Part shown: one piece after another, positions 1 to 64,000 of the stretch
Layout of the letters: each line of letters begins with the position of its first letter
Numbering within the stretch: position 1 is the first letter of the stretch
NCBI GenBank assembly: GCA_020073385.1
Contig: JAIQFH010000006.1
Coordinates: forward strand, 124,001-188,000
From: Terriglobia bacterium
GTDB taxonomy: Bacteria; Acidobacteriota; Terriglobia; Terriglobales; Acidobacteriaceae
Length of the DNA: 64,000 nt
Reading direction: 5' to 3'
Notes under the pieces: generated by a model
The model's database searches: none
Told to the model about the DNA's origin: nothing
What the model saw: the letters and a program-made list of their open reading frames with translations, nothing else
Position numbers and translations under genes: made by a program

Positions 1-1097
1 AGGTGCACATTAGCGAGCAGGTCAGAATCTGTTTTGGCTAGCAGGAATCCCGTTAACGTGGCGACCTGGGCATCATTGAACCTGTAATGAGGCATCCCCG
101 TCGGCGGATCATACACGCGCGGATTGCGTACCCAAGCCTGCAGCCACTCCGGCTTCACCTTGCTACCTATACGCGTGAGTTCCGGGCCAACGTCTCCGCC
201 TACGACATTTCCTGCGGCATTCTGCACGGCATGGCACGATGCGCAAAAGGATTCTCCGTAGAGGCTGGCTCCGGCAGTCGGATCGTTCGACGGCTTCGCC
301 GAGAGCGTAACGCTGTCTCCCGCAACCGGTGCGCTGTTTGCGATGAGAAACGCCGATATGTCGCGGGCATCCGCGTCACTCAGCTTGAAATTCGGCATCG
401 TCGCCGTCACCGCATACGCCTGCGGATCTTTCAACCAAGCGTAAATCCACTGGCGCGTGGTCTTATCCCCGATGTGAGAAAGCGACGGCGGATCATCCGT
501 AGCCTTCACCGTGCTGCCGTCGGGCAACTTCACCGCATGGCAATGTACGCATCCCGATCGCGAAAGCAGGTTGCGTCCCAGATTCAGTTGTGGCGTCCCC
601 GGCAAGGAGCCGCGATGACACTGCCCGCACGACGATTCGACGAACTTTGCCGGAAGTATCGGCTGCTCCCACGCCAAGGTACTGCTATGTGCCTCAGCAA
701 CCGTCGTGGCTGCGCCTTGTCCGCGATGGCAAACCGTGCATCCGAACTGATCGAGATTGTGTGGAATGACCGGATGCTTCCGGTAAGGTTGCTGAGCCAC
801 ATCGGTCAACGTGGGTTCCTTCAGTCCCACGTGGCAGCTCGTGCAACGGTCCACTACACCCAGGTCGGGCAGCCAGATCTGCTGAATGCCTCCCTGAAAA
901 TGCCGCCGCAGTGTGTTCGCCTCGCTCCGGTTGCGAATCATGCTGAGATAGCCGTGCTGATAATGCCGCCATTCGCTGAAGAAATTCTTTGCCGGCGCAA
1001 TCGCCATCGATGCCAGGAATACCAGGCTGACCACGCCGAACGCCCGCATACTATCTCCGAACAATTTCTGCCAGAGCGACCTAAGTTTCTCTTTCAT
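1..1097 (-). CDS. Multiheme c-type cytochrome, partial (runs off left edge)
   Basis: The frame opens at the ATG at 1097 and stays open to position 1 without a stop, so the C terminus lies outside the window. A short cytoplasmic start and one hydrophobic helix (about residues 16-32) precede five CXXCH heme motifs: CTSCH, CTVCH, CGQCH, CVHCH and CASCH. The first part resembles a membrane-anchored heme domain; the last heme sits in a mono-heme cytochrome c-like domain with a GMPHYRF-type methionine region. It is the last visible gene of the Rieske/cytochrome b operon, 37 bases after the cytochrome b C-terminal subunit, so it probably takes electrons from that complex, replacing cytochrome c1 or f. 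The family is certain as a multiheme cytochrome; the redox partner is inferred. Confidence 0.88.
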   Translation of the reverse strand, partial: MKEKLRSLWQKLFGDSMRAFGVVSLVFLASMAIAPAKNFFSEWRHYQHGYLSMIRNRSEANTLRRHFQGGIQQIWLPDLGVVDRCTSCHVGLKEPTLTDVAQQPYRKHPVIPHNLDQFGCTVCHRGQGAATTVAEAHSSTLAWEQPILPAKFVESSCGQCHRGSLPGTPQLNLGRNLLSRSGCVHCHAVKLPDGSTVKATDDPPSLSHIGDKTTRQWIYAWLKDPQAYAVTATMPNFKLSDADARDISAFLIANSAPVAGDSVTLSAKPSNDPTAGASLYGESFCASCHAVQNAAGNVVGGDVGPELTRIGSKVKPEWLQAWVRNPRVYDPPTGMPHYRFNDAQVATLTGFLLAKTDSDLLANVH

Positions 1098-1134
1098 GAT
1101 CGCTGCATCCCGATTTTGATAGTTACGATCATTT

Positions 1135-1890
1135 CTATGAACCCTGCCACGGCCAGACCCATGCCCAACCCGGCCCGCGGAAAAATGTTCCGATGGCGGT
1201 AAGCACCACCAGTTCGAATAAGAACCAAGTCATCACCCAGAACGAAAGCGGCCTGCCCGCGAGATAGCGCCGGAACGGCGAAGGCGATTGCGGCGAACTC
1301 TTCGACGCCAGAATCATCAGCCCGGAAATGATCAGAGTCGGGACAAGAGCTGCATAGAGCGGTTCTGCCTCTCCCTTGATCCCAAGCACGGCGTTGTACA
1401 ACCGCGACTTGAACAGAAGCAGAAACAGAGACAGTCCGCCCGCCACGCTATAGAAAATTTGGAGTCGCTTTTCACGGTCCTTTTGAAAAAGTCCCTCGGC
1501 TTCGATGTTGACCTTGAAGTAAGGAATGACGATCAGCGCCATCACCACCAAGCCGGGAATCAGCACGCCTGCCACAACTGGCGGAAAGTAATGCAGCAAT
1601 TCCTGCAGACCGAGGAAATACCAGGGCGCTTTTGCCGGATTCGGCGTGTGCGACGGATCGGCCAGTCCCTCAAGCGGGGCATTGAACAGCAGTGCGATCC
1701 AAATCAGCACGACTGCCAGCGTCATGATCGCTACTGCAGCTCGGAGCAACACTTCCGGGAAAGTCTGGAGCTGATCTTCGGTTTCCGCTTTGACCTGCGC
1801 CGAGGTGCGGCGCGTGATAAACACGATCCGCCGCGGAGACTTCTTGGCATTCGAGTCGACGCCTGCGATGAAGTCTTTGGAATCCGTCAT
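1135..1890 (-). CDS. Cytochrome b, C-terminal subunit (subunit IV-like)
   Basis: 251 residues with several membrane helices. The segment PAKAPWYFLGLQELLHYFPP, just before a long hydrophobic helix, is the PEWY-type quinol-site loop in its PxKAPWYF form, seen in split cytochrome b proteins of non-proteobacterial bc complexes. The gene starts 2 bases after the b6-like gene ends, as in petB-petD pairs. An N-terminal extension of about 30 charged residues precedes the first helix. It supplies the C-terminal half of cytochrome b in a quinol-oxidising complex in the cytoplasmic membrane. Confidence 0.9.
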   Translation of the reverse strand: MTDSKDFIAGVDSNAKKSPRRIVFITRRTSAQVKAETEDQLQTFPEVLLRAAVAIMTLAVVLIWIALLFNAPLEGLADPSHTPNPAKAPWYFLGLQELLHYFPPVVAGVLIPGLVVMALIVIPYFKVNIEAEGLFQKDREKRLQIFYSVAGGLSLFLLLFKSRLYNAVLGIKGEAEPLYAALVPTLIISGLMILASKSSPQSPSPFRRYLAGRPLSFWVMTWFLFELVVLTAIGTFFRGPGWAWVWPWQGS

Positions 1891-1892
1891 GA

Positions 1893-2684
1893 CTATTGCG
1901 CCTCCGTAGCGGCCGCTGCATCCTTGGAGGCAGCTCGCAAGGTCGCCGGTTCACTCGCATGGGAATAGAGTCCGCCGTCCTTGCGGATTCGCCAGAAGTG
2001 AATTGCCACAAAGAAAATCGCCGCCAGGGGAAGAATCATGCAGTGCAGCACATAGAACCGAAGGAGCGCATTGGCATTTACCGCATTTCCGCCCAGCAGA
2101 AGGAAATGGATCTTCTCCCCAACGAGCGGCACAGCGGATGCGATGTTTGATCCCACCGTAATGGCCCAGTAAGCCAGTTGATCCCAGGGAAGCAGGTAAC
2201 CGGTATAGCTGAGAAGCAGTGTGATCAGAAGAAGGACGACGCCGATTACCCAGTTAAATTCTCTCGGCGTGCGATAGGCTCCCCGGTAAAACACTTTGAA
2301 CATGTGCGCGAATACCAGAAACACCATCGCGTGCGCTGACCAGCGATGCAGGTTGCGCAAAAACATTCCCGACGACACCACGAATTGCAGGTCCTTGGTG
2401 TCGGCATAGGCCTGCGGCACCGAGGGATGGTAGTACAGCATCAGGGGAATGCCGGTCGCCACCAGGATCAGGAATGTTCCCAAGGTGAGAGTTCCCAGAT
2501 ACCAGGTCGCGCTAAAGCTCAGCATGCGCGTGCGCACCTTGGTCGAGAACAGGTGCAGGAACACGTTCTGCTGAATGGCCAGGGCGCGCTTCAGCGTGCT
2601 CGATCCGGTTCCGCTGCGGAAGATCGACCGCCAGACTCGTGTTTGCTGCAAGTCATCGAAATATTGGTCTACGGTTTTTGCCAT
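1893..2684 (-). CDS. Cytochrome b, N-terminal heme-binding subunit (b6-like)
   Basis: 263 residues carrying the heme b ligands: paired histidines in the [17 protein letters not shown] stretch and a second pair in [22 protein letters not shown]. The second pair is separated by 14 residues, as in b6-type proteins, against 13 in mitochondrial cytochrome b. The [15 protein letters not shown] segment is the family quinol-site helix. An amphipathic N-terminal region of about 45 residues precedes the first helix. It works with the Rieske protein and the subunit-IV-like protein, whose genes flank it in the same operon. Confidence 0.93.
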
Positions 2685-2699
2685 TCTGATTTCCTCGAA

Positions 2700-3191
2700 C
2701 TAGACCCTCACGAAGGAATCCCGCGCCAGTGGCGGAACGTCGGTGGAGCGATCAACCAGCAAGTCGCCGTCATCGTTGAGCCATACGCGTTTCCAAGGCA
2801 GCGGCTTGGGAGCCGGACCTTCGATCTTCTTCCCGTTCTGCTCGAACTTGCTGCCGTGGCACGGGCAGGCGATGATTCCCAACTCCTGCTTCCATGCCGT
2901 CATACATCCCAGATGCGTGCAGACCGCGCTCAGTGAGAAGTAGCCTTCCTGTGAATGGATGATGTAGATCCCGTTATTGACATCGAGCGTCACCGAGTCC
3001 AGCGGGTATCGGTCCGGCTTTCCCGCGTTGACCACCGGAGAAGGCTCGTAGAGTACGTTCGGCTCCAGATACTGATAGGAAAAAGCCGCGGTCCCGACAG
3101 CCGCGATGCTCAACGACCCCAGCCCGAGTTTGGTGAAGAACTGGCGCCGGCTCAGTTCACTTCCCAGTTCGCCCTTTTTTTCTTCCGCCAT
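2700..3191 (-). CDS. Rieske [2Fe-2S] iron-sulfur protein
   Basis: A twin-arginine-type N terminus (SRRQFFTKLG) followed by one hydrophobic helix is the usual Rieske anchor. The cluster-binding boxes CTHLGC and CPCHGSKF are intact, and PAPKPLPW is the conserved proline loop. I take the ATG at 3191 as start: it follows a purine-rich GGGGCA stretch and gives a normal Tat signal, whereas an upstream in-frame start at 3236 would add arginine-rich sequence and overlap the preceding gene. The protein would transfer electrons from quinol to the heme c subunit. Confidence 0.93.
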   Translation of the reverse strand: MAEEKKGELGSELSRRQFFTKLGLGSLSIAAVGTAAFSYQYLEPNVLYEPSPVVNAGKPDRYPLDSVTLDVNNGIYIIHSQEGYFSLSAVCTHLGCMTAWKQELGIIACPCHGSKFEQNGKKIEGPAPKPLPWKRVWLNDDGDLLVDRSTDVPPLARDSFVRV

Positions 3192-3204
3192 AAGTGCCCC
3201 TTGC

Positions 3205-5160
3205 CTACTTCTGCAGCCCCGCCCCGATTGCCGCAATCGAGATGAGCCCCGTCGGCTCTGCAGGAAGCAGGTTGTACGATTCCATCGTGATGGTGCCCAC
3301 CGGACATCTCATCGCGCACAGTCCGCACCGTATGCAGCGCGTCTCGTCTTTCAGCATGGCCGCGCCGGTAACAACGCCCAGTTCGTCGGCTGCCACTTCG
3401 TCGAATTCCACGCCGAAACACTCCTGGTTGTCGCGAATGTGATCTACGGCCTCCGGTTCAAACGAGATGCGATCGAGCGAAACCAGTTCCAGGCATTTCT
3501 CCGGACAAACATCCACGCACCCGCCGCACAAAATGCACATGCTGCCATCTTCCGGAGTTCCCTCGAAAATCGTATTGACCCAGCAGTGCAGGCAGCGTTG
3601 GGCCTCCGCCATTGCACTCGCGGCGTCGTAGCCAACTTCAACCTCAGTAACGCCGGTGCGGCGCTCCAGAGGCAACATCGGCACCGGTTGCCGATCGATA
3701 TCCAGATATCCCAGTGGCATTGCATGGCGCTTCAGCAACTCCACCTCGATCACCGGGTCCGGATGTTTTCCGCCTCGCAGATATTCGTCGATGCCGACCG
3801 CCGCACGCTTGCCGTCTCCGACGCTGTCAATGATCAGCCGTGGGCCAAACACGCAATCGCCACCAGCAAAGATGCCCGCAGCCGACGTCATCAGCGTCTG
3901 CGGGTTGACCGCGATCAGCCCGCGCGGAGAGATGTCAACTTTGTCTTCAGGAGTGAAGAAGTCAAGCCGAGGCGCCTGCCCGATCGCCATGATGACAGTG
4001 TCGCACTCGATCTGACTCTCGCTGTTCTCGTAAAACGCCGGGTTGAAGCGTTTGTTCTGATCAAATACCCACTTGGTCTTGAGTGTTTCGAGCGCAGCGA
4101 CCTTGCCGTCTCTCCCTACAATCCGCTTAGGGCCAAGGCCGGGATACATGATGATCCCTTCCTCTTCGGCCTCAACAATTTCTTCCAGAGCAGCCGGCAT
4201 TTCTTCGCGGCGTTCCAGACACACCAGGTCTACCTCACGCGCGCCCATGCGCAACGCGGAAAGCGAAATGTCCACCATCTCCTTGGTCGCGACTGCCGAC
4301 ACGTTCTCCGCGGAAGGCTCCGCATCTTCCACTCCACCCGCGTGCTGCTTGACAACTTCGCGCGCTGCCGAGCGTGCCACGTCCATCGCCACATTCCCTC
4401 CGCCGATGACGATGACTTTCTTTCCGATCGTGAACTTGTATCCCAGATTCACGTTCAGCAGGAAGTCAATTCCTTTGTGAACTCCGTCGAGATCGACGCC
4501 TGGGATGCTGAGATCGCGGCTGCGGTGCGCTCCCACGGCGATCAGCACGGCATCGAAGCCCTGCCGTCGCAGTTCGGAAATCGTAAAGTCGCGCCCGGCA
4601 GCGTGATTCAGTTTCAGCGTGATGTCGCCGGTCTCTAGAATCTCCCGGACCTGCGCCTCCACGACGCCTCGCGGCAGTCGGTATTCCGGAATTCCCAGAT
4701 ACAGCATTCCTCCCGCGACCGGTGCGGCTTCAAAGATGGTGACTGCGTAACCCATGAGCGCGAGATCGTGAGCCGCCGAGAGTCCCACCGGTCCTCCGCC
4801 TACCACCGCAACTTTGAAAGGGAGTTTATTTTGTCCACGCCCTTCGTTGACGTTGATGGGGTGCTTTGACTCAGGCCCGTACTGCTCGGTGAGGAACCGC
4901 TTCAACGCTCGAATGGAAATCGGCCGATCAATTTCACCGCGCCGGCACGCCGTCTCGCAAGGATGTGCGCAGACGCGCCCGCAGATACTCGCCAGCGGAT
5001 TCGGATCGCGCGCCAGCCGATAGGCCTCTTCGAATCGTCCCTCCGCAATCAGGCCGACGTAGCGTCCGGCATTCGTATGTGCCGGACAAGCCATCATGCA
5101 GGGGAAATTCGTGTGCAGCCAATCCGCGTCGACCTTCTTGTTTTTGAATCGCTTCAGCAT
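3205..5160 (-). CDS. FAD-dependent NAD(P) oxidoreductase with ferredoxin domains (glutamate synthase small-subunit/NfnB-like)
   Basis: 651 residues. The N-terminal cysteine clusters (CMMACPAHTNAG, ICGRVCAHPCETACRRG) and the first dinucleotide fold (VAVVGGGPVGLSAAHDLA) are typical of GltD-type proteins. A second nucleotide fold (VIVIGGGNVAMDVARSA) should bind NAD(P)H, and GIFAGGDC closes the FAD site. The C terminus adds two ferredoxin-like [4Fe-4S] motifs (CILCGGCVDVCPEKC and CIRCGLCAMRCPVG). It lies 13 bases upstream of the Rieske gene, so I infer an NAD(P)-linked module attached to the bc-type complex rather than a role in glutamate synthesis; no glutamate synthase large subunit is present. 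Anammox Rieske/cytochrome b complexes with NAD(P) oxidoreductase subunits are a known parallel. Confidence 0.85.
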   Translation of the reverse strand: MLKRFKNKKVDADWLHTNFPCMMACPAHTNAGRYVGLIAEGRFEEAYRLARDPNPLASICGRVCAHPCETACRRGEIDRPISIRALKRFLTEQYGPESKHPINVNEGRGQNKLPFKVAVVGGGPVGLSAAHDLALMGYAVTIFEAAPVAGGMLYLGIPEYRLPRGVVEAQVREILETGDITLKLNHAAGRDFTISELRRQGFDAVLIAVGAHRSRDLSIPGVDLDGVHKGIDFLLNVNLGYKFTIGKKVIVIGGGNVAMDVARSAAREVVKQHAGGVEDAEPSAENVSAVATKEMVDISLSALRMGAREVDLVCLERREEMPAALEEIVEAEEEGIIMYPGLGPKRIVGRDGKVAALETLKTKWVFDQNKRFNPAFYENSESQIECDTVIMAIGQAPRLDFFTPEDKVDISPRGLIAVNPQTLMTSAAGIFAGGDCVFGPRLIIDSVGDGKRAAVGIDEYLRGGKHPDPVIEVELLKRHAMPLGYLDIDRQPVPMLPLERRTGVTEVEVGYDAASAMAEAQRCLHCWVNTIFEGTPEDGSMCILCGGCVDVCPEKCLELVSLDRISFEPEAVDHIRDNQECFGVEFDEVAADELGVVTGAAMLKDETRCIRCGLCAMRCPVGTITMESYNLLPAEPTGLISIAAIGAGLQK

Positions 5161-5261
5161 CGCGGCACGCTATCCTCTTCCAGGCCGTACGCCAACTCTT
5201 TCGCACTGGGAAAAGTAATGCGGGGAGCAGGTATTTCCCACTTCCCCGCATCGGCTGCTCC

Positions 5262-5843
5262 TCATTTCGTCAGAGTGAAATCCGCTTTGCCGCCGCCGGC
5301 TACGGTGACTGGCTTGGATTGATTCTTGGCTCCTTCATGCCAGACCGTAACGGTGTAGCTGCCATCTGGAACATCTTTTATCTTGTAGGCGCCACTGTCG
5401 TCGGTCTCGGCGAAATAGGGCGTGGGACTGACCACAACGTATCCCGCCATCTCCGGATGTACGTTGCAGAGCACCGGCACGGCGCCCGGCTTATCGAACG
5501 TAAAGGAACGCTTCTCTCCCTTCGGCCACGTCCCCAGGTTGTGTCCCAACTTCTTGTCGCCGCCAATTGCTGTCCAAAAAACGTTGTGCTGTACCGTGTC
5601 GCTGTTCAGAAAATCCACGGTCGTGCCTTGCTGGACCACCATGATGTGCGGGGAAAACATCAGCCCCTTCTGGTCCATGACCGGATGATCCTTCGGAGCA
5701 GGAAACGTCTTGCCCGCAACGGTATCGACGTAAACCACTGACTTCCCCTTCATGCCGGTGACTTTACCTTCAATGTCACCTGCCCACGCCGCCATGCTCA
5801 ACGCGGCTACCACTGTCATCAATACGCATGCTCTGAATTTCAT
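5262..5843 (-). CDS. Secreted cupredoxin-like protein with C-terminal carboxypeptidase-regulatory-like domain
   Basis: 193 residues with a cleavable signal peptide (cut near AWA/GD). A blue-copper-like site is readable: His in DTVQHNVFW and Cys, His and Met in LCNVHPEMAGY, the type 1 copper ligand pattern. The last 50 residues (DDSGAYKIKDVPDGSYTVTVWHEG) are a small beta-sandwich of the CarboxypepD_reg type. It sits inside the respiratory operon and is a plausible periplasmic electron carrier or copper protein serving the Rieske/cytochrome b complex. Copper binding is predicted from ligand spacing only. Confidence 0.82.
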   Translation of the reverse strand: MKFRACVLMTVVAALSMAAWAGDIEGKVTGMKGKSVVYVDTVAGKTFPAPKDHPVMDQKGLMFSPHIMVVQQGTTVDFLNSDTVQHNVFWTAIGGDKKLGHNLGTWPKGEKRSFTFDKPGAVPVLCNVHPEMAGYVVVSPTPYFAETDDSGAYKIKDVPDGSYTVTVWHEGAKNQSKPVTVAGGGKADFTLTK

Positions 5844-5886
5844 TGTTCGTTCTCCTTTGCACTCCCATCGATAGATATTCAGTTAG

Positions 5887-7242
5887 TTAGAAAAGGAATC
5901 TCGCAACCAGATAGACTGTGTTGTTACCACTCGCGTTGCGGCCCGCCGCATCATAGTTCGTATTCCCGCCATTGAAACGAGTGTACCCCGTGTATTGCGC
6001 GGAGAGTTGCAGATTCTGCCACGGCCAGAATCCAAAATTCGCGATGTAACCTGAGCTCTTGGGGTCGCCATTCGCGCTTCCACTTATGTCGCTTTGTGGA
6101 TAGAGCAACGGATCGACCGTCCCGTTTGTGTCGAACCAACCGAATGTGGCCGAGTATTTGTTGCCGATATGGTATTCGGCATTGGCCATGAAGGTATTCA
6201 GATGGTGATTGCCCGGGGAAGCCGCTTCCAGAGCTGCCATGGCCGCCAGATTCGAATTCTCGCGAATGTAGGTGCCACGCAATGAAAGCACGTCAGTTCT
6301 GAATAGTGTCCGATCGATCTGCGCGTCTACAGCGTAGTCCGTAAAGTTGTCCTCCAGACCGGTGATCGCGCCAGGACTGGACCGCATGTGCATGCCGTAA
6401 GCGCCGAACTCGTATTGCGTTTTGCCCGTCAGTTGCTGATATGCCACACGCCAGTACGGTGCAAGGCCGCGAACGTTAAATCCGAAATCAGTGCCCGAAT
6501 TCGGTTGCGAAGCCCCAACGTGTTCTGACCGATAAAGCGTCGCGTCGAAGTACAGGTGGCTATTCCACATGGCATATCCGCCGAAACCCGCGACATCTTG
6601 GCCCAGACTGGTGAGGATTGGAGCAGCCGTCGGCGTAGGTGCCCAGTCATCCGAGACCCACGAATAGCCCCACGCTGGCGTGCTGTTCCACAGGTCCTCA
6701 ACCGTAGGGTTGTTGTTAACGTTCAGTCCGTACACCAATTCCTTACCACCGAGCGTGGTCTTGTTCGCATAGCGGACATCGGTGTTATCGATACCGAAAT
6801 GGTCGTCTTGCGTGTCATAGGTCACCTGCATGAAACTGCCGACATGGGTTGTCCAGGCTCCCGATAGAAACAGAGAGATGTCTTGCGGCAATTCAACGCT
6901 GCCATTTTGAGTTCCCGGCACCGGGGACTTTGTCGACGTAAATGAGGTTTCCAGCATTGCGGAGAGCGGCAGGGAAGCAAGAAGATCGAGCGCCGCCCGC
7001 TTCTTCCCGCCATCCGCCTTCACCACTTTGCTCTCATCCGCCTTGTCTACGTAACCGAGCAGTTTAAATCTCCGTCCCGCGGGATTCAGTTCCGGAGGGG
7101 TGTAGTGACATCCGCTGCAAGCTAACCCCGTCTGCCTCGCATAACTTGGCACCGCTTTCACTTGCGGCGGATTCACTACACTGAATGACAGCAGCATCAG
7201 GACCGGTACCACTCCAAGCAAAAAGATTCCCAGCTTCTTCAT
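5887..7242 (-). CDS. Outer-membrane beta-barrel protein with one N-terminal heme c motif
   Basis: 451 residues with a signal peptide ending near VKA. One CXXCH (TGLACSGCHYTPPELNPAGRRFKLLGY) follows at about residue 43, and about 350 residues of alternating, aromatic-rich strands end in ...VYLVARFLF, the terminal phenylalanine of outer-membrane barrels. It is the first gene of the respiratory operon. A heme at the mouth of a barrel suggests electron passage to or through the outer membrane, but no partner multiheme cytochrome of the MtrA type is seen here, so that role is speculative. Confidence 0.75.
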   Translation of the reverse strand: MKKLGIFLLGVVPVLMLLSFSVVNPPQVKAVPSYARQTGLACSGCHYTPPELNPAGRRFKLLGYVDKADESKVVKADGGKKRAALDLLASLPLSAMLETSFTSTKSPVPGTQNGSVELPQDISLFLSGAWTTHVGSFMQVTYDTQDDHFGIDNTDVRYANKTTLGGKELVYGLNVNNNPTVEDLWNSTPAWGYSWVSDDWAPTPTAAPILTSLGQDVAGFGGYAMWNSHLYFDATLYRSEHVGASQPNSGTDFGFNVRGLAPYWRVAYQQLTGKTQYEFGAYGMHMRSSPGAITGLEDNFTDYAVDAQIDRTLFRTDVLSLRGTYIRENSNLAAMAALEAASPGNHHLNTFMANAEYHIGNKYSATFGWFDTNGTVDPLLYPQSDISGSANGDPKSSGYIANFGFWPWQNLQLSAQYTGYTRFNGGNTNYDAAGRNASGNNTVYLVARFLF

Positions 7243-7352
7243 ACAAATTGCCTCCTAGTCATTAATTTGCGAGAGGTGTGTTGGCCTCTAGTCAGTACCT
7301 AAGGATGGGTGGAATACTAGAGTCACAGGTGGAAACTCTGCCGGATAGTCGA

Positions 7353-7379
7353 TCACAGTCGAATGTGATTTGAATCACA
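7353..7379. promoter_or_regulatory. CRP/FNR-family-like operator array, proximal to the cytochrome operon
   Basis: Three alternating half-sites at an exact 11-base pitch: TCACA (7353), TGTGA (7364), TCACA (7375). The last two form a perfect TGTGA-N6-TCACA palindrome, the CRP consensus, centred about 130 bases upstream of the cytochrome operon start at 7242. The surrounding 7243-7820 holds no gene I can support. Confidence 0.65.
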
Positions 7380-7629
7380 AATCTGAGCAATCGGCGCCGA
7401 ATGCCCTGAACGAGCCTACGTCGCGCCTGCGACGGCTGACCGCGCGTGTCTGAGTGCGTCGACTGGGGCAAGATCAGTCACAGTTGATTGATTGCAAACG
7501 AGTTAGGGCGGATTCAGAGGTGTCCGAACCCGCCTGCTCTCGCCAGCTGAATGAACTTTCCACTACCGCTTTCCTCTGCAAGGGGAGCCAATAGACGATC
7601 TGACCATGAGGAAATCTATTGGTAAACGA

Positions 7630-7656
7630 TCACATCTGGCTGTGAACTCGATCACA
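7630..7656. promoter_or_regulatory. CRP/FNR-family-like operator array, proximal to the histidine kinase gene
   Basis: It has the same architecture as the array 277 bases to the left: TCACA (7630), TGTGA (7641), TCACA (7652), with N6 spacers. It lies about 165 bases upstream of the kinase start. Extra isolated TCACA half-sites occur at 7323 and 7478. A cyclic-nucleotide or redox-sensing CRP-family regulator is the natural candidate; none is encoded in the window. Confidence 0.65.
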
Positions 7657-7820
7657 ATTCTGGTCGAACCAACGTAGTTCAGCCAGATTCTTGAGTATTC
7701 ATTGCAATCCTCATTAGGTATTTATGCAGATTACAGAACACACCTGTTTTAGCGACTCTCGTATCAACCAGAACAATCCAAACGACCTTCTAGCGTCTGC
7801 TTTCCAGAGCATTTGGAGGA

Positions 7821-9617
7821 GTGTTGAAGTCGGTATCCACCGGAAGACGGTTGTGCAGTCTGTTGGCGCTGTTGGTCGTTTCCGTCGTCGTAGCGCCCTT
7901 CACAAAGTGCCTGTCGAATTCCGCCCAGCTGGCAAGACTCCTTCTATCTTCCCGGAGCCCTTCCCGTTTAACCGCTAACCTCCCTGGCAAGATCCCGGAG
8001 TTGCGTTCCTGCGTTCAAGGACATCTTTCCTCCGGCCCAGTTCTTATAAGTCTCCTGCAACTGATTCTTATCGTTCTCATCTTCCTGGTGGCCCGGCGTC
8101 ACCGGCGTGACACGCAAAGCCTCTTCGCCAAGGCGTTTCGTTCCAGCCCGCTTCCCATCACAATCAGTACCCTCGAGGATGGTCACTTGCTCAACGTGAA
8201 TGACGCGTTCGTCCAGATGCTCGGCTACACCCGCAAAGACGTGATCGGCAGGACGGCGGCGGAACTTAACATTTGGGCAGCCAAGGAGGACCGCTTGCGG
8301 CTCTTCCACACGCTGCAACACTCGACAACCGTCCCCACCTTCGAGACAAAGTTCAAAACCAGTATCGGGGAGGTGCGCGAGATCAGAGTCTCGGCCGAGC
8401 GCATTGAGCTCGACGGAACCGCCTGCGTCCTGGCCATTACACAAGACATCACCGACGCGAAACGGATGGAGAATCAGTTGCGACACGCACAGCGGATGAG
8501 TGCGGTTGGCCGCATGGCTGGCGGCGTCGCGCACGACTTCAACAATATTTTGACCGTGATCATTGGCTATAGCGAACTCGCCGCGCATCGCATCGGAACC
8601 GTACACGACGTTTCCAAGTATCTGCTTGAGATCAAGCGCGCTGGAGAACGCGCTACTGCTCTGACTCGCCAGTTGCTGGCTTTCAGCCGCCAGCAAGTGC
8701 TTTACCCAAGAGTCCTCGATCTGAACGCGGTTCTGAATAATCTGACGCAAATGTTGCTGCGCGTGATCGGCGAAGACATCTCCCTAACTTTCAAACCGTC
8801 GGTCCCTCTCGGTCACATCAAGGCCGACCCCGGACAGATTGAACAGATATTGATGAACCTGGTTGTGAACGCTCGCGATGCCATGCCCAACGGCGGAACG
8901 ATTGCCATTGAAACCTCGAGCGTGACCTTGGATGAGGGATATCTGGATTCGCATTGGTCGGTCCGCCCCGGCCAGTACGTTATGCTGTCGGTCAGCGATA
9001 CGGGCTGCGGCATGGACGAGAAGACTGTGTCCCATATCTTTGAGCCCTTCTTCACCACCAAGATGCCTGGGCAGGGAACCGGCCTCGGTCTTTCAACCGT
9101 CTATGGCATCGTCAAACAAAGCGACGGATACATATGGGTTTACAGCGAACCCGGCAAAGGCACGACCTTCAAGATCTATTTTCCTCAATCTGGCCCGGAT
9201 TTCGACAAAACTGAAGAGGCTGTTCCCGCCGCTGAATCGCAAGGCGAATGCGAAACGATCCTGCTTGTTGAAGACGACACCTCACTGCGAGAGCTCACAA
9301 CTTCGGTCCTGGGGAGCATGGGGTACAAAGTCCTGGAAGCTCCAGACGCGGAAACGGCGCTGACGTTGGCGAGTGACCTCAATGTCCATATCGATCTATT
9401 GCTCACCGATATCCTGATGCCCAAAATGAGCGGTGTGGAATTGTCCATAGAACTGCAGAAGATGAGAACCGAGATGAAAGTGCTGCTGATGTCCGGCTAT
9501 ACCGGCAATCTCATCGCGCCACATCGGTCGACGGAGTCCCAAATTAATCTCATCGAGAAGCCCTTCACGCGCCATGGGATCCTGTCGAAGGTTCGCGCGG
9601 CCCTGAATCCAGATTAG
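7821..9617 (+). CDS. Hybrid sensor histidine kinase (PAS-HisKA-HATPase-receiver)
   Basis: 598 residues from a GTG start preceded directly by GGAGGA; a TTG one codon later would give better spacing. Two hydrophobic segments (about residues 10-28 and 70-92) flank a short outside loop. A PAS domain (FRSSPLPITISTLEDGHLL), a HisKA box with the phospho-accepting His in GGVAHDFNNILT, an HATPase domain (NLVVNARDAM, DTGCGMD, GTGLGLSTVYGIV) and a C-terminal receiver with phospho-acceptor Asp in LLTDILMPKMSG follow. It is divergent from the respiratory operon, across a region with two CRP-like operators, so it may sense respiratory state. No dedicated output regulator adjoins it. Confidence 0.88.
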   Translation: MLKSVSTGRRLCSLLALLVVSVVVAPFTKCLSNSAQLARLLLSSRSPSRLTANLPGKIPELRSCVQGHLSSGPVLISLLQLILIVLIFLVARRHRRDTQSLFAKAFRSSPLPITISTLEDGHLLNVNDAFVQMLGYTRKDVIGRTAAELNIWAAKEDRLRLFHTLQHSTTVPTFETKFKTSIGEVREIRVSAERIELDGTACVLAITQDITDAKRMENQLRHAQRMSAVGRMAGGVAHDFNNILTVIIGYSELAAHRIGTVHDVSKYLLEIKRAGERATALTRQLLAFSRQQVLYPRVLDLNAVLNNLTQMLLRVIGEDISLTFKPSVPLGHIKADPGQIEQILMNLVVNARDAMPNGGTIAIETSSVTLDEGYLDSHWSVRPGQYVMLSVSDTGCGMDEKTVSHIFEPFFTTKMPGQGTGLGLSTVYGIVKQSDGYIWVYSEPGKGTTFKIYFPQSGPDFDKTEEAVPAAESQGECETILLVEDDTSLRELTTSVLGSMGYKVLEAPDAETALTLASDLNVHIDLLLTDILMPKMSGVELSIELQKMRTEMKVLLMSGYTGNLIAPHRSTESQINLIEKPFTRHGILSKVRAALNPD

Positions 9618-9619
9618 AA

Positions 9620-9744
9620 GGCTGCTGAAAAATTCCGCTGGGAGTTTTGAAAGGCGCGGCTTCCAGCCGCGCCGAAGTCGTGCGAAATCATTGTCGGCTT
9701 TAGCCGCCGAGGGAAACAACAGGTTCACGCGAGATTTTTTCAGC
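9620..9744. repeat. MITE/REP-like palindromic element between convergent genes
   Basis: Outer inverted ends GCTGAAAAA (9624-9632) and TTTTTCAGC (9736-9744) enclose a perfect internal palindrome GGCGCGGC-TTCCA-GCCGCGCC (9653-9673). It fills the space between the convergent kinase and response-regulator genes and could act as a bidirectional transcription barrier. The ends resemble those of the element at 57894-58037. Confidence 0.6.
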
Positions 9745-9748
9745 ACGG

Positions 9749-10402
9749 CTAGGGCTCAACGATATTGTTGCGCACTGCGTAGCGCACCAGTTCCCCTAGA
9801 GACTGCACTCTGAGCTTCTCCATGATCTTGGCACGATGGTGGTCCACGGTGCGTTTGCTGATGTACAGGATTCCGCCGATCTCCTTGTTGCTCTTGCCTT
9901 CGGCCAGCAGTTGGACGACCTGGCGCTCCCGCAGGCTGAGCCGCTCGCCCGCGGGTTCCCGTTCGCCGTTCTTCTTCTTGCCACGAAGGTGCTCAAGAAC
10001 CAAGTTCGATGCCGCCGAAGTGAAGAAAGTCTTCTTGTGCAGCAAAGCCTCGACGGCCGTGATCAGATCGCGCTCCGCGTCGGATTTCAGTACATACCCG
10101 CATGCTCCCGCCGCGAGGGTCCGCTGAATGAGCGATTCCGCCGAATGCATGGTCAACATCAGAATGCGAGTCTTTGGGCTCGCCTTGAAGATGAGCGCTG
10201 CAGCGTCCAGACCATTCAGCTTGGGCATCCCGATATCGAGGATGGCGATGTTGGGAGTTAGAGCGGTGGCCTTTTCCACCGCTTCCTGGCCGTTCGAGGC
10301 CTCGGCGACCACTTTCCATTTCGGTTGGGTTTCGAGCAGCGCGCACAATCCTCGACGAACGACAGCATGGTCGTCGGCGATCAGAATGGATACTGTTGGC
10401 AT
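9749..10402 (-). CDS. NarL/FixJ-type response regulator
   Basis: 217 residues. The receiver domain carries the acidic pair in ADDHAVVRRGL, phospho-acceptor Asp in AILDIGMPKLNG and Lys in YVLKSDA. The C-terminal LuxR-type helix-turn-helix reads LSLRERQVVQLLAEGKSNKEIGGILYISKRTVDHH. It is divergent from the HisKA_3-type kinase gene at 10601-12987, the class of kinase that pairs with NarL regulators, so the two were probably a two-component pair. The 10403-10600 interval holds the divergent promoters and no gene. Confidence 0.92.
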   Translation of the reverse strand: MPTVSILIADDHAVVRRGLCALLETQPKWKVVAEASNGQEAVEKATALTPNIAILDIGMPKLNGLDAAALIFKASPKTRILMLTMHSAESLIQRTLAAGACGYVLKSDAERDLITAVEALLHKKTFFTSAASNLVLEHLRGKKKNGEREPAGERLSLRERQVVQLLAEGKSNKEIGGILYISKRTVDHHRAKIMEKLRVQSLGELVRYAVRNNIVEP

Positions 10403-10600
10403 GCCGTCCCCGATCCCGCTTTCCTCGGCTCAACTCCCGTTACGCCATCCAACGTTGAGCCTGAAGAGCAGCTGGCCCTCGGCAATTTTGCAGTCATTCT
10501 ACCCCCGAAAGGGGGCCGATATTCAAGCATTTCAGTCGGTTCTCTGGCTGATTCCCAGTGGTAGAATCTGCCTATCTTTTGGCCGGCTCGGGGGCGCCAC

Positions 10601-11061
10601 ATGAAGCGCCGGCTTTTTCAACGGCCTCTCAAGATCGGGATCTCACGCCAAACTCCCCGCAGTGTATCCGGAGCAAGGAGACTGCGGCGATTGCTGTTGT
10701 GCGCCCTGTGCTTTGTTTCCGGTTTCCAGGGCTGCAAGCCCTCGCCGGAAGAGCCTGCTTCCGCAACCATCACCCTGCTTGATCCCGGCTGGCTGGACCG
10801 CGGATTTCTGGACTGGCGCAACCACGAAATGGAACAGTTCAAGCAGGAAACCGGAATTTCCGTGAAGCTGCTGCCTGCTCCCGAAACGGCCGTCGACCAA
10901 CTCACTCTTTTGCGCAAGCTCTTCGTAAGCACTTCGGATGCCCCCGACGTGTTTGCCAATGACGTTATCTGGCGCCCGCTGATTGCCCAGTACTCACGCT
11001 CGACTCATCCCTCACCAACGATGCCTCCGGCGCATTCCCCTATCTGCTTGCCAACAATACG
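10601..11061 (+). pseudogene. 5' part of a sensor kinase gene: lipoprotein-type signal and N-terminal lobe of an extracellular solute-binding domain, frameshifted
   Basis: The reading frame from 10601 encodes an arginine-rich start, a hydrophobic segment ending in a possible lipobox (GFQGC), then the start of a family 1 solute-binding domain (ATITLLDPGWLDRGF, DAPDVFANDVIWRPLIAQY). At about 10993 the similarity jumps to the next frame (LTLDSSLTNDASGAFPYLLANN), joining the frame of the 11062-12987 kinase. Restoring one base near QY/LTL would give one continuous protein. Either a real one-base deletion or a sequence error explains it. Confidence 0.7.
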
Positions 11062-12987
11062 GTGGATGGAAATGTCGTTGCCATGCCATACCACATCGAT
11101 GCCGGCCTCTTGTTCTATCGCTCCGATCTGCTCAAGCAATATGGATACCGAGCCCCACCCGCGACTTGGACAGAACTGGAGACCATGGCCACTCTCATTC
11201 AGAAAGGTGAGCGCTCCAAGGGCAACAAGGATTTCTGGGGATTCGTATGGCAGGGATCAGCGTCTGAGGGTCTTACCTGCAATGCTCTGGAATGGCAGCT
11301 CGCGGACGGAGGCGGCAACATCATCGAGAAAGACCGCACCATCAGCGTCAACAATCCGAAAGCTCTCCGCACTTGGGAAAGAGCCGCGCGCTGGGTAGGA
11401 ACAATTTCTCCGCCCGGAGTGATTGCTTACCGTGAATGGGACGCCCTGAACATCTGGCGTGCGGGAAACGCGGCCTTCATGCGGAATTGGCCGACTGGGT
11501 ATCTGACAAGCCGCGGCGAGGGATCCACAATCGCCGACAAGTTCGACCGTTCCGTCATTACGGCGATGGCTGAGGGAGTACTCCTGATAGCGAGCGACCA
11601 CAGGATCGTCGCCTGCAACAGGAGCGCAGAGCAGATTCTGGGCATGTCCGAGGAGCAATTGCTCCGTCGCACCGCGCTCGACAATGAAACCCCAACCGTT
11701 CATGAAGACGGTTCTCCCTTTCTCCCCAATGACCGCCCGTCGATGAAGGCGCTCCTCACAGGGCAATCCCAGTCCAATGTGTGCATGGGCGTGAGGAAGC
11801 TTTCAGGCGAATTATGCTGGCTTTCGATTAACGCACAGCCCCTGTTCCGCGATGGCAGCGACGGCAAGCCGTACGGCGTGGTCACTACTTTTACTGATAT
11901 CAGCGAACGACGTCGCGCCGAAGAGGCCCTGCGGCGCAGCGAACAGGAATTCCACACTATCTTCGATCATGCCGCCATCGGTATGGTTCTCATCGATGCA
12001 GCCGGTTATCCCCTGCGCAGTAATCCCGCGTTCCTCAGCATGCTGGGATATCGTGAGAGCGAGTTGGCCGGGCTTACCCTTGCAGACCTGACGCATCCCG
12101 AAGATGTCGCACTCGATCGCACATTATTCCAGAATGTCGTCGAAGGCCATGTGAAGCAATATCAGGTCAAGAAGCGCTACATCCGAAAGGATGGCGAGAT
12201 ACGATCGGCTCGTCTGACCGTTTCCGCGCTCAGAACTGATAAGCAGGAATTGCAGTACTCTGTTGCCATGGTTGAGGACGTCACATCGCAGGAGACGGCC
12301 GAGCGCAAACTTCTGCAAATTTCCAACCGCTTGCTGCGGATTCAGGAAGAGGAACAGCGGCGCATCGCGCGCGAGATCCACGATTCCACCTCGCAGGAAA
12401 TCACCGCGCTGACACTCAACCTTGGAGCACTGCGGATCTTCCACGATGCTCTGCCCGAGAAAGCCAGCAAGCTGATCGCAGAGTCGCTGGCCCTGACCAA
12501 GCGCGTGGCCCGCGAGATTCGCACATTCGCCTACCTCCTGCATCCTCCCATGTTGACCGAGTTCGGACTCTGGAACGCCCTCCGCATGTTCGTCGAAGAG
12601 TTCAGTGAAAGAAGCGGAGTGCTCGTCGGCCTAGAGATTTCGCCGGAGGTGGAGAACATCAAACTCACCGCCGATCAGGAAATCGCACTTTTCCGCTTCA
12701 TCCAGGAAGCTCTCGCTAACGTGCATCGGCACTCTGGCAGCGATTCCGCCAGCATCGATGTTCACTTCGAATCGGGATGCATTGAAGCCGTAGTACGGGA
12801 CGCCGGTAGCGGAATTCCTCCTGGCGTGCTCGAGGCCATTCGGCAATCCGATGGACAGGCCGGCGGTGTTGGATTACCCGGCATGCGTGAGCGCATCGGC
12901 TATGTCGGAGGAGAGGTGCGCATTGAGAGCGACGAACACGGAACTACTGTCGCTGCCCTGATTCCCGCCGGAAATCGCGCGGCTTAA
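11062..12987 (+). CDS. Sensor histidine kinase, HisKA_3 type, with partial solute-binding domain and two PAS domains
   Basis: The frame is open from a GTG at 11062, but this is probably the 3' part of the gene beginning at 10601. The first 150 residues continue a solute-binding domain (NVVAMPYHIDAGLLFYRSDLLKQYG, AFMRNWPTGYL). The fold stops abruptly and runs into a PAS domain (ITAMAEGVLLIASDHRIVACNRSAEQILG), then a second PAS (ILGYRES-type stretch with the SMLGYRESELAGL box) and a HisKA_3 kinase (RRIAREIHDSTSQEITAL, with the phospho-acceptor His; HATPase with RFIQEALANVHRHSG and GVGLPGMRERI). No membrane helix separates the exported part from the cytoplasmic kinase, so the gene seems to have lost an internal piece as well as a base. 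Its likely partner is the divergent NarL regulator. Confidence 0.75.
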   Translation: MDGNVVAMPYHIDAGLLFYRSDLLKQYGYRAPPATWTELETMATLIQKGERSKGNKDFWGFVWQGSASEGLTCNALEWQLADGGGNIIEKDRTISVNNPKALRTWERAARWVGTISPPGVIAYREWDALNIWRAGNAAFMRNWPTGYLTSRGEGSTIADKFDRSVITAMAEGVLLIASDHRIVACNRSAEQILGMSEEQLLRRTALDNETPTVHEDGSPFLPNDRPSMKALLTGQSQSNVCMGVRKLSGELCWLSINAQPLFRDGSDGKPYGVVTTFTDISERRRAEEALRRSEQEFHTIFDHAAIGMVLIDAAGYPLRSNPAFLSMLGYRESELAGLTLADLTHPEDVALDRTLFQNVVEGHVKQYQVKKRYIRKDGEIRSARLTVSALRTDKQELQYSVAMVEDVTSQETAERKLLQISNRLLRIQEEEQRRIAREIHDSTSQEITALTLNLGALRIFHDALPEKASKLIAESLALTKRVAREIRTFAYLLHPPMLTEFGLWNALRMFVEEFSERSGVLVGLEISPEVENIKLTADQEIALFRFIQEALANVHRHSGSDSASIDVHFESGCIEAVVRDAGSGIPPGVLEAIRQSDGQAGGVGLPGMRERIGYVGGEVRIESDEHGTTVAALIPAGNRAA

Positions 12988-13009
12988 TGCGATCTCGTGC
13001 ATTTGTTTT

Positions 13010-13075
13010 GAAAGGGCGCGGCTTTTCAGCTGCGCCGCCTAAAGCCAGAAAGGACGCGGTTTTTTAGCCCCTGAG
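13010..13075. repeat. Dispersed GC-rich palindromic repeat
   Basis: GAAAGGGCGCGGC followed by TTTTCAGCTGCGCCGCC and a second degenerate arm (AGGACGCGG...). It is the same family as the palindromes at 9653 and 13655. Apart from this, 12988-13319 shows nothing I can assign. Confidence 0.5.
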
Positions 13076-13319
13076 GGAATGCTCTGCCTGAGCGGTCATC
13101 GCCGCCGCCCACGGCATTTCCTTCCACCCCAAATATGTACTATTGCCTATTGTCGCCCCGTGTCATTTCGCTAAAGATGAATCAATCCAAACGCGTGGGG
13201 TAACGGGGATATACAGTCCTCCCCTGGCAAGGCTCGCACCCCGAGAGAAGCCACCCCACGCTAGACACTCAGCGCCACCAGTTCGTTACTCTGTTGCTGG
13301 ATGCTGACGGGCACAGGTT

Positions 13320-13535
13320 ATGCATTGCACCGAATGTCACGATCTTTACCGTGCTTTCAAACGACGGGTCGCTCGCTACAACGAAGCCCGCTCTTCCGCA
13401 TTCGTCCTTGTCAGCTCCACGATCGCGGTTCGAACCCACGTTGACATGCAGCGTGCGCAAAGCGATCTCCTGGAACACCAGGACGATTGCCCTTGGGCGA
13501 TCGCCGTGGCCAATGTTTCGCAAGCCCGCCATTGA
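13320..13535 (+). CDS. Small conserved acidobacterial-type protein with N-terminal CxxC
   Basis: 71 residues: HCTECHDLYRAFKRRVARYNEARSSAF and later RTHVDMQRAQSDLLEHQDDC. The pattern of an N-terminal C-x2-C(H), a basic helix with ARYxEARSSA, and a helix ending in LEHQ..C matches short proteins I associate with acidobacterial genomes. The cysteines could bind a metal. The function is unknown. Overlapping reading frames on both strands are not credible by comparison. Confidence 0.55.
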   Translation: MHCTECHDLYRAFKRRVARYNEARSSAFVLVSSTIAVRTHVDMQRAQSDLLEHQDDCPWAIAVANVSQARH

Positions 13536-13654
13536 AAGTCCGTACGGAACTGGCGGTGCGAAGGAGGGCGGTGATGGCATCGCCTGCTGCCTGCCCTCCC
13601 TCCCCCATCCGTGACAAGCCAGCGATTGGAACTCACTTCGTAAATAGCATTGAA

Positions 13655-13850
13655 AGGGCGCGGCCTCTGGCCGCGCTATCCGGCGCCAGAAAAGACGCGG
13701 GCTTTAGAGTGTGCATGAGAATCGCATTTCAATCCGCGCTGTGGAAAAGCGGGTAGGATTTGCGCCCCGGAGGGGCGTCTGAGAATAGCCCGGCGCTTCA
13801 GCGCCGGGTAAAGTGGAACACTGAGCGCGTCCCGGAGGGACGCCTGAAAG
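13655..13850. repeat. Cluster of dispersed palindromic repeats
   Basis: At least four GC-rich palindromes in 200 bases: GCGCGGCC-TCT-GGCCGCGC, GCGCCCCGG-AGGGGCGTC, CCCGGCGCTTCAGCGCCGGG and GCGTCCCGGAGGGACGC. It fills the space downstream of the AAA+ ATPase gene; no gene is seen in 13536-13890. Confidence 0.6.
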
Positions 13851-13890
13851 TTCTCTCGCACACACTTTAGCTCCTGAGGGAAGACTCGCT

Positions 13891-15651
13891 CTAGTTCTCG
13901 GATATCCTGCGGGAAGCTGCCAACAGCTCGTTGGTCCGCCGAATCAACTCGGCGCGTTCGAGATCGCGGTATTGCTTGGGAAGCAGACTCTTGCTCGTGC
14001 ATTCCAGCACGGCAACCATATTTTGCAGATCGATCTCTGTTGGATAGTAGGGTGGGATGAAATCTTCGAGCGCCGCCTCGAGATCCTGCGCATCGACTAC
14101 GGTTTTGTTCTGCAGACTGCTGCGCATGTGACTCCGCACTAATACCGCTTCGATATCCGCTCCCGACAATCCTCCGGCGCGATTGAGAAAGAACTTCTCG
14201 ATGTCCTCGGGAAATGCCTTCATCCCGATCTTCCGCTGCATCGCGCGCAGTAGCGCAAGCCGCTCCTCCGGAGTGTCCGGATAGAAGAGAGCAATGTGCT
14301 CTTCGGCGCGCCCTTGCCGTTTCAGGTCGACGGGTAACAGGTCAGGCCGGCAGGTCAACAGGAACCAGATCACCTTCCCGCGATATTCCGTGTTGCCCAT
14401 GAACTGTGCAATCTGCGCAAAGACGCGGTTCCCCACGCCGCTGTCGCCGGAACTGGAACGATCCCCGAGTTGCGCGTCGGCTTCGTCGACGATCACGGCA
14501 ATCGGGCTCATGGCCTTCAGCAAGGTCAAGACCCGCTCCAGATTTCCCTCGGTCACGCCTTGCCACATGCTGCGGAAATTCTTGAGCGTCACCGCGGGAA
14601 TGCCTACCTCGCCGGCGAAGCAGGTAGTGATGAAGGTCTTGCCCGTTCCGACCGGCCCGCAGATGACGTATCCCATAGGCAACACTTCGGTATTGCCGGC
14701 CCGTATGGCGGTGGCGGCATCCTGCAGCTTGCGCTTGGCCTGATCGTTCCCTGCGACAAAAGATAGATCAAACCGGCTTTGTACAAATTCAAGCAGCCCG
14801 CCCGATTCGGCTTCGATCAAATCTTTTTTCTTCTGCGACAAAAACTTCAGCGTAAGCGGCTGCTTGTTCTCCACGGCATGCGAAATCAATCCTTGTAGCT
14901 GAACCCTCTTCAGCCCAGCGCCCAGTTTGGCCAGCGACTCATCGTTGACCTCAGATCCAGCCGGCAGTTCACGAGACTTCAATTGTGCGCGAATGAACTC
15001 CAATCGCTCTGCATCATCGGGCAGCGGTATGGCGATGGAAGCCACGCCCGGATTTTGCACGATGCCTTGATTCAACTCGATTTGATTCTCTGAGATAAGA
15101 CAGATTGTCACATCGGCGTCGAGAAATGCGGCGTTGCGGGCCCAGCGCTTCAGAATGACCAGCGAGTTGCGATCCTCCGCCGACATCGAGGAAACGTCGC
15201 CGGCCGGCGCAATCGTCTCCGCAAAATCAATCACTAGCCCGATCTTCTTTCCGTCGGCAATGCGCAGCCGTAGATAGTTGTCGAGCAGGTTCAACACCGC
15301 GTCCGGATTGCGTGGCAGTCCGCCCTGGGAGAAGCTTGTGCCATGAAAGCTGTCGTACCCTTCCAGCGCTCGCCGGAAATCCGGCTGTGTAGCTGGATTT
15401 CCAAAACTCAATCCGCCGCGATCGTAGTGCAGGATCAGGTCGCGCTGGCCGAACAAAGCACGCGACAAAAAATCTTCGAGTGAGGCGAAGCTCGAGGCGC
15501 CCTCCTGGGTTCGCAAGGGCACCAGATCGCGCACGTTGCCGTAAAGCACAAACACCGCAAACGAGCGGGAATAGTACTTCTCAGAGAGTTCACGCGCCCA
15601 CGCAGGGAGCGCGTCCAGATACTTCCCGGTTTTGGTAGGGCTGTCCGGCAT
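13891..15651 (-). CDS. Double AAA+ ATPase with degenerate N-terminal and active C-terminal module
   Basis: 586 residues. The N-terminal half (about 1-280) has AAA-like features (IPLPDDAERLEFIRAQL) but no Walker A. The C-terminal half is complete: Walker A GPVGTGKTF (about residue 335), Walker B AVIVDEADAQLGDRS, arginine-finger region KRQGRAEEHI and a C-terminal lid (AGGLSGADIEAVLVRS). This degenerate-plus-active layout recalls Ycf46-type proteins. Its start codon follows the stop of the preceding gene with no gap (TAAATG). It is the last gene of the PspA/ABC operon and probably a remodelling motor acting on another operon product. Confidence 0.8.
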   Translation of the reverse strand: MPDSPTKTGKYLDALPAWARELSEKYYSRSFAVFVLYGNVRDLVPLRTQEGASSFASLEDFLSRALFGQRDLILHYDRGGLSFGNPATQPDFRRALEGYDSFHGTSFSQGGLPRNPDAVLNLLDNYLRLRIADGKKIGLVIDFAETIAPAGDVSSMSAEDRNSLVILKRWARNAAFLDADVTICLISENQIELNQGIVQNPGVASIAIPLPDDAERLEFIRAQLKSRELPAGSEVNDESLAKLGAGLKRVQLQGLISHAVENKQPLTLKFLSQKKKDLIEAESGGLLEFVQSRFDLSFVAGNDQAKRKLQDAATAIRAGNTEVLPMGYVICGPVGTGKTFITTCFAGEVGIPAVTLKNFRSMWQGVTEGNLERVLTLLKAMSPIAVIVDEADAQLGDRSSSGDSGVGNRVFAQIAQFMGNTEYRGKVIWFLLTCRPDLLPVDLKRQGRAEEHIALFYPDTPEERLALLRAMQRKIGMKAFPEDIEKFFLNRAGGLSGADIEAVLVRSHMRSSLQNKTVVDAQDLEAALEDFIPPYYPTEIDLQNMVAVLECTSKSLLPKQYRDLERAELIRRTNELLAASRRISEN

Positions 15652-16524
15652 TTAGTTCTGAATTCGCACGCGATTTGGTCCGGAAGATGTCGATGTGTCA
15701 TCGAGCGACATCAGCCCGTTCAAATCTGGCGACATATCGCTAAAAATCGTTTCCACCTGTTGAACTGTCTGCTCCGTCTGCTCGACATCATGAACCAGAC
15801 TGTCGAGTCTGTCGCTGACTTGCTGTGGATCGCGCATCGTCACCGACTGATCTCTGACCAGCAACAGAACATCTTCAACCGCCGCAATCTGCGCATCAAC
15901 CACCTTGCAGTTCTCAGCAATCTTGTCGAACTTCTCCAAACGCTTGTTCAAAATCTCGATGCGCTTCTGATTGATCTCCTGCACCCGTTGCGGTTCGCTG
16001 CTCATGTTCTTCTGCAACGCCGTGATCTCGCGCTTGATCTCATCCCTCGCGGTGCTCCTCATATACTGCTGCTGTTGCGCCGCCGCAACCAGCAGGCGCG
16101 CGTATCCGCTCAGCAAGCCCTGCAAACTGGTATCGATCTGCTGCAGGAAAATCTGTGATTGCGAGGAGAGTTGCGCGAAGTTCGTCCGGATCGATCCGCA
16201 AATCTGCGCGCAGTGAACGTACCGGCTCTGCATCTCCGGCGACAGATTCCGCAGCATGTCGTTGAGCTTCTGCTGATGTTTCAACTGCTCGTCTGCAAGT
16301 TGCCAGGAGCGCACCAGTCGGCGAAACCGCGAACTCTGGGGCACGATCGCGAGGTACATCAGCTCAAGTCCGGCGGCTAGCAGGATGGGCAAAGCCGTGC
16401 CACTGATCAGCGCAAACGCGCCCGCCCCGACCAGCGTGATCCAATTGTATTGCCAATGAAATGCAGCCTTGACGTAGTTGGTCGAGTCGACCGGCTGCTG
16501 ATCCTGGGGATCGCCGAGAGGCAT
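15652..16524 (-). CDS. Membrane-anchored coiled-coil protein of unknown function
   Basis: 290 residues. Two adjacent hydrophobic stretches at about residues 28-58 (WITLVGAGAFALISGTALPILLAAGLELMYLAI) form a membrane hairpin. The rest is glutamine-rich and helical with heptad-like leucines. Both neighbours are translationally fused to it: it begins immediately after the ATPase stop (TAAATG) and ends the same way before the AAA+ gene. The obligate-looking pairing suggests it anchors the AAA+ ATPase to the membrane; that is inference. Confidence 0.7.
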   Translation of the reverse strand: MPLGDPQDQQPVDSTNYVKAAFHWQYNWITLVGAGAFALISGTALPILLAAGLELMYLAIVPQSSRFRRLVRSWQLADEQLKHQQKLNDMLRNLSPEMQSRYVHCAQICGSIRTNFAQLSSQSQIFLQQIDTSLQGLLSGYARLLVAAAQQQQYMRSTARDEIKREITALQKNMSSEPQRVQEINQKRIEILNKRLEKFDKIAENCKVVDAQIAAVEDVLLLVRDQSVTMRDPQQVSDRLDSLVHDVEQTEQTVQQVETIFSDMSPDLNGLMSLDDTSTSSGPNRVRIQN

Positions 16525-17352
16525 TTAGACACTCACCCGCACCTGCCCGTTCCCGGGAGCTTTCCGCAATCGGCCGAGAACGTAATTTTGCAGATCATGA
16601 AATTCATTGCGTTGCTTCAGACCCAAATCACGCGGGCGATCAAACGGCACCTGCACGTCTTCGACGATCGTTCCCGGATGCGCGCTCATGATAAAAATCC
16701 GGTCCGCCAGATAAATCGCTTCCTCCACATCATGCGTGACGAACAGGATTGTGCTCGCGGTTTCGTCCCAAACCTTCAGCAGAAGTTGCTGCATCTCGCT
16801 GCGAGTCTGCGCATCCAGCGCCCCGAAGGGTTCATCCATCAAAATCACCGACGGACGCAGCGCCAGCGTGCGCGCGATCGCAACCCTCTGTTGCATGCCC
16901 CCGGAAAGCGTCTCCGGATAGGCATTCTCAAACCCGCTGAGCCCAATTGCCTCGATCAACTGCGCCACGGTTTCCTTGGCTTTATCGCCCGAGACGCCGT
17001 TGATTTTCAGACCGTAAGCTATGTTACCAGCCACGGTTAGCCATGGAAACGAGGTGTATTTCTGAAAGACCATGCCGCGGTCCTTGCCTGGGCCCTTCAC
17101 GGACTCCTCGTTCACCAGCACCTCGCCTGAATCCGCCTGGTCGAGGCCGGCGATCAGCCGCAACAGGGTGGACTTTCCGCATCCGGAAGGTCCGAGCAGA
17201 ACCCGGAACTCTCCGATATCGCGACCGGCAGAAGAAAAAGCGTCCTCGATCTCGAAATTGATGTTCTCGAGGGCGTTGACGCATTTCCCGTCAGCCGCCG
17301 GGAACGTGCGGCTCACGTTCCGCACCGAGATCTTCGATTTCCTAGGCTCCAT
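16525..17352 (-). CDS. ABC transporter ATPase, nitrate/sulfonate/taurine type
   Basis: 275 residues with Walker A LGPSGCGKSTLL, Q-loop FQKYTSFPW, signature LSGGMQQRVAIARTL, Walker B VILMDEPFGALD and H-loop VTHDVEEA. The YTSFPW Q-loop and the GMVFQ-type sequence are typical of SsuB/TauB/NrtD proteins. It overlaps the permease gene by 11 bases. It energises the permease encoded next to it; the substrate cannot be read from sequence. Confidence 0.88.
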   Translation of the reverse strand: MEPRKSKISVRNVSRTFPAADGKCVNALENINFEIEDAFSSAGRDIGEFRVLLGPSGCGKSTLLRLIAGLDQADSGEVLVNEESVKGPGKDRGMVFQKYTSFPWLTVAGNIAYGLKINGVSGDKAKETVAQLIEAIGLSGFENAYPETLSGGMQQRVAIARTLALRPSVILMDEPFGALDAQTRSEMQQLLLKVWDETASTILFVTHDVEEAIYLADRIFIMSAHPGTIVEDVQVPFDRPRDLGLKQRNEFHDLQNYVLGRLRKAPGNGQVRVSV

Positions 17353-18208
17353 GTTTTGCCGCCTTCAGGTGCGCCGTAGCACTTGGCACGGCCGCTCCCG
17401 TACCTGACAAAGCTGCGCTTGCCCTGCGCCACGGGAACAACTGGCGCTCGAGAAACGTCAGCAAGAAACGGAACAAGAATGCGGCGACGCCGATCGCGAT
17501 GATGCCGGCGTAGACTCGGTCGAAATCCAGGACTTTGCGAGCGGCCTCGACCATGTACCCGACGCCCTTACGGGCATTCAGCATCTCCGCCAGAATCACG
17601 TAGGTCCAGCCAATGTCATAGAGAATCCGGAATGAGGAGAAAATTGCCGGAAACGATGCCCGAAACACGAGCCACAATGCATGCCGCTGCTTTGCCCCCA
17701 GGGTGTAAGCGGTTTCCAGCAGAGCGTTGTCTACGCGATTGACTTCCTCAACGACCACTGCCAACAGGTAGAAAAACATTCCGAACCACAGGAAGGCGAT
17801 TTTCTCTTTTTCTTCGATGCCAAACAGAGCGATGAAGGCGGGAAGAAATGCGGTAAGTGGCATGGCGCGCATGGGCGCGGCGACGGGGTTGATGAGTTCG
17901 AACAGCCAGCGGTAGCTGGACATCAGAATGCCCAGCGGGATAGCAACGACCGCGCACCAGAGAAACGCCTGGGCAATCCGCAACCAGCTCATGAAAACGT
18001 TTCCGAGCAGGTCGTACTCGGACCAGAGCATTCCAAAAGCGCGAATCACACCGAGGGGACGGGGCAGCAAGGAAACATGCGGTCCTTGCCAATACGGCAC
18101 AAGGATCCAGAGCAACACGATTGTGCCCCAGCTGACAAATGGAAAAGCCCATCGGACCCAAGGGGCGACGTCCTTGCGAATCGTGAACCAGCGGTTTGTC
18201 TCACTCAT
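17342..18208 (-). CDS. ABC transporter permease, SsuC/TauC-like
   Basis: 288 residues with six predicted helices and the cytoplasmic EAA loop (ETAYTLGAKQRHALWLVFRASFPAIFSSFRI) that docks the ATPase. The family is the nitrate/sulfonate/taurine permeases. It lies between the substrate-binding/OmpA fusion gene (23 bases upstream) and the overlapping ATPase gene, giving one complete importer. Confidence 0.87.
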   Translation of the reverse strand: MSETNRWFTIRKDVAPWVRWAFPFVSWGTIVLLWILVPYWQGPHVSLLPRPLGVIRAFGMLWSEYDLLGNVFMSWLRIAQAFLWCAVVAIPLGILMSSYRWLFELINPVAAPMRAMPLTAFLPAFIALFGIEEKEKIAFLWFGMFFYLLAVVVEEVNRVDNALLETAYTLGAKQRHALWLVFRASFPAIFSSFRILYDIGWTYVILAEMLNARKGVGYMVEAARKVLDFDRVYAGIIAIGVAAFLFRFLLTFLERQLFPWRRASAALSGTGAAVPSATAHLKAAKHGA

Positions 18209-18231
18209 CGTGCCTCCTCATCGCCCTTTCG

Positions 18232-19803
18232 CTAGCTCGACGGGTTGGCATAGACCTTGATATCCGTGCGGCGATTCTTCTCGCGGCCGTCTGGCGTTGC
18301 ATTGCTGTCGATCGGCTTGTCCGGGCCATTCCCCGCCGTACGCAGGCGTGCGGCGGGGAATCCATACTTCTGGACCAGATAGTTCCTCACCTCGTCGGCG
18401 CGAGCATGCGACAACTGGATGTTATAGGGCCGCGAGCCGGTAGAGTCCGTATTGCCTTCGATGTCAACGACCGTGTTCTCATAAGCCCGCATAGTTCCCG
18501 CGAGTTCATCCACGATCGCCCGCGAATCCATGCTCATCTTGGAGGAATTCGGATCGAAGTAAATCGACCGGTGTTGGGTCGCAATCGGCGTCGCGCCTTT
18601 CGACGGTTCCTTGTATTCAATCGGTGCCTCGGTAGACGCCATGGAGAAGTTGTTTGCCATCTTCTCGACATACCGCCGGTCCAGGCTGTCTTCCGGATTG
18701 AATGTGTGCTTGATGATTCTGAGTTCGCGATACATATCCTGCGCCATGCTCAGAATGTTGTCGTAATCAGGATTGGAGCCCGCCGATCCCATGAACGAAC
18801 GGTTGTCGGCGTAATCAGCCAGCTTCACGCCGCCAAGCATGGTCTTGGCCAGGTCGGAAGGAATGTTGAAGTCTTTTACCGTGCCGATCAGGTTGTACGC
18901 CCGCTCCGGCTGCGACTTGATAAACTCAACGCCCTCCAGCCAGCCTTGCGCAAATTTCAGCACAGTGTCCGGGTGCTTCGCCGAGAAGCTGTCACTGACC
19001 ACCAGGATGTCGGCAATCAGCCGGTTCGCGATCTTCGTGTCATAGATCTTCTTCGATCCCGCACGCTTCGAAACCGCATCGCTCATATCCGGATCCCAGG
19101 CGACCGCCGCGTCAACTTTTTCCTGCGCAAACAAAGTTGCCGGCTCGATGCCATCCTTGGTATGAACCGCTTTATTGAAGATTTCCTGGCGCTGTTCCGT
19201 GCTCAGCCCTGAAGTCTTGAGCCCGTTATAGAGCAGGAAATGCGACGGAGTGTAAGGGGCAAAGGCGACGGTTTTGCCCGCGAGGTCTTCAATGCTGTTG
19301 ATGCCCTGCTTGCCGATCACGCCGTCGGCGCCGCGCGACCAATCCACCATCAGGAAGGCATGCGAGCCGAATCCCTTCTCCTTGAACTGGGCATAATCCT
19401 TGGCGTATACGTCGGCCGTGGTCAGCATGACGTCGACATTATTGGTGGCGAGCGCCGCCGCACCTTCGGTCCAATCGTCGATGATCTTGAAACTCACCTT
19501 AAGCCCCTTCTTGCCAAAGATCGAGTCCGGCTGCGTATCGAGACCGCCATTGGCGACCAGCCCGCCAACGCATCCGACCCATACATTAACGCGTACCCGG
19601 ACTTCTGCGTCACTGCTCGACGAAGAAGCCGGTATAAGCAGGGGCTTGGAAGCGTCGATCGTCTCGCCACTGGATTCGCCCTTGCTGCCAGGCACGAACT
19701 TGCTGACATCGATCAAGCCATAACGATTCAGGCTGTAGCCCACGATGGCCGCGCCGATCAGGAATATAAGAACCCATCCGCCTCTTTCAATTTTGACCGC
19801 CAT
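18232..19803 (-). CDS. Substrate-binding protein (NMT1/TauA-like) fused to a C-terminal OmpA peptidoglycan-binding domain
   Basis: 523 residues: one N-terminal helix (WVLIFLIGAAIVGYSL), a low-complexity linker, a periplasmic binding fold at about 65-330 (VWVGCVGGLVANGG, TTADVYAKDYAQF, DAAVAWDPDMSDAV) and an OmpA domain at about 410-523 (IYFDPNSSKMSMDSRAIVDEL, VDIEGNTDSTGSRPYNIQLSHARADEVRNYL). The Asp and Arg that hold diaminopimelate in OmpA domains are present. A binding protein tethered to both membrane and cell wall is unusual for an importer and suggests a sensor as well as a transporter role. A proposed substrate would be a guess. Confidence 0.85.
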   Translation of the reverse strand: MAVKIERGGWVLIFLIGAAIVGYSLNRYGLIDVSKFVPGSKGESSGETIDASKPLLIPASSSSSDAEVRVRVNVWVGCVGGLVANGGLDTQPDSIFGKKGLKVSFKIIDDWTEGAAALATNNVDVMLTTADVYAKDYAQFKEKGFGSHAFLMVDWSRGADGVIGKQGINSIEDLAGKTVAFAPYTPSHFLLYNGLKTSGLSTEQRQEIFNKAVHTKDGIEPATLFAQEKVDAAVAWDPDMSDAVSKRAGSKKIYDTKIANRLIADILVVSDSFSAKHPDTVLKFAQGWLEGVEFIKSQPERAYNLIGTVKDFNIPSDLAKTMLGGVKLADYADNRSFMGSAGSNPDYDNILSMAQDMYRELRIIKHTFNPEDSLDRRYVEKMANNFSMASTEAPIEYKEPSKGATPIATQHRSIYFDPNSSKMSMDSRAIVDELAGTMRAYENTVVDIEGNTDSTGSRPYNIQLSHARADEVRNYLVQKYGFPAARLRTAGNGPDKPIDSNATPDGREKNRRTDIKVYANPSS

Positions 19804-19885
19804 AATCTTCCTCCCTCCTCCTTCGCGCGGATCATCTGAACTTTCCGGTCCGCAGCGCCTTCGAGAGAATCATTTCGCCAAAATC

Positions 19886-20614
19886 CTATGCCGTCTTCTG
19901 CGGCTCTTTTGCCGCAATCGTCTTTTCCGCGCCCGCAGTCGCTTCGGGTGCGGCCAGCCCCATTTCGATCTTGAACTGCTTCACCAGTTCGCTGGCCTGG
20001 AGTTTTTCTGCCTCATCGTCGATCTTGACCTTCTGCTGATCGACGTTGCTCATCGCCATATCCATGCGAGCTTCGTTGACGGCGGTCGTCTCCTCAATCT
20101 TGCGTACCATCTCGTCATGCGTCTGGCTGATACCGGCAACCTCGAATTGTTCCATCGCATCGGCGACCTTCTTCTGCCACTGCGACCGGCGGTAGTCGGC
20201 GATCGCATTGAGCGCCTCCTGCGTCTTCCGGTCCTTCTCGCGCATAAAGGCCTGCTTCACGGCCATGGCCTTGTCGAAGGCGGCGCGCGCGGTCGTGAGC
20301 TGTCCCTGATTTCTGGCGAAAGCGCCCTTCAACTGCTCCAACTGCGCGGCATATTGGCCGGCGATGTCGTCACGATTAGCTTGGATCGCAGCCTTGATCT
20401 TGGCCGTTAAGTTCGCCATGTCGGTCTTGTACTTCGCCTCTTCTCTCTCGAGCAGAGTCACATTGGCTTTCACCATGGCAATGCTCTCGTTCATGCGAGG
20501 CACCTGGTCATTCATGTCGCGGATGTTCTGCTGCAGAATCAGCTCCGGATCTTCCGCCACCGAGATGAAGAAACCGATAAACGACCGGATCATTCTGCTC
20601 AATCGTTGGAACAT
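19886..20614 (-). CDS. pspA: PspA/IM30 family membrane-stress protein
   Basis: 242 residues. MFQRLSRMIRSFIGFFISVAEDPELILQQ is the amphipathic, membrane-binding helix followed by the PspA start, and the remainder is a long coiled coil (EREEAKYKTDMANL, QLEQLKGAFARNQGQL). PspA/IM30 proteins polymerise on the inner membrane and protect it. The C-terminal tail (alanine- and lysine-rich) is longer than in E. coli PspA. The gene is 15 bases downstream of the coiled-coil gene and 82 bases ahead of the substrate-binding/OmpA gene. No PspB, PspC or PspF is nearby. Confidence 0.88.
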   Translation of the reverse strand: MFQRLSRMIRSFIGFFISVAEDPELILQQNIRDMNDQVPRMNESIAMVKANVTLLEREEAKYKTDMANLTAKIKAAIQANRDDIAGQYAAQLEQLKGAFARNQGQLTTARAAFDKAMAVKQAFMREKDRKTQEALNAIADYRRSQWQKKVADAMEQFEVAGISQTHDEMVRKIEETTAVNEARMDMAMSNVDQQKVKIDDEAEKLQASELVKQFKIEMGLAAPEATAGAEKTIAAKEPQKTA

Positions 20615-20629
20615 AAAAGGCCTCCTGCC

Positions 20630-21316
20630 TCACGAACGCTGGGTTGCTTTGGATGGAGTCGGGGACGGAACTGCATTCACGTCTCCCGTAGTGATGGGGT
20701 TTTCGGTGACAAAATATCCAACTGCCTCCGCGATCTTCTTCTCTTCCTGCTGCTTCTTCAATCGCCAGCCGGTAAAGCGCTCTTTCTCGCGTGAGATCGC
20801 GTCATTGTTGGATTGAATTTTCGCTCGCTGTTCGGTCACATACTTGTCGATCTGCGCCTGAATATCGCTGTTCTCCTTAGTCTTGCGGGCTTCCAGTTCC
20901 TCGGCGGCGCGCTGCTGCACACGTTCGTAAGTGTCGAGCGCGCGATCCCGGCGGATGGCATCCTGAACAACGTCCTTGATCTCCACGCCCGCGGCATCCA
21001 GCGCAACCAGGATTGAGGACTTCCGAACATCGGAAGGCAGATTGCGGATGTGCTCACTCTCCAGCATCTGCGACACCTTGAGAATCGAATATCCCTTTGC
21101 CGCTGGCGGAATCTCAGCCGCCTTATAGATCTCATCAAACGACGTCGGATCGGAAATGGGCGTGGTGAACTGCGGCTCGGGGGCGATCGTCGATGCGATT
21201 TCAGCAACGCTCTGTGCTGCCGACTTCGAACTTGCAGGGGCGCTCGAAGCGTTCTGGGCTTGCTGAGCAGCGTCCTCGTCAACGGAAACGATGTAGTTGT
21301 ACCACTTCTTCGACAT
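20630..21316 (-). CDS. Uncharacterised coiled-coil protein at the head of the PspA operon
   Basis: 228 residues from the ATG at 21316, chosen because GAGAGGAGG lies at ideal distance; a longer frame begins at 21352. An N-terminal SKKWYNYIVSVDED segment and an alanine/serine-rich linker precede a folded region (DPTSFDEIYKAAEIPPAAKGYSILKVSQMLESEHIRNLPSDVRKSSILVALDAAGV) and a charged coiled coil. The middle domain resembles the PspA-operon partner fold that binds near the membrane, but I cannot name it. It is the first gene of the seven-gene operon, so it is the likely regulator or adaptor of PspA. Confidence 0.7.
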   Translation of the reverse strand: MSKKWYNYIVSVDEDAAQQAQNASSAPASSKSAAQSVAEIASTIAPEPQFTTPISDPTSFDEIYKAAEIPPAAKGYSILKVSQMLESEHIRNLPSDVRKSSILVALDAAGVEIKDVVQDAIRRDRALDTYERVQQRAAEELEARKTKENSDIQAQIDKYVTEQRAKIQSNNDAISREKERFTGWRLKKQQEEKKIAEAVGYFVTENPITTGDVNAVPSPTPSKATQRS

Positions 21317-21610
21317 TGGGCCTCCTCTCGGTGGGTTCACCGGATCAGCCAATGACTGCGCGGATCGTCAATTTTTTGCGACCCTGAAAGGTAATTCTCG
21401 ACTTTCAGGTTGTCAATTGTTTTCATAGACTTCGGAACGCTTGGGAGCCGGACTCTTGCTCGAGCGCTGCCTTCTTTCGGCTGCTCACGCCACTCGAACG
21501 ATCACCACTCTATTCCATGCCGGAAGCCTAATCAATTCAGCTAGAATGGGCGTCTTTACCGTTCAAATTGACCGCGGTTTTTGAACGATACCTTCACCTT
21601 GAGGCCTGAC

Positions 21611-22075
21611 GTGCCTGCTGACGATCTTGCATCTCTGATAAGCCGCGTCGTGGAAGCCAAGGCAGAATACGATGTTCGCCTGCTGGCCCAACAACTCGGA
21701 ACCAATTACCGCTCGCTCATGTACTGGATGCGCGGAGAGCGCCACATCCCCGCGCATCTTCTGCCGCAGATGTGCGTCCTGCTCAACAATTACGAAGCCC
21801 TGGATTTTCTGGAGAGTCAGGCCGGACGCGTCGCCTTCAAGCTGCCCAAACTCGATGTAAACCTCGGCAAAGAATTAATCGCGGTCTCGAACCTGATTCG
21901 AGAAGTAGGCGAAGCGCTGGAAAGCGTTGGAGAAACTTTGGCCGATGGTGTGGTGGAAGACAAGGAATTGCAGACCACGATTCCGAAACTGGAAGCCGTC
22001 ATCCGCGAATGCGCGTCGCTGAAATATCTCCTGGAAGAATTGTCGGCTCAAAGGAAAAAGAAGAAGTCGCGCTGA
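21611..22075 (+). CDS. Small putative regulator, phage CII-like
   Basis: 154 residues from a GTG with GAGG 8 bases upstream; a TTG at 21581 would add ten residues but has no ribosome-binding site. The N-terminal half reads like a helix-turn-helix (EYDVRLLAQQLGTNYRSLMYWMRGERHIPAHLLPQMC), as in phage regulatory CII-type proteins; the C-terminal half is helical and ends in a lysine tail. It is divergent from the PspA operon across about 290 bases, so it may control that operon, but nothing proves it. Confidence 0.6.
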   Translation: MPADDLASLISRVVEAKAEYDVRLLAQQLGTNYRSLMYWMRGERHIPAHLLPQMCVLLNNYEALDFLESQAGRVAFKLPKLDVNLGKELIAVSNLIREVGEALESVGETLADGVVEDKELQTTIPKLEAVIRECASLKYLLEELSAQRKKKKSR

Positions 22076-22260
22076 GTTGAGCTCGTTTCAAAAAAGCCTT
22101 CGGGGAGGAAACCGCTCACGGTTATTGAAAAAGCGTTGGAGCGATCCGTGTCTACTTCATCGAAGTCGTCTTTCGTTTGATCTGGGGCGTCCTTAATTTG
22201 GGAAACCGATGGGTTTTGAGGGGGGCCCCCCCTCCCTACCGGTCTATTGGAATCATCGAG

Positions 22261-22563
22261 TTAGGGGAAAATCGCAGGCAAAATCTTGGGACTCAGCAGT
22301 TTAGGGGCAAAATCTTGAGCCCCAAGGTCAGGTCCGTACTCCGCGCTGAATTCCAAGAAGCGGCGCAGATCAACTCGGTCCACGATTCCAAATGTTTTTG
22401 CCACGCGCAGACCCTCGCGGATCGTCGCATAGAGCAGGTTCCGATCCGCCGTGAGAGAACTTTCGGGGAAGCGCTTCGTCAATTGTGCGGCCAAGCTGTC
22501 TTCAAACTGCCGGAGTCGAAACTGCTGCAATACCTTCATCTGTTCGGCACGTATAACAAGCAC
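22261..22563 (-). CDS. Type VI secretion-associated small protein, probably C-terminally shortened
   Basis: 100 residues from a GTG: LVIRAEQMKVLQQFRLRQFEDSLAAQLTKRFPES, then FGIVDRVDLRRFLEFSAEYGPDL. This start and middle match the short proteins often found after DUF4123 adaptors in VgrG clusters, but the last 25 residues look unrelated and the protein is shorter than the usual 130-160. It follows the DUF4123 gene by 82 bases. The function is unknown in the family. Confidence 0.55.
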   Translation of the reverse strand: MLVIRAEQMKVLQQFRLRQFEDSLAAQLTKRFPESSLTADRNLLYATIREGLRVAKTFGIVDRVDLRRFLEFSAEYGPDLGAQDFAPKLLSPKILPAIFP

Positions 22564-22645
22564 GATCTAATCTCCGTATGCTCGACTCTGCGCCACGATG
22601 TAGACGCGTAGCTGGCGCCTCCAAACGCACCTCGTGGACTATGGC

Positions 22646-23254
22646 TCAAGACTGCTTTTGATCAAAAGTGAGGACTCGACTATCCAAAGAAATCGTCCGT
22701 GGTTCCAGTTGACGTTCCCGGAAGCGGAACTCCAGCATTGTTTCCGGATTCTCCCCCACCGTCCAGAAACATTCAATCGGTCCAAACACAGTCCGCAACT
22801 CCGCCGTAACGCAAGTCGGCAGATACACCCGCAGCACGCGCGGATCATAGTAACGGAACGCCAGACGATTACCCCGTTCATCGCGCACGATCAGGAGCTC
22901 CCGAAGATGGCGCCTAAGCTTCTTGAGCGAAGTGTCACTCCTGAGGAAGACTCCCCAACTGTTGCCCCAGGCTCGTTGGATGAGCTGGTGAGTGTCCCGG
23001 TAGCCGTGGTCGAGTTGCACTAAATACGGCGCGGCGATTTCTAACTCAGGCGTCAGCGGTCCGCTGTACAAGCACGCATATTCCAGATGACACGCAAGGA
23101 GCATCCGGAAGATTTCGATCGAGCGCGCGCCATCCAGAATCATCCAAATGTTCTGTCTTGGACCCTCCGGCCACAGGATCTCTTCGATGCGCCCGATCCA
23201 CTGCTCCGTCATAACCACCTGAGGCGGCGACCGCCGCCTTATTTGTTCGTTCAC
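22646..23254 (-). CDS. DUF4123 domain protein (type VI effector adaptor/chaperone)
   Basis: 202 residues. WMILDGARSIEIFRMLL, YACLYSGPLTPELEIAAPYLVQLD, WGNSWGVFLRSDTSLKKLRRHLRELLIVRDERG and RYYDPRVLRVYLPTC are the successive blocks of DUF4123. Proteins of this family load effectors onto the VgrG spike. The GTG start at 23254 overlaps the previous stop (GTGA), indicating translational coupling. No vgrG or structural T6SS gene lies in the window, so this is an orphan adaptor cluster. Confidence 0.85.
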   Translation of the reverse strand: MNEQIRRRSPPQVVMTEQWIGRIEEILWPEGPRQNIWMILDGARSIEIFRMLLACHLEYACLYSGPLTPELEIAAPYLVQLDHGYRDTHQLIQRAWGNSWGVFLRSDTSLKKLRRHLRELLIVRDERGNRLAFRYYDPRVLRVYLPTCVTAELRTVFGPIECFWTVGENPETMLEFRFRERQLEPRTISLDSRVLTFDQKQS

Positions 23255-23712
23255 TCCTGACAAAAAGGCGTCCCGCTGGCTGCCGCGGCTACCAACGCCG
23301 CAGCTTGCGCCGACATATTCATATGCGGTGAAAAGACCGGCAGATCTACGATAGGAGCAGGCCCCGATGCAATGCGAGGTTGACGATCCTGCAAAGGGAA
23401 AGGCACATTTCGTTCTTCAACGCCGGCGCCTCCCCCAGCCTCCATTCGCTTTTTGTGAACATGCAGTCGATCGGATGCGAACAGTTGCTCGATCTTCCGA
23501 ATAAGGGCATCGTGGGGAAGGTGAAGGGGAATACTGGAGATGTTATGTCGAGCTAGGTCTTGCAGAAGGCGCATCTTACCGGTTTCGGTTCTGAGATCCT
23601 GCAGCCGCCAACGAACCCAGGCTTGGGTCTCAAGAGGTGACGCCCGATCAGGTTCGGTGCAGTCTTGCTCCTGACAGAGCCACCATTCGTCTCTCCCAAG
23701 CCGGAAAACCAT
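23251..23712 (-). CDS. Uncharacterised protein coupled to the DUF4123 adaptor
   Basis: 153 residues, starting FRLGRDEWWLCQEQDCTEP. A segment with DALIRKIEQLFASDRLHVH sits mid-protein, and the C-terminal tail SAQAAALVAAAASGTPFCQE has the AAA...G-PFCxE ending that I associate with proteins of VgrG/DUF4123 loci. Its stop overlaps the adaptor start by four bases. It may be an effector-side or spike-associated protein; I do not recognise a catalytic motif. Confidence 0.6.
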   Translation of the reverse strand: MVFRLGRDEWWLCQEQDCTEPDRASPLETQAWVRWRLQDLRTETGKMRLLQDLARHNISSIPLHLPHDALIRKIEQLFASDRLHVHKKRMEAGGGAGVEERNVPFPLQDRQPRIASGPAPIVDLPVFSPHMNMSAQAAALVAAAASGTPFCQE

Positions 23713-23919
23713 AATAATCCTGAGGATCGATCTCGTGAGTCAACCATAACCGGGGACTAAGGCAGTCACAGATTTGAACAAAGGTGCGCCTAGGAGTCAA
23801 GGTTCAATTTTCATTGGTAATGTAAGCCTATCTGAGTAGACTTAGGTTCTGCACTCCACGTTCTTATTCCTGCCATCGTCGTCGATTGCGACTGTGTAAA
23901 TTGATATTAGGAGGCTTGT

Positions 23920-24630
23920 ATGGCTTCTCCTGCGGAAGATTTGGCTGACAGCATAAAGAGTTCCGCCGAAAAAAAGGTGGGCGGCAAGGCAGTCGACGGT
24001 GGCAAGGACAAGGGCGGCATCGATTGCTTCGCGTTGGTCGATGAGTTGATGAAGTCCGCCGGGGCCAAAAGGCCAAAAGATTTTGGAGAAGTCACGCCCA
24101 CCGCTGACTACGTGTGGGGTGATCCCGTCGAACTAGACAAGATCAAGCCTGGGGACATTCTCCAGTTTCGCGACCACTTTGTGACGATCCGCACCCTGAA
24201 GCTAGGGGAGGTCAAGTGGGAAGAGGCATCCATCGAGGGCCCTGCCAGACGTCCTCATCACACGGCAGTGGTCGTCGAAGTTCAAAAGGACGGCAGTGTG
24301 GTCGTGGTCGAGCAGAACGTAAGGCCTGATCCCAAGAAGGTTAGGCGCAGTGTTATTGCGGGCCTTGCCGCTGGAGAGGAGACGAGGTTCAAGAGCAGCG
24401 TAGAAAAACAAATCATCACCGTGACCGGCACCGTCAGGGCGTATCGACCCATTCCTAAGTCGGACGTCAAACAGGAGAAACCCGAAAAAGGGAAATCAGA
24501 AAAAGGCACCATGCTCTTCCTCTTCCCCCTGCATCCGGAACTCGACGGGGTCGGCCAGCGGACGCTGGCACAAAACAGCCCACGCGAAGGAGGAGCCAAA
24601 CGGCAACCTGGCTCCCTTGGCAAGGCTTAA
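23920..24630 (+). CDS. NlpC/P60-like cysteine amidase-type protein, candidate secreted effector
   Basis: 236 residues without a signal peptide. DCFALVDELMKSAGAK places a cysteine at the start of a helix, KPGDILQFRDH follows, then RPHHTAVVVEVQKDGSVVVVEQN, a Cys-His-polar arrangement like NlpC/P60 and CHAP amidases. The lysine-rich region after about residue 190 is low complexity. TTAGGAGGC lies 10 bases before the ATG. It is divergent from the DUF4123 cluster, so a type VI amidase effector delivered to rival cell walls is a fair inference. No immunity gene is obvious. Confidence 0.62.
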   Translation: MASPAEDLADSIKSSAEKKVGGKAVDGGKDKGGIDCFALVDELMKSAGAKRPKDFGEVTPTADYVWGDPVELDKIKPGDILQFRDHFVTIRTLKLGEVKWEEASIEGPARRPHHTAVVVEVQKDGSVVVVEQNVRPDPKKVRRSVIAGLAAGEETRFKSSVEKQIITVTGTVRAYRPIPKSDVKQEKPEKGKSEKGTMLFLFPLHPELDGVGQRTLAQNSPREGGAKRQPGSLGKA

Positions 24631-24712
24631 ACACTATCGGTCACATCTTCGTGAAGCGCCGAAGGGCTCAGTCTGAGACGCGATGGCAATCCGCGCAGCC
24701 CGTTGAAGTAGA

Positions 24713-24810
24713 TGGCGGAAGCGAATGGGAGTCGAACCCATCATCGCTATCGCGAGATAACGATCGCCGGTTTTGAAGACCGTGGTTGTCACCGGACAAC
24801 GTGCGCTTCC
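24713..24810 (-). tRNA. selC: tRNA-Sec (anticodon TCA), hybrid of element and host halves
   Basis: 98 nucleotides including the encoded CCA. Visible features are acceptor GGAAGCG/CGCTTCC, a six-pair D stem GTTGTC/GACAAC closing CGGT, an anticodon loop CTTCAAA with UCA, a long variable arm ATCGTTATC/GATAGCGAT, and a T arm ATGGG-TTCGACT-CCCAT. A six-pair D stem and a long variable arm mark tRNA-Sec. The first pair of the anticodon stem is mismatched (A with G), and the eighth acceptor pair is C/T. The 5' half, up to the anticodon loop, appears to be supplied by the integrated element. Confidence 0.93.
24772..24782. other. Attachment core, left (attL), in the tRNA-Sec anticodon arm
   Basis: TTTGAAGACCG lies in the anticodon loop and 5' stem of tRNA-Sec and is identical to the copy at 35813. 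The sequence to its right (tRNA 5' half) differs from the right-end copy, marking the side that came with the element. Confidence 0.75.
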
Positions 24811-24818
24811 TCAATGAC

Positions 24819-25961
24819 TTAGCCACTTTGCAGACCGTTTTTCGGACCGTTTTCGGACCGTTTCGCCGCGTCCGAGAGTTCCGCCATGGCGGACTCCAAG
24901 AGATTATCACGGACCTTGATGTAGCTTGCACGCGTCACCTGTACTGAGGCGTGGCGGAGGATGCGCATCACCAGAAGGTCCGAAGCACCCAGCTCGAATA
25001 GATTGCTGGCGATGCCTCTGCGGAATCCGTGGTATCCCTCAAAGCGATAGCCAGCTCGCCGGAACGCTGCGGCAATCTTCTTCTTCCCGATGTGCTCCAG
25101 CGTGTACAAGAACATCCGGCAATCGGACCCAGTGCGAATCCCGAACTCATCCTGCTTCACGAGTTCTGCCCGGTGCGCTTCGAGCGCTTCCTTCAATTGC
25201 GGAATGACCGGCACCCAGTTCTTCGATGCTGCACTTTTGGGTTCGTTGACAACGTAGTTGAACACTGACTGCCGGACGTGGAGCTGGTCGCCTTCCCAGT
25301 CGCACCATCGCAGTCCTTGCACTTCACTTCGTCTCAGACCGGCGAAGGCGCAGACGGCAACGATGGCGCGAGCCTCCAGATTGTCTTTCAATTCATCCAG
25401 CACCGCGTTGACGACCGGGAGCGTGTACGCGCTCGTGGAGCGTGGAGGCTTCAGCCCAGAAGGCAGCGTGCAATCGTGCATCGGATTCTCGCCGTAATAC
25501 AGGCCGCGCTTCTTGGCGTGCTTGAATATGCCGGAGCATAGCGCACGGATATGCTTCATCGTTGCCTTGCTCATCCGGCCAGCATTGTCCTCCGCAATGG
25601 AGTCGAGAAGGTCTTGCGCCTGAGGTGTGCCGTAGTGTCTCAACGGCTTGGCCGCCAAAGCCTTGACGTGGCGCTCGTACATGCCTTTGTACTCGTTGTA
25701 GACGGACCGGCGCACGGCTTCCCGCGCCCATGGGAGGTATGTGCGCTCAGTGAACTCCGCCAGCGTGACGTTGCGAACGTCGCGTGGACTGGTGGTGGGA
25801 AGCTTGGCGAGGACTTCTCGTGCGGCTGCATCTCTCGACTTCTGCGTGGGGAAGTCGGTGAGCTTGCCGAGCCGGAAGCCGTGGCGGACTCCATCCACCC
25901 ATATTTTGTAGTACAGCGAGTTGCCGGATTCCCAGAATGATCCCGAACCGTGTGTTCTCAT
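24819..25961 (-). CDS. int: Tyrosine recombinase (integrase)
   Basis: 380 residues. An N-terminal arm-binding region precedes a core-binding helical domain (VTLAEFTERTYLPWAREAVRR) and a catalytic domain with Arg in FAGLRRSEVQGLRW, His-x-x-Arg in YHGFRRG, His in LRHASVQVTRASY and the nucleophilic Tyr of ASYIK. It ends 9 bases from the 5' end of tRNA-Sec and so is the integrase that recognises that gene. Its C-terminal codons overlap three GACCG repeats (24833-24860). Confidence 0.92.
   Translation of the reverse strand: MRTHGSGSFWESGNSLYYKIWVDGVRHGFRLGKLTDFPTQKSRDAAAREVLAKLPTTSPRDVRNVTLAEFTERTYLPWAREAVRRSVYNEYKGMYERHVKALAAKPLRHYGTPQAQDLLDSIAEDNAGRMSKATMKHIRALCSGIFKHAKKRGLYYGENPMHDCTLPSGLKPPRSTSAYTLPVVNAVLDELKDNLEARAIVAVCAFAGLRRSEVQGLRWCDWEGDQLHVRQSVFNYVVNEPKSAASKNWVPVIPQLKEALEAHRAELVKQDEFGIRTGSDCRMFLYTLEHIGKKKIAAAFRRAGYRFEGYHGFRRGIASNLFELGASDLLVMRILRHASVQVTRASYIKVRDNLLESAMAELSDAAKRSENGPKNGLQSG
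24833..24860. other. Candidate integrase arm-type sites, left
   Basis: GACCG recurs at 24833, 24845 and 24856, each followed by T-runs (GACCGTTTTTC, GACCGTTTTC, GACCGTTTC). The same word recurs at the right end at 35703, 35723 and 35734 (CAGACCGTTCT-type), so these may be binding sites for the integrase N terminus or an excisionase. Confidence 0.4.
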
Positions 25962-26090
25962 TGCGTTGTCCTGTCAATACCGAATTGTACGTACACAACG
26001 GCGAGAATCATACGCCGGTTCCGTCAACCGTCAAAGTTCAGAGGAGAGCTGTGGGAGAGTGCGGATTGCAGACTGGAGCGTCAGACCGAA

Positions 26091-26309
26091 CTACGCACAT
26101 GCCTTACGGAAGGTCTGGATCAAGCGCCGGAAGTCCTCATCAGGCAGATGTTCAGTGATCATCATCTTGTAATTGTTTGGCGTACCTTTCATCATCCTCT
26201 TGTATTCACCCCACGTCAGCTCTATGACTTTGACTTTCTTCCTGTCACGTTTCGCTTTGCGTGCATATGCAAGCGCAGCTTTGAGCTTGTCTTCCTGTTC
26301 AATGGTCAT
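26091..26309 (-). CDS. Small lysine-rich protein of the element
   Basis: 72 residues (TIEQEDKLKAALAYARKAKRDRKKVKVIELTWGEYKRMMKG, ending DEDFRRLIQTFRKACA), helical and basic. GAGGAAC lies 7 bases before the ATG. It lies 130 bases upstream of the integrase gene on the same strand. Size and place would fit an excisionase or small DNA-binding protein, but no motif confirms this. Confidence 0.55.
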   Translation of the reverse strand: MTIEQEDKLKAALAYARKAKRDRKKVKVIELTWGEYKRMMKGTPNNYKMMITEHLPDEDFRRLIQTFRKACA

Positions 26310-27536
26310 CGGTTCCTCTGCGCCGTCGCGACGATGGGGAGTTCGGAGCGCGAGCGTGCGCCTTCAATTTGATTTGGGATTTGGCAACGTTGTAGGTCGC
26401 TGCCGACCATCCAGCTGGTTAACGCGCTGTTGCGCTCCGCCGTGTGCGTTGGGAACGATCACCGGTACGGCGATTCCACAGACCGGTCCTGAACATCATG
26501 CCACGCAACATGGAGCAGCGCAATACCACGTTCGTAACAGTTACCTTCCCAATGGGGTGGATACAAGCGCGTTCCGACCGGCTGAATCATTGCGTTGATC
26601 TCATCGTGCACGATGCGTTGAAGAACCTGCGGTCAGTGTCTTCCAGATAGAAGGCGCCAAAGTTCAGAATCTTGACCTGCCCACGAGGAAGGCCCAAGCA
26701 CGCACTGTTGCGTTCGTCTGCGAGTTGAGGTGGGTGGCGATGAACGGCTTATTTAGACTTGCGGTCAGTGTCTTCCAGATAGAAGGCGCGGAGACGAAGG
26801 ACACGCTGCGCATCGCAACGGTCGCAAGGTATCCAACGTCAAGGTCTTGAATCCGAGAGTTGAGCAGCTTGTACCGTTCGTCGCTGAACTCATCTTCGCT
26901 CGCGGAGACGAGCGCCGCCACCAGCCAGAATGCGAATCTCCTGCTGACCGTAGTTGCGCTTGATCCACGTCAAACTTGCCGTTCTGCAACAACGCACTGC
27001 GCGAACGGTCGCCTTTGTCCAGAAAGTCCGTTGACTCGCCCAGTATTAGGACACCCAACGCTCACAGAGAACTGGTCTCAGTGACATTCCTGTAGGCTGA
27101 GACACATTCCGCTCCGTGCCGAAGAGAATGGACGGCTTTGTCTATGATCCGGAGAAGCCGTATGAACGCCGGTCTCAGGAACCGGCGAGTTCAGCACGCA
27201 ACGTGTGGAAGGACGTGAATCCCAGACCGATTGCCAGCCCATGTGATGATCCCATAGCTAACGAACTGTGTGAATGTTGGGGTGATTTGGTCGCGGCTAT
27301 AGCCGGGGAGCAAAACGCAAGCGATTGCGGGTTGTCCACGAGTTCGAACTCAATGCTGGGAGGTGCATTCTGCAGGTTGGGATTGGCAGTCGCCGGTTCT
27401 CGTTGTCCCGGATCATAGGTGGGAGGTGCGTGCGTGCGGGCAGGAGTCGAGTGGTGCGGATTGCGCTTTGTAGGGCAAAGTAGGTTCGTTCGGACGGGTG
27501 CGTGGTGAGGCGTGCGGCTCATTTTCGGGGAGCGCT
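26310..27536. other. Gene-poor stretch with decayed coding remnants
   Basis: No intact gene is supportable. On the minus strand around 26600-27060 there are short broken pieces, one of which (GAFYLEDTDRRFF, at about 26630) mirrors the FFLNDTDRRFF motif of the element's own primase-helicase, suggesting a decayed second helicase of that family. Two 30-base direct repeats (26628, 26760) cover this motif. Confidence 0.4.
26628..26789. repeat. 30-base direct repeat, two copies (26628-26657 and 26760-26789)
   Basis: Both copies begin TGCGGTCAGTGTCTTCCAGA and end in AGAAGGCGC, and they are identical over 30 bases with starts 132 bases apart (a multiple of three). On the minus strand each encodes AFYLEDTDR. 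They probably arose by duplication within a former helicase gene. Confidence 0.6.
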
Positions 27537-27783
27537 CCAAGCTCACCCAAGCTTTGCGGTACAAAGCGACTCATTCTAACGCGAGTCACCCGGCTTGGTA
27601 GCTTGGGTAGCTTGGGTAAAAGCCGACACTGACGGGCTAGGAATATTATGTTTATAATAAGACCTTTTTTCTCCCTCCTTTTATTACTAATCTATCCAAG
27701 CTCTCCAAGCTCTCCAAGCTCAATATGATGTCTACAGCACGAAAATGAGCTTGGGTAAAATATCCATCCAAGCCTTCCAAGCT
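27537..27783. repeat. Iteron cluster around an AT-rich core, candidate replication origin
   Basis: About eleven copies of AGCTTGG or its complement CCAAGCT. Tandem AGCTTGGGT lies at 27600 and 27609; three tandem CCAAGCTCT at 27696, 27705 and 27714; further copies at 27537, 27547, 27592 (GGCTTGGT), 27748, 27768 and 27777. Opposed arrays flank an AT-rich tract at 27640-27695 (for example ATTATGTTTATAATAAG), conspicuous in GC-rich DNA. The region lies upstream of the primase-helicase gene, as expected of an origin bound by that protein. The next 300 bases, to 28098, show no gene. Confidence 0.65.
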
Positions 27784-28098
27784 ATCAGTCACTTAGCGCG
27801 CACCCGTCTCCTGCCCAGAGTCGAGCCTACCAACCACGCAAAGCGCACCTTGCAACCATTTCCTGTCTCACATACTCGACTAATGACCACCGCAGCATGG
27901 CAATTACAGGCGAAAATAATCGTAGACTTGCACGGCTGTAATTTGGCATAATCGAATTGATAGATTGAAGCGTTCGGAAACGGGCGATTCTCTTAGCGAA
28001 GCCTACGCTCCTTCGGAAGTCAGAAGGTCTGGCAGAGAAGTTCCGGAGTATCGGGACGCCACGTAACGGTGGAACTCTGAACCAGAAAGGCATCGCAG

Positions 28099-28380
28099 AT
28101 GCAAACTGAAGAAGTTGTTGACCCTACCCTGAGCAGTTCTTCCCGCTCGTATTCCACCTGTGATCTAGACTTCGCTGCCACGATGATCATGGAAGGCACT
28201 CTCACGCTCGCCGGTTGGGACCCATCCCTAGACGGTAGGCGCGTTGAGTTCCGCTTTGCTGATCCCGAAGGCAAAGGTCCGCGTCTAGAGATGGAGTTCC
28301 AGAACTCCCACGCGCTTCGCCTGTTCAACGTACGCAAGAGTCTAGTAAACAAAACGCGTGACGTGCTCCGTCGCCGGTAG
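28099..28380 (+). CDS. Small DUF5659-like protein
   Basis: 93 residues. YSTCDLDFAATMIMEGTLTLAGWDPSLDGRRVEFRFADPEG and a helix with LFNVRKSLVNKTRDVLRRR fit DUF5659, a family I know from phages and mobile elements beside primase genes. It is the first gene of the rightward run and ends 22 bases before the primase-helicase start. The function is unknown. Confidence 0.6.
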   Translation: MQTEEVVDPTLSSSSRSYSTCDLDFAATMIMEGTLTLAGWDPSLDGRRVEFRFADPEGKGPRLEMEFQNSHALRLFNVRKSLVNKTRDVLRRR

Positions 28381-28402
28381 TTCACCACTCAAAGGGAGAA
28401 CT

Positions 28403-30520
28403 ATGGCCAAACGTCACCCAGCCCAAGACTTCTTCCTGTCCCGGCTCGCCGCGTCCGGCGTGACGGAGGAACAGGCGCGTCTCAGTGGCGTTGTTCCAGC
28501 CACGAAGGACGAAGCGCGCAAGACGTTCCCCAAACTACCGGAGATCATCACGGACCTTGGCATGCTGATCCGGTATTCCGCTAGCGCATGCCGATATCGC
28601 TGCAACTGGGACCGCAAGCCCAAGTACCTACAACCCAAAGGCTCCGGCTCGTTGTTGTTCTTCCCGAAGGTCAAGCTTCTCGATTGGGAGAAGGTATTAG
28701 CCAGCGACCGTCCTATCTACATCGTGGAAGGCGAGCTGAAAGCGCTCGCGCTCTGCCTGAACGGCTTCGCTGCGATTGGGATAGGTGGAGTCAACAGCTT
28801 CGTCCAGCATGGGGTCATTCATCCTGAGCTGGTCAAGTTCTTCAAAGATCGTGTTGTCTATGTAGTATTCGATTCGGACGCGGAGAATAATCCCAACGTC
28901 GCCGTTGCAGCCGCGAAGTTGCAAGTGGAGATCACTGATGCCGGTGGTACTCCGATGCTAATCCGCATACCGTTCATCGATGGGGACGAGTATGACAAGG
29001 ACAAAACCGGCGTGGACACCTTCCTTCGTATTGAAGGCGCACGAGCCTTCGATGAGCTGGACAAAGAGGATTTTGAACTCGCCAAGCGCATGTTGGAATT
29101 CAACAGGCGATACGTCCAATGTGAGTCTCCCGCATCCGTGATTCGCATACCGAAGCAGACCGTGGAGCCGGAGAACCTGCGTCAGTGGTCGCCGGAGCGG
29201 TTCTTCAACTTCGTTGAATCGGCTGCCGGTAAGGTGAGGATCGAGGATGGAGTCAATAAGGACGGAACGATCAAGCACAAAACTGTGCGAGCTTCCGAAC
29301 ACTGGGTTAAGGATTACGCCGGTCGCAATCTCGTGAACTGCATGACGTTCCGTCCCGGTCCGGTGGGATTGGAGCCGGAGCGTTACATAACCGAGAACGG
29401 CGAGCGCAAGCTCAATCTGTGGTCCGGCTGGAACGCGGAGCCGGTTCGTGATGATGAACTCGTGAAGCCATTCCTAGCGTTGCTGCTCCACTCATTCAGC
29501 CGGGAGACAGATAAGGTTAGACAGGAATTGTTACTAGAGTTCACGCTCAGCTGGATGGCGTATCCCATCCAGCATCCGGGAGCCATTCTAGAGCAAGCGC
29601 TTGCCTTCGTTGGCGTACAAGGCTCCGGCAAGACTCTCCCGTTCAGCCTCTACGGTCAGTTATACGGCGCATCATTCCTAGTTGTGGGAGAGGACCAGCT
29701 GCAATCGAATTTCAACAGTTGGGTTGCCAACCGTCTGTTCATTCTCGGAGAGGAGATTACTGGCGAGAAAAACAACCGGCAGTATGCCAACAAGTTGAAG
29801 ACCATGATCACGGGCAAGAATGTGATCATCAACACCAAGTACGTCCCGGAGTACAAACTTCCCAATTATGCCAACTACGCTTTCACAACGAACGATTATG
29901 ACGCCTTCTTCCTGAACGATACTGACCGCAGGTTCTTCATCAGTCGTACTCCGGAAGTACAATTGGTCTCCGCGTTGGGGCTGGAGAAAGTCAAGTATCT
30001 AGACGAGACATGGCGACGGGATCAGCGCTGCCTCAACGCTCTCATGCATTACTTACTCCACTACAAAATTGATCCAAAGGTGTACAAACCTGCCGGGATT
30101 GATCCTCCGCGAACCGAAGCCAAGGCTCACATGATGCTGACGAGTATGAATGCAGCGCAACGCTGGCTGAAAGAATTCACAGAGGATGAGGACAAACGCC
30201 GCAATACATTCACCAACAAGGTCCGGACCTTGTTCCGCTCGGAGGATTTGTTCAATCAGTTCGATGTAGACAAAAAGCAGAAGCATGGAATGACGGATAA
30301 GGCATTCACCAACGCTCTTGTAGATCGTTTCTATAAGCCTTTGACGTATCCGGTTGATGGTTGCAAGGTCCGTACAGAAAAGGTTGGGACCAACGGCGAG
30401 TTCACGCTCAAGGAGATGAAGCTGAACCTTTGGGCTATCCAGCCGCAGTACGGAGGACCGGAGCGGACGTTGAACAAGAAGAGCGCTGCCGCAATCTGGA
30501 ACGAGGAGAACACCAAGTGA
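28403..30520 (+). CDS. Primase-helicase: Toprim (DUF3854-like) plus DUF5906/D5-like helicase
   Basis: 705 residues from the ATG at 28403 (GGGAGAA 6 bases upstream). The N-terminal Toprim-like region has IYIVEGELKALALCLNGF and VVYVVFDSDAENNP (about residues 100-160). The C-terminal helicase has Walker A AFVGVQGSGKTLPF, Walker B-like NRLFILGEEITGEKN and sensor NYAFTTNDYDAFFLNDTDRRFF. Such proteins prime and unwind DNA for autonomous phage, plasmid or satellite replication. The iterons at 27537-27783 are its likely target. Confidence 0.85.
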   Translation: MAKRHPAQDFFLSRLAASGVTEEQARLSGVVPATKDEARKTFPKLPEIITDLGMLIRYSASACRYRCNWDRKPKYLQPKGSGSLLFFPKVKLLDWEKVLASDRPIYIVEGELKALALCLNGFAAIGIGGVNSFVQHGVIHPELVKFFKDRVVYVVFDSDAENNPNVAVAAAKLQVEITDAGGTPMLIRIPFIDGDEYDKDKTGVDTFLRIEGARAFDELDKEDFELAKRMLEFNRRYVQCESPASVIRIPKQTVEPENLRQWSPERFFNFVESAAGKVRIEDGVNKDGTIKHKTVRASEHWVKDYAGRNLVNCMTFRPGPVGLEPERYITENGERKLNLWSGWNAEPVRDDELVKPFLALLLHSFSRETDKVRQELLLEFTLSWMAYPIQHPGAILEQALAFVGVQGSGKTLPFSLYGQLYGASFLVVGEDQLQSNFNSWVANRLFILGEEITGEKNNRQYANKLKTMITGKNVIINTKYVPEYKLPNYANYAFTTNDYDAFFLNDTDRRFFISRTPEVQLVSALGLEKVKYLDETWRRDQRCLNALMHYLLHYKIDPKVYKPAGIDPPRTEAKAHMMLTSMNAAQRWLKEFTEDEDKRRNTFTNKVRTLFRSEDLFNQFDVDKKQKHGMTDKAFTNALVDRFYKPLTYPVDGCKVRTEKVGTNGEFTLKEMKLNLWAIQPQYGGPERTLNKKSAAAIWNEENTK

Positions 30521-31044
30521 GCCGGAGACCACAGGACAAACCACAAACCAAGCTTCGTATGCAATCGCGACGAGCGCGTGCCTTGCAGCTGTTCAAACAG
30601 GGCAAGAGCACACGCGAAGCTTCGAAGATTCTGAAGTCCGAAGGCTTCCCGAAGGCTTCCCAGTCCACCGTCAGTTGTGACCTTCGCTCGTTGCAAGCTG
30701 ACTTCGCTGAGATCGTACCGCAGGAAAGACAGGCTGCATACGAGGAGTTGAAAGCGCTCAAACAGATGATCACTTCGTCCGATGACCTCCGGACCGGCGA
30801 AGCGATCAAGCTGCTGCTGGAGACGCATGACCGGCTGAGCAGACTCTTAGGACTTGACGCACCCAACAAGACCATCAGCGCCAAGATTGACGCCACCGTG
30901 GACCCGGAGAAGCTGCAAGGTTATCGCAAGTTTGTAGTCGAAACGCAGTTGCTATCTAGGGAACAACTCGAAGCCGTCTATCAGTACGCTCGCTCGCTGA
31001 GACCGGCTCCGGCTCCCATATCTCTCAAAGGAGAATTGCAATGA
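30517..31044 (+). CDS. Helix-turn-helix protein, probable small terminase subunit
   Basis: 175 residues from a GTG that overlaps the helicase stop (GTGA), with GAGGAG 8 bases upstream. RARALQLFKQGKSTREASKILKSEGFPKASQSTVSCDLRSLQADF is a helix-turn-helix of the terminase small-subunit or phage regulator type. The rest is helical. Its position two genes before the large terminase supports a DNA-recognition subunit of the packaging motor; a regulatory role is the alternative. Confidence 0.6.
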   Translation: MSRRPQDKPQTKLRMQSRRARALQLFKQGKSTREASKILKSEGFPKASQSTVSCDLRSLQADFAEIVPQERQAAYEELKALKQMITSSDDLRTGEAIKLLLETHDRLSRLLGLDAPNKTISAKIDATVDPEKLQGYRKFVVETQLLSREQLEAVYQYARSLRPAPAPISLKGELQ

Positions 31045-31589
31045 GCAGAACGTTCCAAGATGTAGTTAACGAACTCAACAACGAGGTCAAACAAACTCGC
31101 GGGCAACTTCGCGTGGCGTATGTGAAGTATGGGTATGTGGACGGCGATCACGTCTGGGTTGGTTCTGTTATGGAAGCCAAGGATACGCCGTTGGCTCCCT
31201 ACATTGTATGGGATGAAGAGAATCAGGTGTTTGAATACCGTCCTCCCAAATACTGGAACAGTGTAGTGCCTCCATACTGGGCTGATCGAAATCAGACCTT
31301 CTGGTTTGACGTCATACAACCGCATGAGATTGTCACAAGCAAAACATTCGATGCTGTACGTGACTTAGCTGGTTACCACCTTCGACTCATGATTCTAGTC
31401 TCCCGAAGAGAAGCGAAGGTCAAGGATGGAAGGTCAATCCATGAAATCGAGCGAGCGAAGGCGAAGGTGAAGGATTTGAACAAGGCTATGCGAGTGTTAT
31501 GCGAGGCCAAGAACAATTGGGCTGAGATCAAACGTTCTCCCAGAACAGAAGGAGCGCGTGACCGAAGGACACGTAAACAACCTGCGTGA
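31041..31589 (+). CDS. Uncharacterised element protein
   Basis: 182 residues starting at an ATG that overlaps the previous stop (ATGA). The N-terminal half is tryptophan- and tyrosine-rich (YVKYGYVDGDHVWVGSVMEAKD, YIVWDEENQVFEYRPPKYWNSVVPPYW); the C-terminal third is basic and helical. I do not recognise the family. The overlap places it in the packaging operon. Confidence 0.55.
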   Translation: MSRTFQDVVNELNNEVKQTRGQLRVAYVKYGYVDGDHVWVGSVMEAKDTPLAPYIVWDEENQVFEYRPPKYWNSVVPPYWADRNQTFWFDVIQPHEIVTSKTFDAVRDLAGYHLRLMILVSRREAKVKDGRSIHEIERAKAKVKDLNKAMRVLCEAKNNWAEIKRSPRTEGARDRRTRKQPA

Positions 31590-31660
31590 GTGGCTGAAGA
31601 GTCCTCACATAGACGAACGTCAACGGCAGTACAACCTGAGAGTAATTGAGAGGTGGGAAC

Positions 31661-33202
31661 GTGAGACTGATAGACTTCGCAACACTAGCACGACCGGGAT
31701 GGAAGTTCGATTGGCACCATCGGCTGACGTTCGACTTACTAGAACGTTGCGCGCTGGAGCCGGACTTTCCCAGCGTGCTGGTGTCCATGCCTCCCGGAAG
31801 CGCTAAGACGGAGACGGTGGCGATCATCTTCCCGGCTTGGTGCATAGCGCACGATCCACTCAAGGAGAAGATCATCTCACTGAGCAATGCAGCCAACCTG
31901 TCTCAGATGGCGTGCACCAACGTGCAGCGGATTCTCCTCCAGCCGCAAGTGGCGGAGCACTTCCCGCTGGAGTTCGATAAATGCACCCAGACGGAGTTCA
32001 CCATCGTGGGGAGCGATGGCAGACCGGCGATGTATGCAGTTCCACTTGGAGGCTCCGTCACCGGTGCTCGCGCTCGAATCCTGATCTATGACGACTTGGT
32101 CAAGAGTCTCGAAGTTGCGTTGAGCGAAGTACAGCTGTCCAGCATCAACGCGGAGTTCTCTGCGGTGGCGGAGACGCGCATACTGCCCGGAGGAAAGATT
32201 GTCGGCATCGGTACTCGCTGGAGCCTGAAGGACGTTCACGAGCAGCTGTTGCAGCGAGCGCGCAACGGAGGGCGCCCATTCATCTTCCTGAACCTAGCGG
32301 CCACGAACGACTCCGGCGAAGCCTCTTGGCTATATGACAGCCGGACGAACGAGCATCAGTACTTCGAACCGTACAAAGCTTTGGCGAAAATTCCCGGCCA
32401 GCCGTACTCGTTCACGCGAGCCGATTATGACGGTAAGCGAGCGGACCTGGGCAACGCACTATTCGAGACGCTGTATCAGGGCAATCCGACTTCGCAGCTG
32501 GACGCCTTGTTCCCAGCGGACGGTTGGACCATGTTGGAGGAAGGCTTCAACACGGATGACATAGCCTTCGTCATCACCAGCTGGGATACCAGTACCGGCA
32601 AGAGTTCCGACTACAGCGCCAACGTCACCATCTTGGTGATGAATGATGGTAGCGTCCGAGTCGATGACGTGTGGACCGGCAAGCCACAATTCGCCGACCT
32701 AATGGGCATCATCATGCACCGATACAGCATGATCAGCCAGCGCTACCATCACGTTCCGCTGTTGGTGATTGAAGATAGTTCCAGCGGTACGCAAGCGCTG
32801 CAACTTCTACAGACGCAAGCACCGGACGTTCCGGTCTATGTAGCCAAAGCCGTCAAGTCCAAAGTCATACGCGCTCAAGGTGTAACTCCGCTGACGCGCT
32901 CCGGTCGCGTGGGAGTACCGAAGAATGCTCCGTGGCGTCAATCGTTCATCAGCCATATGGCTCAGTTCCCGGTCGGACGGAACGATGACGTTTGCGACGC
33001 CTTCACTCATGCTTGCAAGGCGTTGCTGACCAAGGATGAGTTCCACCGCGTAGACAACTGGCAGCGGACTCCGGGACGGTTGCTGAGCGCGGAGGAACAG
33101 GAGCGAGCACTGCGGCGAGAGATGGAGCAGGAGTATCTGGACGGCGTGGCATTCGGAATCAGTGTTATTGACTCAGAACTAGACGAGGTGGACCGTGGCT
33201 AA
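31661..33202 (+). CDS. Phage terminase large subunit
   Basis: About 513 residues from a GTG preceded by AGAGGTGG; a TTG at 31646 would add five. The ATPase half has a Walker A-like SMPPGSAKTETV and Walker B ARILIYDDLV. The nuclease half has the acidic residues of an RNase H fold: TSWDTSTGKSSDYSANV, LLVIEDSSSGTQALQLL and GRNDDVCDAFTHAC. It cuts and translocates DNA into a capsid. No portal or capsid gene follows, so it would have to act on another phage's procapsid. Confidence 0.9.
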   Translation: MRLIDFATLARPGWKFDWHHRLTFDLLERCALEPDFPSVLVSMPPGSAKTETVAIIFPAWCIAHDPLKEKIISLSNAANLSQMACTNVQRILLQPQVAEHFPLEFDKCTQTEFTIVGSDGRPAMYAVPLGGSVTGARARILIYDDLVKSLEVALSEVQLSSINAEFSAVAETRILPGGKIVGIGTRWSLKDVHEQLLQRARNGGRPFIFLNLAATNDSGEASWLYDSRTNEHQYFEPYKALAKIPGQPYSFTRADYDGKRADLGNALFETLYQGNPTSQLDALFPADGWTMLEEGFNTDDIAFVITSWDTSTGKSSDYSANVTILVMNDGSVRVDDVWTGKPQFADLMGIIMHRYSMISQRYHHVPLLVIEDSSSGTQALQLLQTQAPDVPVYVAKAVKSKVIRAQGVTPLTRSGRVGVPKNAPWRQSFISHMAQFPVGRNDDVCDAFTHACKALLTKDEFHRVDNWQRTPGRLLSAEEQERALRREMEQEYLDGVAFGISVIDSELDEVDRG

Positions 33203-33512
33203 AAAGTCAGTATCGCAACTTGTAGAGGAAGATTTGCAGCAGCTCCGGCAGGACGAGTACCGGGATGCACTGTCTGCGGCTCGCGCTCGTAAAGAAGCGA
33301 AGGCGCAGCAAGCGGAAGCTCACGTCATCGTGGACGAAATCAGCGACGTGCTGCGCGAGCACAAGATTGACCCCAACACCAAACAAGGCTTCCGGCGATT
33401 CGTGCAGTTGATAGGACGGAGAGTCATGAGCGCTGCGAGCGGTGGCGGATACGCTCGCACGCTATCCGGCGAAGAAGATGAACTGGACTTCAGCAAGAAA
33501 CGTAGTTGGTAG
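33195..33512 (+). CDS. Small charged protein of the element
   Basis: 105 residues from a GTG overlapping the terminase end by 8 bases, with GAGGTG upstream. It is highly charged and helical (SQLVEEDLQQLRQDEYRDALSAARARKEAKAQQAEAH) with a C-terminal GFRRFVQLIGRRVMSAASGG. No known family; perhaps a packaging accessory protein. Confidence 0.5.
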   Translation: MAKKSVSQLVEEDLQQLRQDEYRDALSAARARKEAKAQQAEAHVIVDEISDVLREHKIDPNTKQGFRRFVQLIGRRVMSAASGGGYARTLSGEEDELDFSKKRSW

Positions 33513-33545
33513 GCGACCAAATTCAAAATCGAAGGAGAAAGCACA

Positions 33546-33896
33546 ATGAGGAAAGTAACGCGCAAGCAATGGCAGGAAGGTGTGACGGCGTATCAGTCAT
33601 ACCAGAAGAAGGTGAACAACAAGACCATCAGCGTGGTTGATGCTGAGAAGTTCTTGTCCAAGGTCGCCACTGTGGATGAAGTGGTCCGGGAGACCATCAA
33701 GCCGGAGAAACGTCGCGTCACCATCAACGAGACTTCCGGCAAGCCGGAGGAGTTCAGGCCGGACTTCGGTCTGCTCGGCCTGAAGCCGGAAGAAGCCAAG
33801 ATTGCCAACCAGGAGACGGGCAACACCAACCCAGCGACCATGACGAACCAAGATTGGTCCAACATCTTCGATAGGAGCAACCGCAATGGCCGATAG
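33546..33896 (+). CDS. Small protein of the element
   Basis: 116 residues after a clear GAAGGAGAAA site. It has a basic N terminus (RKVTRKQWQEGVTAYQSYQKK) and a polar, asparagine-rich tail. The family is unknown. It overlaps the next gene by 11 bases, so the two are coupled. Confidence 0.5.
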   Translation: MRKVTRKQWQEGVTAYQSYQKKVNNKTISVVDAEKFLSKVATVDEVVRETIKPEKRRVTINETSGKPEEFRPDFGLLGLKPEEAKIANQETGNTNPATMTNQDWSNIFDRSNRNGR

Positions 33897-34347
33897 CATC
33901 TTGACACCCTGCAACGCAGTAGACACCAACAAGCTGGCGAAGCAAATGAAAGCGCAGTTTGACGCCCAGCCCAAGATTGACAACCGAACTGCGGAGGACT
34001 TGAAGATTGAACTCCGTGGTTTGACTGACCGCATGGAGAGTCACGAGGAGTTGCGTGACAACGGCGAAGAACAGCTCAAGGAGTTGCGTGACCGATTCGC
34101 CGCCAAGACCAATGCCTTGAACGTGGCCAGGGACATGGTGAAGGTCCAGCCACGGTTGCGTGGTGACATTCGGGACTTGGAACGCGCAATCGAAGGTCTA
34201 ACGGAGGAGATCAAAGACGGGGAAGCATTCGTCAAGCGCCACTCCAACATCGCGGATGATTTGGCGAAGAAGATCAAAGCCTTTGATCACAAACGGCTGA
34301 AGCAACTCGAAGCGCAGGAGAAAGTATTGCAGCAAGCTGGTCTTTAG
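33886..34347 (+). CDS. Coiled-coil protein of the element
   Basis: 153 residues, nearly all helical with heptad repeats (ELRGLTDRMESHEELRDNGEEQLKELRDRF, IRDLERAIEGLTEEIKDGEAF). Size and shape recall phage scaffolds or satellite proteins that redirect capsid assembly, which would suit an element that lacks its own capsid. That is speculation; no sequence motif supports it. Confidence 0.5.
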   Translation: MADSILTPCNAVDTNKLAKQMKAQFDAQPKIDNRTAEDLKIELRGLTDRMESHEELRDNGEEQLKELRDRFAAKTNALNVARDMVKVQPRLRGDIRDLERAIEGLTEEIKDGEAFVKRHSNIADDLAKKIKAFDHKRLKQLEAQEKVLQQAGL

Positions 34348-34512
34348 AGATGTAGCGCAGCTGTCCTAGTCTCGGGACAGTTGTACTTCACTCCAACGCG
34401 AGGAGCCGGGGAGCCGGGATTCGCGTGGCGGTCTTGGATGCACCGACCTTCATGGAAGCATCCACTTGGGAGCCGGGACTTTCCTCTGGGTTCGCGGCTC
34501 CCACTTTTAACT

Positions 34513-34746
34513 ATGAGCAAACAAATTGCAGTAATGACGCTGAAGGAAGCCGTGGACTCGCTCCAGCGAGCGCTCACGCTATTGGACGCGAAGGACGCGG
34601 AGATTAGGTATCTGAACAACTTGAATCTGGAACTCCGAGAACAACGCGAGCAATTCAAGGAGATGGCAGCCAAGCTGATGGTCAAGAAGTCGGACGAGCG
34701 TCAACGGCTCCGGGACATGCCATGCTGTTCCGATTTGATCCATTGA
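34513..34746 (+). CDS. Small coiled-coil protein of the element
   Basis: 77 residues (SKQIAVMTLKEAVDSLQRALTLLDAKDAEIRYLNNLNLELREQREQF), a leucine-zipper-like helix. No ribosome-binding site is evident, and GC-rich GAGCCGGGA repeats precede it. The family is unknown. Confidence 0.4.
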   Translation: MSKQIAVMTLKEAVDSLQRALTLLDAKDAEIRYLNNLNLELREQREQFKEMAAKLMVKKSDERQRLRDMPCCSDLIH

Positions 34747-34748
34747 GA

Positions 34749-34913
34749 TTCACGGACGCTGGCGGCGAACCTGCCCCCAAGCGCGTCCGTGAAGGCTGGG
34801 TACACCGGCTCCGTTATCCTTGGCGGAGCCGGTTCGAAGATTCGCTGACCTGACCAGCCAGCGAAGTCGGGAGTTGGCTGAGCCATTTGAAGGGTGGCCA
34901 GAACCAACTCCCG
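34749..34913 (+). other. Three successive strong hairpins, possible structured RNA or terminator array
   Basis: Perfect inverted repeats follow one another: TTCACGGACGC/GCGTCCGTGAA (34749, 34783), ACCGGCTCCG/CGGAGCCGGT (34804, 34824) and CGGGAGTTGG/CCAACTCCCG (34869, 34904). None has a T-run, so ordinary terminators are unlikely. Nothing codes in 34747-35102. Confidence 0.45.
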
Positions 34914-35102
34914 GCATTTAGGTTTGCTGGACGCCACGCCAGCAATGAACGGGACGCGGTGGGCTCCAGCCAGTCCACCGCCCTCCCCGTTTTACCCACC
35001 TTTGCTGTCGGTTAACCCTACGTTACCTTTGCGCTCTTTGACCCTGCAAACGTTCCGTCTATGATCCTCCTGTTGATCAACTGATCAATAACGGAGGAGA
35101 CA

Positions 35103-35354
35103 ATGGCAAAGCAAATTCAAGACACGCAAGACTCAATCTGGACGCTGGTGAAGCAACCCAAGGACGGCGACGGCTGCGGTGGAGCGCGTCTCGCGATATG
35201 CAGGGTGTTGGCGAAGGCTCCGGGCAAGCGCATGAAGCGCTCGAAGCTGGCTGGGCTGGTCGCGAAGGCTCGCGTGTCTCGGCAGGATTCGAATTACCTT
35301 CTTAGTCTCAAGAAGAAGTTCCTCGTGGACGGTGGCTGGATCACCGTTCGTTAA
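35103..35354 (+). CDS. Small basic, winged-helix-like protein of the element
   Basis: 83 residues with GGAGGAGACA before the ATG. ARLAICRVLAKAPGKRMKRSKLAGLVAKARVSRQDSNYLLSLKKKFLVDGGWITVR reads like a small winged helix. It may be a regulator of the element; no closer family was recognised. Confidence 0.5.
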   Translation: MAKQIQDTQDSIWTLVKQPKDGDGCGGARLAICRVLAKAPGKRMKRSKLAGLVAKARVSRQDSNYLLSLKKKFLVDGGWITVR

Positions 35355-35419
35355 CCGGCTCGCGTCCCGGCTGGAACCGGAGCGCGAGCCTAACCGCAAG
35401 GCACATATGGAGGTGCCCG

Positions 35420-35650
35420 TTGGCTGTTGAAAGTATCCGTGATCGTCAACTGTTTGACAACTTCCGCAAGGCATATCCCGATGTCTCAGGCCGATTGTTC
35501 CGCGACCTTGACATCGCAACCGTCAAAGGCCTGAAGCCTCTCCCGTCCTTCGTCGCCACGCGCATAGGTTTGTACTTGCTCCGCAGGTTCCACGTGGAGA
35601 AGTACATCTCACCACCAGTCGAGGTGGATGACGGGCGGTGGATCAAATAG
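35420..35650 (+). CDS. Small protein at the right end of the element
   Basis: 76 residues from a TTG chosen because GGAGGTG stands 5 bases upstream. It reads AVESIRDRQLFDNFRKAYPDVSGRLFRDLDIATVKGLKPL, and no family is recognised. A hairpin GGCTCGCG/CGCGAGCC precedes it, and the terminator at 35665 follows 15 bases after its stop. Confidence 0.5.
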   Translation: MAVESIRDRQLFDNFRKAYPDVSGRLFRDLDIATVKGLKPLPSFVATRIGLYLLRRFHVEKYISPPVEVDDGRWIK

Positions 35651-35664
35651 CATGGCGATGAAAC

Positions 35665-35700
35665 ACGGCTCCGGGACTCCCACCGGAGCCGTTTTACTTT
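35665..35700 (+). terminator. Rho-independent terminator closing the element's rightward genes
   Basis: ACGGCTCCGG/CCGGAGCCGT stem with an 8-base loop, followed by TTTTACTTT. Confidence 0.8.
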
Positions 35701-35702
35701 CA

Positions 35703-35738
35703 GACCGCAATCGTCAATCTCAGACCGTTCTCAGACCG
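35703..35738. other. Candidate integrase arm-type sites, right
   Basis: TCAGACCG or CAGACCG occurs at 35703, 35723 and 35734, about 80-110 bases inside the right attachment core. The repeated word matches the left-end GACCG repeats. Confidence 0.4.
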
Positions 35739-35812
35739 TCTCCCACCGGAATACACGGTAAAACACCCCTAAAACCCAACGAAAACCACAATAAACGGGT
35801 GACCCTGACGCC

Positions 35813-35851
35813 TTTGAAGACCGGGACGATCACCGGACCGCATGCGCTTCC
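35813..35851 (-). pseudogene. Displaced 5' half of the original tRNA-Sec, including right attachment core (attR)
   Basis: Read on the minus strand from 35851: acceptor GGAAGCGCA, D stem GCGGTC/GATCGT closing CGGT, then CCGGTCTTCAAA, ending in the anticodon loop. Length (39 nucleotides) equals the matching part of the intact tRNA. With the 3' half at 24713, this half would give a fully paired anticodon stem (CCGGT/ACCGG), better than the present hybrid. No gene lies in 35852-35965. Confidence 0.82.
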
Positions 35852-35965
35852 GCAAGCCTCACAAACAAACGCCACGGACAAGCCGGAGCTTCACATCCCC
35901 ATCGAGGTCTATCCGTGAAGATCCGTGCCAATCCGTGGCACATTCTACTCTGAGTCGCCAGCCAA

Positions 35966-36652
35966 CTACTTCGGCTGCTTTGCTACTCTGAGATACGGCT
36001 TGATCGTTCTGAAGCCGGGGAATTTCTGCTGCGCCTCGTCGTTCGAAACCGCCGCCGTGAGGATCACATCCTCGCCGGGCTTCCAGTTCACCGGAGTCGC
36101 CACTTTGTGCTTCGCCGTGAGCTGCATCGAATCGATCACGCGCAGGATCTCGTCGAAGTTCCGCCCCGTGGTCATGGGATAGCTGATCTGCAGCTTGATC
36201 TTTTTGTCCGGACCAATCACAAACACGGTGCGCACCGTGGCATTATCGGCGGGAGTGCGGCCTTCGCACGATTCCCCGGAATCGCCAGGCAGCATCCCGT
36301 ACAGCTTGGCTACTTTCAATTGGGGGTCGCCAATCATCGGGTAGTTGACCTTCGCGCCCTGCGTTTCTTCGATGTCGCCCTCCCACTTCTGATGGCTCGA
36401 AACCGGGTCGACGCTCAGCCCGATGATCTTCACGTTGCGCTTGGCGAACTCCGGCTGCAACTTCGCCATGTAGCCGAGCTCCGTCGTGCAAACCGGCGTG
36501 AAGTCCTTCGGATGCGAAAATAGAACTGCCCATCCGTCGCCGATCCAGTTATGGAATTGAATGGTCCCTTGCGTGGTTTCGGCGGTGAAATCTGGCGCCG
36601 TGTCGTTGATTCTGGGAACGCTATAGGTCTCGTTTGCGGTCGCGGTAGTCAT
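35966..36652 (-). CDS. Peroxiredoxin, 1-Cys (Prx6-type)
   Basis: 228 residues. The peroxidatic cysteine sits in HPKDFTPVCTTELGYM (about residue 55), and the long C-terminal domain (NWKPGEDVILTAAVSNDEAQQKFPGFRTIKPYLRV) is that of Prx6-type enzymes, which reduce hydrogen and organic peroxides. GAAGGAGAAA precedes the ATG. The 5' region contains a promoter, a four-cysteine leader peptide and a terminator, implying attenuation by cysteine supply. Confidence 0.93.
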   Translation of the reverse strand: MTTATANETYSVPRINDTAPDFTAETTQGTIQFHNWIGDGWAVLFSHPKDFTPVCTTELGYMAKLQPEFAKRNVKIIGLSVDPVSSHQKWEGDIEETQGAKVNYPMIGDPQLKVAKLYGMLPGDSGESCEGRTPADNATVRTVFVIGPDKKIKLQISYPMTTGRNFDEILRVIDSMQLTAKHKVATPVNWKPGEDVILTAAVSNDEAQQKFPGFRTIKPYLRVAKQPK

Positions 36653-36730
36653 AGGTTTTCTCCTTCTCTGATTTAATCCCTGAAGATTCCAAAAGCCAAC
36701 CCGCCCAACACTCAGCTTTTACAAGCGGAT

Positions 36731-36764
36731 AAAAACAAAACCCACCCGCTTTCGCCGGGTGGGT
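36731..36764 (-). terminator. Intrinsic terminator in the peroxiredoxin leader (attenuator)
   Basis: On the minus strand: stem ACCCACCCG/CGGGTGGGT with a 7-base loop, then TTTTGTTTTT. It lies between the leader peptide stop (36786) and the peroxiredoxin start (36652), so it must be read through for expression. Confidence 0.85.
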
Positions 36765-36785
36765 GGGAAGAATTTCGACGGGTTC

Positions 36786-36821
36786 CTACCCACACGCCGG
36801 CATCGGGCAACAACAACACAT
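36786..36821 (-). CDS. Cysteine-rich leader peptide MCCCCPMPACG
   Basis: Eleven codons with four consecutive Cys codons at 2-5 and a fifth at 10, beginning 35 bases downstream of a good -10 box. The last codons (TGTGGGTAGG) can pair 9 of 11 with the 5' arm of the following terminator. A ribosome stalled on the Cys run would free this segment to form an antiterminator, the classic amino-acid attenuation logic. Confidence 0.7.
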   Translation of the reverse strand: MCCCCPMPACG

Positions 36822-36855
36822 AACCCCGGTGGCGAATGAGCAAATCATATGCGTT

Positions 36856-36885
36856 AGGATAGGCGGCGCCTGCTATCCCTGTCAA
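36856..36885 (-). promoter_or_regulatory. Sigma-70-type promoter of the peroxiredoxin transcript
   Basis: On the minus strand: TTGACA (36885-36880), 18-base spacer, TATCCT (36861-36856). Transcription should begin around 36849, about 28 bases before the leader peptide. Confidence 0.65.
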
Positions 36886-36994
36886 TCGCGGCCGCCGGCT
36901 CAAACCGCGACAGATTGCATCTTTTCTGCATCGTAAACACGACGCCCCTCATCGTTCTTGATGACAACCTCAATCTTGGCTTCACGGGACAATT

Positions 36995-37888
36995 ATGGGC
37001 AGGCAACAGCGACGTCTGTCGATGTCGCAGTGGGACGTATTCACTTCCAATCCGCTCGAGGGCAACTCTCTGGCTGTGTTCTCCGACGCGCGCGGACTCA
37101 CCGACGCCGAAATGCAGGCCATCGCCAAGGAGATGAATCTTTCCGAGACCACGTTTATCTTTCCGCGCGACCCAGCCACCGAAAGTGAACGCGGCGTCCG
37201 CGTCCGCATCTTCACGGTAGAAGAGGAGTTGCCATTCGCCGGACATCCCACTCTTGGCACGGCTTTCGCACTCCGAAACGGTAGCGTAGCGAGCGAAGTT
37301 GTACTTGAATTGAACGTAGGAAAGGTTCCAGTGCGCTTTGAACAATCCCAGGGACAGCCGATTTTCGGAGAGATGAAGCAGGTCGATCCTGTCTTCGGCG
37401 TGGTGCACGAGCGCGAAGCCATGGCGCGCGCCACCGGATTGAATCCGGACGACTTCGATCCTTCCTTGCCGATTCAGACGGTATCCACTGGGCTTTCGTT
37501 CACAGTGACGCCACTGAAATCCTTGGCTGTAATTCAGAAGATTTGCGTCGACGTTCAACGCGCCACAGAATATCTCCAGACTACAGGAGGGAAGTTTCTC
37601 TACTTCGTGACCCGCGAAACCGTCGATCCGGCGGCCGCTTTGCACGCCCGCATGTTTTTCTACAACGGCGAGGATCCCGCCACTGGCTCTGCCGCAGGCT
37701 GCACGGCGGCCTGGATGGTCGCCCACGGAGTCGCCGCTCCCGACCAGCGTGTGCTCATCGAACAGGGTGTCGAGATGCAACGCCCCAGTCGGATTTTTGT
37801 CCGCGCGTCGAAGCACGATAACCGGATAGTTAACGTTCGCGTCGGAGGCAACTCGATCGAAGTTTTGCGCGGCGAAGTTTTTCTCTAG
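36995..37888 (+). CDS. PhzF family isomerase
   Basis: 297 residues. WDVFTSNPLEGNSLAVF at the start, the catalytic-Glu block MNLSETTFIF, ELPFAGHPTLGTAFAL, and DPATGSAAGCTAAWMV near the C terminus define the PhzF fold. The family includes the phenazine enzyme PhzF and many isomerases of unknown substrate. No phenazine genes are near, so the substrate is open. The ATG at 36995 and an internal ATG at 37022 are both possible starts. Confidence 0.88.
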   Translation: MGRQQRRLSMSQWDVFTSNPLEGNSLAVFSDARGLTDAEMQAIAKEMNLSETTFIFPRDPATESERGVRVRIFTVEEELPFAGHPTLGTAFALRNGSVASEVVLELNVGKVPVRFEQSQGQPIFGEMKQVDPVFGVVHEREAMARATGLNPDDFDPSLPIQTVSTGLSFTVTPLKSLAVIQKICVDVQRATEYLQTTGGKFLYFVTRETVDPAAALHARMFFYNGEDPATGSAAGCTAAWMVAHGVAAPDQRVLIEQGVEMQRPSRIFVRASKHDNRIVNVRVGGNSIEVLRGEVFL

Positions 37889-38090
37889 CTCTCGTGGTGC
37901 AAGACGCGATAAACATTGACCCACACTCACCGCGAAAAAAATCAATGGCTAAAAGGCTCCATTAGCATCGACGGCACTTTACAGCGAGGCGATTTCCTTT
38001 TAGCATCCATCTCGCTCTGTACATTCTTCATATTGAGAAAAGCCTCCATTGGCATGTGCGGCCGTGCCGCCAATGGGTTGCGGAAGGCTG

Positions 38091-38516
38091 ATGAAACCGA
38101 AGCGCACCATTCTGTGTGTCGACGACAACGAACAGTCTCTGTCCCATCGCAAAATCGTGCTTGAGACGCGCGGCTACCGCGTGACCAGCTTTACCCGCGG
38201 AGAAGATGCCTTGGCGCGTTTCCTGCTGGGCGGAGTCGACCTTGTCATCGCCGACATGGCCATGCCCGGTCTCGACGGCCCTCAACTGATCTCCCGAATC
38301 AAGGACGCGTCGCCCCACACTCCCGCCATTCTGATTTCTAGCAAAGTCCGCATCTACGATCACGACTCCCGGGCAGATGTCTTCCTCACCAAGGGAATGT
38401 ATTCCCCGGCAGATCTCCTGGAACGCGTGCGCCTCTTGTTGATTCGCAAGCGTGGCCCCAAGCGTCTTCAACAGCGCCAGCAGCCTGCCATGGCGGGCCA
38501 CATCGGCGCAGCCTGA
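38091..38516 (+). CDS. Single-domain response regulator (receiver)
   Basis: 141 residues from the ATG at 38091 with GGAAGG 4 bases upstream. TILCVDDNEQSLSHRK, VDLVIADMAMPGLDGP (phospho-acceptor Asp) and DVFLTKGMYS (conserved Lys) are present. It has no output domain; the basic C-terminal tail is probably unstructured. No kinase adjoins it. A hairpin (ATTGGC...GCCAAT) lies just before the start. Confidence 0.82.
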   Translation: MKPKRTILCVDDNEQSLSHRKIVLETRGYRVTSFTRGEDALARFLLGGVDLVIADMAMPGLDGPQLISRIKDASPHTPAILISSKVRIYDHDSRADVFLTKGMYSPADLLERVRLLLIRKRGPKRLQQRQQPAMAGHIGAA

Positions 38517-38652
38517 TCAAGAAATCACCCTAAAGGTCTCTGCAGGTTTTCCTTCGTGCACCCTTGTGCCCTTTGTGGTTGAAGCTCTTGTCTTTCAACC
38601 GTGCCCACTGCCGAGCCCGCACGTGAGTGGTTCGTGTAAGATTCTTGCAGGC

Positions 38653-39357
38653 ATGGCCGGAGCATTCATCGAAGCAAAAGACCTGCGCAAGACCTACCAC
38701 GTAGGCAAGATCGAAGTGGAGGCCCTCCGCGGCATCTCTTTCTCCGTACAAAAAGGCGAATTCGTCAGCGTAGTCGGCCCCTCGGGGAGCGGGAAGTCCA
38801 CGCTTTTCTATCTCCTGGGCGGCCTGACGCGCGCCGATGGCGGCAGTGTCGTTCTCGATGGCGACAATCTGGCTACATTATCCGACGCCGAGCGCACCCG
38901 CATGCGCAAGCGCAAGATTGGATTCGTCTTCCAGAAGTTCAACTTGCTGCCCACACTCGATGCGCAGTCGAACATCTTGATGGCCAAGGAAATCTCAGGA
39001 AACGGCGATCGCGATCCTTCTCATTTCAATCGCATCACCGACCTGCTCGGATTGACCAAGCGGCTCAAACATCGTCCTTCCGAGCTTTCTGGAGGCGAGC
39101 AGCAGCGCGTCGCCCTAGCTCGAGCCCTGATCAACAAGCCTACGGTGGTCTTAGCCGACGAACCTACAGGGAACTTGGATTCCAAGAACTCCGACATCGT
39201 GCTCAAGATGTTGCGCCTTTCCAATAAGGAACTCGGCCAGACCGTGATGATGATTACTCACAACCCGCAGGCCGCCGAGTACGGTGACCGCATCATCCAC
39301 ATGCGCGACGGCCAGATCGTCAATCCCGAAGACGACCCGCAGTGGGTACGCCACTAG
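38653..39357 (+). CDS. ABC transporter ATPase, LolD/MacB type
   Basis: 234 residues from the ATG at 38653; a longer frame would begin with sequence unlike the family. Walker A VVGPSGSGKSTLFYLLGGL, Q-loop VFQKFNLLPTLDA, signature LSGGEQQRVALARAL, Walker B VVLADEPTGNLDSKNS and MMITHNPQAA are present. The family drives lipoprotein release or peptide/drug efflux with a MacB- or LolCE-type permease, which is not adjacent. A degenerate direct repeat (CTTCGTGCACCC...TTTGTGGTT) lies at 38553-38582. Confidence 0.87.
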   Translation: MAGAFIEAKDLRKTYHVGKIEVEALRGISFSVQKGEFVSVVGPSGSGKSTLFYLLGGLTRADGGSVVLDGDNLATLSDAERTRMRKRKIGFVFQKFNLLPTLDAQSNILMAKEISGNGDRDPSHFNRITDLLGLTKRLKHRPSELSGGEQQRVALARALINKPTVVLADEPTGNLDSKNSDIVLKMLRLSNKELGQTVMMITHNPQAAEYGDRIIHMRDGQIVNPEDDPQWVRH

Positions 39358-39536
39358 AATCATTCGAGGAGCCTCCTCAGGCCCCTCCGCAGGTTTCTTC
39401 TGCGTCCTCAGCGGATTGTCTCAGCGTCCTCTACGTCTAAAGTTTTTCTCACCGTCAGCCGACCAACCAAAGCGCTCCGATCCAGCCAATGTTATGCTAG
39501 TAAATTCCTATCCCGCGAAAAGGGTTGTCTTCTCTA

Positions 39537-41228
39537 ATGTCTGATCCCGAAACTCCCAATTCACAGAATCCACAAGCCCAACCCGTCACCGAGACCACCG
39601 AGTCCTTCGGCGACATCCTGTCTCAATTCCAGAAGAGCCACGTGCGCCGTGCCGAGGGCGGCAAGCAGCTCGAAGGCACGGTGATCGCCGTGACTGCCGA
39701 AGCCGTCTTCTTCGACATCGGATACAAGTCCGAAGGAATCCTCCCGCTCACCGCCCTTCAGGGCGAAACGCTCAAACCCGGCGACAAAGCGCTAGTCACG
39801 GTCAAGGGACGCGATCTCGACGGCTACTACGAACTTTCCCGCTTCAAAGTCGAGCGTCCCATGGACTGGTCCGCTCTGGAAAAAGCGTTTGCCGACAAAG
39901 CCGCAATCCTCGGAACAGTGACAGCGGTCGTGAAAGGCGGCTTCAGCGTCGATGTCGGCGTACGCGCCTTCATGCCCGCCTCGCGTAGCGGTGTGCGCGA
40001 AGCCGGCGAGATGGAAAATCTAGTCGGCCAAGAAGTACGCTGCCGCATCATCAAGCTTGACGTTGCGGACGAAGACGTCGTCGTCGATCGCCGCGTCGTC
40101 GCGGAAGAGGAAGAACGCGCCGCTCGCGAAAAAATCTACGGCCAGATCAAAGAAGGAGACACCGTAACCGGAACAGTCCGCAGCCTCATGGAATACGGCG
40201 CTTTCGTCGACCTCGGCGGAATCGATGCGCTGCTGCACGTGGGCGAAATCTCCTGGGGACGGGTCAACAAACCAGCCGATGTACTCTCCGTCGGCCAACA
40301 AATCGAAGTCAAAGTCCTGAAGCTGGCCAATGAAGGTGACAAGCGCCGCATCTCGGTCAGTATGAAGCAGCTCCAGCCGCACCCCTGGGACGCCGGGGCC
40401 CAGAACTACAAACTCGGAGACCGCGTGCGCGGCACCGTCTCAAAGTTGATGGACTTCGGCGCATTCGTCGAACTCGAGCCCGGCATCGAAGGCCTGATTC
40501 ACATCTCGGAAATGTCCTGGTCCAAAGGCAAAGTTAGAAAGCCCAGCGACGTGGTGAAACCCGGAGAGACCGTTGAAGCGGTGATCCTCGGCATCAACGC
40601 CGGCGAACATCGCATCTCCCTTGGACTGAAGCAGGCTCTGGGAGATCCGTGGGCCGATGTGCCGCAACGTTTCCCGCTCGGCTCGGAAGCGGAAGGTCCG
40701 GTCACCAGCCTTACGAAATTCGGCGCCTTCGTGCAGCTTTCAGAAGGCGTTGAAGGCATGATCCACGTGAGCGAGATCAGTGCAGAGAAGCGCATCGGAA
40801 TGCCCGCTGAAGTCCTGCGCGTCGGCCAGTTCGTGAAAGTTCTCGTCATCGGCGTCGATCCCGAGAAACGCCAGATGAAACTCAGCATGAAGCAACTGGT
40901 CCCGACCGGCCTCGATGAGTACCTTGCGGAGCATAAAGAAGGAGACGTGGTCACCGGTAGACTGGTGGACCAGTCCGGCACACGCGTCGAACTAGGCGAA
41001 GGGATTCACGCTGCCTGTAGAGCCGGCACCGCAGCGCCGGCGAAGAGTGATGCCCCCGTTCCCGCGACTGCCGATCTCTCCTCGTTGAGTTCCATGCTGC
41101 AAGCTCGCTGGAAGACCGGCGCCGGAGCGCCCGTCAAAGCCGAACCTGCGCGCGCCGGACAAGTCCGCAGCTTCCGGATTGTGAAACTCGATCGCGCCAC
41201 GAAGAAGATGGAAGTCGAATTGGCCTGA
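39537..41228 (+). CDS. rpsA: 30S ribosomal protein S1 (six S1 domains)
   Basis: 563 residues from the ATG at 39537. Six OB-fold S1 motifs follow one another; the clearest are GTVRSLMEYGAFVDLGGIDALLHVGEISW, GTVSKLMDFGAFVELEPGIEGLIHISEMSW and GPVTSLTKFGAFVQLSEGVEGMIHVSEI. The first two are degenerate, as in the ribosome-binding part of S1, and the sixth is also weak. It binds mRNA during initiation. A C-terminal tail of about 60 alanine-rich residues is added. Confidence 0.92.
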   Translation: MSDPETPNSQNPQAQPVTETTESFGDILSQFQKSHVRRAEGGKQLEGTVIAVTAEAVFFDIGYKSEGILPLTALQGETLKPGDKALVTVKGRDLDGYYELSRFKVERPMDWSALEKAFADKAAILGTVTAVVKGGFSVDVGVRAFMPASRSGVREAGEMENLVGQEVRCRIIKLDVADEDVVVDRRVVAEEEERAAREKIYGQIKEGDTVTGTVRSLMEYGAFVDLGGIDALLHVGEISWGRVNKPADVLSVGQQIEVKVLKLANEGDKRRISVSMKQLQPHPWDAGAQNYKLGDRVRGTVSKLMDFGAFVELEPGIEGLIHISEMSWSKGKVRKPSDVVKPGETVEAVILGINAGEHRISLGLKQALGDPWADVPQRFPLGSEAEGPVTSLTKFGAFVQLSEGVEGMIHVSEISAEKRIGMPAEVLRVGQFVKVLVIGVDPEKRQMKLSMKQLVPTGLDEYLAEHKEGDVVTGRLVDQSGTRVELGEGIHAACRAGTAAPAKSDAPVPATADLSSLSSMLQARWKTGAGAPVKAEPARAGQVRSFRIVKLDRATKKMEVELA

Positions 41229-41454
41229 GCCTGACACGTTCGTCTGCATTCCTGGGACGCCTCCGCGTTCCTCCCCGTCGACTGAGTAGGAAGTACATTA
41301 CGAAAGAAGAGTCCGCAACAAAATCCGCTTTGTGACCGCAAGCGAATGGCATAGTATTTAGTTAACTATTTCATTGCAATTTGCCCTCAGTTCGCGCCCT
41401 GAGGGTGCGCCCAGCCAGCGTCCACCATTCGTCTGATAACGCAAGGGGGCCCCG

Positions 41455-41757
41455 ATGCGACGCGTACCTCATTCCTGGCGAGAAGCCTACGAATTAGCTT
41501 TGATAGAGTCTGATCCCAACAAATTAATCGGGCGGATTGAATACGCCCTGAATGCGCTCGAGAGACGGTATTCTCAATGGGGAACCCATCCCGGAACACC
41601 GGCTGAACTGGCGGCAATCCAAAAAAGTATCTCCGCTCTTGAACGTCTGATGAAGCAGAAACAGCTTGGGAGGCTTGGGGCTGTCCTTTCAATTGCGAAA
41701 GGCCCACGTCGTCAACTGGAATCGCAACTTCACTCGTCCTCTGGCCTCTGGTTTTGA
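41455..41757 (+). CDS. Small conserved helical protein
   Basis: 100 residues: SWREAYELALIESDPNKLIGRIEYALNALERRYSQW, then AELAAIQKSISALERLMKQK. Starts of the form W-R-E-xY-E-A-L...D..KL..RI..A are familiar from short acidobacterial proteins. AGGGGG lies just upstream. The function is unknown. Nothing is seen in 41229-41454. Confidence 0.55.
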   Translation: MRRVPHSWREAYELALIESDPNKLIGRIEYALNALERRYSQWGTHPGTPAELAAIQKSISALERLMKQKQLGRLGAVLSIAKGPRRQLESQLHSSSGLWF

Positions 41758-41958
41758 GGGGCGAAGCCCCGCCCAAGGGGGCGTCTCAACTCTCGGCACA
41801 GCGCTTCCCATGCCCAGACACTGGTCGCCGAATGCTCGCACGGCTGTGACAGGAATCACTTAGCCCTCAAGCTCCCAAGGACTATAAAAGTCAGTTGCAC
41901 CGGAGGCCCGATTCCTCCCCTCGGTACTTCTGCGCAGGTGGGAGCGGGGCAATATGAA

Positions 41959-42882
41959 ATGACACTGTCGGTCCATTTCGTTCGCACTGTTTCCTTCATG
42001 GTGTTCCTCGTCACCCTACTCAGCCTGCAAGCGGGACTCGGAACTGCTGCTCGCGCTCAAACCGCTGCATCGGCTCATCCTCAATTCGCAAAACTGCTGG
42101 CCGACCCTCTGCCCGGCCATCCCAAGCCTCAAGCCGAACCGTCCTTCTACAAGCCTGACACGCTCTATCAATACATCGACGGCGGAGCCGACGTGTACCT
42201 GCTCTACGACTTCCAGGTCCTGCTGCATCAGGATTTCAAGGCCGGGACTGCGGACGTCACTGCTGATGTTTACGACATGGGCAAGCCTGAGGACGCCTTC
42301 GGCATCTACTCCGCCGAACGGTCTCCCAAGTACAACTACATCCCAGTCGGCGCAGAAGGCTACCGCAGCAAAGGAGTGCTGAATTTCTTTCAGGATCACT
42401 ACTACGTGAAGCTGTCCGGATCCGGCGCAAGCATCGATACACAGCTCGATCAGCTTTCCCGCACGCTGTCGAGTCGAATCGGCGGAAGCCGAACCTCTCC
42501 GCCATTGCTCCTGAAACTCCCACTGTTACACCGCGTGAAGCATTCCGAGCAGTACGTCCGGAAGGATCCTCTGGGACACGCGTTCCTGGCTCCCGCGTAT
42601 GTGGTGACCTATGCATCCACTCCCAAAGAAAGCAAACTGCTCGTCTCTGTCGCCAACGACGCTGCTGCAGCTAAGGGGCGCTTGGACCAACTCGCGAAAC
42701 ACTTCAAGCAGACCGGAGAGTGCTCTCCCGCAGCCGAATTAGGCGAGGGCGGAATTCGCGCCAAGAACAGTTTCGAAGGCAACATCATCGCCCGCACCCA
42801 GGGCCGTTACGTGATCGTTCTGCTGAATCCGCCCCCGGATGGCGCCACGCTCTTGAAGTCCACCGCCTTGGCGCTCCGCTAG
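41959..42882 (+). CDS. Secreted DUF6599 protein
   Basis: 307 residues from an ATG at 41959 (a GTG at 41938 is also possible), with a signal peptide ending near ARAQ. FYKPDTLYQYIDGGADVYLLYDFQVLLHQDF and DVYDMGKPEDAFGIYSAERSPKYNYIP are the DUF6599 core. The family is periplasmic and of unknown function. Confidence 0.8.
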   Translation: MTLSVHFVRTVSFMVFLVTLLSLQAGLGTAARAQTAASAHPQFAKLLADPLPGHPKPQAEPSFYKPDTLYQYIDGGADVYLLYDFQVLLHQDFKAGTADVTADVYDMGKPEDAFGIYSAERSPKYNYIPVGAEGYRSKGVLNFFQDHYYVKLSGSGASIDTQLDQLSRTLSSRIGGSRTSPPLLLKLPLLHRVKHSEQYVRKDPLGHAFLAPAYVVTYASTPKESKLLVSVANDAAAAKGRLDQLAKHFKQTGECSPAAELGEGGIRAKNSFEGNIIARTQGRYVIVLLNPPPDGATLLKSTALALR

Positions 42883-42982
42883 AAAGATTCTCCAATGGAT
42901 GTGTGCACTCGTGTTCGTTTCGAGAGTGCGCCGGCCCATTTCCGCGCGAAAGAGGGCTCACTGGAAAAGTTTTGGTGGAAGA

Positions 42983-43032
42983 GCGGCGCTTTAGCGCCGC
43001 GTCAGATCCAGTAGTGATGGGGCTTCAGCCCC
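42983..43032. repeat. Dispersed palindromic repeat
   Basis: GCGGCGCT-TT-AGCGCCGC (42983-43000) followed by GGGGCTTCAGCCCC (43019-43032), the same style as the repeats at 13655-13850. Confidence 0.55.
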
Positions 43033-43140
43033 TGGGGTGAACGCGCCGAGACCATCTATCAGACCAGTCCCAGTGTGCGTCCACGCACAGACTTCCCCTG
43101 CCTTCCTGTGAATTCATAGATCCATTCATAGGAGTGAGCC

Positions 43141-44331
43141 ATGAGCAAGGAATGGAATCGTAGAGACTTCATCGTAAAACCGATCGTGTGGGCAGGCGCC
43201 GCACGCATGTTGGCCGGAACCAATCTGCTGGCCGAAACCGCTGACACAGCTAAAGGCGCATTGCTCGAGCGCACCCTGGGACGCACCGGCCTCAAGTTGC
43301 CGATCGTCAGCATGGGCGTAATGAATGCTGACGTGCCCGGAATCCTGCGCCGCTCCTACGAATTAGGCATTCGCCACTTCGACACCGCCGCGGTCTACCA
43401 GAATGGCCGCAACGAAGAGATGGTGGGAAACGTCATCAAGGAAATGGGCATCCGCGACAAGGTCGTGATTTCCACCAAGGAGGGAATCCGCGCTAGTACG
43501 CGAAATCCGGTCGATGCGAAGATGCGTTTCACCGACGGCTTTGAGGCCAGCCTCAAGCGCCTGCAGATGGATCATGTCGACATCCTTTACCACCACGGAG
43601 TGGATTCCGCCGACGTTGCCAAGGCGGAAGGACCCATCGAAGCGCTGCAAACTCTGAAGAAACAAGGCAAGACCCGTTTCATCGGCATCTCAACCCACAA
43701 CGCGACAGAAGTTCTGAATGCCGTTGTCCCGCTGAACGTGTTTGACGTCGCCTTGGTAACGCTGAACTACACCATGGCTCACGACGCCGAAAAGCTCGCC
43801 ACCATCGAAAAAGCAGCCAAGAGCGGTATCGGAATCGTAGCCATGAAAACCCAGGCCGGCGGCACGGTTCGCCCCGATGCCAAACTCCCCAAAGAACTGC
43901 CGCCCGAAAGCCAAACCGCGCTCCTCAAATGGGTGCTCAATCACGATTTCATCACAACCGCCATTCCCGGCTTCAGCACTTATGAGCACCTGGAGCAGGA
44001 CTTCATCGTGGTTCGCAACCTGGCATACACCGACGCGGAGAAGAAATTCCTCGCCGACAAGACCTTCACCGCTCAAGCTGAATTCTGCCAGCAATGCGGC
44101 CAGTGCCGCGAAGATTGCCCCAAGCGTGTCGACATCCCGGCGCTCATGCGATCGCATATGTACGCCGTGCAATACCGCAACGTCAGCATGGCCCGGCACC
44201 TGTTGGCTAAGTCAGAGGTTGGAAAAGGCCTTGATGCTTGCCGTGCCTGCCATTCCTGCCAGGCGCACTGCCGGAACACCGTTCAGATCGCGCGTAAAAT
44301 CGCGCAGTTGAAGGAGTTGCAATTGGCCTGA
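43141..44331 (+). CDS. Aldo/keto reductase with Tat signal and C-terminal [4Fe-4S] domain
   Basis: 396 residues. A twin-arginine start (WNRRDFIVKP) precedes the barrel: GIRHFDTAAVYQNGRNEEMVG carries the catalytic Asp and Tyr, and STKEGIR supplies the Lys. The C-terminal ferredoxin-like part has CQQCGQCREDCP and CRACHSCQAHC, enough for two clusters. Related iron-sulfur aldo/keto reductases are common in anaerobes and Acidobacteria. Export through Tat would fit a cofactor-bearing periplasmic enzyme. The substrate is unknown. Confidence 0.85.
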   Translation: MSKEWNRRDFIVKPIVWAGAARMLAGTNLLAETADTAKGALLERTLGRTGLKLPIVSMGVMNADVPGILRRSYELGIRHFDTAAVYQNGRNEEMVGNVIKEMGIRDKVVISTKEGIRASTRNPVDAKMRFTDGFEASLKRLQMDHVDILYHHGVDSADVAKAEGPIEALQTLKKQGKTRFIGISTHNATEVLNAVVPLNVFDVALVTLNYTMAHDAEKLATIEKAAKSGIGIVAMKTQAGGTVRPDAKLPKELPPESQTALLKWVLNHDFITTAIPGFSTYEHLEQDFIVVRNLAYTDAEKKFLADKTFTAQAEFCQQCGQCREDCPKRVDIPALMRSHMYAVQYRNVSMARHLLAKSEVGKGLDACRACHSCQAHCRNTVQIARKIAQLKELQLA

Positions 44332-44406
44332 GCATAGGGAATCTGGAGTACAAACACTCCCTACCGTGCGGACAAAACAAGATGGAATAAGCTGAAGTAA
44401 CGACCA

Positions 44407-44961
44407 ATGGCATCCGCATTCTCACACGCGGTCGCTGCGCTCAGTATTGGATCGTGCTTCTACCGACCCCAAATCCCCAAAAGTGTCTGGGTAGCTGGAG
44501 TGGCGTGTTCGGTGATTCCTGATCTCGATGTCATTGGCTTTCATTTCGGTATTCAGTACGGCGACTTCTGGGGCCATCGTGGATTCACGCACTCGCTGTT
44601 CTTCGCCGTTCTCCTAGCCAGCGCAATCGCCGTCGTTATGTCTTGGCGTGGAACATCCGGGATCGGGCGATTTGCGTTATTCGGGTATTTATTTCTAGCC
44701 ACAGCTAGCCACGGCCTGCTCGACTCCATAACGAATGGTGGGCTGGGGGTCGCGTTCTTCTCACCCTTCAACAACAACCGCTATTTCCTGCCATGGAGAC
44801 CGGTTCACGTTTCACCAATCGCTGCCTTGCGTTTTTTCACGCCACGAGGGTTCGCCATCATTCAAAGCGAATTTGTATGGATTTGGCTTCCCGCGATATT
44901 TTTTGCGGCGATGGTATTCACGCTGCGCCGCATGAGTCAACCGGACGCGGCTAACTCCTAG
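44407..44961 (+). CDS. YdjM/DUF457 family inner-membrane metal-dependent hydrolase-like protein
   Basis: 184 residues with about four helices. SAFSHAVAALSIG, VIPDLDVIGF, WGHRGFTHSLFFAV and TASHGLLDSITNGGLGVAFFSPF are the family's conserved His/Asp blocks. Biochemical function is not firmly known; YdjM of E. coli is LexA-regulated. Confidence 0.85.
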   Translation: MASAFSHAVAALSIGSCFYRPQIPKSVWVAGVACSVIPDLDVIGFHFGIQYGDFWGHRGFTHSLFFAVLLASAIAVVMSWRGTSGIGRFALFGYLFLATASHGLLDSITNGGLGVAFFSPFNNNRYFLPWRPVHVSPIAALRFFTPRGFAIIQSEFVWIWLPAIFFAAMVFTLRRMSQPDAANS

Positions 44962-45069
44962 CAGTGAGGTGCCGATAGCGGCAAAATCGCGCATTGGAAG
45001 GAGTTGCACCTTACGTAATGATGGGCCAATTGCGCGAACCCCACCCCCGCTTTACAATAGTAAGGCTGA

Positions 45070-45106
45070 GCGGGAGTAACTCAGTGGTAGAGTGCGACCT
45101 TGCCAA
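45070..45106 (+). pseudogene. tRNA-Gly (GCC) 5' half, truncated after the anticodon loop
   Basis: GCGGGAGTAACTCAGTGGTAG followed by AGTGCGACCTTGCCAA: acceptor, D arm, 5' anticodon stem CGACC and loop TTGCCAA are intact. The expected GGTCG 3' stem is replaced by unrelated sequence. It breaks at the same place as the tRNA-Sec half at 35813. No matching 3' half is seen to position 64000. Confidence 0.8.
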
Positions 45107-45297
45107 TTCTCCCATATCTAATACTTTCAACAACTTAACAGGCTTGCGGGGACTGCCAAGTGCTTGAAAATACGTGGTAGACGTGTGTCCGAGCGGGTGC
45201 GAGTGCGGGTGCTTCGAAAAAGCACGAAGTCGCACTCTAGAGTCCGACCCCACTTGGTTCGCACTCTCCACAAGAGAAGCACCCGCCTCGTTGCACA

Positions 45298-45325
45298 GCA
45301 AAAGCCCGCCGAAGAAAGCGGGCTT
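45298..45325 (-). terminator. Hairpin with T-run on the minus strand
   Basis: AAGCCCGC/GCGGGCTT stem followed on the minus strand by TTTTG. There is no supported minus-strand gene directly upstream, so its role is unclear. Confidence 0.35.
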
Positions 45326-45382
45326 CGTGGTGAAGTGATCTTCGTTAGTCGCCCATCGTCGATACCTCCAAAGATATCGAAT

Positions 45383-45609
45383 TTGAAGGAAGCGGCAACG
45401 GGAAGAACTGTTCAAACCCCTCGCATTCGCTGCCCGCTCTGCGGCTGGTCGCCCCGGAAAGGCGATCTGTGGTTCTGCACCTGCGACTATGAATGGAACT
45501 CATTCGACACGGCGGCGTGTGCCCAGCCTGCCTGCATCAGTGGACTGAAACCCAGTGCCTCTCGTGCAGTCGATGGTCGTTGCATTCGGAGTGGTATGCG
45601 GTTGTTTGA
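45383..45609 (+). pseudogene. Double zinc-ribbon protein gene, frameshifted
   Basis: From a TTG at 45383 one frame gives RIRCPLCGWSPRKGDLWFCTCDYEWNSFDT. At about 45510 the sense continues in the next frame: GGVCPACLHQWTETQCLSCSRWSLHSEWYAVV, with a stop at 45607. Four cysteine pairs suggest two zinc ribbons, a layout known from short acidobacterial proteins. One missing base near the GACAC/GGCGGC junction explains the break; a sequencing error cannot be excluded. Confidence 0.65.
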
Positions 45610-45710
45610 AGTATTGGCGCTGCATCGCTCTTCCTCTTTGTCCTCGACGCATACCGCACTCTGCTTTCATGGTTCAGCACTTGACTCCTATAATCCACAA
45701 GAGGGGAGAC

Positions 45711-46454
45711 ATGAACACTCCGCGTTTTATGGTCGATCCGAGCGTGTACTTTGCAGGAGCGTATGACCAGTTCGCACTGTTCGGCGGGCCTTCCACGTAC
45801 TTTCATGTCGAATGCATACGCGCATCACGCGAGGCTTTCCTCTCAAAGCGCCATGTCGAAATGCTGTACGCCACGCTTGCTTCATGGGGCATGCATCGGA
45901 TGGGAGACACTGAAACCACAAAGACGAGACTGACCGACTGGGATGAGTTCCACGGGTCTCTCGTCGCCAAAGCCGATGAGCTACAGAGGTTCCGCCCCTT
46001 AAAGATGCTGAAGCTGTCAGTGGACGATTACTCCAGTGCCGTGCTCCAACTCCGACCGTATTACGAAGGTTTAAGGTTGTCTGTTTCAAACGCCACGATA
46101 GTTGTCAACTCGAAGGCGTTTCACCATCTTTTCCCCGATTTCATTCCGCCCATCGATCGGCAATATACGATCCGGTTTTTCGGCAAGCTGCCGGAACATT
46201 GGCTCGACCAGAAGGGGAAGTTTCGAATGATCTCACTTCCCGATGGAATCGATGCTCAGTTCCATTTGTTCCACAAGACTTGTGTGAACATGAAGCGGTT
46301 GGCGGACTGTATCGAAGCCTTGTTTTTCGGAGGAGAACTTCGCCTGCACGATGTTGCTGCCCCGAAAGCCTTGGATAACGCGATTGTGAACTACGTCAGA
46401 ATCGTTTCCGGGCAGCTAAGAGACGAACTGCTGGCTAAGACTGCGACACGTTAA
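45711..46454 (+). CDS. Conserved hypothetical protein
   Basis: 247 residues from the ATG at 45711 with GGGGAGA 4 bases upstream; the longer frame lacks family-like sequence. It is a soluble protein with ASWGMHRMGDTETTKTRLTDW, SNATIVVNSKAFHHLFPDFIPPIDRQYTIRFF and a helical C terminus. The SK-xFHHLFPDFxPPIDRxYT block recalls proteins of unknown function scattered in bacterial accessory DNA. No catalytic role is evident. Confidence 0.65.
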   Translation: MNTPRFMVDPSVYFAGAYDQFALFGGPSTYFHVECIRASREAFLSKRHVEMLYATLASWGMHRMGDTETTKTRLTDWDEFHGSLVAKADELQRFRPLKMLKLSVDDYSSAVLQLRPYYEGLRLSVSNATIVVNSKAFHHLFPDFIPPIDRQYTIRFFGKLPEHWLDQKGKFRMISLPDGIDAQFHLFHKTCVNMKRLADCIEALFFGGELRLHDVAAPKALDNAIVNYVRIVSGQLRDELLAKTATR

Positions 46455-46597
46455 TCGACTGTCTGCCCTTCCTCAAAACGCACTTTGGTGAGCCGAAGGA
46501 CACAAAAACGCAGTATTGAATATCGAGAAGAAAAGATGGGCAGCCAAATTCCGCCCAGACGGGGCTAACCGTCTTGCTGCCCGAAGTTCTTCGAGTG

Positions 46598-46813
46598 TTA
46601 GCCTTCAGTTTCGCCAAGATGGAGAACGGGAGAATCAGGTCGGCAACAGACGCCAAAATGCTGCCAAAGCCTAAACCATGGGCTGTGTGCGAACATTTCG
46701 TCATGCCTTCGATTGGCAGCAGAGATGTCGCTTGCGCTGAGTGGCCTAATATCCGGCGCTTCGAACATCTCCTGTAGCTGCTCAATCTCGTCAATGATGC
46801 GTTCAACGTCCAT
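46598..46813 (-). CDS. Small conserved acidobacterial-type protein
   Basis: 71 residues: DVERIIDEIEQLQEMFEAPDIRPLSASDISAANRRHDEMFAHSPWFRLWQHFGVCCRPDSPVL. I associate the LWQ..GVCCR ending with short acidobacterial proteins. The function is unknown. The rest of 46455-46880 shows nothing more. Confidence 0.6.
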   Translation of the reverse strand: MDVERIIDEIEQLQEMFEAPDIRPLSASDISAANRRHDEMFAHSPWFRLWQHFGVCCRPDSPVLHLGETEG

Positions 46814-46882
46814 GCGTCACAATATCCAACATAACGACGGCAACGGTCAAACGGGACGGCGACCATTCGGCAGAGTTGTGAA

Positions 46883-47614
46883 CTAGCTCATATACCAGCC
46901 GCCATTCACCGAAAGTGTCTGTCCGGTCATGTAGTCATTCATCGCCAGCATCACCGCTACCGAAGCTACGTCGTCAACCGAACCGAAATGCCCCATCGGA
47001 ATCAGAGCCGGGGTCGCGTTTGGATTGCTGGTCACCATGTCTGTCTCAATCAGCGCCGGAGCAATGGCGTTTACGGTTATTCCGTCCTTTACGAAGGCTG
47101 CGGCACAGGAGTGAGTCAGCCCAATGATCCCCGCTTTGGACGCGGCGTAGTGCGCCCCGACAGCCCCTCCCGTCTGTGCAGCCACCGAGGACAAGTTGAT
47201 GATCCGTCCCCATTTTCTTTGCCGCATTCCGCCGATCACCGCCTGCGTCACCAAGAACACAGACTTGAGATTGACGGTGAGCACTTCATCCCATTCCGTT
47301 TCCGTGATCTCCTCCAATTTGCGAGGATGGGCGATGGCAGCGTTGTTGACGAGGATGTCGATCCCGCCGAGTTGCCTTTCAACCTCGCCGATCATGCGCT
47401 TCACGTCGGCGGCCACTGACACATCGGCTTGAATCGCGATTGCCTTCCGTCTCATCCCAGTGATTTCGCGACACACTCCATCCGCAGCGTCGGCTCGCTC
47501 ACGGTAATTCACGGCGACATCGCAGCCAGCCCCAGCCAACGCGATGGCGACTGCGGCTCCGATCCCGCGACTGCCTCCAGTCACTAGAGCAACTCGACTC
47601 TTCAGGTCTTTCAT
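46883..47614 (-). CDS. Short-chain dehydrogenase/reductase, FabG-like
   Basis: 243 residues with the cofactor motif VTGGSRGIGAAVA, NNAAIAHPRK, catalytic Ser (INLSSVAAQTGG) and YAASKAG (Tyr and Lys). NYRERADAAD after the second strand suggests NADPH preference. It is probably a 3-oxoacyl-ACP or related ketoreductase, but it stands alone with no fatty-acid genes near it. Confidence 0.88.
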   Translation of the reverse strand: MKDLKSRVALVTGGSRGIGAAVAIALAGAGCDVAVNYRERADAADGVCREITGMRRKAIAIQADVSVAADVKRMIGEVERQLGGIDILVNNAAIAHPRKLEEITETEWDEVLTVNLKSVFLVTQAVIGGMRQRKWGRIINLSSVAAQTGGAVGAHYAASKAGIIGLTHSCAAAFVKDGITVNAIAPALIETDMVTSNPNATPALIPMGHFGSVDDVASVAVMLAMNDYMTGQTLSVNGGWYMS

Positions 47615-47706
47615 GCCGCCATTGTATGCGCGAGGCAGGACTGCCTGTCCGCCCGCACGGCTGGCGTTCGGCTAGTGGTCGTAGAATCTGAGTAGAGGAG
47701 CGAGCC

Positions 47707-47970
47707 ATGAAAATCAGCGTAAAAGGTCTGGCAGTGGCATCGGGAATCCTGTGGGGAGTGGCGATGCTGGTCATGGGACTGGCGAACCTGATCTGGGGCA
47801 GCTATGGTCAGGAATTCCTCCAAACGATGGCGTCGGTCTATCCCGGCTACCATGCCACACGCAGCGTGGCAGAGGTCATCGTCGGGACTCTCTACGGGGC
47901 GGTGGATGGTCTCATCGCTGGCGCTGTCTTCGCTTGGCTCTACAATCAGTTTGCTAAGCCCAGCGTCTAG
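47707..47970 (+). CDS. Small membrane protein (holin-like annotation family)
   Basis: 87 residues with two helices (VASGILWGVAMLVMGLANLIWG and VIVGTLYGAVDGLIAGAVFAWLY) around SVYPGYHATRS. Databases often call such proteins bacteriophage holin, but no lysis genes are present and the sequence is widespread in chromosomes, so that name should not be trusted. AGAGGAGC lies 7 bases before the start. Confidence 0.7.
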   Translation: MKISVKGLAVASGILWGVAMLVMGLANLIWGSYGQEFLQTMASVYPGYHATRSVAEVIVGTLYGAVDGLIAGAVFAWLYNQFAKPSV

Positions 47971-48029
47971 TAACGGAGTGTTTGCTGAAAGCGGACTGAG
48001 CTAAGATTCGCTTGTGAGCGTGCGAGCCA

Positions 48030-48689
48030 ATGGATCGTTACCTATCGCCCGAACAGGCAAAGCGTTTCTATGACCGCCTCGGCTCAGCGCAGGACTGGCA
48101 AGGCTTTTACGAAAATCCAGCCATCGACGAACTGATCGCGCACGCTGCTTTCAACTCAGCACAATCCGTGTTCGAGTTCGGCTGTGGCACGGGGGCATTT
48201 GCCGCACGTCTGGTGCACCGCCGTCTGCCCGCTGACGCACGCTATGTTGGTCTCGACATTAGCGGCACAAGGGTCTCGCTTGCGCGGGAGCGTTTGAAGC
48301 CGTGGTCAGATCGCGCACGCGTATATCAGAGTGACGGTTGCCCGCGTATACCTGAGCCAGATGGCAGCTTCGACCGCTTCGTGTCCACTTACGTGCTCGA
48401 TCTGCTTGCACCCGACTTCATCGAGCGACTCCTGTCAGAAGCTCACCGCGTGCTCGTCCCCGGAGGAAAGCTCTGTCTGGTAAGCATGACGTTCGGGATG
48501 TCTCCCCTTTCGCGTGCCCTCTGTTGGGGCTGGCAACGCTTGTGGCGGTTCAGTCCGGGCATCGTGGGCGGCTGCCATCCTATCGAACTCTCGGATTATC
48601 TTCCGTCCGGGGCGTGGAAACCTAACCACCAGAACAAGGTGACAAGTTGGGGCATCAGTTCGGAAGTTCTTGTAGCCTCCGCGAGGTAG
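48030..48689 (+). CDS. Class I SAM-dependent methyltransferase
   Basis: 219 residues. The SAM-binding motif VFEFGCGTGAFAARL, acidic YVGLDISGTRV and a motif with FDRFVSTYVLDLL are present, and HRVLVPGGKLCLVSMTFG is the Methyltransf_11 signature. The substrate is unknown. Confidence 0.85.
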   Translation: MDRYLSPEQAKRFYDRLGSAQDWQGFYENPAIDELIAHAAFNSAQSVFEFGCGTGAFAARLVHRRLPADARYVGLDISGTRVSLARERLKPWSDRARVYQSDGCPRIPEPDGSFDRFVSTYVLDLLAPDFIERLLSEAHRVLVPGGKLCLVSMTFGMSPLSRALCWGWQRLWRFSPGIVGGCHPIELSDYLPSGAWKPNHQNKVTSWGISSEVLVASAR

Positions 48690-48791
48690 TAAGGATGTCG
48701 TCCGACGCATCAGGCGACCCCTAAGCCCCTGTGCTCTGCATCACAGCCTCCCTGTTTCCCAGATCGCACAATAGAGGACGGAGGCAAAACT

Positions 48792-49268
48792 ATGCAGGGC
48801 GACAAGAAGGTAATCGAGCAGTTGAACGCGGCTCTCGCTTCTGAGTTGACCGCAATTGTCCAGTATATGGTTCAATCAGAGACCTGCCAAAACTGGGGCT
48901 ATGTGCGGATAGGCGACTTCCTGAAGAGGCGTGCAATCGAGGAAATGGGTCACGCCGAAGGTCTCATCGAACGCATCGTGTTCTTGGATGCCGCGCCAAA
49001 GGTGGATGTCGCGCTGACTCCCAAGATCGGCGCTAACGTGCAACAGCAACTCGAAGGCGACTTCAAGGACGAGGAAGACGCCGTACACCAGTACAACTCT
49101 GCGATGAAAATCTGCGCCGACGCTGGGGACAACGGATCAGGCGACTTGTTTCAGCGCATGCTCAAGGACGAAGAAGGGCACGCGGACTTCTTGGACGCTC
49201 AGCTTCATTCCATCAAGGAACTGGGCATTGCCAACTACCTCGCGCAGCAGTTGCATGCCGAAAAGTAG
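48792..49268 (+). CDS. bfr: Bacterioferritin
   Basis: 158 residues. The di-iron ferroxidase ligands fall at their classical numbers: Glu18, Glu51, His54, Glu94, Glu127 and His130, and the heme-binding methionine is at 52 (EEMGHAE). It stores iron as a 24-mer with heme between subunits. GGACGGAGGC stands upstream. No bacterioferritin-associated ferredoxin is next to it. Confidence 0.94.
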   Translation: MQGDKKVIEQLNAALASELTAIVQYMVQSETCQNWGYVRIGDFLKRRAIEEMGHAEGLIERIVFLDAAPKVDVALTPKIGANVQQQLEGDFKDEEDAVHQYNSAMKICADAGDNGSGDLFQRMLKDEEGHADFLDAQLHSIKELGIANYLAQQLHAEK

Positions 49269-49478
49269 GACTTTGAGAGGTTCCGAGAGTTGCCTTGCCT
49301 GCGTTTGCAGACGGGTACGAGGCGTACTGTTAGCGCCGATTTAAAAGGGAGCCAGTGTGGCCGGTTTAGATGTGAACCAGAGAGCTTGCCGGTAGTCGCG
49401 GAGCAGACGAATGCGGCGGCCGCCGTCAGAAACCAGCAGTCACGATTCCGAGTTTGTTCCCTGCCGATGATTCCTAGT

Positions 49479-49760
49479 TCATATGCGCTTCTCCCGCGCC
49501 GTCCAGTCGAGGCGTAACTGCGGATCCGGGCTGTGTTTGGTGTCCCTCTTGACCGACTCGATAACCAGGTAGAGTTTGTCCGCGCTGTTGACCTTTCCCG
49601 ACACGCAGTAATAGTGGTCTGACGTGATGGTTTGGGATTTGGTGAAGTCGTAGAGGCGGTAGACCCGGCGGGTGGAGTCGTCCTTCATGAGGAACACGAC
49701 ACAGGTGCGGTATTCCATACGCGAGAGCAAGAGCAGATGATTGGCGCTGAAGTTGAACAT
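49479..49760 (-). CDS. Hypothetical protein
   Basis: 93 residues (HLLLLSRMEYRTCVVFLMKDDSTRRVYRLYDFTKSQTITSDHYYCVSGKVNSADKLYLVIESVKRD), probably a small beta-rich protein. No family is recognised. It lies next to the IS21-type element, and 49269-49478 holds nothing visible. Confidence 0.4.
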   Translation of the reverse strand: MFNFSANHLLLLSRMEYRTCVVFLMKDDSTRRVYRLYDFTKSQTITSDHYYCVSGKVNSADKLYLVIESVKRDTKHSPDPQLRLDWTAREKRI

Positions 49761-49907
49761 ACGGATTAAGGAGGGGAGAACCCGAGAGCGGGAGCGTTTG
49801 CGGTTGCTCCCGCCCCGGCCGACAGCGCCGTTGAGGGGTTACCCGACGGACTCCTCCGTGCGGGATATCGTCACAGAGCGGCGCCTGATCTGAGCCAACC
49901 GAGCCGA

Positions 49908-50657
49908 TTATTCAGTCGGAGGCTGGCTCTTATTACCTTTGCGGAGGCTCTCGCCTCCGAGGAGGAAGATTTCGGAGTTTTCCACCAGGCGATCGGCAAT
50001 GGCGGTAGCAATGGTGGTGTTGTAGAGGATGTTGCCCCAGTCGGAAAACGCAGTGTTGGTGGTGATGAGCGTGCTGCGCTTATGGCTGTGGCGGGTGGAG
50101 ATGACCTGATAGAAGAGGTTGGAAGTCTGTTGGTCGAGCGAAAGGTAACCTAGCTCGTCCACCACTAATAAGGAGGGTTCGGTATAGATCTTGAGTTTGC
50201 GAATCAGGGAATGATCGACCTGCGAAGCCAGGAGATGGTTGAGCATGTCCATGGCGGTAGTGAACAGGACCCGTTGATTAGCCTGACAGGCGCGCCAGCC
50301 GACGATCTTGGCCAAGTAGGTTTTGCCCACGCCGGGATTGCCAATGAGACACACGCTGGTGCCGTTGCGCAGGAAGTCGAGATCGAGCAGGCGAAGGATG
50401 CGAGTCTTGAGCTGGAAGCGAGACTTGTGATGGTTAAAGTGGAAGCTGTCGATGGAAGGCTTGCTCTGCAAGCGGGAGAGTTTGAAGCGGCGTTCGATGG
50501 AACGCTGGTGACGGGCTTCGAGTTCACGATCGAGGAGTGCTTCCAGGGCATGGGCGAGACTGAGGTTTTTGGCAGTGGCGTCAGTCAGCATCTGATCCAG
50601 ATGGAGGCTCATGGTCACTAGGTTCAGTTGATTCAGTTTCTGTTGCAGTGGGGTCAT
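49908..50657 (-). CDS. istB: IS21 helper ATPase IstB
   Basis: 249 residues from the ATG at 50657; the frame extends further upstream inside istA but without family similarity. Walker A CLIGNPGVGKTYLAKIV, Walker B PSLLVVDELGYLSLDQQ and STLITTNTAFSDWG are the IstB/DnaC-type motifs. It assists the IstA transposase in target selection. It overlaps istA by 77 bases. Confidence 0.92.
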   Translation of the reverse strand: MTPLQQKLNQLNLVTMSLHLDQMLTDATAKNLSLAHALEALLDRELEARHQRSIERRFKLSRLQSKPSIDSFHFNHHKSRFQLKTRILRLLDLDFLRNGTSVCLIGNPGVGKTYLAKIVGWRACQANQRVLFTTAMDMLNHLLASQVDHSLIRKLKIYTEPSLLVVDELGYLSLDQQTSNLFYQVISTRHSHKRSTLITTNTAFSDWGNILYNTTIATAIADRLVENSEIFLLGGESLRKGNKSQPPTE

Positions 50658-52137
50658 CGGAGTCCTTTTTAGAGCGAAGGATGAAAGAGTCGTAGTCGGC
50701 CAGCGACAGTGGATCGGTGGCCAGTTCATTGAGTTGTGGGTTTTGGAAACGAAGGGGCGGCTGCACGTGGCGTCGCATGCGTTGCTGGCGGAGAAGGTTT
50801 GCAATGTAATCGGCGCCGAAGGCGCCGGCAGCATGAGCCTGGGTGACCGCGGCCGCCACGGCATCGGGTCCATATTCACGAACCAAGAGGAGTAGTTCGC
50901 GGACTTGCCGGGTCAGTGAGCGGTCGGTATCGGCCAGGCGACGCAGATAAGATTCCGAGGCCGGACCGAGCCAGCTGACCAGCCGCTGTTGTTCGGCCGA
51001 GCGCTGCGCGGCGGCCAACTGCGATAACAGTTCCTTTTGAAAACGCTCAGCACCCAAGGTCTCTCCGCGTTGCCAGCAACGGGCATAAGAAGCGATCTCC
51101 TGATACTGGTCGTAGAAGGTGACTGAAGAAGCATCGGCTTTGATGGTGAGGCGCCGGCCGACATAACGCGGCGGCACGCAGTAGCGGTTGCCATCGAATG
51201 ACAACCGGAGATCTTTGTGGACCAGAGCCTCTGTGGTATCCCGATAATCGGGCACGATCACGGGCAGAGCTCGTAGAGCCTCAGGCTGAAAGCGGGCAGC
51301 AGGAGTCTCTCCGGTTTCGCGATGGCGACGTTGATTGGCGACCTGTTCCAGCCAGTGGTGCGTCTGCAGGTTGACATCGGCTAAGTCGGTGAAGGTACGC
51401 AGCGGCCAAAAATTTTGGCGTACATAACCGACGGCTCTCTCGATTTTTCCTTTTTCCCAGGCCGCCCGCACATGACAAGCTCGGGGCAGGAAACTGTATT
51501 CGCGGGCGAAGGACAGAAAGCGCGGATGAAAACGGACTAAGTTGCCATCGTGCTCGGCAACCGCAGTGGCCAGATTGTCGTACCACAGTTCCCGTGCAAC
51601 CCCACCCAGGAACTGGAAAGCGTGGATGTGACAACGTACGAAAGTCTCGAAGCTCTGGCTGTGGGTGAACTCCACAAACAGTTTGCGGCTGTGACATTCG
51701 ACCAGACAGAAGGCATAGAGCTTGCGCGCGTGACCCTGGTAGAGAAGTGCACCGAAGTGGCCCCAGTCGATCTCGAAGCGCTCTCCCGGTCCTGGCTCCA
51801 TGCGCACATAAGCTCGCTTGACCGTGGTCTGCGCTCGCACCCCATGTAAGTAATCTTTCAAGATGCTCAGACCACCTGTGTAGCCGAGCGGGCGCAGCCG
51901 TTGTGCAACGACGACGGCACTGGCGTTCGCGTCCTGCTCCAGCCACTCGGCGATGGTCGACTTGAACGGATCCAGTTTGCTGGCACGTTGCCGGCGAGCC
52001 GCGCTGCGTGCCGGTGTGACCAGGTATTGGGAGATGGTTCTGCGTGCCAGGTGGAGATGACGGGCGATCTTGCGCACCGACCAGTGCTCAGCCCAGTGCA
52101 GGCGATGAATCGAGTTGATTTGTTCCCCGGTCAGCAT
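50581..52137 (-). CDS. istA: IS21 transposase IstA
   Basis: 518 residues from the ATG at 52137. The N-terminal helix-turn-helix (HWSVRKIARHLHLARRTISQYL) is followed by a DDE core with Asp in ERFEIDWGHFGALL, Asp in ELWYDNLATAVAEHDG and Glu in KGKIERAVGYVRQNFW. It looks intact. Confidence 0.92.
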   Translation of the reverse strand: MLTGEQINSIHRLHWAEHWSVRKIARHLHLARRTISQYLVTPARSAARRQRASKLDPFKSTIAEWLEQDANASAVVVAQRLRPLGYTGGLSILKDYLHGVRAQTTVKRAYVRMEPGPGERFEIDWGHFGALLYQGHARKLYAFCLVECHSRKLFVEFTHSQSFETFVRCHIHAFQFLGGVARELWYDNLATAVAEHDGNLVRFHPRFLSFAREYSFLPRACHVRAAWEKGKIERAVGYVRQNFWPLRTFTDLADVNLQTHHWLEQVANQRRHRETGETPAARFQPEALRALPVIVPDYRDTTEALVHKDLRLSFDGNRYCVPPRYVGRRLTIKADASSVTFYDQYQEIASYARCWQRGETLGAERFQKELLSQLAAAQRSAEQQRLVSWLGPASESYLRRLADTDRSLTRQVRELLLLVREYGPDAVAAAVTQAHAAGAFGADYIANLLRQQRMRRHVQPPLRFQNPQLNELATDPLSLADYDSFILRSKKDSDDPTATETESTEPSDHEPPSGSDAD

Positions 52138-52194
52138 GACTCTGCTGCACCCGTATAAAACCAGCCGCGTCCGCAAGCCATAGAGATGTTCCTA

Positions 52195-52650
52195 TCAAGA
52201 CGGACCGCGGTCCTCCGACGAATGGCCAAGTGACGGCAAAATCAGGACTTGCGCGGAAGCTAAGTTGTTCCTGTCAAGATCGCGCACCTTGGGTCCCATT
52301 AGCCAAACCTCGGATGCTGAATGCTTTAAGTCCAAAGCTAAGTTGTTCCTGACAAGAAGTTCCACGCGACGCTTCTGATCACGCTGTCGTTGGCGCAGAC
52401 GGTTGCTCTCGACCAGTTTCGGATTCCGCTGGCGGTGCTGTTTCTGGTAGTCGGGATGTTCGTCCCACCACTGCTTCTGGCTGTCGCGCACCACCTGGAA
52501 ATACTCTGGGTCAGTCGCCAGCTTCTTCCGGTGATAATCGCTGCGGCGCTGACGTTGGCACTCCGCCCGACCGCACACGCTTTGTTGAGGACGATAAGCG
52601 GAGGGTAGAAACGAACTATTACAGTAAGGACAACGGCGGGACTGGCTCAA
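52195..52650 (-). CDS. Zinc-finger-like passenger protein of the IS21 element
   Basis: 151 residues. The N terminus CPYCNSSFLPSAYRPQQSVCGRAECQRQRRSDYHRKKL has two C-x2-C-type pairs, followed by a charged helix (KQWWDEHPDYQKQHRQRNP). The C-terminal third contains a repeated NNLA motif (RNNLALDLKHSASEVWLMGP and RNNLASAQVLILP) encoded by the repeats that look like the IS terminal repeats, so coding and end sequences coincide. Such proteins are regular companions of IS21-like transposases; their role is unknown. Confidence 0.65.
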   Translation of the reverse strand: MSQSRRCPYCNSSFLPSAYRPQQSVCGRAECQRQRRSDYHRKKLATDPEYFQVVRDSQKQWWDEHPDYQKQHRQRNPKLVESNRLRQRQRDQKRRVELLVRNNLALDLKHSASEVWLMGPKVRDLDRNNLASAQVLILPSLGHSSEDRGPS

Positions 52651-52862
52651 GCCGAACTCCTCAGAGGATCATTGGGATGAATCCCTGAGGAGAATCGAAA
52701 CCTCGAGTGGTACGCAAGCCTGCGGGGAAAACCAATTTAGAAACTGCTGTAGAGTTCCTACCGCGTCCCCGTCGACCGGGGCTCTCTCTGGATCACTGGC
52801 TCCGGCCGAGACCGGCTAAAACGGATCACTTCTTCGCCGGCGTTAACAGCGTACCATTGAGC

Positions 52863-53030
52863 ATGAGCAGAACACATCCTGAATGCCCCGACTTGCGCCC
52901 TTCTGATCGGTTGCCTGCCGATGTCCTCCTACGAGAAGCGCCCGACGAGGAAGAAGATGAAGAGGAAGACGAGGGCGACCGCAAAGAAGATGACGAGCAT
53001 GAAGACACAGACGACGGCTACTCGGAGTAA
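52863..53030 (+). CDS. Small acidic protein
   Basis: 55 residues from the ATG at 52863: SRTHPECPDLRPSDRLPADVLLREAPDEEEDEEEDEGDRKED, ending DTDDGYSE. A run of Asp/Glu with the VLLRE...DDGYSE frame is a pattern I know from acidobacterial genomes. The function is unknown. 52651-52862 looks like further IS-flank sequence without a gene. Confidence 0.55.
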   Translation: MSRTHPECPDLRPSDRLPADVLLREAPDEEEDEEEDEGDRKEDDEHEDTDDGYSE

Positions 53031-53060
53031 GAGTGCCCTTATTTGTGTCAGTGGTGAAGG

Positions 53061-53417
53061 ATGAAGCGCGAAGACTTCATCAACGTTGCTGAAGAAACAT
53101 TGGATTCGCTACCGAAAGAATTCCGCAGCCGTATCCAGAACGTCGCGATTCTTGTTGAGGATTTTCCGCCGAACCAGCGACCATCTAAGTTGGGACAGCA
53201 CAGGCGATTGCTTCTAGGCATCTTTCACGGCGTGCCCGCCACCAAGAAGAGCGTCTTTGACTTATCAGTCGGTCCTGCCCACATCGTGCTCTATCAGAAA
53301 AACATTGAGGCGGTCTGCTCCAATGAGGCCGAAGTGCGTCATCAAATTCGCCAGACTCTCATCCACGAATTGGGTCACTACTTCGGGATGGATGAGGAGC
53401 AACTGAAGGATGTATAG
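53061..53417 (+). CDS. Zincin-like metallopeptidase family protein
   Basis: 118 residues. REDFINVAEETLDSLPKEFRSRIQNVAILVED at the start and HELGHYFGMDEEQL at the end (HExxH motif with a distal acidic residue) match the small metallopeptidase family formerly DUF1025. Substrate and activity are not established. GTGAAGG lies upstream. Confidence 0.85.
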   Translation: MKREDFINVAEETLDSLPKEFRSRIQNVAILVEDFPPNQRPSKLGQHRRLLLGIFHGVPATKKSVFDLSVGPAHIVLYQKNIEAVCSNEAEVRHQIRQTLIHELGHYFGMDEEQLKDV

Positions 53418-53506
53418 CTAGACGGGCTTCAGCCCTGTGTCCGGTATCACAGAACGGGTATTAGGCATAGGTATACAGTCTAGATTGGGTCGTGAGAGCC
53501 CTACCT

Positions 53507-54079
53507 ATGTCAACGACCTCACCCACAGTGGACGAAATGGAGCGGCACCGCGCCGCTGTGACGCGATACATCCGCTATCTGGTTAGGGATGCCGCCGAGG
53601 CTGAAGACCTCGCCCAAGAAACACTCCTGCGTGCGTACCGTCAGCGAACCACACTGCGTGACCCAGCAGCACTGGCAAGCTGGCTCTACCAGATTGCGAC
53701 CCATGTCAGCATCGACCGCTTGCGGCAGCGGGCGCGGACTATTCAGCGGCAGGTTGACACGCCCGTCGAAGAGTTACCGATTGCTGACCGAGATCGGCCA
53801 TCGCCGCTCACCATCATCCAGCAAAACGAGATGAGTGAGTGCGTGCAGCGGTACGTTGCCAATTTGTCCGATCCGTACAAGGCAGTGCTGCTGTTTCACG
53901 ATGTTGATGGGCTCACTGCTGATGAGATTTCCCGCCTGCTCCAACTTCCCCTGACCACCGTCAAGATGCGCCTGCATCGTGCTCGGCGACAGCTACAGGC
54001 TGCCCTGAACAACGCTTGCGCGTTCGAACGCGACGAGCGCGGTGTGTTCGTCTGTGAGCCGAAGCCGGATGACAAGTGA
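53507..54079 (+). CDS. ECF RNA polymerase sigma factor
   Basis: 190 residues from the ATG at 53507 (a GTG at 53492 is possible). Region 2 reads RYIRYLVRDAAEAEDLAQETLLRAYR and SWLYQIATHVSIDRLRQR; region 4 reads LSDPYKAVLLFHDVDGLTADEISRLLQLPLTTVKMRLHRARRQL. No anti-sigma gene follows; the convergent membrane protein is not of that type. Confidence 0.88.
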   Translation: MSTTSPTVDEMERHRAAVTRYIRYLVRDAAEAEDLAQETLLRAYRQRTTLRDPAALASWLYQIATHVSIDRLRQRARTIQRQVDTPVEELPIADRDRPSPLTIIQQNEMSECVQRYVANLSDPYKAVLLFHDVDGLTADEISRLLQLPLTTVKMRLHRARRQLQAALNNACAFERDERGVFVCEPKPDDK

Positions 54080-54097
54080 TTGTCAAAGTCGAGCGGC

Positions 54098-54550
54098 TCA
54101 GTGCCCAGCAGCTTGTCCTCGCGCAGCGTCTTGATTGCTCCCGTGTTCCCCCGTCCCACAACAACACCAATCCTGACCGACAGTGGAGATGGAGTTCTTC
54201 TCAAGGAACGGCTTAATAAGCATAACCAGTCCGATGACTATCAGAGCGATGGCAAAGAGCGGGAGCGTCAGGCCGAAGTACTCACCGAACCCGGCGAGCA
54301 GCGCCAGAATACCCGCGACTAGGCTGAAGCCGACCATTTTGATTCCATTGAAGTAGCGAATCGCATTAAGCCCCAGCATGATGATCCCAGCGGCGATCAG
54401 CCAACTGCCTTTTGGCATCAGATTTACCGGCATCAGCCAGATGGTGCCGATGACGATCAGAAGTACAGCCCAGCCGAAATCCTCCAGACGCTTGCTCAAG
54501 GCGACCCTTCTCGTACTCTCATCACCCGCACCTTTGTGTTCCGTATTCAT
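54098..54550 (-). CDS. Small membrane protein
   Basis: 150 residues from the ATG at 54550 (GGAGGTAACT upstream). Four helices, beginning WAVLLIVIGTIWLMP and ending LPLFAIALIVIGLVMLIKPFL, resemble the LiaF-like or DUF5668 helical segment. The tail has WCCCGTG. It converges on the ECF sigma gene with 18 bases between them. Confidence 0.65.
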   Translation of the reverse strand: MNTEHKGAGDESTRRVALSKRLEDFGWAVLLIVIGTIWLMPVNLMPKGSWLIAAGIIMLGLNAIRYFNGIKMVGFSLVAGILALLAGFGEYFGLTLPLFAIALIVIGLVMLIKPFLEKNSISTVGQDWCCCGTGEHGSNQDAARGQAAGH

Positions 54551-54668
54551 AGTTACCTCCGGGTAAGACCTGCGTCTCAATTCCGTAAATGCCGCTCGAC
54601 CACAGGTTTCTTCCTCAGTGCAGGACGAATCTTGCGCCGAAAAGGATACAAGCCACATCTGGTGGGCA

Positions 54669-55028
54669 TTACTTTCCCGCGCTGGTCATCGCCTCCTGCA
54701 AAGTCCTTCGTCCAGCGGCCAGCGGTTTGTCCATGCGGGCGACAACATCGGTTCCAACTGCCTTGGCAAAACAATCCTGTCTCTGCATATTTGCGACGAT
54801 CCGCAAGGTTTTGTCTATGTCCTGCAACGAACTGCCCTGCTCCACCGCCCGTGTGACCATCTTTTCGGCACACGGCTCACAGCCGCCCACAATGACCATG
54901 GCGATGGGGATCAAGTCCTGAAGTCTGGCTTCGGACTCGGATGGTCGCATTTCGACCGGAGCGTTAGGCGTCGTTGTCGCCTCTCTAGGCGACGTATCTG
55001 ACGGAGCGATTGAAGCTAGACCCTGCAT
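54669..55028 (-). CDS. AhpD/carboxymuconolactone decarboxylase-like protein
   Basis: 119 residues from the ATG at 55028, chosen for the strong GAGGAGGTAAGG site. GGCEPCAEKMVTRAVEQGSSLQDIDKTLRIVANM has the C-x2-C of the AhpD redox site at the start of a helix. Such proteins are peroxidase partners or small thiol-redox enzymes. No ahpC is adjacent. Confidence 0.65.
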   Translation of the reverse strand: MQGLASIAPSDTSPREATTTPNAPVEMRPSESEARLQDLIPIAMVIVGGCEPCAEKMVTRAVEQGSSLQDIDKTLRIVANMQRQDCFAKAVGTDVVARMDKPLAAGRRTLQEAMTSAGK

Positions 55029-55170
55029 ATCCCTTACCTCCTCGACTGGAACGAATTCCTGTTCCCATCTGAAGGACGAGAACGGGAGAAAAAAGGATAC
55101 AGGTGGGTACGCGGCTAAGAGCCGACACACAGTGGTACAAGAACGCCCGCCCAAAGCATAATGCTCCTGC

Positions 55171-55788
55171 GTGGTTTCAATTCCGCACATTCCGACTCAG
55201 GACACTATCCGCCGTGTCCAGCGAATTCAGGCAGGAACGGTTGTCTGGATGAGTGTGGAGGTTGTGGTGTCGCTCTTCGCAGCTTGGCGGGCGCGTAGCC
55301 CCGCGCTGCTCGCCTTCGGTGGAGACAGCGCCATCGAACTCTTTTCGGCGGTAGTAGTTCTGTGGAGATTTCGTACAAGTGCCGCACGCGAGGACGCAGA
55401 AAGACGGGCTGCCCGTGTTGCTGGAGCCTTGCTGTTCGTACTGGCTGCTTATGTCGCGGTCGCTTCGGTCGCGAGTTTGCTGGGCTATATGGAACCCAAG
55501 CCCACACTTTTAGGGACAGCCATTTTAGTCGCAGCCGTTGCCGTCATGCCTTGGCTTGCCAAAGAGAAGCGGCGGCTGTCTGGAGCTACGGGCAGTGCTG
55601 CGCTGAAGGCGGACGCCGCACAGTCGGCGCTGTGTGCTCACCTTTCGCTGATCGCATTGGCGGGACTGGCGATCAACGCGATCTGGCACGTAAAGTGGGC
55701 AGACCCGATTGCGGCTTTAGTTATTTTGCCGCTCATCGCTTGGGAAGGTCGGGAAGCCATGCGCGGGAAGACCTGCGGTTGTCACTGA
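55171..55788 (+). CDS. Cation transporter of the CDF-like type
   Basis: 205 residues with about six helices. SVEVVVSLFAAWRARSPALLAFGGDSAIELFSAVVVLWRF has the paired acidic residues (Glu and FGGDS) of the transport site, and ALKADAAQSALCAHLSLIAL gives a second Asp-bearing helix. A Cys/His tail (CGCH) may bind metal. It is shorter than typical CDF proteins and lacks their cytoplasmic domain. Confidence 0.72.
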   Translation: MVSIPHIPTQDTIRRVQRIQAGTVVWMSVEVVVSLFAAWRARSPALLAFGGDSAIELFSAVVVLWRFRTSAAREDAERRAARVAGALLFVLAAYVAVASVASLLGYMEPKPTLLGTAILVAAVAVMPWLAKEKRRLSGATGSAALKADAAQSALCAHLSLIALAGLAINAIWHVKWADPIAALVILPLIAWEGREAMRGKTCGCH

Positions 55789-55843
55789 TCTGAGCATCCA
55801 CGACCACAAAAAGTTAGACTACGCATGCGGGACGATACTTTTC

Positions 55844-56608
55844 TCAACGTCGGACGTATTGGTCAAGGAATCCGAAAACATCGGCCTCCCATTCAGCGAC
55901 AGCCGTGTACACGAAATTGTGCCCGTCATCCGCCGTCCTACCGACCGGAGGATAAATCTTCAGAACGTGCGGCTTGCCGAGCCTCGCCAGTTCGTCAGCC
56001 ATCGCCTTGCCGGGTGCGGTAGAGTAGTCGTTCTCCGCATGAAGCAGCATAATGGGGACGGTTGTCTTCCGCACTGCCGCCAGCATGCGCTCTCGTACCT
56101 CGGATGAACTCTCCCAAGAACTAGCAGCAGCGGAGAAAGCAACGGCTGCTCGCAAGCTGGTATCGCGCTCTGCTGCGAGGAGGGTTAGTTGAGCACCGAA
56201 CGAGTGTCCTACGACCGCAATGCGGCGGGAATCGACTCCGGGTAGATTTTTCAAAAACGACAAGCCTGCGGCGACATCGTCGAGATGATCCGTCGTCAGT
56301 AAAACGAACTGCAAATGCTTACGAGCCTCCTCTCCCTTGGTATCCTTTTCGCGCTGCAACACGTCCTGCATAAAGGGTCCTTGGTCGGCGGAAAGTCCCT
56401 GTCCTCGCCGGAACAGATACAGGAAAGCGTAGCCATGTTTGATGAAGGTCGGCGCGAGTCTTTCGGCTGCTTCGGTAATCGCAAAGCCGCCAGTATGCGA
56501 GGCATCGGTGCTGCCAGAGCCGTGAACAAAAAGGACAGCCGGAGATGGAGCCGATCCAGCAGGTCTCCAGAGGTAGCCTTTGAGCCGCAGATTTCCACTC
56601 GGAACCAC
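55844..56608 (-). CDS. Alpha/beta hydrolase (dienelactone hydrolase-like), 5'-truncated by an IS
   Basis: The visible protein has AVLFVHGSGSTDAS (oxyanion loop), nucleophile Ser in VVGHSFGAQLTLLAA, Asp in LLHAENDYSTAP and His in DDGHNFVY. The open frame continues upstream as SPPSITPEIVVVPSGNLRLKGYLWRP right up to the IS3-type element at 56636, with no good start codon or signal peptide left. The gene has lost its original 5' end and may be silent. Confidence 0.72.
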   Translation of the reverse strand: MVPSGNLRLKGYLWRPAGSAPSPAVLFVHGSGSTDASHTGGFAITEAAERLAPTFIKHGYAFLYLFRRGQGLSADQGPFMQDVLQREKDTKGEEARKHLQFVLLTTDHLDDVAAGLSFLKNLPGVDSRRIAVVGHSFGAQLTLLAAERDTSLRAAVAFSAAASSWESSSEVRERMLAAVRKTTVPIMLLHAENDYSTAPGKAMADELARLGKPHVLKIYPPVGRTADDGHNFVYTAVAEWEADVFGFLDQYVRR

Positions 56609-56642
56609 AACGATCTCCGGAGTGATTGATGGCGGTGATTGG

Positions 56643-57473
56643 CTAACCGATGGCGCTGTGCAGTCGCACCGCGTTGTAGTGATCCACGTAGATTTGAATT
56701 AAGCGGCGCGCATCTTCCAGCGTCAACGGGGTCAGGGGCCGGATGCACTCCCGTTTGAGCGACTTGTGCCAGCGTTCGATTTTTCCGTTCGACTGCGGGT
56801 AAAACGGGGACGTGCGCACATGCGTCATTCCCGAGATGCGAATGAACTCCTTGAAGTCCCGCGCGATGAACTGCGGTCCGTTGTCGGAGATGATCCGCGG
56901 CCTGGCGTCCGGGTACTTCTCCTTGGCTCGTTCCAGAATCATCTCAATGTCCGCTTCCTTCATCGACTCCCGCAGATCCCAATGCAGCAAGAAACGACTG
57001 CAGCCATCCAGCACACTGCATAAGTAGTAGAACGTGCCCGACAGGTTGATATAGGAAACATCGACATGCCAGTGCTGGTGCGGCTTGAGCGGCTGTTCGA
57101 AGCCGGTGCCCTTGCGCGACGGTTTCGCTTTCCAGCGCGACAACAGTCCCGCTTGTTTCAGCACGCGCCATACGCTTGCCGGACTCACCGCCACCACATC
57201 GTGATCTAACATCATGAACGTCAGTCGCCGATAGCCTTCCAACGGATTCTTCAGGTGGAAGCTGATGATGGCTTCTTTCTCCCACGGCTCCAACCAGAAA
57301 TCCCGGGGTACCCAACCGTTGTGCTCATTCACTCGCCCATAGCGTTGCCGCCAGTTGTAGAACTTGCTGGCACTGACGCCCAACCAACGAATGAATCGGC
57401 CGACGCTGATCTCGGCTTTCTCCGACCAGCGCCGGACAAAATCGACCACCTGATCCCGCACATCGTGCGGCAC
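56643..57473 (-). CDS. IS3 transposase OrfB (DDE integrase domain)
   Basis: 276 residues if started at its own ATG. HWHVDVSYINLSGTFYYLCSVLDGCSRF gives the first Asp, RIISDNGPQFIARDF the second, and SNGKIERWHKSLKREC the Glu. The frame is open further upstream (PWGSLTATWVPHDV), so it is probably made as an OrfAB fusion by -1 slippage at 57502-57509. Confidence 0.9.
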   Translation of the reverse strand: MPHDVRDQVVDFVRRWSEKAEISVGRFIRWLGVSASKFYNWRQRYGRVNEHNGWVPRDFWLEPWEKEAIISFHLKNPLEGYRRLTFMMLDHDVVAVSPASVWRVLKQAGLLSRWKAKPSRKGTGFEQPLKPHQHWHVDVSYINLSGTFYYLCSVLDGCSRFLLHWDLRESMKEADIEMILERAKEKYPDARPRIISDNGPQFIARDFKEFIRISGMTHVRTSPFYPQSNGKIERWHKSLKRECIRPLTPLTLEDARRLIQIYVDHYNAVRLHSAIG

Positions 57474-57484
57474 CCAGGTCGCGG

Positions 57485-57799
57485 TTAGACTTCCCCAAGG
57501 CTTTTTTTTAATGCGATGTGCTCCGCCATCAACTCGGCCAGGACCTCGTCCTTGGTCTGCACCTTCTTCTCCAAGAACTCAATCCGCTTCTGTTTCTCCT
57601 CTGCCTGGCGGCGAGGACGTTCTGTCGTTTGGAAGGCGGCCGCTCCGTTCTCGAAGAACTCTTTTTGCCAGCGGTACAAGACCGTCGGCTGCAGCCCCAG
57701 CTCTTCACATAAATCGGAAACCGGGACCTTGTCTAAAAGATGACGTCGTAGGATGGCCACCTTCTCCTCAGCTGTGTAGTTCTTGCGCTCTTTTCTCAT
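57485..57799 (-). CDS. IS3 transposase OrfA (helix-turn-helix)
   Basis: 104 residues: KNYTAEEKVAILRRHLLDKVPVSDLCEELGLQPTVLYRWQKEFFENG is the HTH_Tnp_1 domain, followed by a leucine zipper (RIEFLEKKVQTKDEVLAEL). Its last codons include TTAAAAAAAAG, a typical frameshift heptamer. Confidence 0.9.
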   Translation of the reverse strand: MRKERKNYTAEEKVAILRRHLLDKVPVSDLCEELGLQPTVLYRWQKEFFENGAAAFQTTERPRRQAEEKQKRIEFLEKKVQTKDEVLAELMAEHIALKKSLGEV

Positions 57800-57893
57800 A
57801 CGTTCGCTCCGCTATCTTAACGGATGAACGCTTTCTCCATTTCCAACTGAGGCAGGACAAGTTTTCCTCGTGCTCACTTGTGCTATCGCCTGG

Positions 57894-58037
57894 GGCTGTT
57901 GAAAAAGTCCAAGTTCCTCCAAAACAGCCAAAATCTGGGGGATACAAAATGCCTAGAAAATTGAGAAAGTTGTTTGTAGCGCATCCTGGCGCAATTTTGT
58001 TTTTGCCAATTTCGCGCGCAGGAGTTTTTCAACAGCC
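57894..58037. repeat. MITE-like element with 13-base perfect inverted ends
   Basis: GGCTGTTGAAAAA (57894-57906) and TTTTTCAACAGCC (58025-58037) enclose about 118 bases without coding capacity. The ends resemble those of the element at 9620-9744, so a shared transposase family may move both. Confidence 0.7.
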
Positions 58038-58106
58038 ACGCCTGATTACGACAATCAACTGCAGTTCTGGAGTGGGCGTAGACTGAAAGAGTCGAGTAGA
58101 CAACCC

Positions 58107-58502
58107 GTGGCTATCGTATTTGCTTATAACGTAATGGTGGCCCGCAAGAGTGAGATCGGTGCCAAGTATCCCGGTGGATTAGCTCAGTTCCGTTCGGACT
58201 GGGTCACACGACCTGGGCGCTGGCGCGAGGATGAGCACTTGCTCGTTCAAAGTTCAATGGGTGGTTCTGACTTCAGGGACGTCACTGAACGATTGAACGC
58301 GCTGGGAGTGGACGTATTGCTCACAGATCAGTCGGTGCCACCCGACGAAAATGTGAAGCGATGTGAATGGCTCGACTGGGATGTCTATAAGCGGTGGGAG
58401 TTCAAGTTGCCTAATGGATTCGTTCAAACACATAAAGTCGCCCGCCACTGGCTCAGAGGCACCGAGCCAGGAGACACAGCCGAGTTTACATCCCGAAGAT
58501 AG
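58107..58502 (+). CDS. Hypothetical protein
   Basis: 131 residues from a GTG. VFAYNVMVARKSEIGAKYPGGLAQFRSDW at the start and mid-protein LLVQSSMGGSDFRDVTERLNALGVDVLLTDQSVPPDE suggest a small alpha/beta protein. No family is recognised. The position after a MITE gives no functional hint. Confidence 0.5.
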   Translation: MAIVFAYNVMVARKSEIGAKYPGGLAQFRSDWVTRPGRWREDEHLLVQSSMGGSDFRDVTERLNALGVDVLLTDQSVPPDENVKRCEWLDWDVYKRWEFKLPNGFVQTHKVARHWLRGTEPGDTAEFTSRR

Positions 58503-58611
58503 GTTTTGTGTTTAATGGCCTGATAGCGTCTGGTGACCGTCATCACTGAAAGTGGGAGGCCGCTGGTCGTAGAGTGCTGGTCGTGACAACTCCTGCATTA
58601 AGGAGTCGCAC

Positions 58612-59517
58612 ATGAACAAAAGCTGCACACGTTGGATCTGTGCACTGTTGGTTGTAGCGCCGCGTATTGCCCTCGCACAAGGACCTCAACAGGAGGTGGC
58701 ACCCAAAAGCAAAACCGTCACTCTGCCTTTCTTTGTCGTTGACGGCCATGGAAAGCCAACCAGTGCACCTACGAAAATCGACCTTTCAGTTTTGGACGGC
58801 AAAATCCCACTACACTCAGTTGTTGCTATCCAAGCCGCCAAGAGCCTACCTCTACGACTAGGGATTCTCATTGATACCAGCAACTCGGAAGCTCGCAATG
58901 GCCTGTACAAACCCGGAGTTCAGGCGACCGCAGAGCTTGTGAGTCAATTACTGAAGGCACCTGAAGACAAGGTGTTTGTCGTGAATTTCGGAGAGACCCC
59001 GGACGTTTCGGGGTTCATGAGCCGAGATGAGTTTCTGAAGTCAAAGACTGATCTAGCGCCCGGCGGGGGGACCGCTTTGTTTGATGCTGTTTACGTTGCG
59101 TGTAAGAAACGGATGCAAGCTGACCCTACGGAACCTTCTCGCCGGGTGCTTGTAATCCTGAGTGACGGCCGAGACAACATGAGCCACGTGACACGCGACG
59201 AAGCTGTTGCTGCTGCACTGGAGGCCAGAACTGTAATTTTTGCTGTCAATACCAGCGAGAATTCCAACAGAGCGGACAGCGTCGCGCTAAGTTGGTTTGC
59301 CGATAAGACGGGCGGATATGCGTTTCTTTACCCGAACCTCCCCAAGGTTTTTCCCTCCATAAGAGAACAGATTCAGAACATGTACACCGTGACATTTGTC
59401 CCTGCGGATGGTGGGAAGCCTAGGCGATACCATTCAATTGAATTGAGGGATCCATCGGACACGAAGATGAAACTGCGTGCACCAAAAGGGTACTACGTGA
59501 GTGATGGAGTCCGGTAG
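58612..59517 (+). CDS. VWFA-related protein of the acidobacterial type (TIGR03436-like)
   Basis: 301 residues with a signal peptide ending near ALAQ. A degenerate metal-ion site (LRLGILIDTSNSEARNG), then GGGTALFDAVYVACKKRM and RRVLVILSDGRDNMSHVTRDEAVAAALEARTVIFAVNTSE follow the acidobacterial VWFA-related family. ALSWFADKTGGYAFLYP and the C-terminal YHSIELRDPSD segment are also typical. Extracytoplasmic; the partner is unknown. Confidence 0.88.
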   Translation: MNKSCTRWICALLVVAPRIALAQGPQQEVAPKSKTVTLPFFVVDGHGKPTSAPTKIDLSVLDGKIPLHSVVAIQAAKSLPLRLGILIDTSNSEARNGLYKPGVQATAELVSQLLKAPEDKVFVVNFGETPDVSGFMSRDEFLKSKTDLAPGGGTALFDAVYVACKKRMQADPTEPSRRVLVILSDGRDNMSHVTRDEAVAAALEARTVIFAVNTSENSNRADSVALSWFADKTGGYAFLYPNLPKVFPSIREQIQNMYTVTFVPADGGKPRRYHSIELRDPSDTKMKLRAPKGYYVSDGVR

Positions 59518-59557
59518 GTTGCTTGTCTAAGAGCGTACCTGTCGTAAAATCCCAATT

Positions 59558-59992
59558 TCACTCATGGGCAGAGGGCGTTGGGAGTTTCCATCTCGATACA
59601 GTCGCCGTTACTGCATTGCCGTCCATCGTGACAACGATGCTGAAGGGCGTAGTCATACAATCTTGGCAGTTTTGGGGCGCCGGGGTGAAAGAAACCACGT
59701 AAACCCATCGCTCAACCTGTGGAACCAGCTTGATTTCCTCAAGTCTCCATGCTGTCGCATTGTCGAACAGGGTTCTCAAGTAACTCAGGGCCGCCCTCTG
59801 TGCGCTTCGAGGGGACAGGGGAGGACTCGGTTCATCTTCAAGCCACGCCGGAGTGTTCAACAGTTGCTTGTGCGTGAGACGGAAGTCGTAACGACTGCCG
59901 GAGTAATAGCTGCTGAACTCAGCAGCCTGCTGCGATATCGCGGTGCCGCATAGGGTACCGATCATCAGTGCCAAAGCTGCAATTCGTGTCAC
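59558..59992 (-). CDS. Secreted hypothetical protein
   Basis: 144 residues with a signal peptide (ALALMIGTLCGTAISQ). The mature part includes SPRSAQRAALSYLRTLFDNATAWRLEEIKLVPQVERWVYVVSFTP and a CQDC pair, resembling small PepSY-like or cystatin-like exported domains. No function assigned. Confidence 0.6.
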   Translation of the reverse strand: MTRIAALALMIGTLCGTAISQQAAEFSSYYSGSRYDFRLTHKQLLNTPAWLEDEPSPPLSPRSAQRAALSYLRTLFDNATAWRLEEIKLVPQVERWVYVVSFTPAPQNCQDCMTTPFSIVVTMDGNAVTATVSRWKLPTPSAHE

Positions 59993-60085
59993 GGATTCCT
60001 CTCCACGACGATCATTCTAGCCCCCAACTGTCGCAGAATCTCCAATTACACTCATCCTCAAGAACAGGTTGACGTCGGTCAGGGT

Positions 60086-60295
60086 CTAGCTCAATCCCAG
60101 CGGCCGCTTGTTTTCCACGTCATTATCTTTAACCGGGCGCAGCTTGTGCCAGAGATACAGGCCTCCGGCAACCGCAGCGCCGATGCCGATGCTGATCAAC
60201 AGAAACCAGCGGTATGCCGGTAGCCAGATCGCGGTTGCGGCTACCATCGCCGCCGCAACCACCAGAGCAGCCGTGCCTCGAATAGGAATTGTCAT
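60086..60295 (-). CDS. Small membrane protein
   Basis: 69 residues with two helices (ALVVAAAMVAATAIWLPAY and FLLISIGIGAAVAGGLYLWHKL) and a charged C-terminal tail. No function assigned. Confidence 0.5.
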   Translation of the reverse strand: MTIPIRGTAALVVAAAMVAATAIWLPAYRWFLLISIGIGAAVAGGLYLWHKLRPVKDNDVENKRPLGLS

Positions 60296-60483
60296 AGAGA
60301 TTTGGTAGAGCCGCCGCGCCCGACGGTTGTCTCGCTCCGGTGGGCTGCGCGCAACGTCTCTCCGACAACTTTATTACCTTCGCGAACAATAGTAACCACC
60401 CCATTCTCTCTCGTGTCACGGCACGATTGAACTTCAGGACATGTCCGCCGATGGAATCAGTAGCAAGTTAGAGGGAGAGCGCA

Positions 60484-61245
60484 ATGGAGAACGTGCCGAA
60501 ATCCAAAATAGAGATGCACACGCTGCTGCTGTGTACCGACGTACCGTTCCTGGGGATTACGCGCAATGTTCTCAACCAGTTGCAAGTCACGCCCAAACTG
60601 ATCAATACCTCGGCGGCGGCCCTGGCCATGATCCAGACGCATGAGTTTGACGTGATCATTGTGGACTGGCGCGAGATCGACAATCTGGCGGAATTTCTGA
60701 GCGCGGTGCGGCACTCCAAGCTGAACCAGGATTGCGTGCTGGTGGCGATTGTGCGCGACCTGCTCGATCTGAAGCAGGCCTTCGCGGCAGGGGTGCACCT
60801 GCTGATTCACAAACCGGCGTCTGCCGTCCAGATCGAGCGCTGCCTGCGGGCGGCGTACTCCGCAACAGTGGCCCGGCGGCGCAAGCATCACCGGGAGCCG
60901 GTGGCGATTCTGGCTTCCGTCAGCTCTCGCACCGAGCCGTTCGGGGAGGCGACGGTGGTGAACCTGAGCGAGGGCGGCGCGAAGCTGCGCACCAGCGTGC
61001 AGGATTTTGTTGCCGGGGTTTCATTGAGCGCAGGCGATGACGTGGATTTGAGGTTCGCCCTGTCGGGGACCGAGGAGATGCTCAACATCGCCGGCACGGT
61101 CGTGTGGGCGACAGCAGATACTTGTGGAGTTCGGTTTCGTTACATCCCGGACTCCCAGAAGGCCGTGCTGCAGCAATGGCTCACGGAATGCGTCGAGCGG
61201 TCGATTTCGCGGGTGTGCGAGCGGATCCGGGAAGCCTGCGCTTAG
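60484..61245 (+). CDS. Receiver-like domain fused to PilZ
   Basis: 253 residues. The N-terminal domain has receiver topology: LLLCTDVPFLG, FDVIIVDWREIDN (a possible phospho-acceptor Asp) and LLIHKPASA (Lys). The C-terminal PilZ domain has the ARRRKHHREPVAI region and NLSEGGAKLRT, the cyclic-di-GMP binding N/DxSxxG motif. The protein could tie phosphorylation or partner binding to cyclic-di-GMP. The gene stands alone, convergent with lon. Confidence 0.8.
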   Translation: MENVPKSKIEMHTLLLCTDVPFLGITRNVLNQLQVTPKLINTSAAALAMIQTHEFDVIIVDWREIDNLAEFLSAVRHSKLNQDCVLVAIVRDLLDLKQAFAAGVHLLIHKPASAVQIERCLRAAYSATVARRRKHHREPVAILASVSSRTEPFGEATVVNLSEGGAKLRTSVQDFVAGVSLSAGDDVDLRFALSGTEEMLNIAGTVVWATADTCGVRFRYIPDSQKAVLQQWLTECVERSISRVCERIREACA

Positions 61246-61288
61246 AGAAGCCTCACTACAGAGGGCACAGAGGGACACAGAGGAAAAC

Positions 61289-61316
61289 AAAAAAGCCCGC
61301 CTCCGGCGGGCCTTTT
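61289..61316. terminator. Bidirectional terminator between the PilZ gene and lon
   Basis: GCCCGCC/GGCGGGC stem (61295-61311) flanked by A-rich sequence on the left and TTTT on the right, so it can end transcription from both sides. Confidence 0.85.
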
Positions 61317-61333
61317 CATCTCCTCCAACTTTC

Positions 61334-63745
<2,412 letters not shown>

Positions 63746-63866
63746 TGATTCTCCTGGGGCGCCGGCCAAACGAACACCTTATTGGATTTTACCCTGAGCT
63801 TAGGGTCGTGGGAAATGGCAATTAAATGTAAGGTTCTCAGACTAGACAGGTGCCTCAAAAGCAACA

Positions 63867-63918
63867 ACCACGAAGGACACTAAAGTTCACAAAGGAATGC
63901 CTTCGTGTCCTTTGTGGT
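63867..63918. repeat. Degenerate inverted repeat
   Basis: ACCACGAAGGACAC (63867) and GTGTCCTTTGTGGT (63905) pair with one wobble. Related words occur at 38553-38582, so it is a dispersed chromosomal repeat. Confidence 0.5.
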
Positions 63919-63936
63919 GAAAGGGGTCTGGCAAAC

Positions 63937-64000
63937 CTATCCTGCTTTTTCCATCACGGTCGCGAACGAGGCGGAACGCTTCTCCACCATCTCTCGGGTC
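63937..64000 (-). CDS. C-terminal end of a gene upstream of lon, partial
   Basis: Minus-strand frame open from the right edge to a TAG at 63937: TREMVEKRSASFATVMEKAG. The last 20 residues are too few to identify it. Confidence 0.35.
   Translation of the reverse strand, partial: TREMVEKRSASFATVMEKAG

Follow-up and report, generated by a model that had tools for sequence, protein, structure and literature searches.

Integration at tRNA genes

The gene for the selenocysteine tRNA (tRNA-Sec) is an established integration site, as in the enterobacterial selC islands, which insert at its 3' end and leave 3' fragments. The locus considered here shares this target, but it is a 5' half of the tRNA that has been displaced. 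Replacement of the 5' half is a known minority type of island: 159 of the 3919 islands collected with Islander have broken up a tRNA gene by means of a tyrosine integrase and repaired it, with the displaced 5' fragment left upstream (PMC4383910). The 5' fragment displaced in the present case likewise lies upstream of the tRNA that was rebuilt. As regards the pTN3-like archaeal integrases, one review describes a similar situation as "seldom encountered" in bacteria (PMC8371274); those systems are archaeal, whereas the present element is bacterial and supplies a half that is visibly unlike the displaced one. In the tRNA-dependent lysogeny of mycobacteriophages (PMC10865867), attP and attB have only about 10 bp in common, integration does not restore the tRNA, and a whole tRNA is encoded by the phage. 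Common to both cases are the integration at a tRNA gene and a lysogen relying on tRNA sequence brought by the element; the present element differs in that it supplies half a tRNA and no whole tRNA gene, the host gene being rebuilt.

A tRNA-Sec gene composed of two halves

The window, i.e., the 64,000-nt stretch of DNA that was analysed, belongs to a contig of a soil acidobacterium and contains an 11,041-bp element (24772-35812) within the anticodon loop of tRNA-Sec. The resident, chimeric tRNA-Sec (24713..24810, minus strand) is recognised by ARAGORN and by the Rfam model RF01852 (68.4 bits; gathering score, 47), is the single copy above the Rfam cut-off in the genome, and is the only tRNA gene that ARAGORN finds in the window. 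It consists of the host 3' half (24713..24771, minus strand) and an element-supplied 5' half (24772..24810, minus strand), and the displaced original 5' half of 39 nt lies at the far end of the element (35813..35851, minus strand), in the same orientation and ending in the anticodon loop. The first-pass annotation had already paired the intact gene with this 39-nt half, and the pairing holds: the two 5' halves match at 31 of 39 positions, with TTTGAAGACCG as the longest identical block, and in a search upstream of the integrase nothing matched the resident half better than the displaced one, the reversed strand reaching 22/39. Given this difference, and because the displaced 39-mer equals 5' halves of the same genus, the match is not a chance one. 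The D stems agree with that annotation, each with six of six pairs formed, GTTGTC/GACAAC in the resident half and GCGGTC/GATCGT, the common D stem of the genus, in the displaced half. In the fifth pair of the anticodon stem, an A stands opposite a G in the resident hybrid, whereas the displaced half would form this pair with the resident 3' half, both as originally proposed. Predicted free energies of the tRNAs before and after insertion were little informative on function, and the best predicted fold of the tRNA at L051 was not a cloverleaf.

The insertion of an integrative element with replacement of the 5' half is the best explanation of this locus (probability about 0.94), because of the displaced half, the joined flanks, the spacing between integrase and tRNA, the repeats near both ends, a sister element and family members with a comparable arrangement at other tRNAs. 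A tyrosine integrase would have recombined the attP of an element of about 11 kb with an attB formed by the anticodon arm of tRNA-Sec. With a 5' tRNA half located on attP directly downstream of int, integration would carry the host 5' half and its upstream DNA to the other end of the element, and a full tRNA-Sec would be rebuilt from the element 5' half and the host 3' half. Recombination would take place within the 7-bp anticodon loop, with the crossover probably inside the att core CGGTCTTCAAA (given as on the tRNA strand), an 11-bp block that is identical in its right (24772..24782) and left (35813..35823) copies. The rebuilt tRNA is likely transcribed together with int, and the element is probably able to excise.

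Integrase, putative integrase sites and gene content

The integrase, a tyrosine recombinase of 380 aa (24819..25961, minus strand; Pfam PF00589, 1.8e-9; phrog_1, 5.7e-47), adjoins the supplied half, 8 nt separating its stop codon from the 5' end of the resident tRNA-Sec. Residues R210, K242, H311, R314 and Y347, which we take to be the tyrosine-integrase catalytic motif, are invariant in eight aligned sequences including that of the window; a PDB sequence search at 1e-3 returned no relative. Three direct repeats on the plus strand, one TTTGCAGACCGTTT and two TTTTCGGACCGTTT at 11-12 nt spacing (24827..24863), lie in the 3'-terminal part of the integrase gene and are putative arm-type integrase sites. 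Three further direct repeats, one TTTCAGACCGC and two TCTCAGACCGT (35698..35739, plus strand), form putative arm sites at the opposite end. The motif RGACCGT occurs 16 times in the whole window against 14.8 expected, i.e., without enrichment, and is clustered only at 24827..24863. The sole σ70-like promoter match in 24600-26300 (26007..26034, minus strand; 10/12 positions) precedes the listed integrase start by 46 nt and is weak, with 0.6 sites expected in shuffled sequence. The spacing between integrase and tRNA and the repeats near both ends, as well as the polarity switching of the integrase family treated below, are additional to the first-pass annotation.

The other recognisable genes lie on the plus strand. 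They encode a primase/helicase-like protein (28358..30520; DUF3854 and DUF5906, VapE-like below the cut-off), a small HTH-like protein (30361..31044; HTH_23 below the cut-off, phrog_645 at 6.1e-7) whose listed start overlaps the preceding gene and which might, as a weakly founded guess, be a small terminase, and a terminase large subunit (31646..33202; phrog_38, 5.2e-64; PF17289, 7.4e-9). Small ORFs span 33195..35354 on the same strand (33195-33512, 33546-33896, 33886-34347, 34381-34746 and 35103-35354) and gave no family match, apart from low-scoring ones for 33886-34347; a terminator-like hairpin (35665..35692, plus strand; 0.5 expected in shuffled sequence) lies at the distal end. Ten of the element's proteins were compared with Pfam and PHROGs, which recognised the primase-like protein and the terminase large subunit and no capsid or tail gene among them; PADLOC gave two low-scoring matches for ten proteins. 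Single-protein queries of viral contigs, whose reach is close relatives only, yielded none for integrase, primase or terminase, and at 1e-20 the primase-like protein matched in only one of 399 genomes of the class, the window's own. Phage satellites such as PICI and P4-like elements are likewise small. The present element resembles them in its integrase, primase/helicase-like protein and terminase and in the lack of recognised capsid and tail genes, and differs in having a terminase large subunit and no known helper.

A sister element and the origin of the supplied half

A further element of this type, with an integrase 74% identical, lies in genome G021 (locus L041) beside another variant tRNA-Sec, whose 5' half has a paired D stem and the same stem-breaking A. 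Together with the position of the window's integrase next to the resident half, it bears out the earlier claim that the present tRNA-Sec carries an element-supplied 5' half. The G021 element ends at a contig end, and no displaced 5' half was found in this genome. A pattern for halves with a CACGG stem, which a source half without that A would escape, matched in 5 of 399 genomes of the class; in the four genomes other than the window's, no relative of the window integrase lies within about 1.5 kb of the match, and none of the four has the window's D stem. These matches were therefore rejected as cellular sources of the element half. The supplied half may either have drifted inside the element or derive from another host.

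Whether selection, for an integrase motif or a functional change, accounts for the A at the fifth anticodon-stem pair is a separate matter, and neutral drift in the element half stands at slightly less than even odds. In favour of drift, element cases number only two, there is no repeat cluster at L041, RGACCGT shows no overall enrichment in the window, and in a set of 49 tRNA-Sec rows four genes from outside the genus also have mismatches in the first five pairs. Against drift, the A is restricted to the window and L041, both integrase-bearing, among 30 same-genus copies (window included), the D stems of the two differing completely, and it gives the core the sequence GACCGT that the repeats also contain.

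Uninterrupted relatives

In the genus, taken as Ca. Sulfotelmatobacter on the basis of contig matches, the displaced 39-mer is the commonest 5' half and is identical (39/39) to that of 21 of 29 tRNA-Sec copies. An empty-site test set in advance used the joined window flanks, 899 nt comprising the host peroxiredoxin gene (35966..36652, minus strand), the spacer, the displaced 5' half and the resident 3' half. Seven uninterrupted relatives were picked from 15 having peroxiredoxin close to the tRNA; all seven tried aligned end to end, with 77-82% identity over ungapped columns in 7-21 alignment blocks, and all carry the displaced half (39/39, against 31/39 to the resident half), as anticipated. 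In the same genus, peroxiredoxin lies 6-177 nt from the tRNA-Sec 5' end in 15 of 28 loci, and of the 47 tRNA-Sec loci searched in relatives, 21 matched the right-flank DNA. The 3' flank is different in most relatives. Among the loci searched, G034 alone matched (90% nucleotide identity over 20011-22088), with a host gene (21581..22075, plus strand) that in G034 is the 3' neighbour of tRNA-Sec; here the window is longer by 2.6 kb. No displaced 3' tRNA fragment was found in the left flank (18000-24700), and thus there is no sign of a 3'-type element there.

Two unlike halves might also result from partial duplication, gene conversion or an assembly chimera, without any integration. The assembly comprises 140 contigs, and at least three relatives (G015, G034, G036) have their tRNA-Sec where a contig ends; this reading is nevertheless very improbable, given that the window is interior to a 295,949-bp contig, that the integrase, clustered repeats and anticodon-loop end points fit integration, and that other genomes and other tRNAs show this architecture as well. 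A reversed polarity, with a native resident tRNA-Sec and 35813-35851 as the element's own half, is scarcely tenable: the sequence by itself leaves both copies as candidate host halves, and the 3' half and left flank belong to the host, but 35813-35851 is the 5' half most frequent in the genus and, as in the relatives, continues into the peroxiredoxin side, the integrase lies next to the resident half, and the empty-site relatives contradict this reading.

Polarity within the integrase family

Polarity was scored on 102 loci (the window, L059-L087 and L100-L171), of which 75 have a tRNA from -40 to +600 nt past the integrase stop. The other 27 were left out; one of these is L115, where a tRNA-Ser that overlaps the integrase frame shows up only under a wider limit. 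Removal of 13 exact duplicates left 62 distinct loci, in which near-copies remain, and some integrase hits, such as L157, are short C-terminal fragments. By gene order, on which the polarity scoring rests, 35 of the 62 are of the 5' type. At least seven polarity changes occur on the integrase tree (47 rows, at least 180 aa, tRNA within 150 nt), and both polarities occur at the same tRNA species. The finding that the 5' type is common in an acidobacterial integrase family, with repeated changes of polarity, is new; the earlier description of 5'-half replacement as unusual is right for islands in general (about 4% in PMC4383910) but not for this family.

A displaced 5' half was located for 8 of the 35 5'-type loci; six match to the end of the anticodon loop, and L113 and L157 extend 2-3 nt further. 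For the 3' type, a full displaced half was located at one locus (L105) and a 21-nt fragment in L104/L181. At the remaining loci, contigs end too soon or the stretch searched (at most about 20 kb) held no displaced half, and none was found for the sister pair of opposite polarity L075/L084 (L190, L194). One of the scorings used for this penalises mismatches, and under it the 31/39 pair of the window, which scored 15 where the control scored 11, went unflagged.

The integrase stop lies within 50 nt of the tRNA in 31 of the 35 5'-type loci, which suggests that int and tRNA are cotranscribed; at L102 the two overlap. A rather doubtful proposal is that the tRNA half on attP is part of an integrase switch. 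An integrated 5'-type element would place int and a complete tRNA on one transcript, and RNase P, acting at the tRNA 5' end, would clip the int mRNA and silence int only once integrated, and the host's only tRNA-Sec would come to depend on the element. The cut would leave the window's int mRNA with an 8-nt tail and, at overlaps like that of L102, would enter the int open frame; in the 3' type int would read into the tRNA antisense, and repeated flips to that type would swap the controls.

Use of the chimeric tRNA and significance

Because the genome has one tRNA-Sec together with selA, selB and a formate dehydrogenase gene with an in-frame TGA (QARV*HGPTV), the chimera is presumably used and still functional; the earlier statement that the selenocysteine apparatus is altered stands for the gene sequence only. 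No full-length FdnG-type formate dehydrogenase was found in G021 (84% complete) or G011, and its absence leaves the use of their tRNA-Sec without support from this enzyme.

The locus is a clean case of a mobile element that rewrote half of a single-copy, specialised tRNA, and provides a natural before/after pair for testing the tolerance of the selenocysteine tRNA. With an integrase family that flips between 5' and 3' replacement, the cause of tRNA-island polarity becomes testable within one family, as does the effect of polarity on host tRNA and integrase expression.

Origin of the two 5' halves

The window holds one complete tRNA-Sec (24713-24810, minus strand; Rfam RF01852, 68.4 bits) and, at 35813-35851 on the same strand, a second 5' half of 39 nt. 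Of their 39 positions, 31 are the same in both halves, which have CGGTCTTCAAA in common as far as the anticodon loop reaches; the D stem of each is fully paired, and the fifth anticodon-stem pair of the resident tRNA-Sec sets an A opposite a G. The first-pass annotation had described both halves, their D stems and this mismatch, all of which were located in full. It had also claimed that the resident 5' half was supplied by the intervening element, and this is borne out by the uninterrupted relatives.

An RF01852 scan of the window's own genome plus 60 relatives (a first pass with stricter filters) found a tRNA-Sec of at least 64 bits in at least 28 of 36 same-genus relatives. The displaced half is identical in 21 of 29 same-genus copies, the window left out, and the remaining ones show one or two differences, except for L041 (a locus of genome G021) with eight, which itself adjoins an integrase. 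The right flank of the window, from a peroxiredoxin gene onwards, finds a match in 21 of 47 relatives' tRNA-Sec loci; among 28 same-genus loci, this gene ends 6-177 nt from tRNA-Sec in 15, lies 447-924 nt away in three, 2.2 kb in one and 3.6 kb in another, and was not found in eight. Finally, when the displaced half is joined to the 3' half of the resident gene, the resulting 899 nt align end to end with all seven relatives tried (77-82% identity over ungapped columns), each matching the displaced half at 39/39 positions and the resident half at 31/39. On these comparisons, the resident 5' half is the newcomer.

The element and its genes

The element spans 24772-35812 (11,041 bp), and its tyrosine integrase gene, int (24819-25961, minus strand), ends 8 nt before the 5' end of tRNA-Sec. 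Three repeats, each a T-rich stretch plus RGACCGT (24827-24863), lie near one att core and three related repeats (35698-35739) near the other. RGACCGT is not enriched across the whole window (16 found, 14.8 expected), but 24833-24861 is the only place where a single strand carries three GACCGT inside a 60-bp span. In number, spacing and place, these putative sites resemble the arm-type sites of lambda-like integrases, and by this analogy the integrase would bind them. The other genes comprise a primase/helicase-like gene, a terminase large subunit and small ORFs, with no capsid or tail gene recognised among them. The terminase is 26-28% identical to its best phage relatives among the matches listed, and the viral contigs searched hold no close relative of its integrase, primase-like protein or terminase; the element may be satellite-like or a reduced prophage. 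Elsewhere in the window, an Acido-Lenti-1 RNA (13763-13808; RF01687, 51.1 bits) is consistent with an acidobacterial genome.

Polarity within the integrase family

A search with int in 399 genomes of the class gave a match at 1e-30 in 31, and an alignment of eight acidobacterial integrases, searched in genome contigs, gave 72 loci, all from Acidobacteria or subgroups. A tRNA lies at the int stop in 75 of 102 loci, 62 of them distinct, and by gene order 35 of these replace the 5' half (5' type) and 27 the 3' half (3' type). Both polarities (5'/3') occur at tRNA-Sec (2/1), Ser-GCT (7/11), Arg-CCT (6/3), Thr-CGT (3/4), Lys-TTT (4/2), Met-CAT (5/2), Arg-CCG (2/1) and Ser-TGA (1/2); His-GTG and Arg-TCT are of 5' type only, Arg-TCG of 3' type only. 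The mirror polarity at tRNA-Sec is found at L065/L182 (G381), where a relative of int lies on the 3' side and 18.6 kb searched held no displaced 3' half. A displaced 5' half was located in eight of the 35 5'-type loci (the window, L103, L113, L148, L157, L161, L178 and L188, of which L113 is a longer copy of L070, L178 extends L059 and L188 extends L073), and, the window excepted, it is identical or nearly so to the supplied half.

In a tree built from 47 integrases (26 5' type, 21 3' type), polarity switches 10 times, at least seven of them forced by well-supported branches, as compared with 15.7 changes in shuffles. Polarity is still clustered on the tree, and so is inherited but not fixed; switching is probably due to the anticodon arm being nearly dyad-symmetric, so that the integrase would read it either way.

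Replacement of the 5' half as such is already known: Islander lists 159 of 3919 islands with 5' fragments, a share of at most 7.6% even against its 2083 anticodon-centred islands (PMC4383910). The 5' type thus seems commoner in this integrase family, a contrast that is only indicative because the samples are unmatched in phylogeny and in the use of gene order. In the mainly open-access literature, as far as accessible, we found no tRNA-Sec case with a visibly different half, no family of bacterial integrases with frequent 5'-type members and no repeated polarity switching.

Other tRNA-Sec loci

The integrase of L041, 74% identical to that of the window, immediately precedes a tRNA-Sec. The 5' half of this tRNA-Sec has a third, fully paired D stem (AGATTC/GAATCT), and its anticodon stem carries the same A as the window's; the other 28 of the 30 same-genus copies are free of mismatches in the first five anticodon-stem pairs. 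That the D stems are altered on both sides yet paired argues that supplied halves are kept working as tRNA. Owing to the shared A, the core reads GACCGT, like the repeats, and our guess from these two cases is that it is kept for the integrase's sake; L041 itself has no repeat cluster.

At L050 (G011), a second 5' half (10995-11033), 39/39 identical, adjoins the peroxiredoxin gene 2.1 kb upstream of tRNA-Sec (8843-8940); the locus holds no relative of int, and the arrangement appears to mark a 5'-type element, small or decayed, that used this site too. L088 (G013), also lacking a relative of int, has a 5' half (1072-1110, 37/39) 13.6 kb upstream of an intact tRNA-Sec (14745-14842) on the same strand; the stretch separating them holds genes for efflux and transport. 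G034, whose locus matches the window on the 3' side of tRNA-Sec, carries two identical complete copies 12 kb apart on one contig (L039, 2151-2248 and 14218-14315), the second at the contig end; it lacks the 2.6 kb that separate tRNA-Sec from the neighbouring gene in the window (22089-24712), where no tRNA fragment was found.

The RF01852 search found no intact tRNA-Sec in eight of 36 same-genus relatives (G001, G002, G009, G010, G017, G020, G028 and the 97% complete G035), all with a formate dehydrogenase match holding one in-frame TGA, counted irrespective of position. All that G002 and G017 retain of the gene is roughly its final 25 nt. In G001, a 5' half (L089, 11089-11127) and a 3' half (L203/L214, about 374-435) lie on two different contigs, both breaking off at the anticodon loop into non-tRNA sequence, and their flanks resemble no locus of the relatives with which they were compared; the gene is either broken or has been rebuilt out of sight by two elements of opposite polarity. 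For the eight together, the missing copies may have been lost in assembly, the site being a hotspot of integration, or may have another cause.

Expression and use of the chimeric tRNA

Through integration, the native region upstream of tRNA-Sec now lies 11 kb away, and the 8-nt gap is too short to hold a promoter of its own outside int. The single promoter-like match found on the tRNA-Sec strand between 24600 and 26300 lies upstream of int and is weak (0.6 expected in shuffles). In 31 of the 35 distinct 5'-type loci, at most 50 nt separate the int stop from the start of the tRNA, which in three of the 31 even begins ahead of that stop. Expression from the integrase promoter is described for pTN3-like archaeal integrations and called "seldom encountered" in bacteria in a review (PMC8371274). 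The close spacing suggests that int and the rebuilt tRNA are co-transcribed; a further reading, of low probability, is that tRNA maturation serves as an integration-dependent switch for int.

G021 and G011 also carry an element or remnant at the tRNA-Sec site, and neither shows a full-length formate dehydrogenase of the family seen in the window's genome, which speaks against general use of the tRNA. The enzyme in the window's genome has a single in-frame TGA, in QARV*HGPTV, which we take to be the selenocysteine site. Because this genome has one tRNA-Sec above the Rfam cut-off, together with selA and selB, both above cut-off, no candidate other than the chimeric tRNA-Sec is visible for decoding this TGA.
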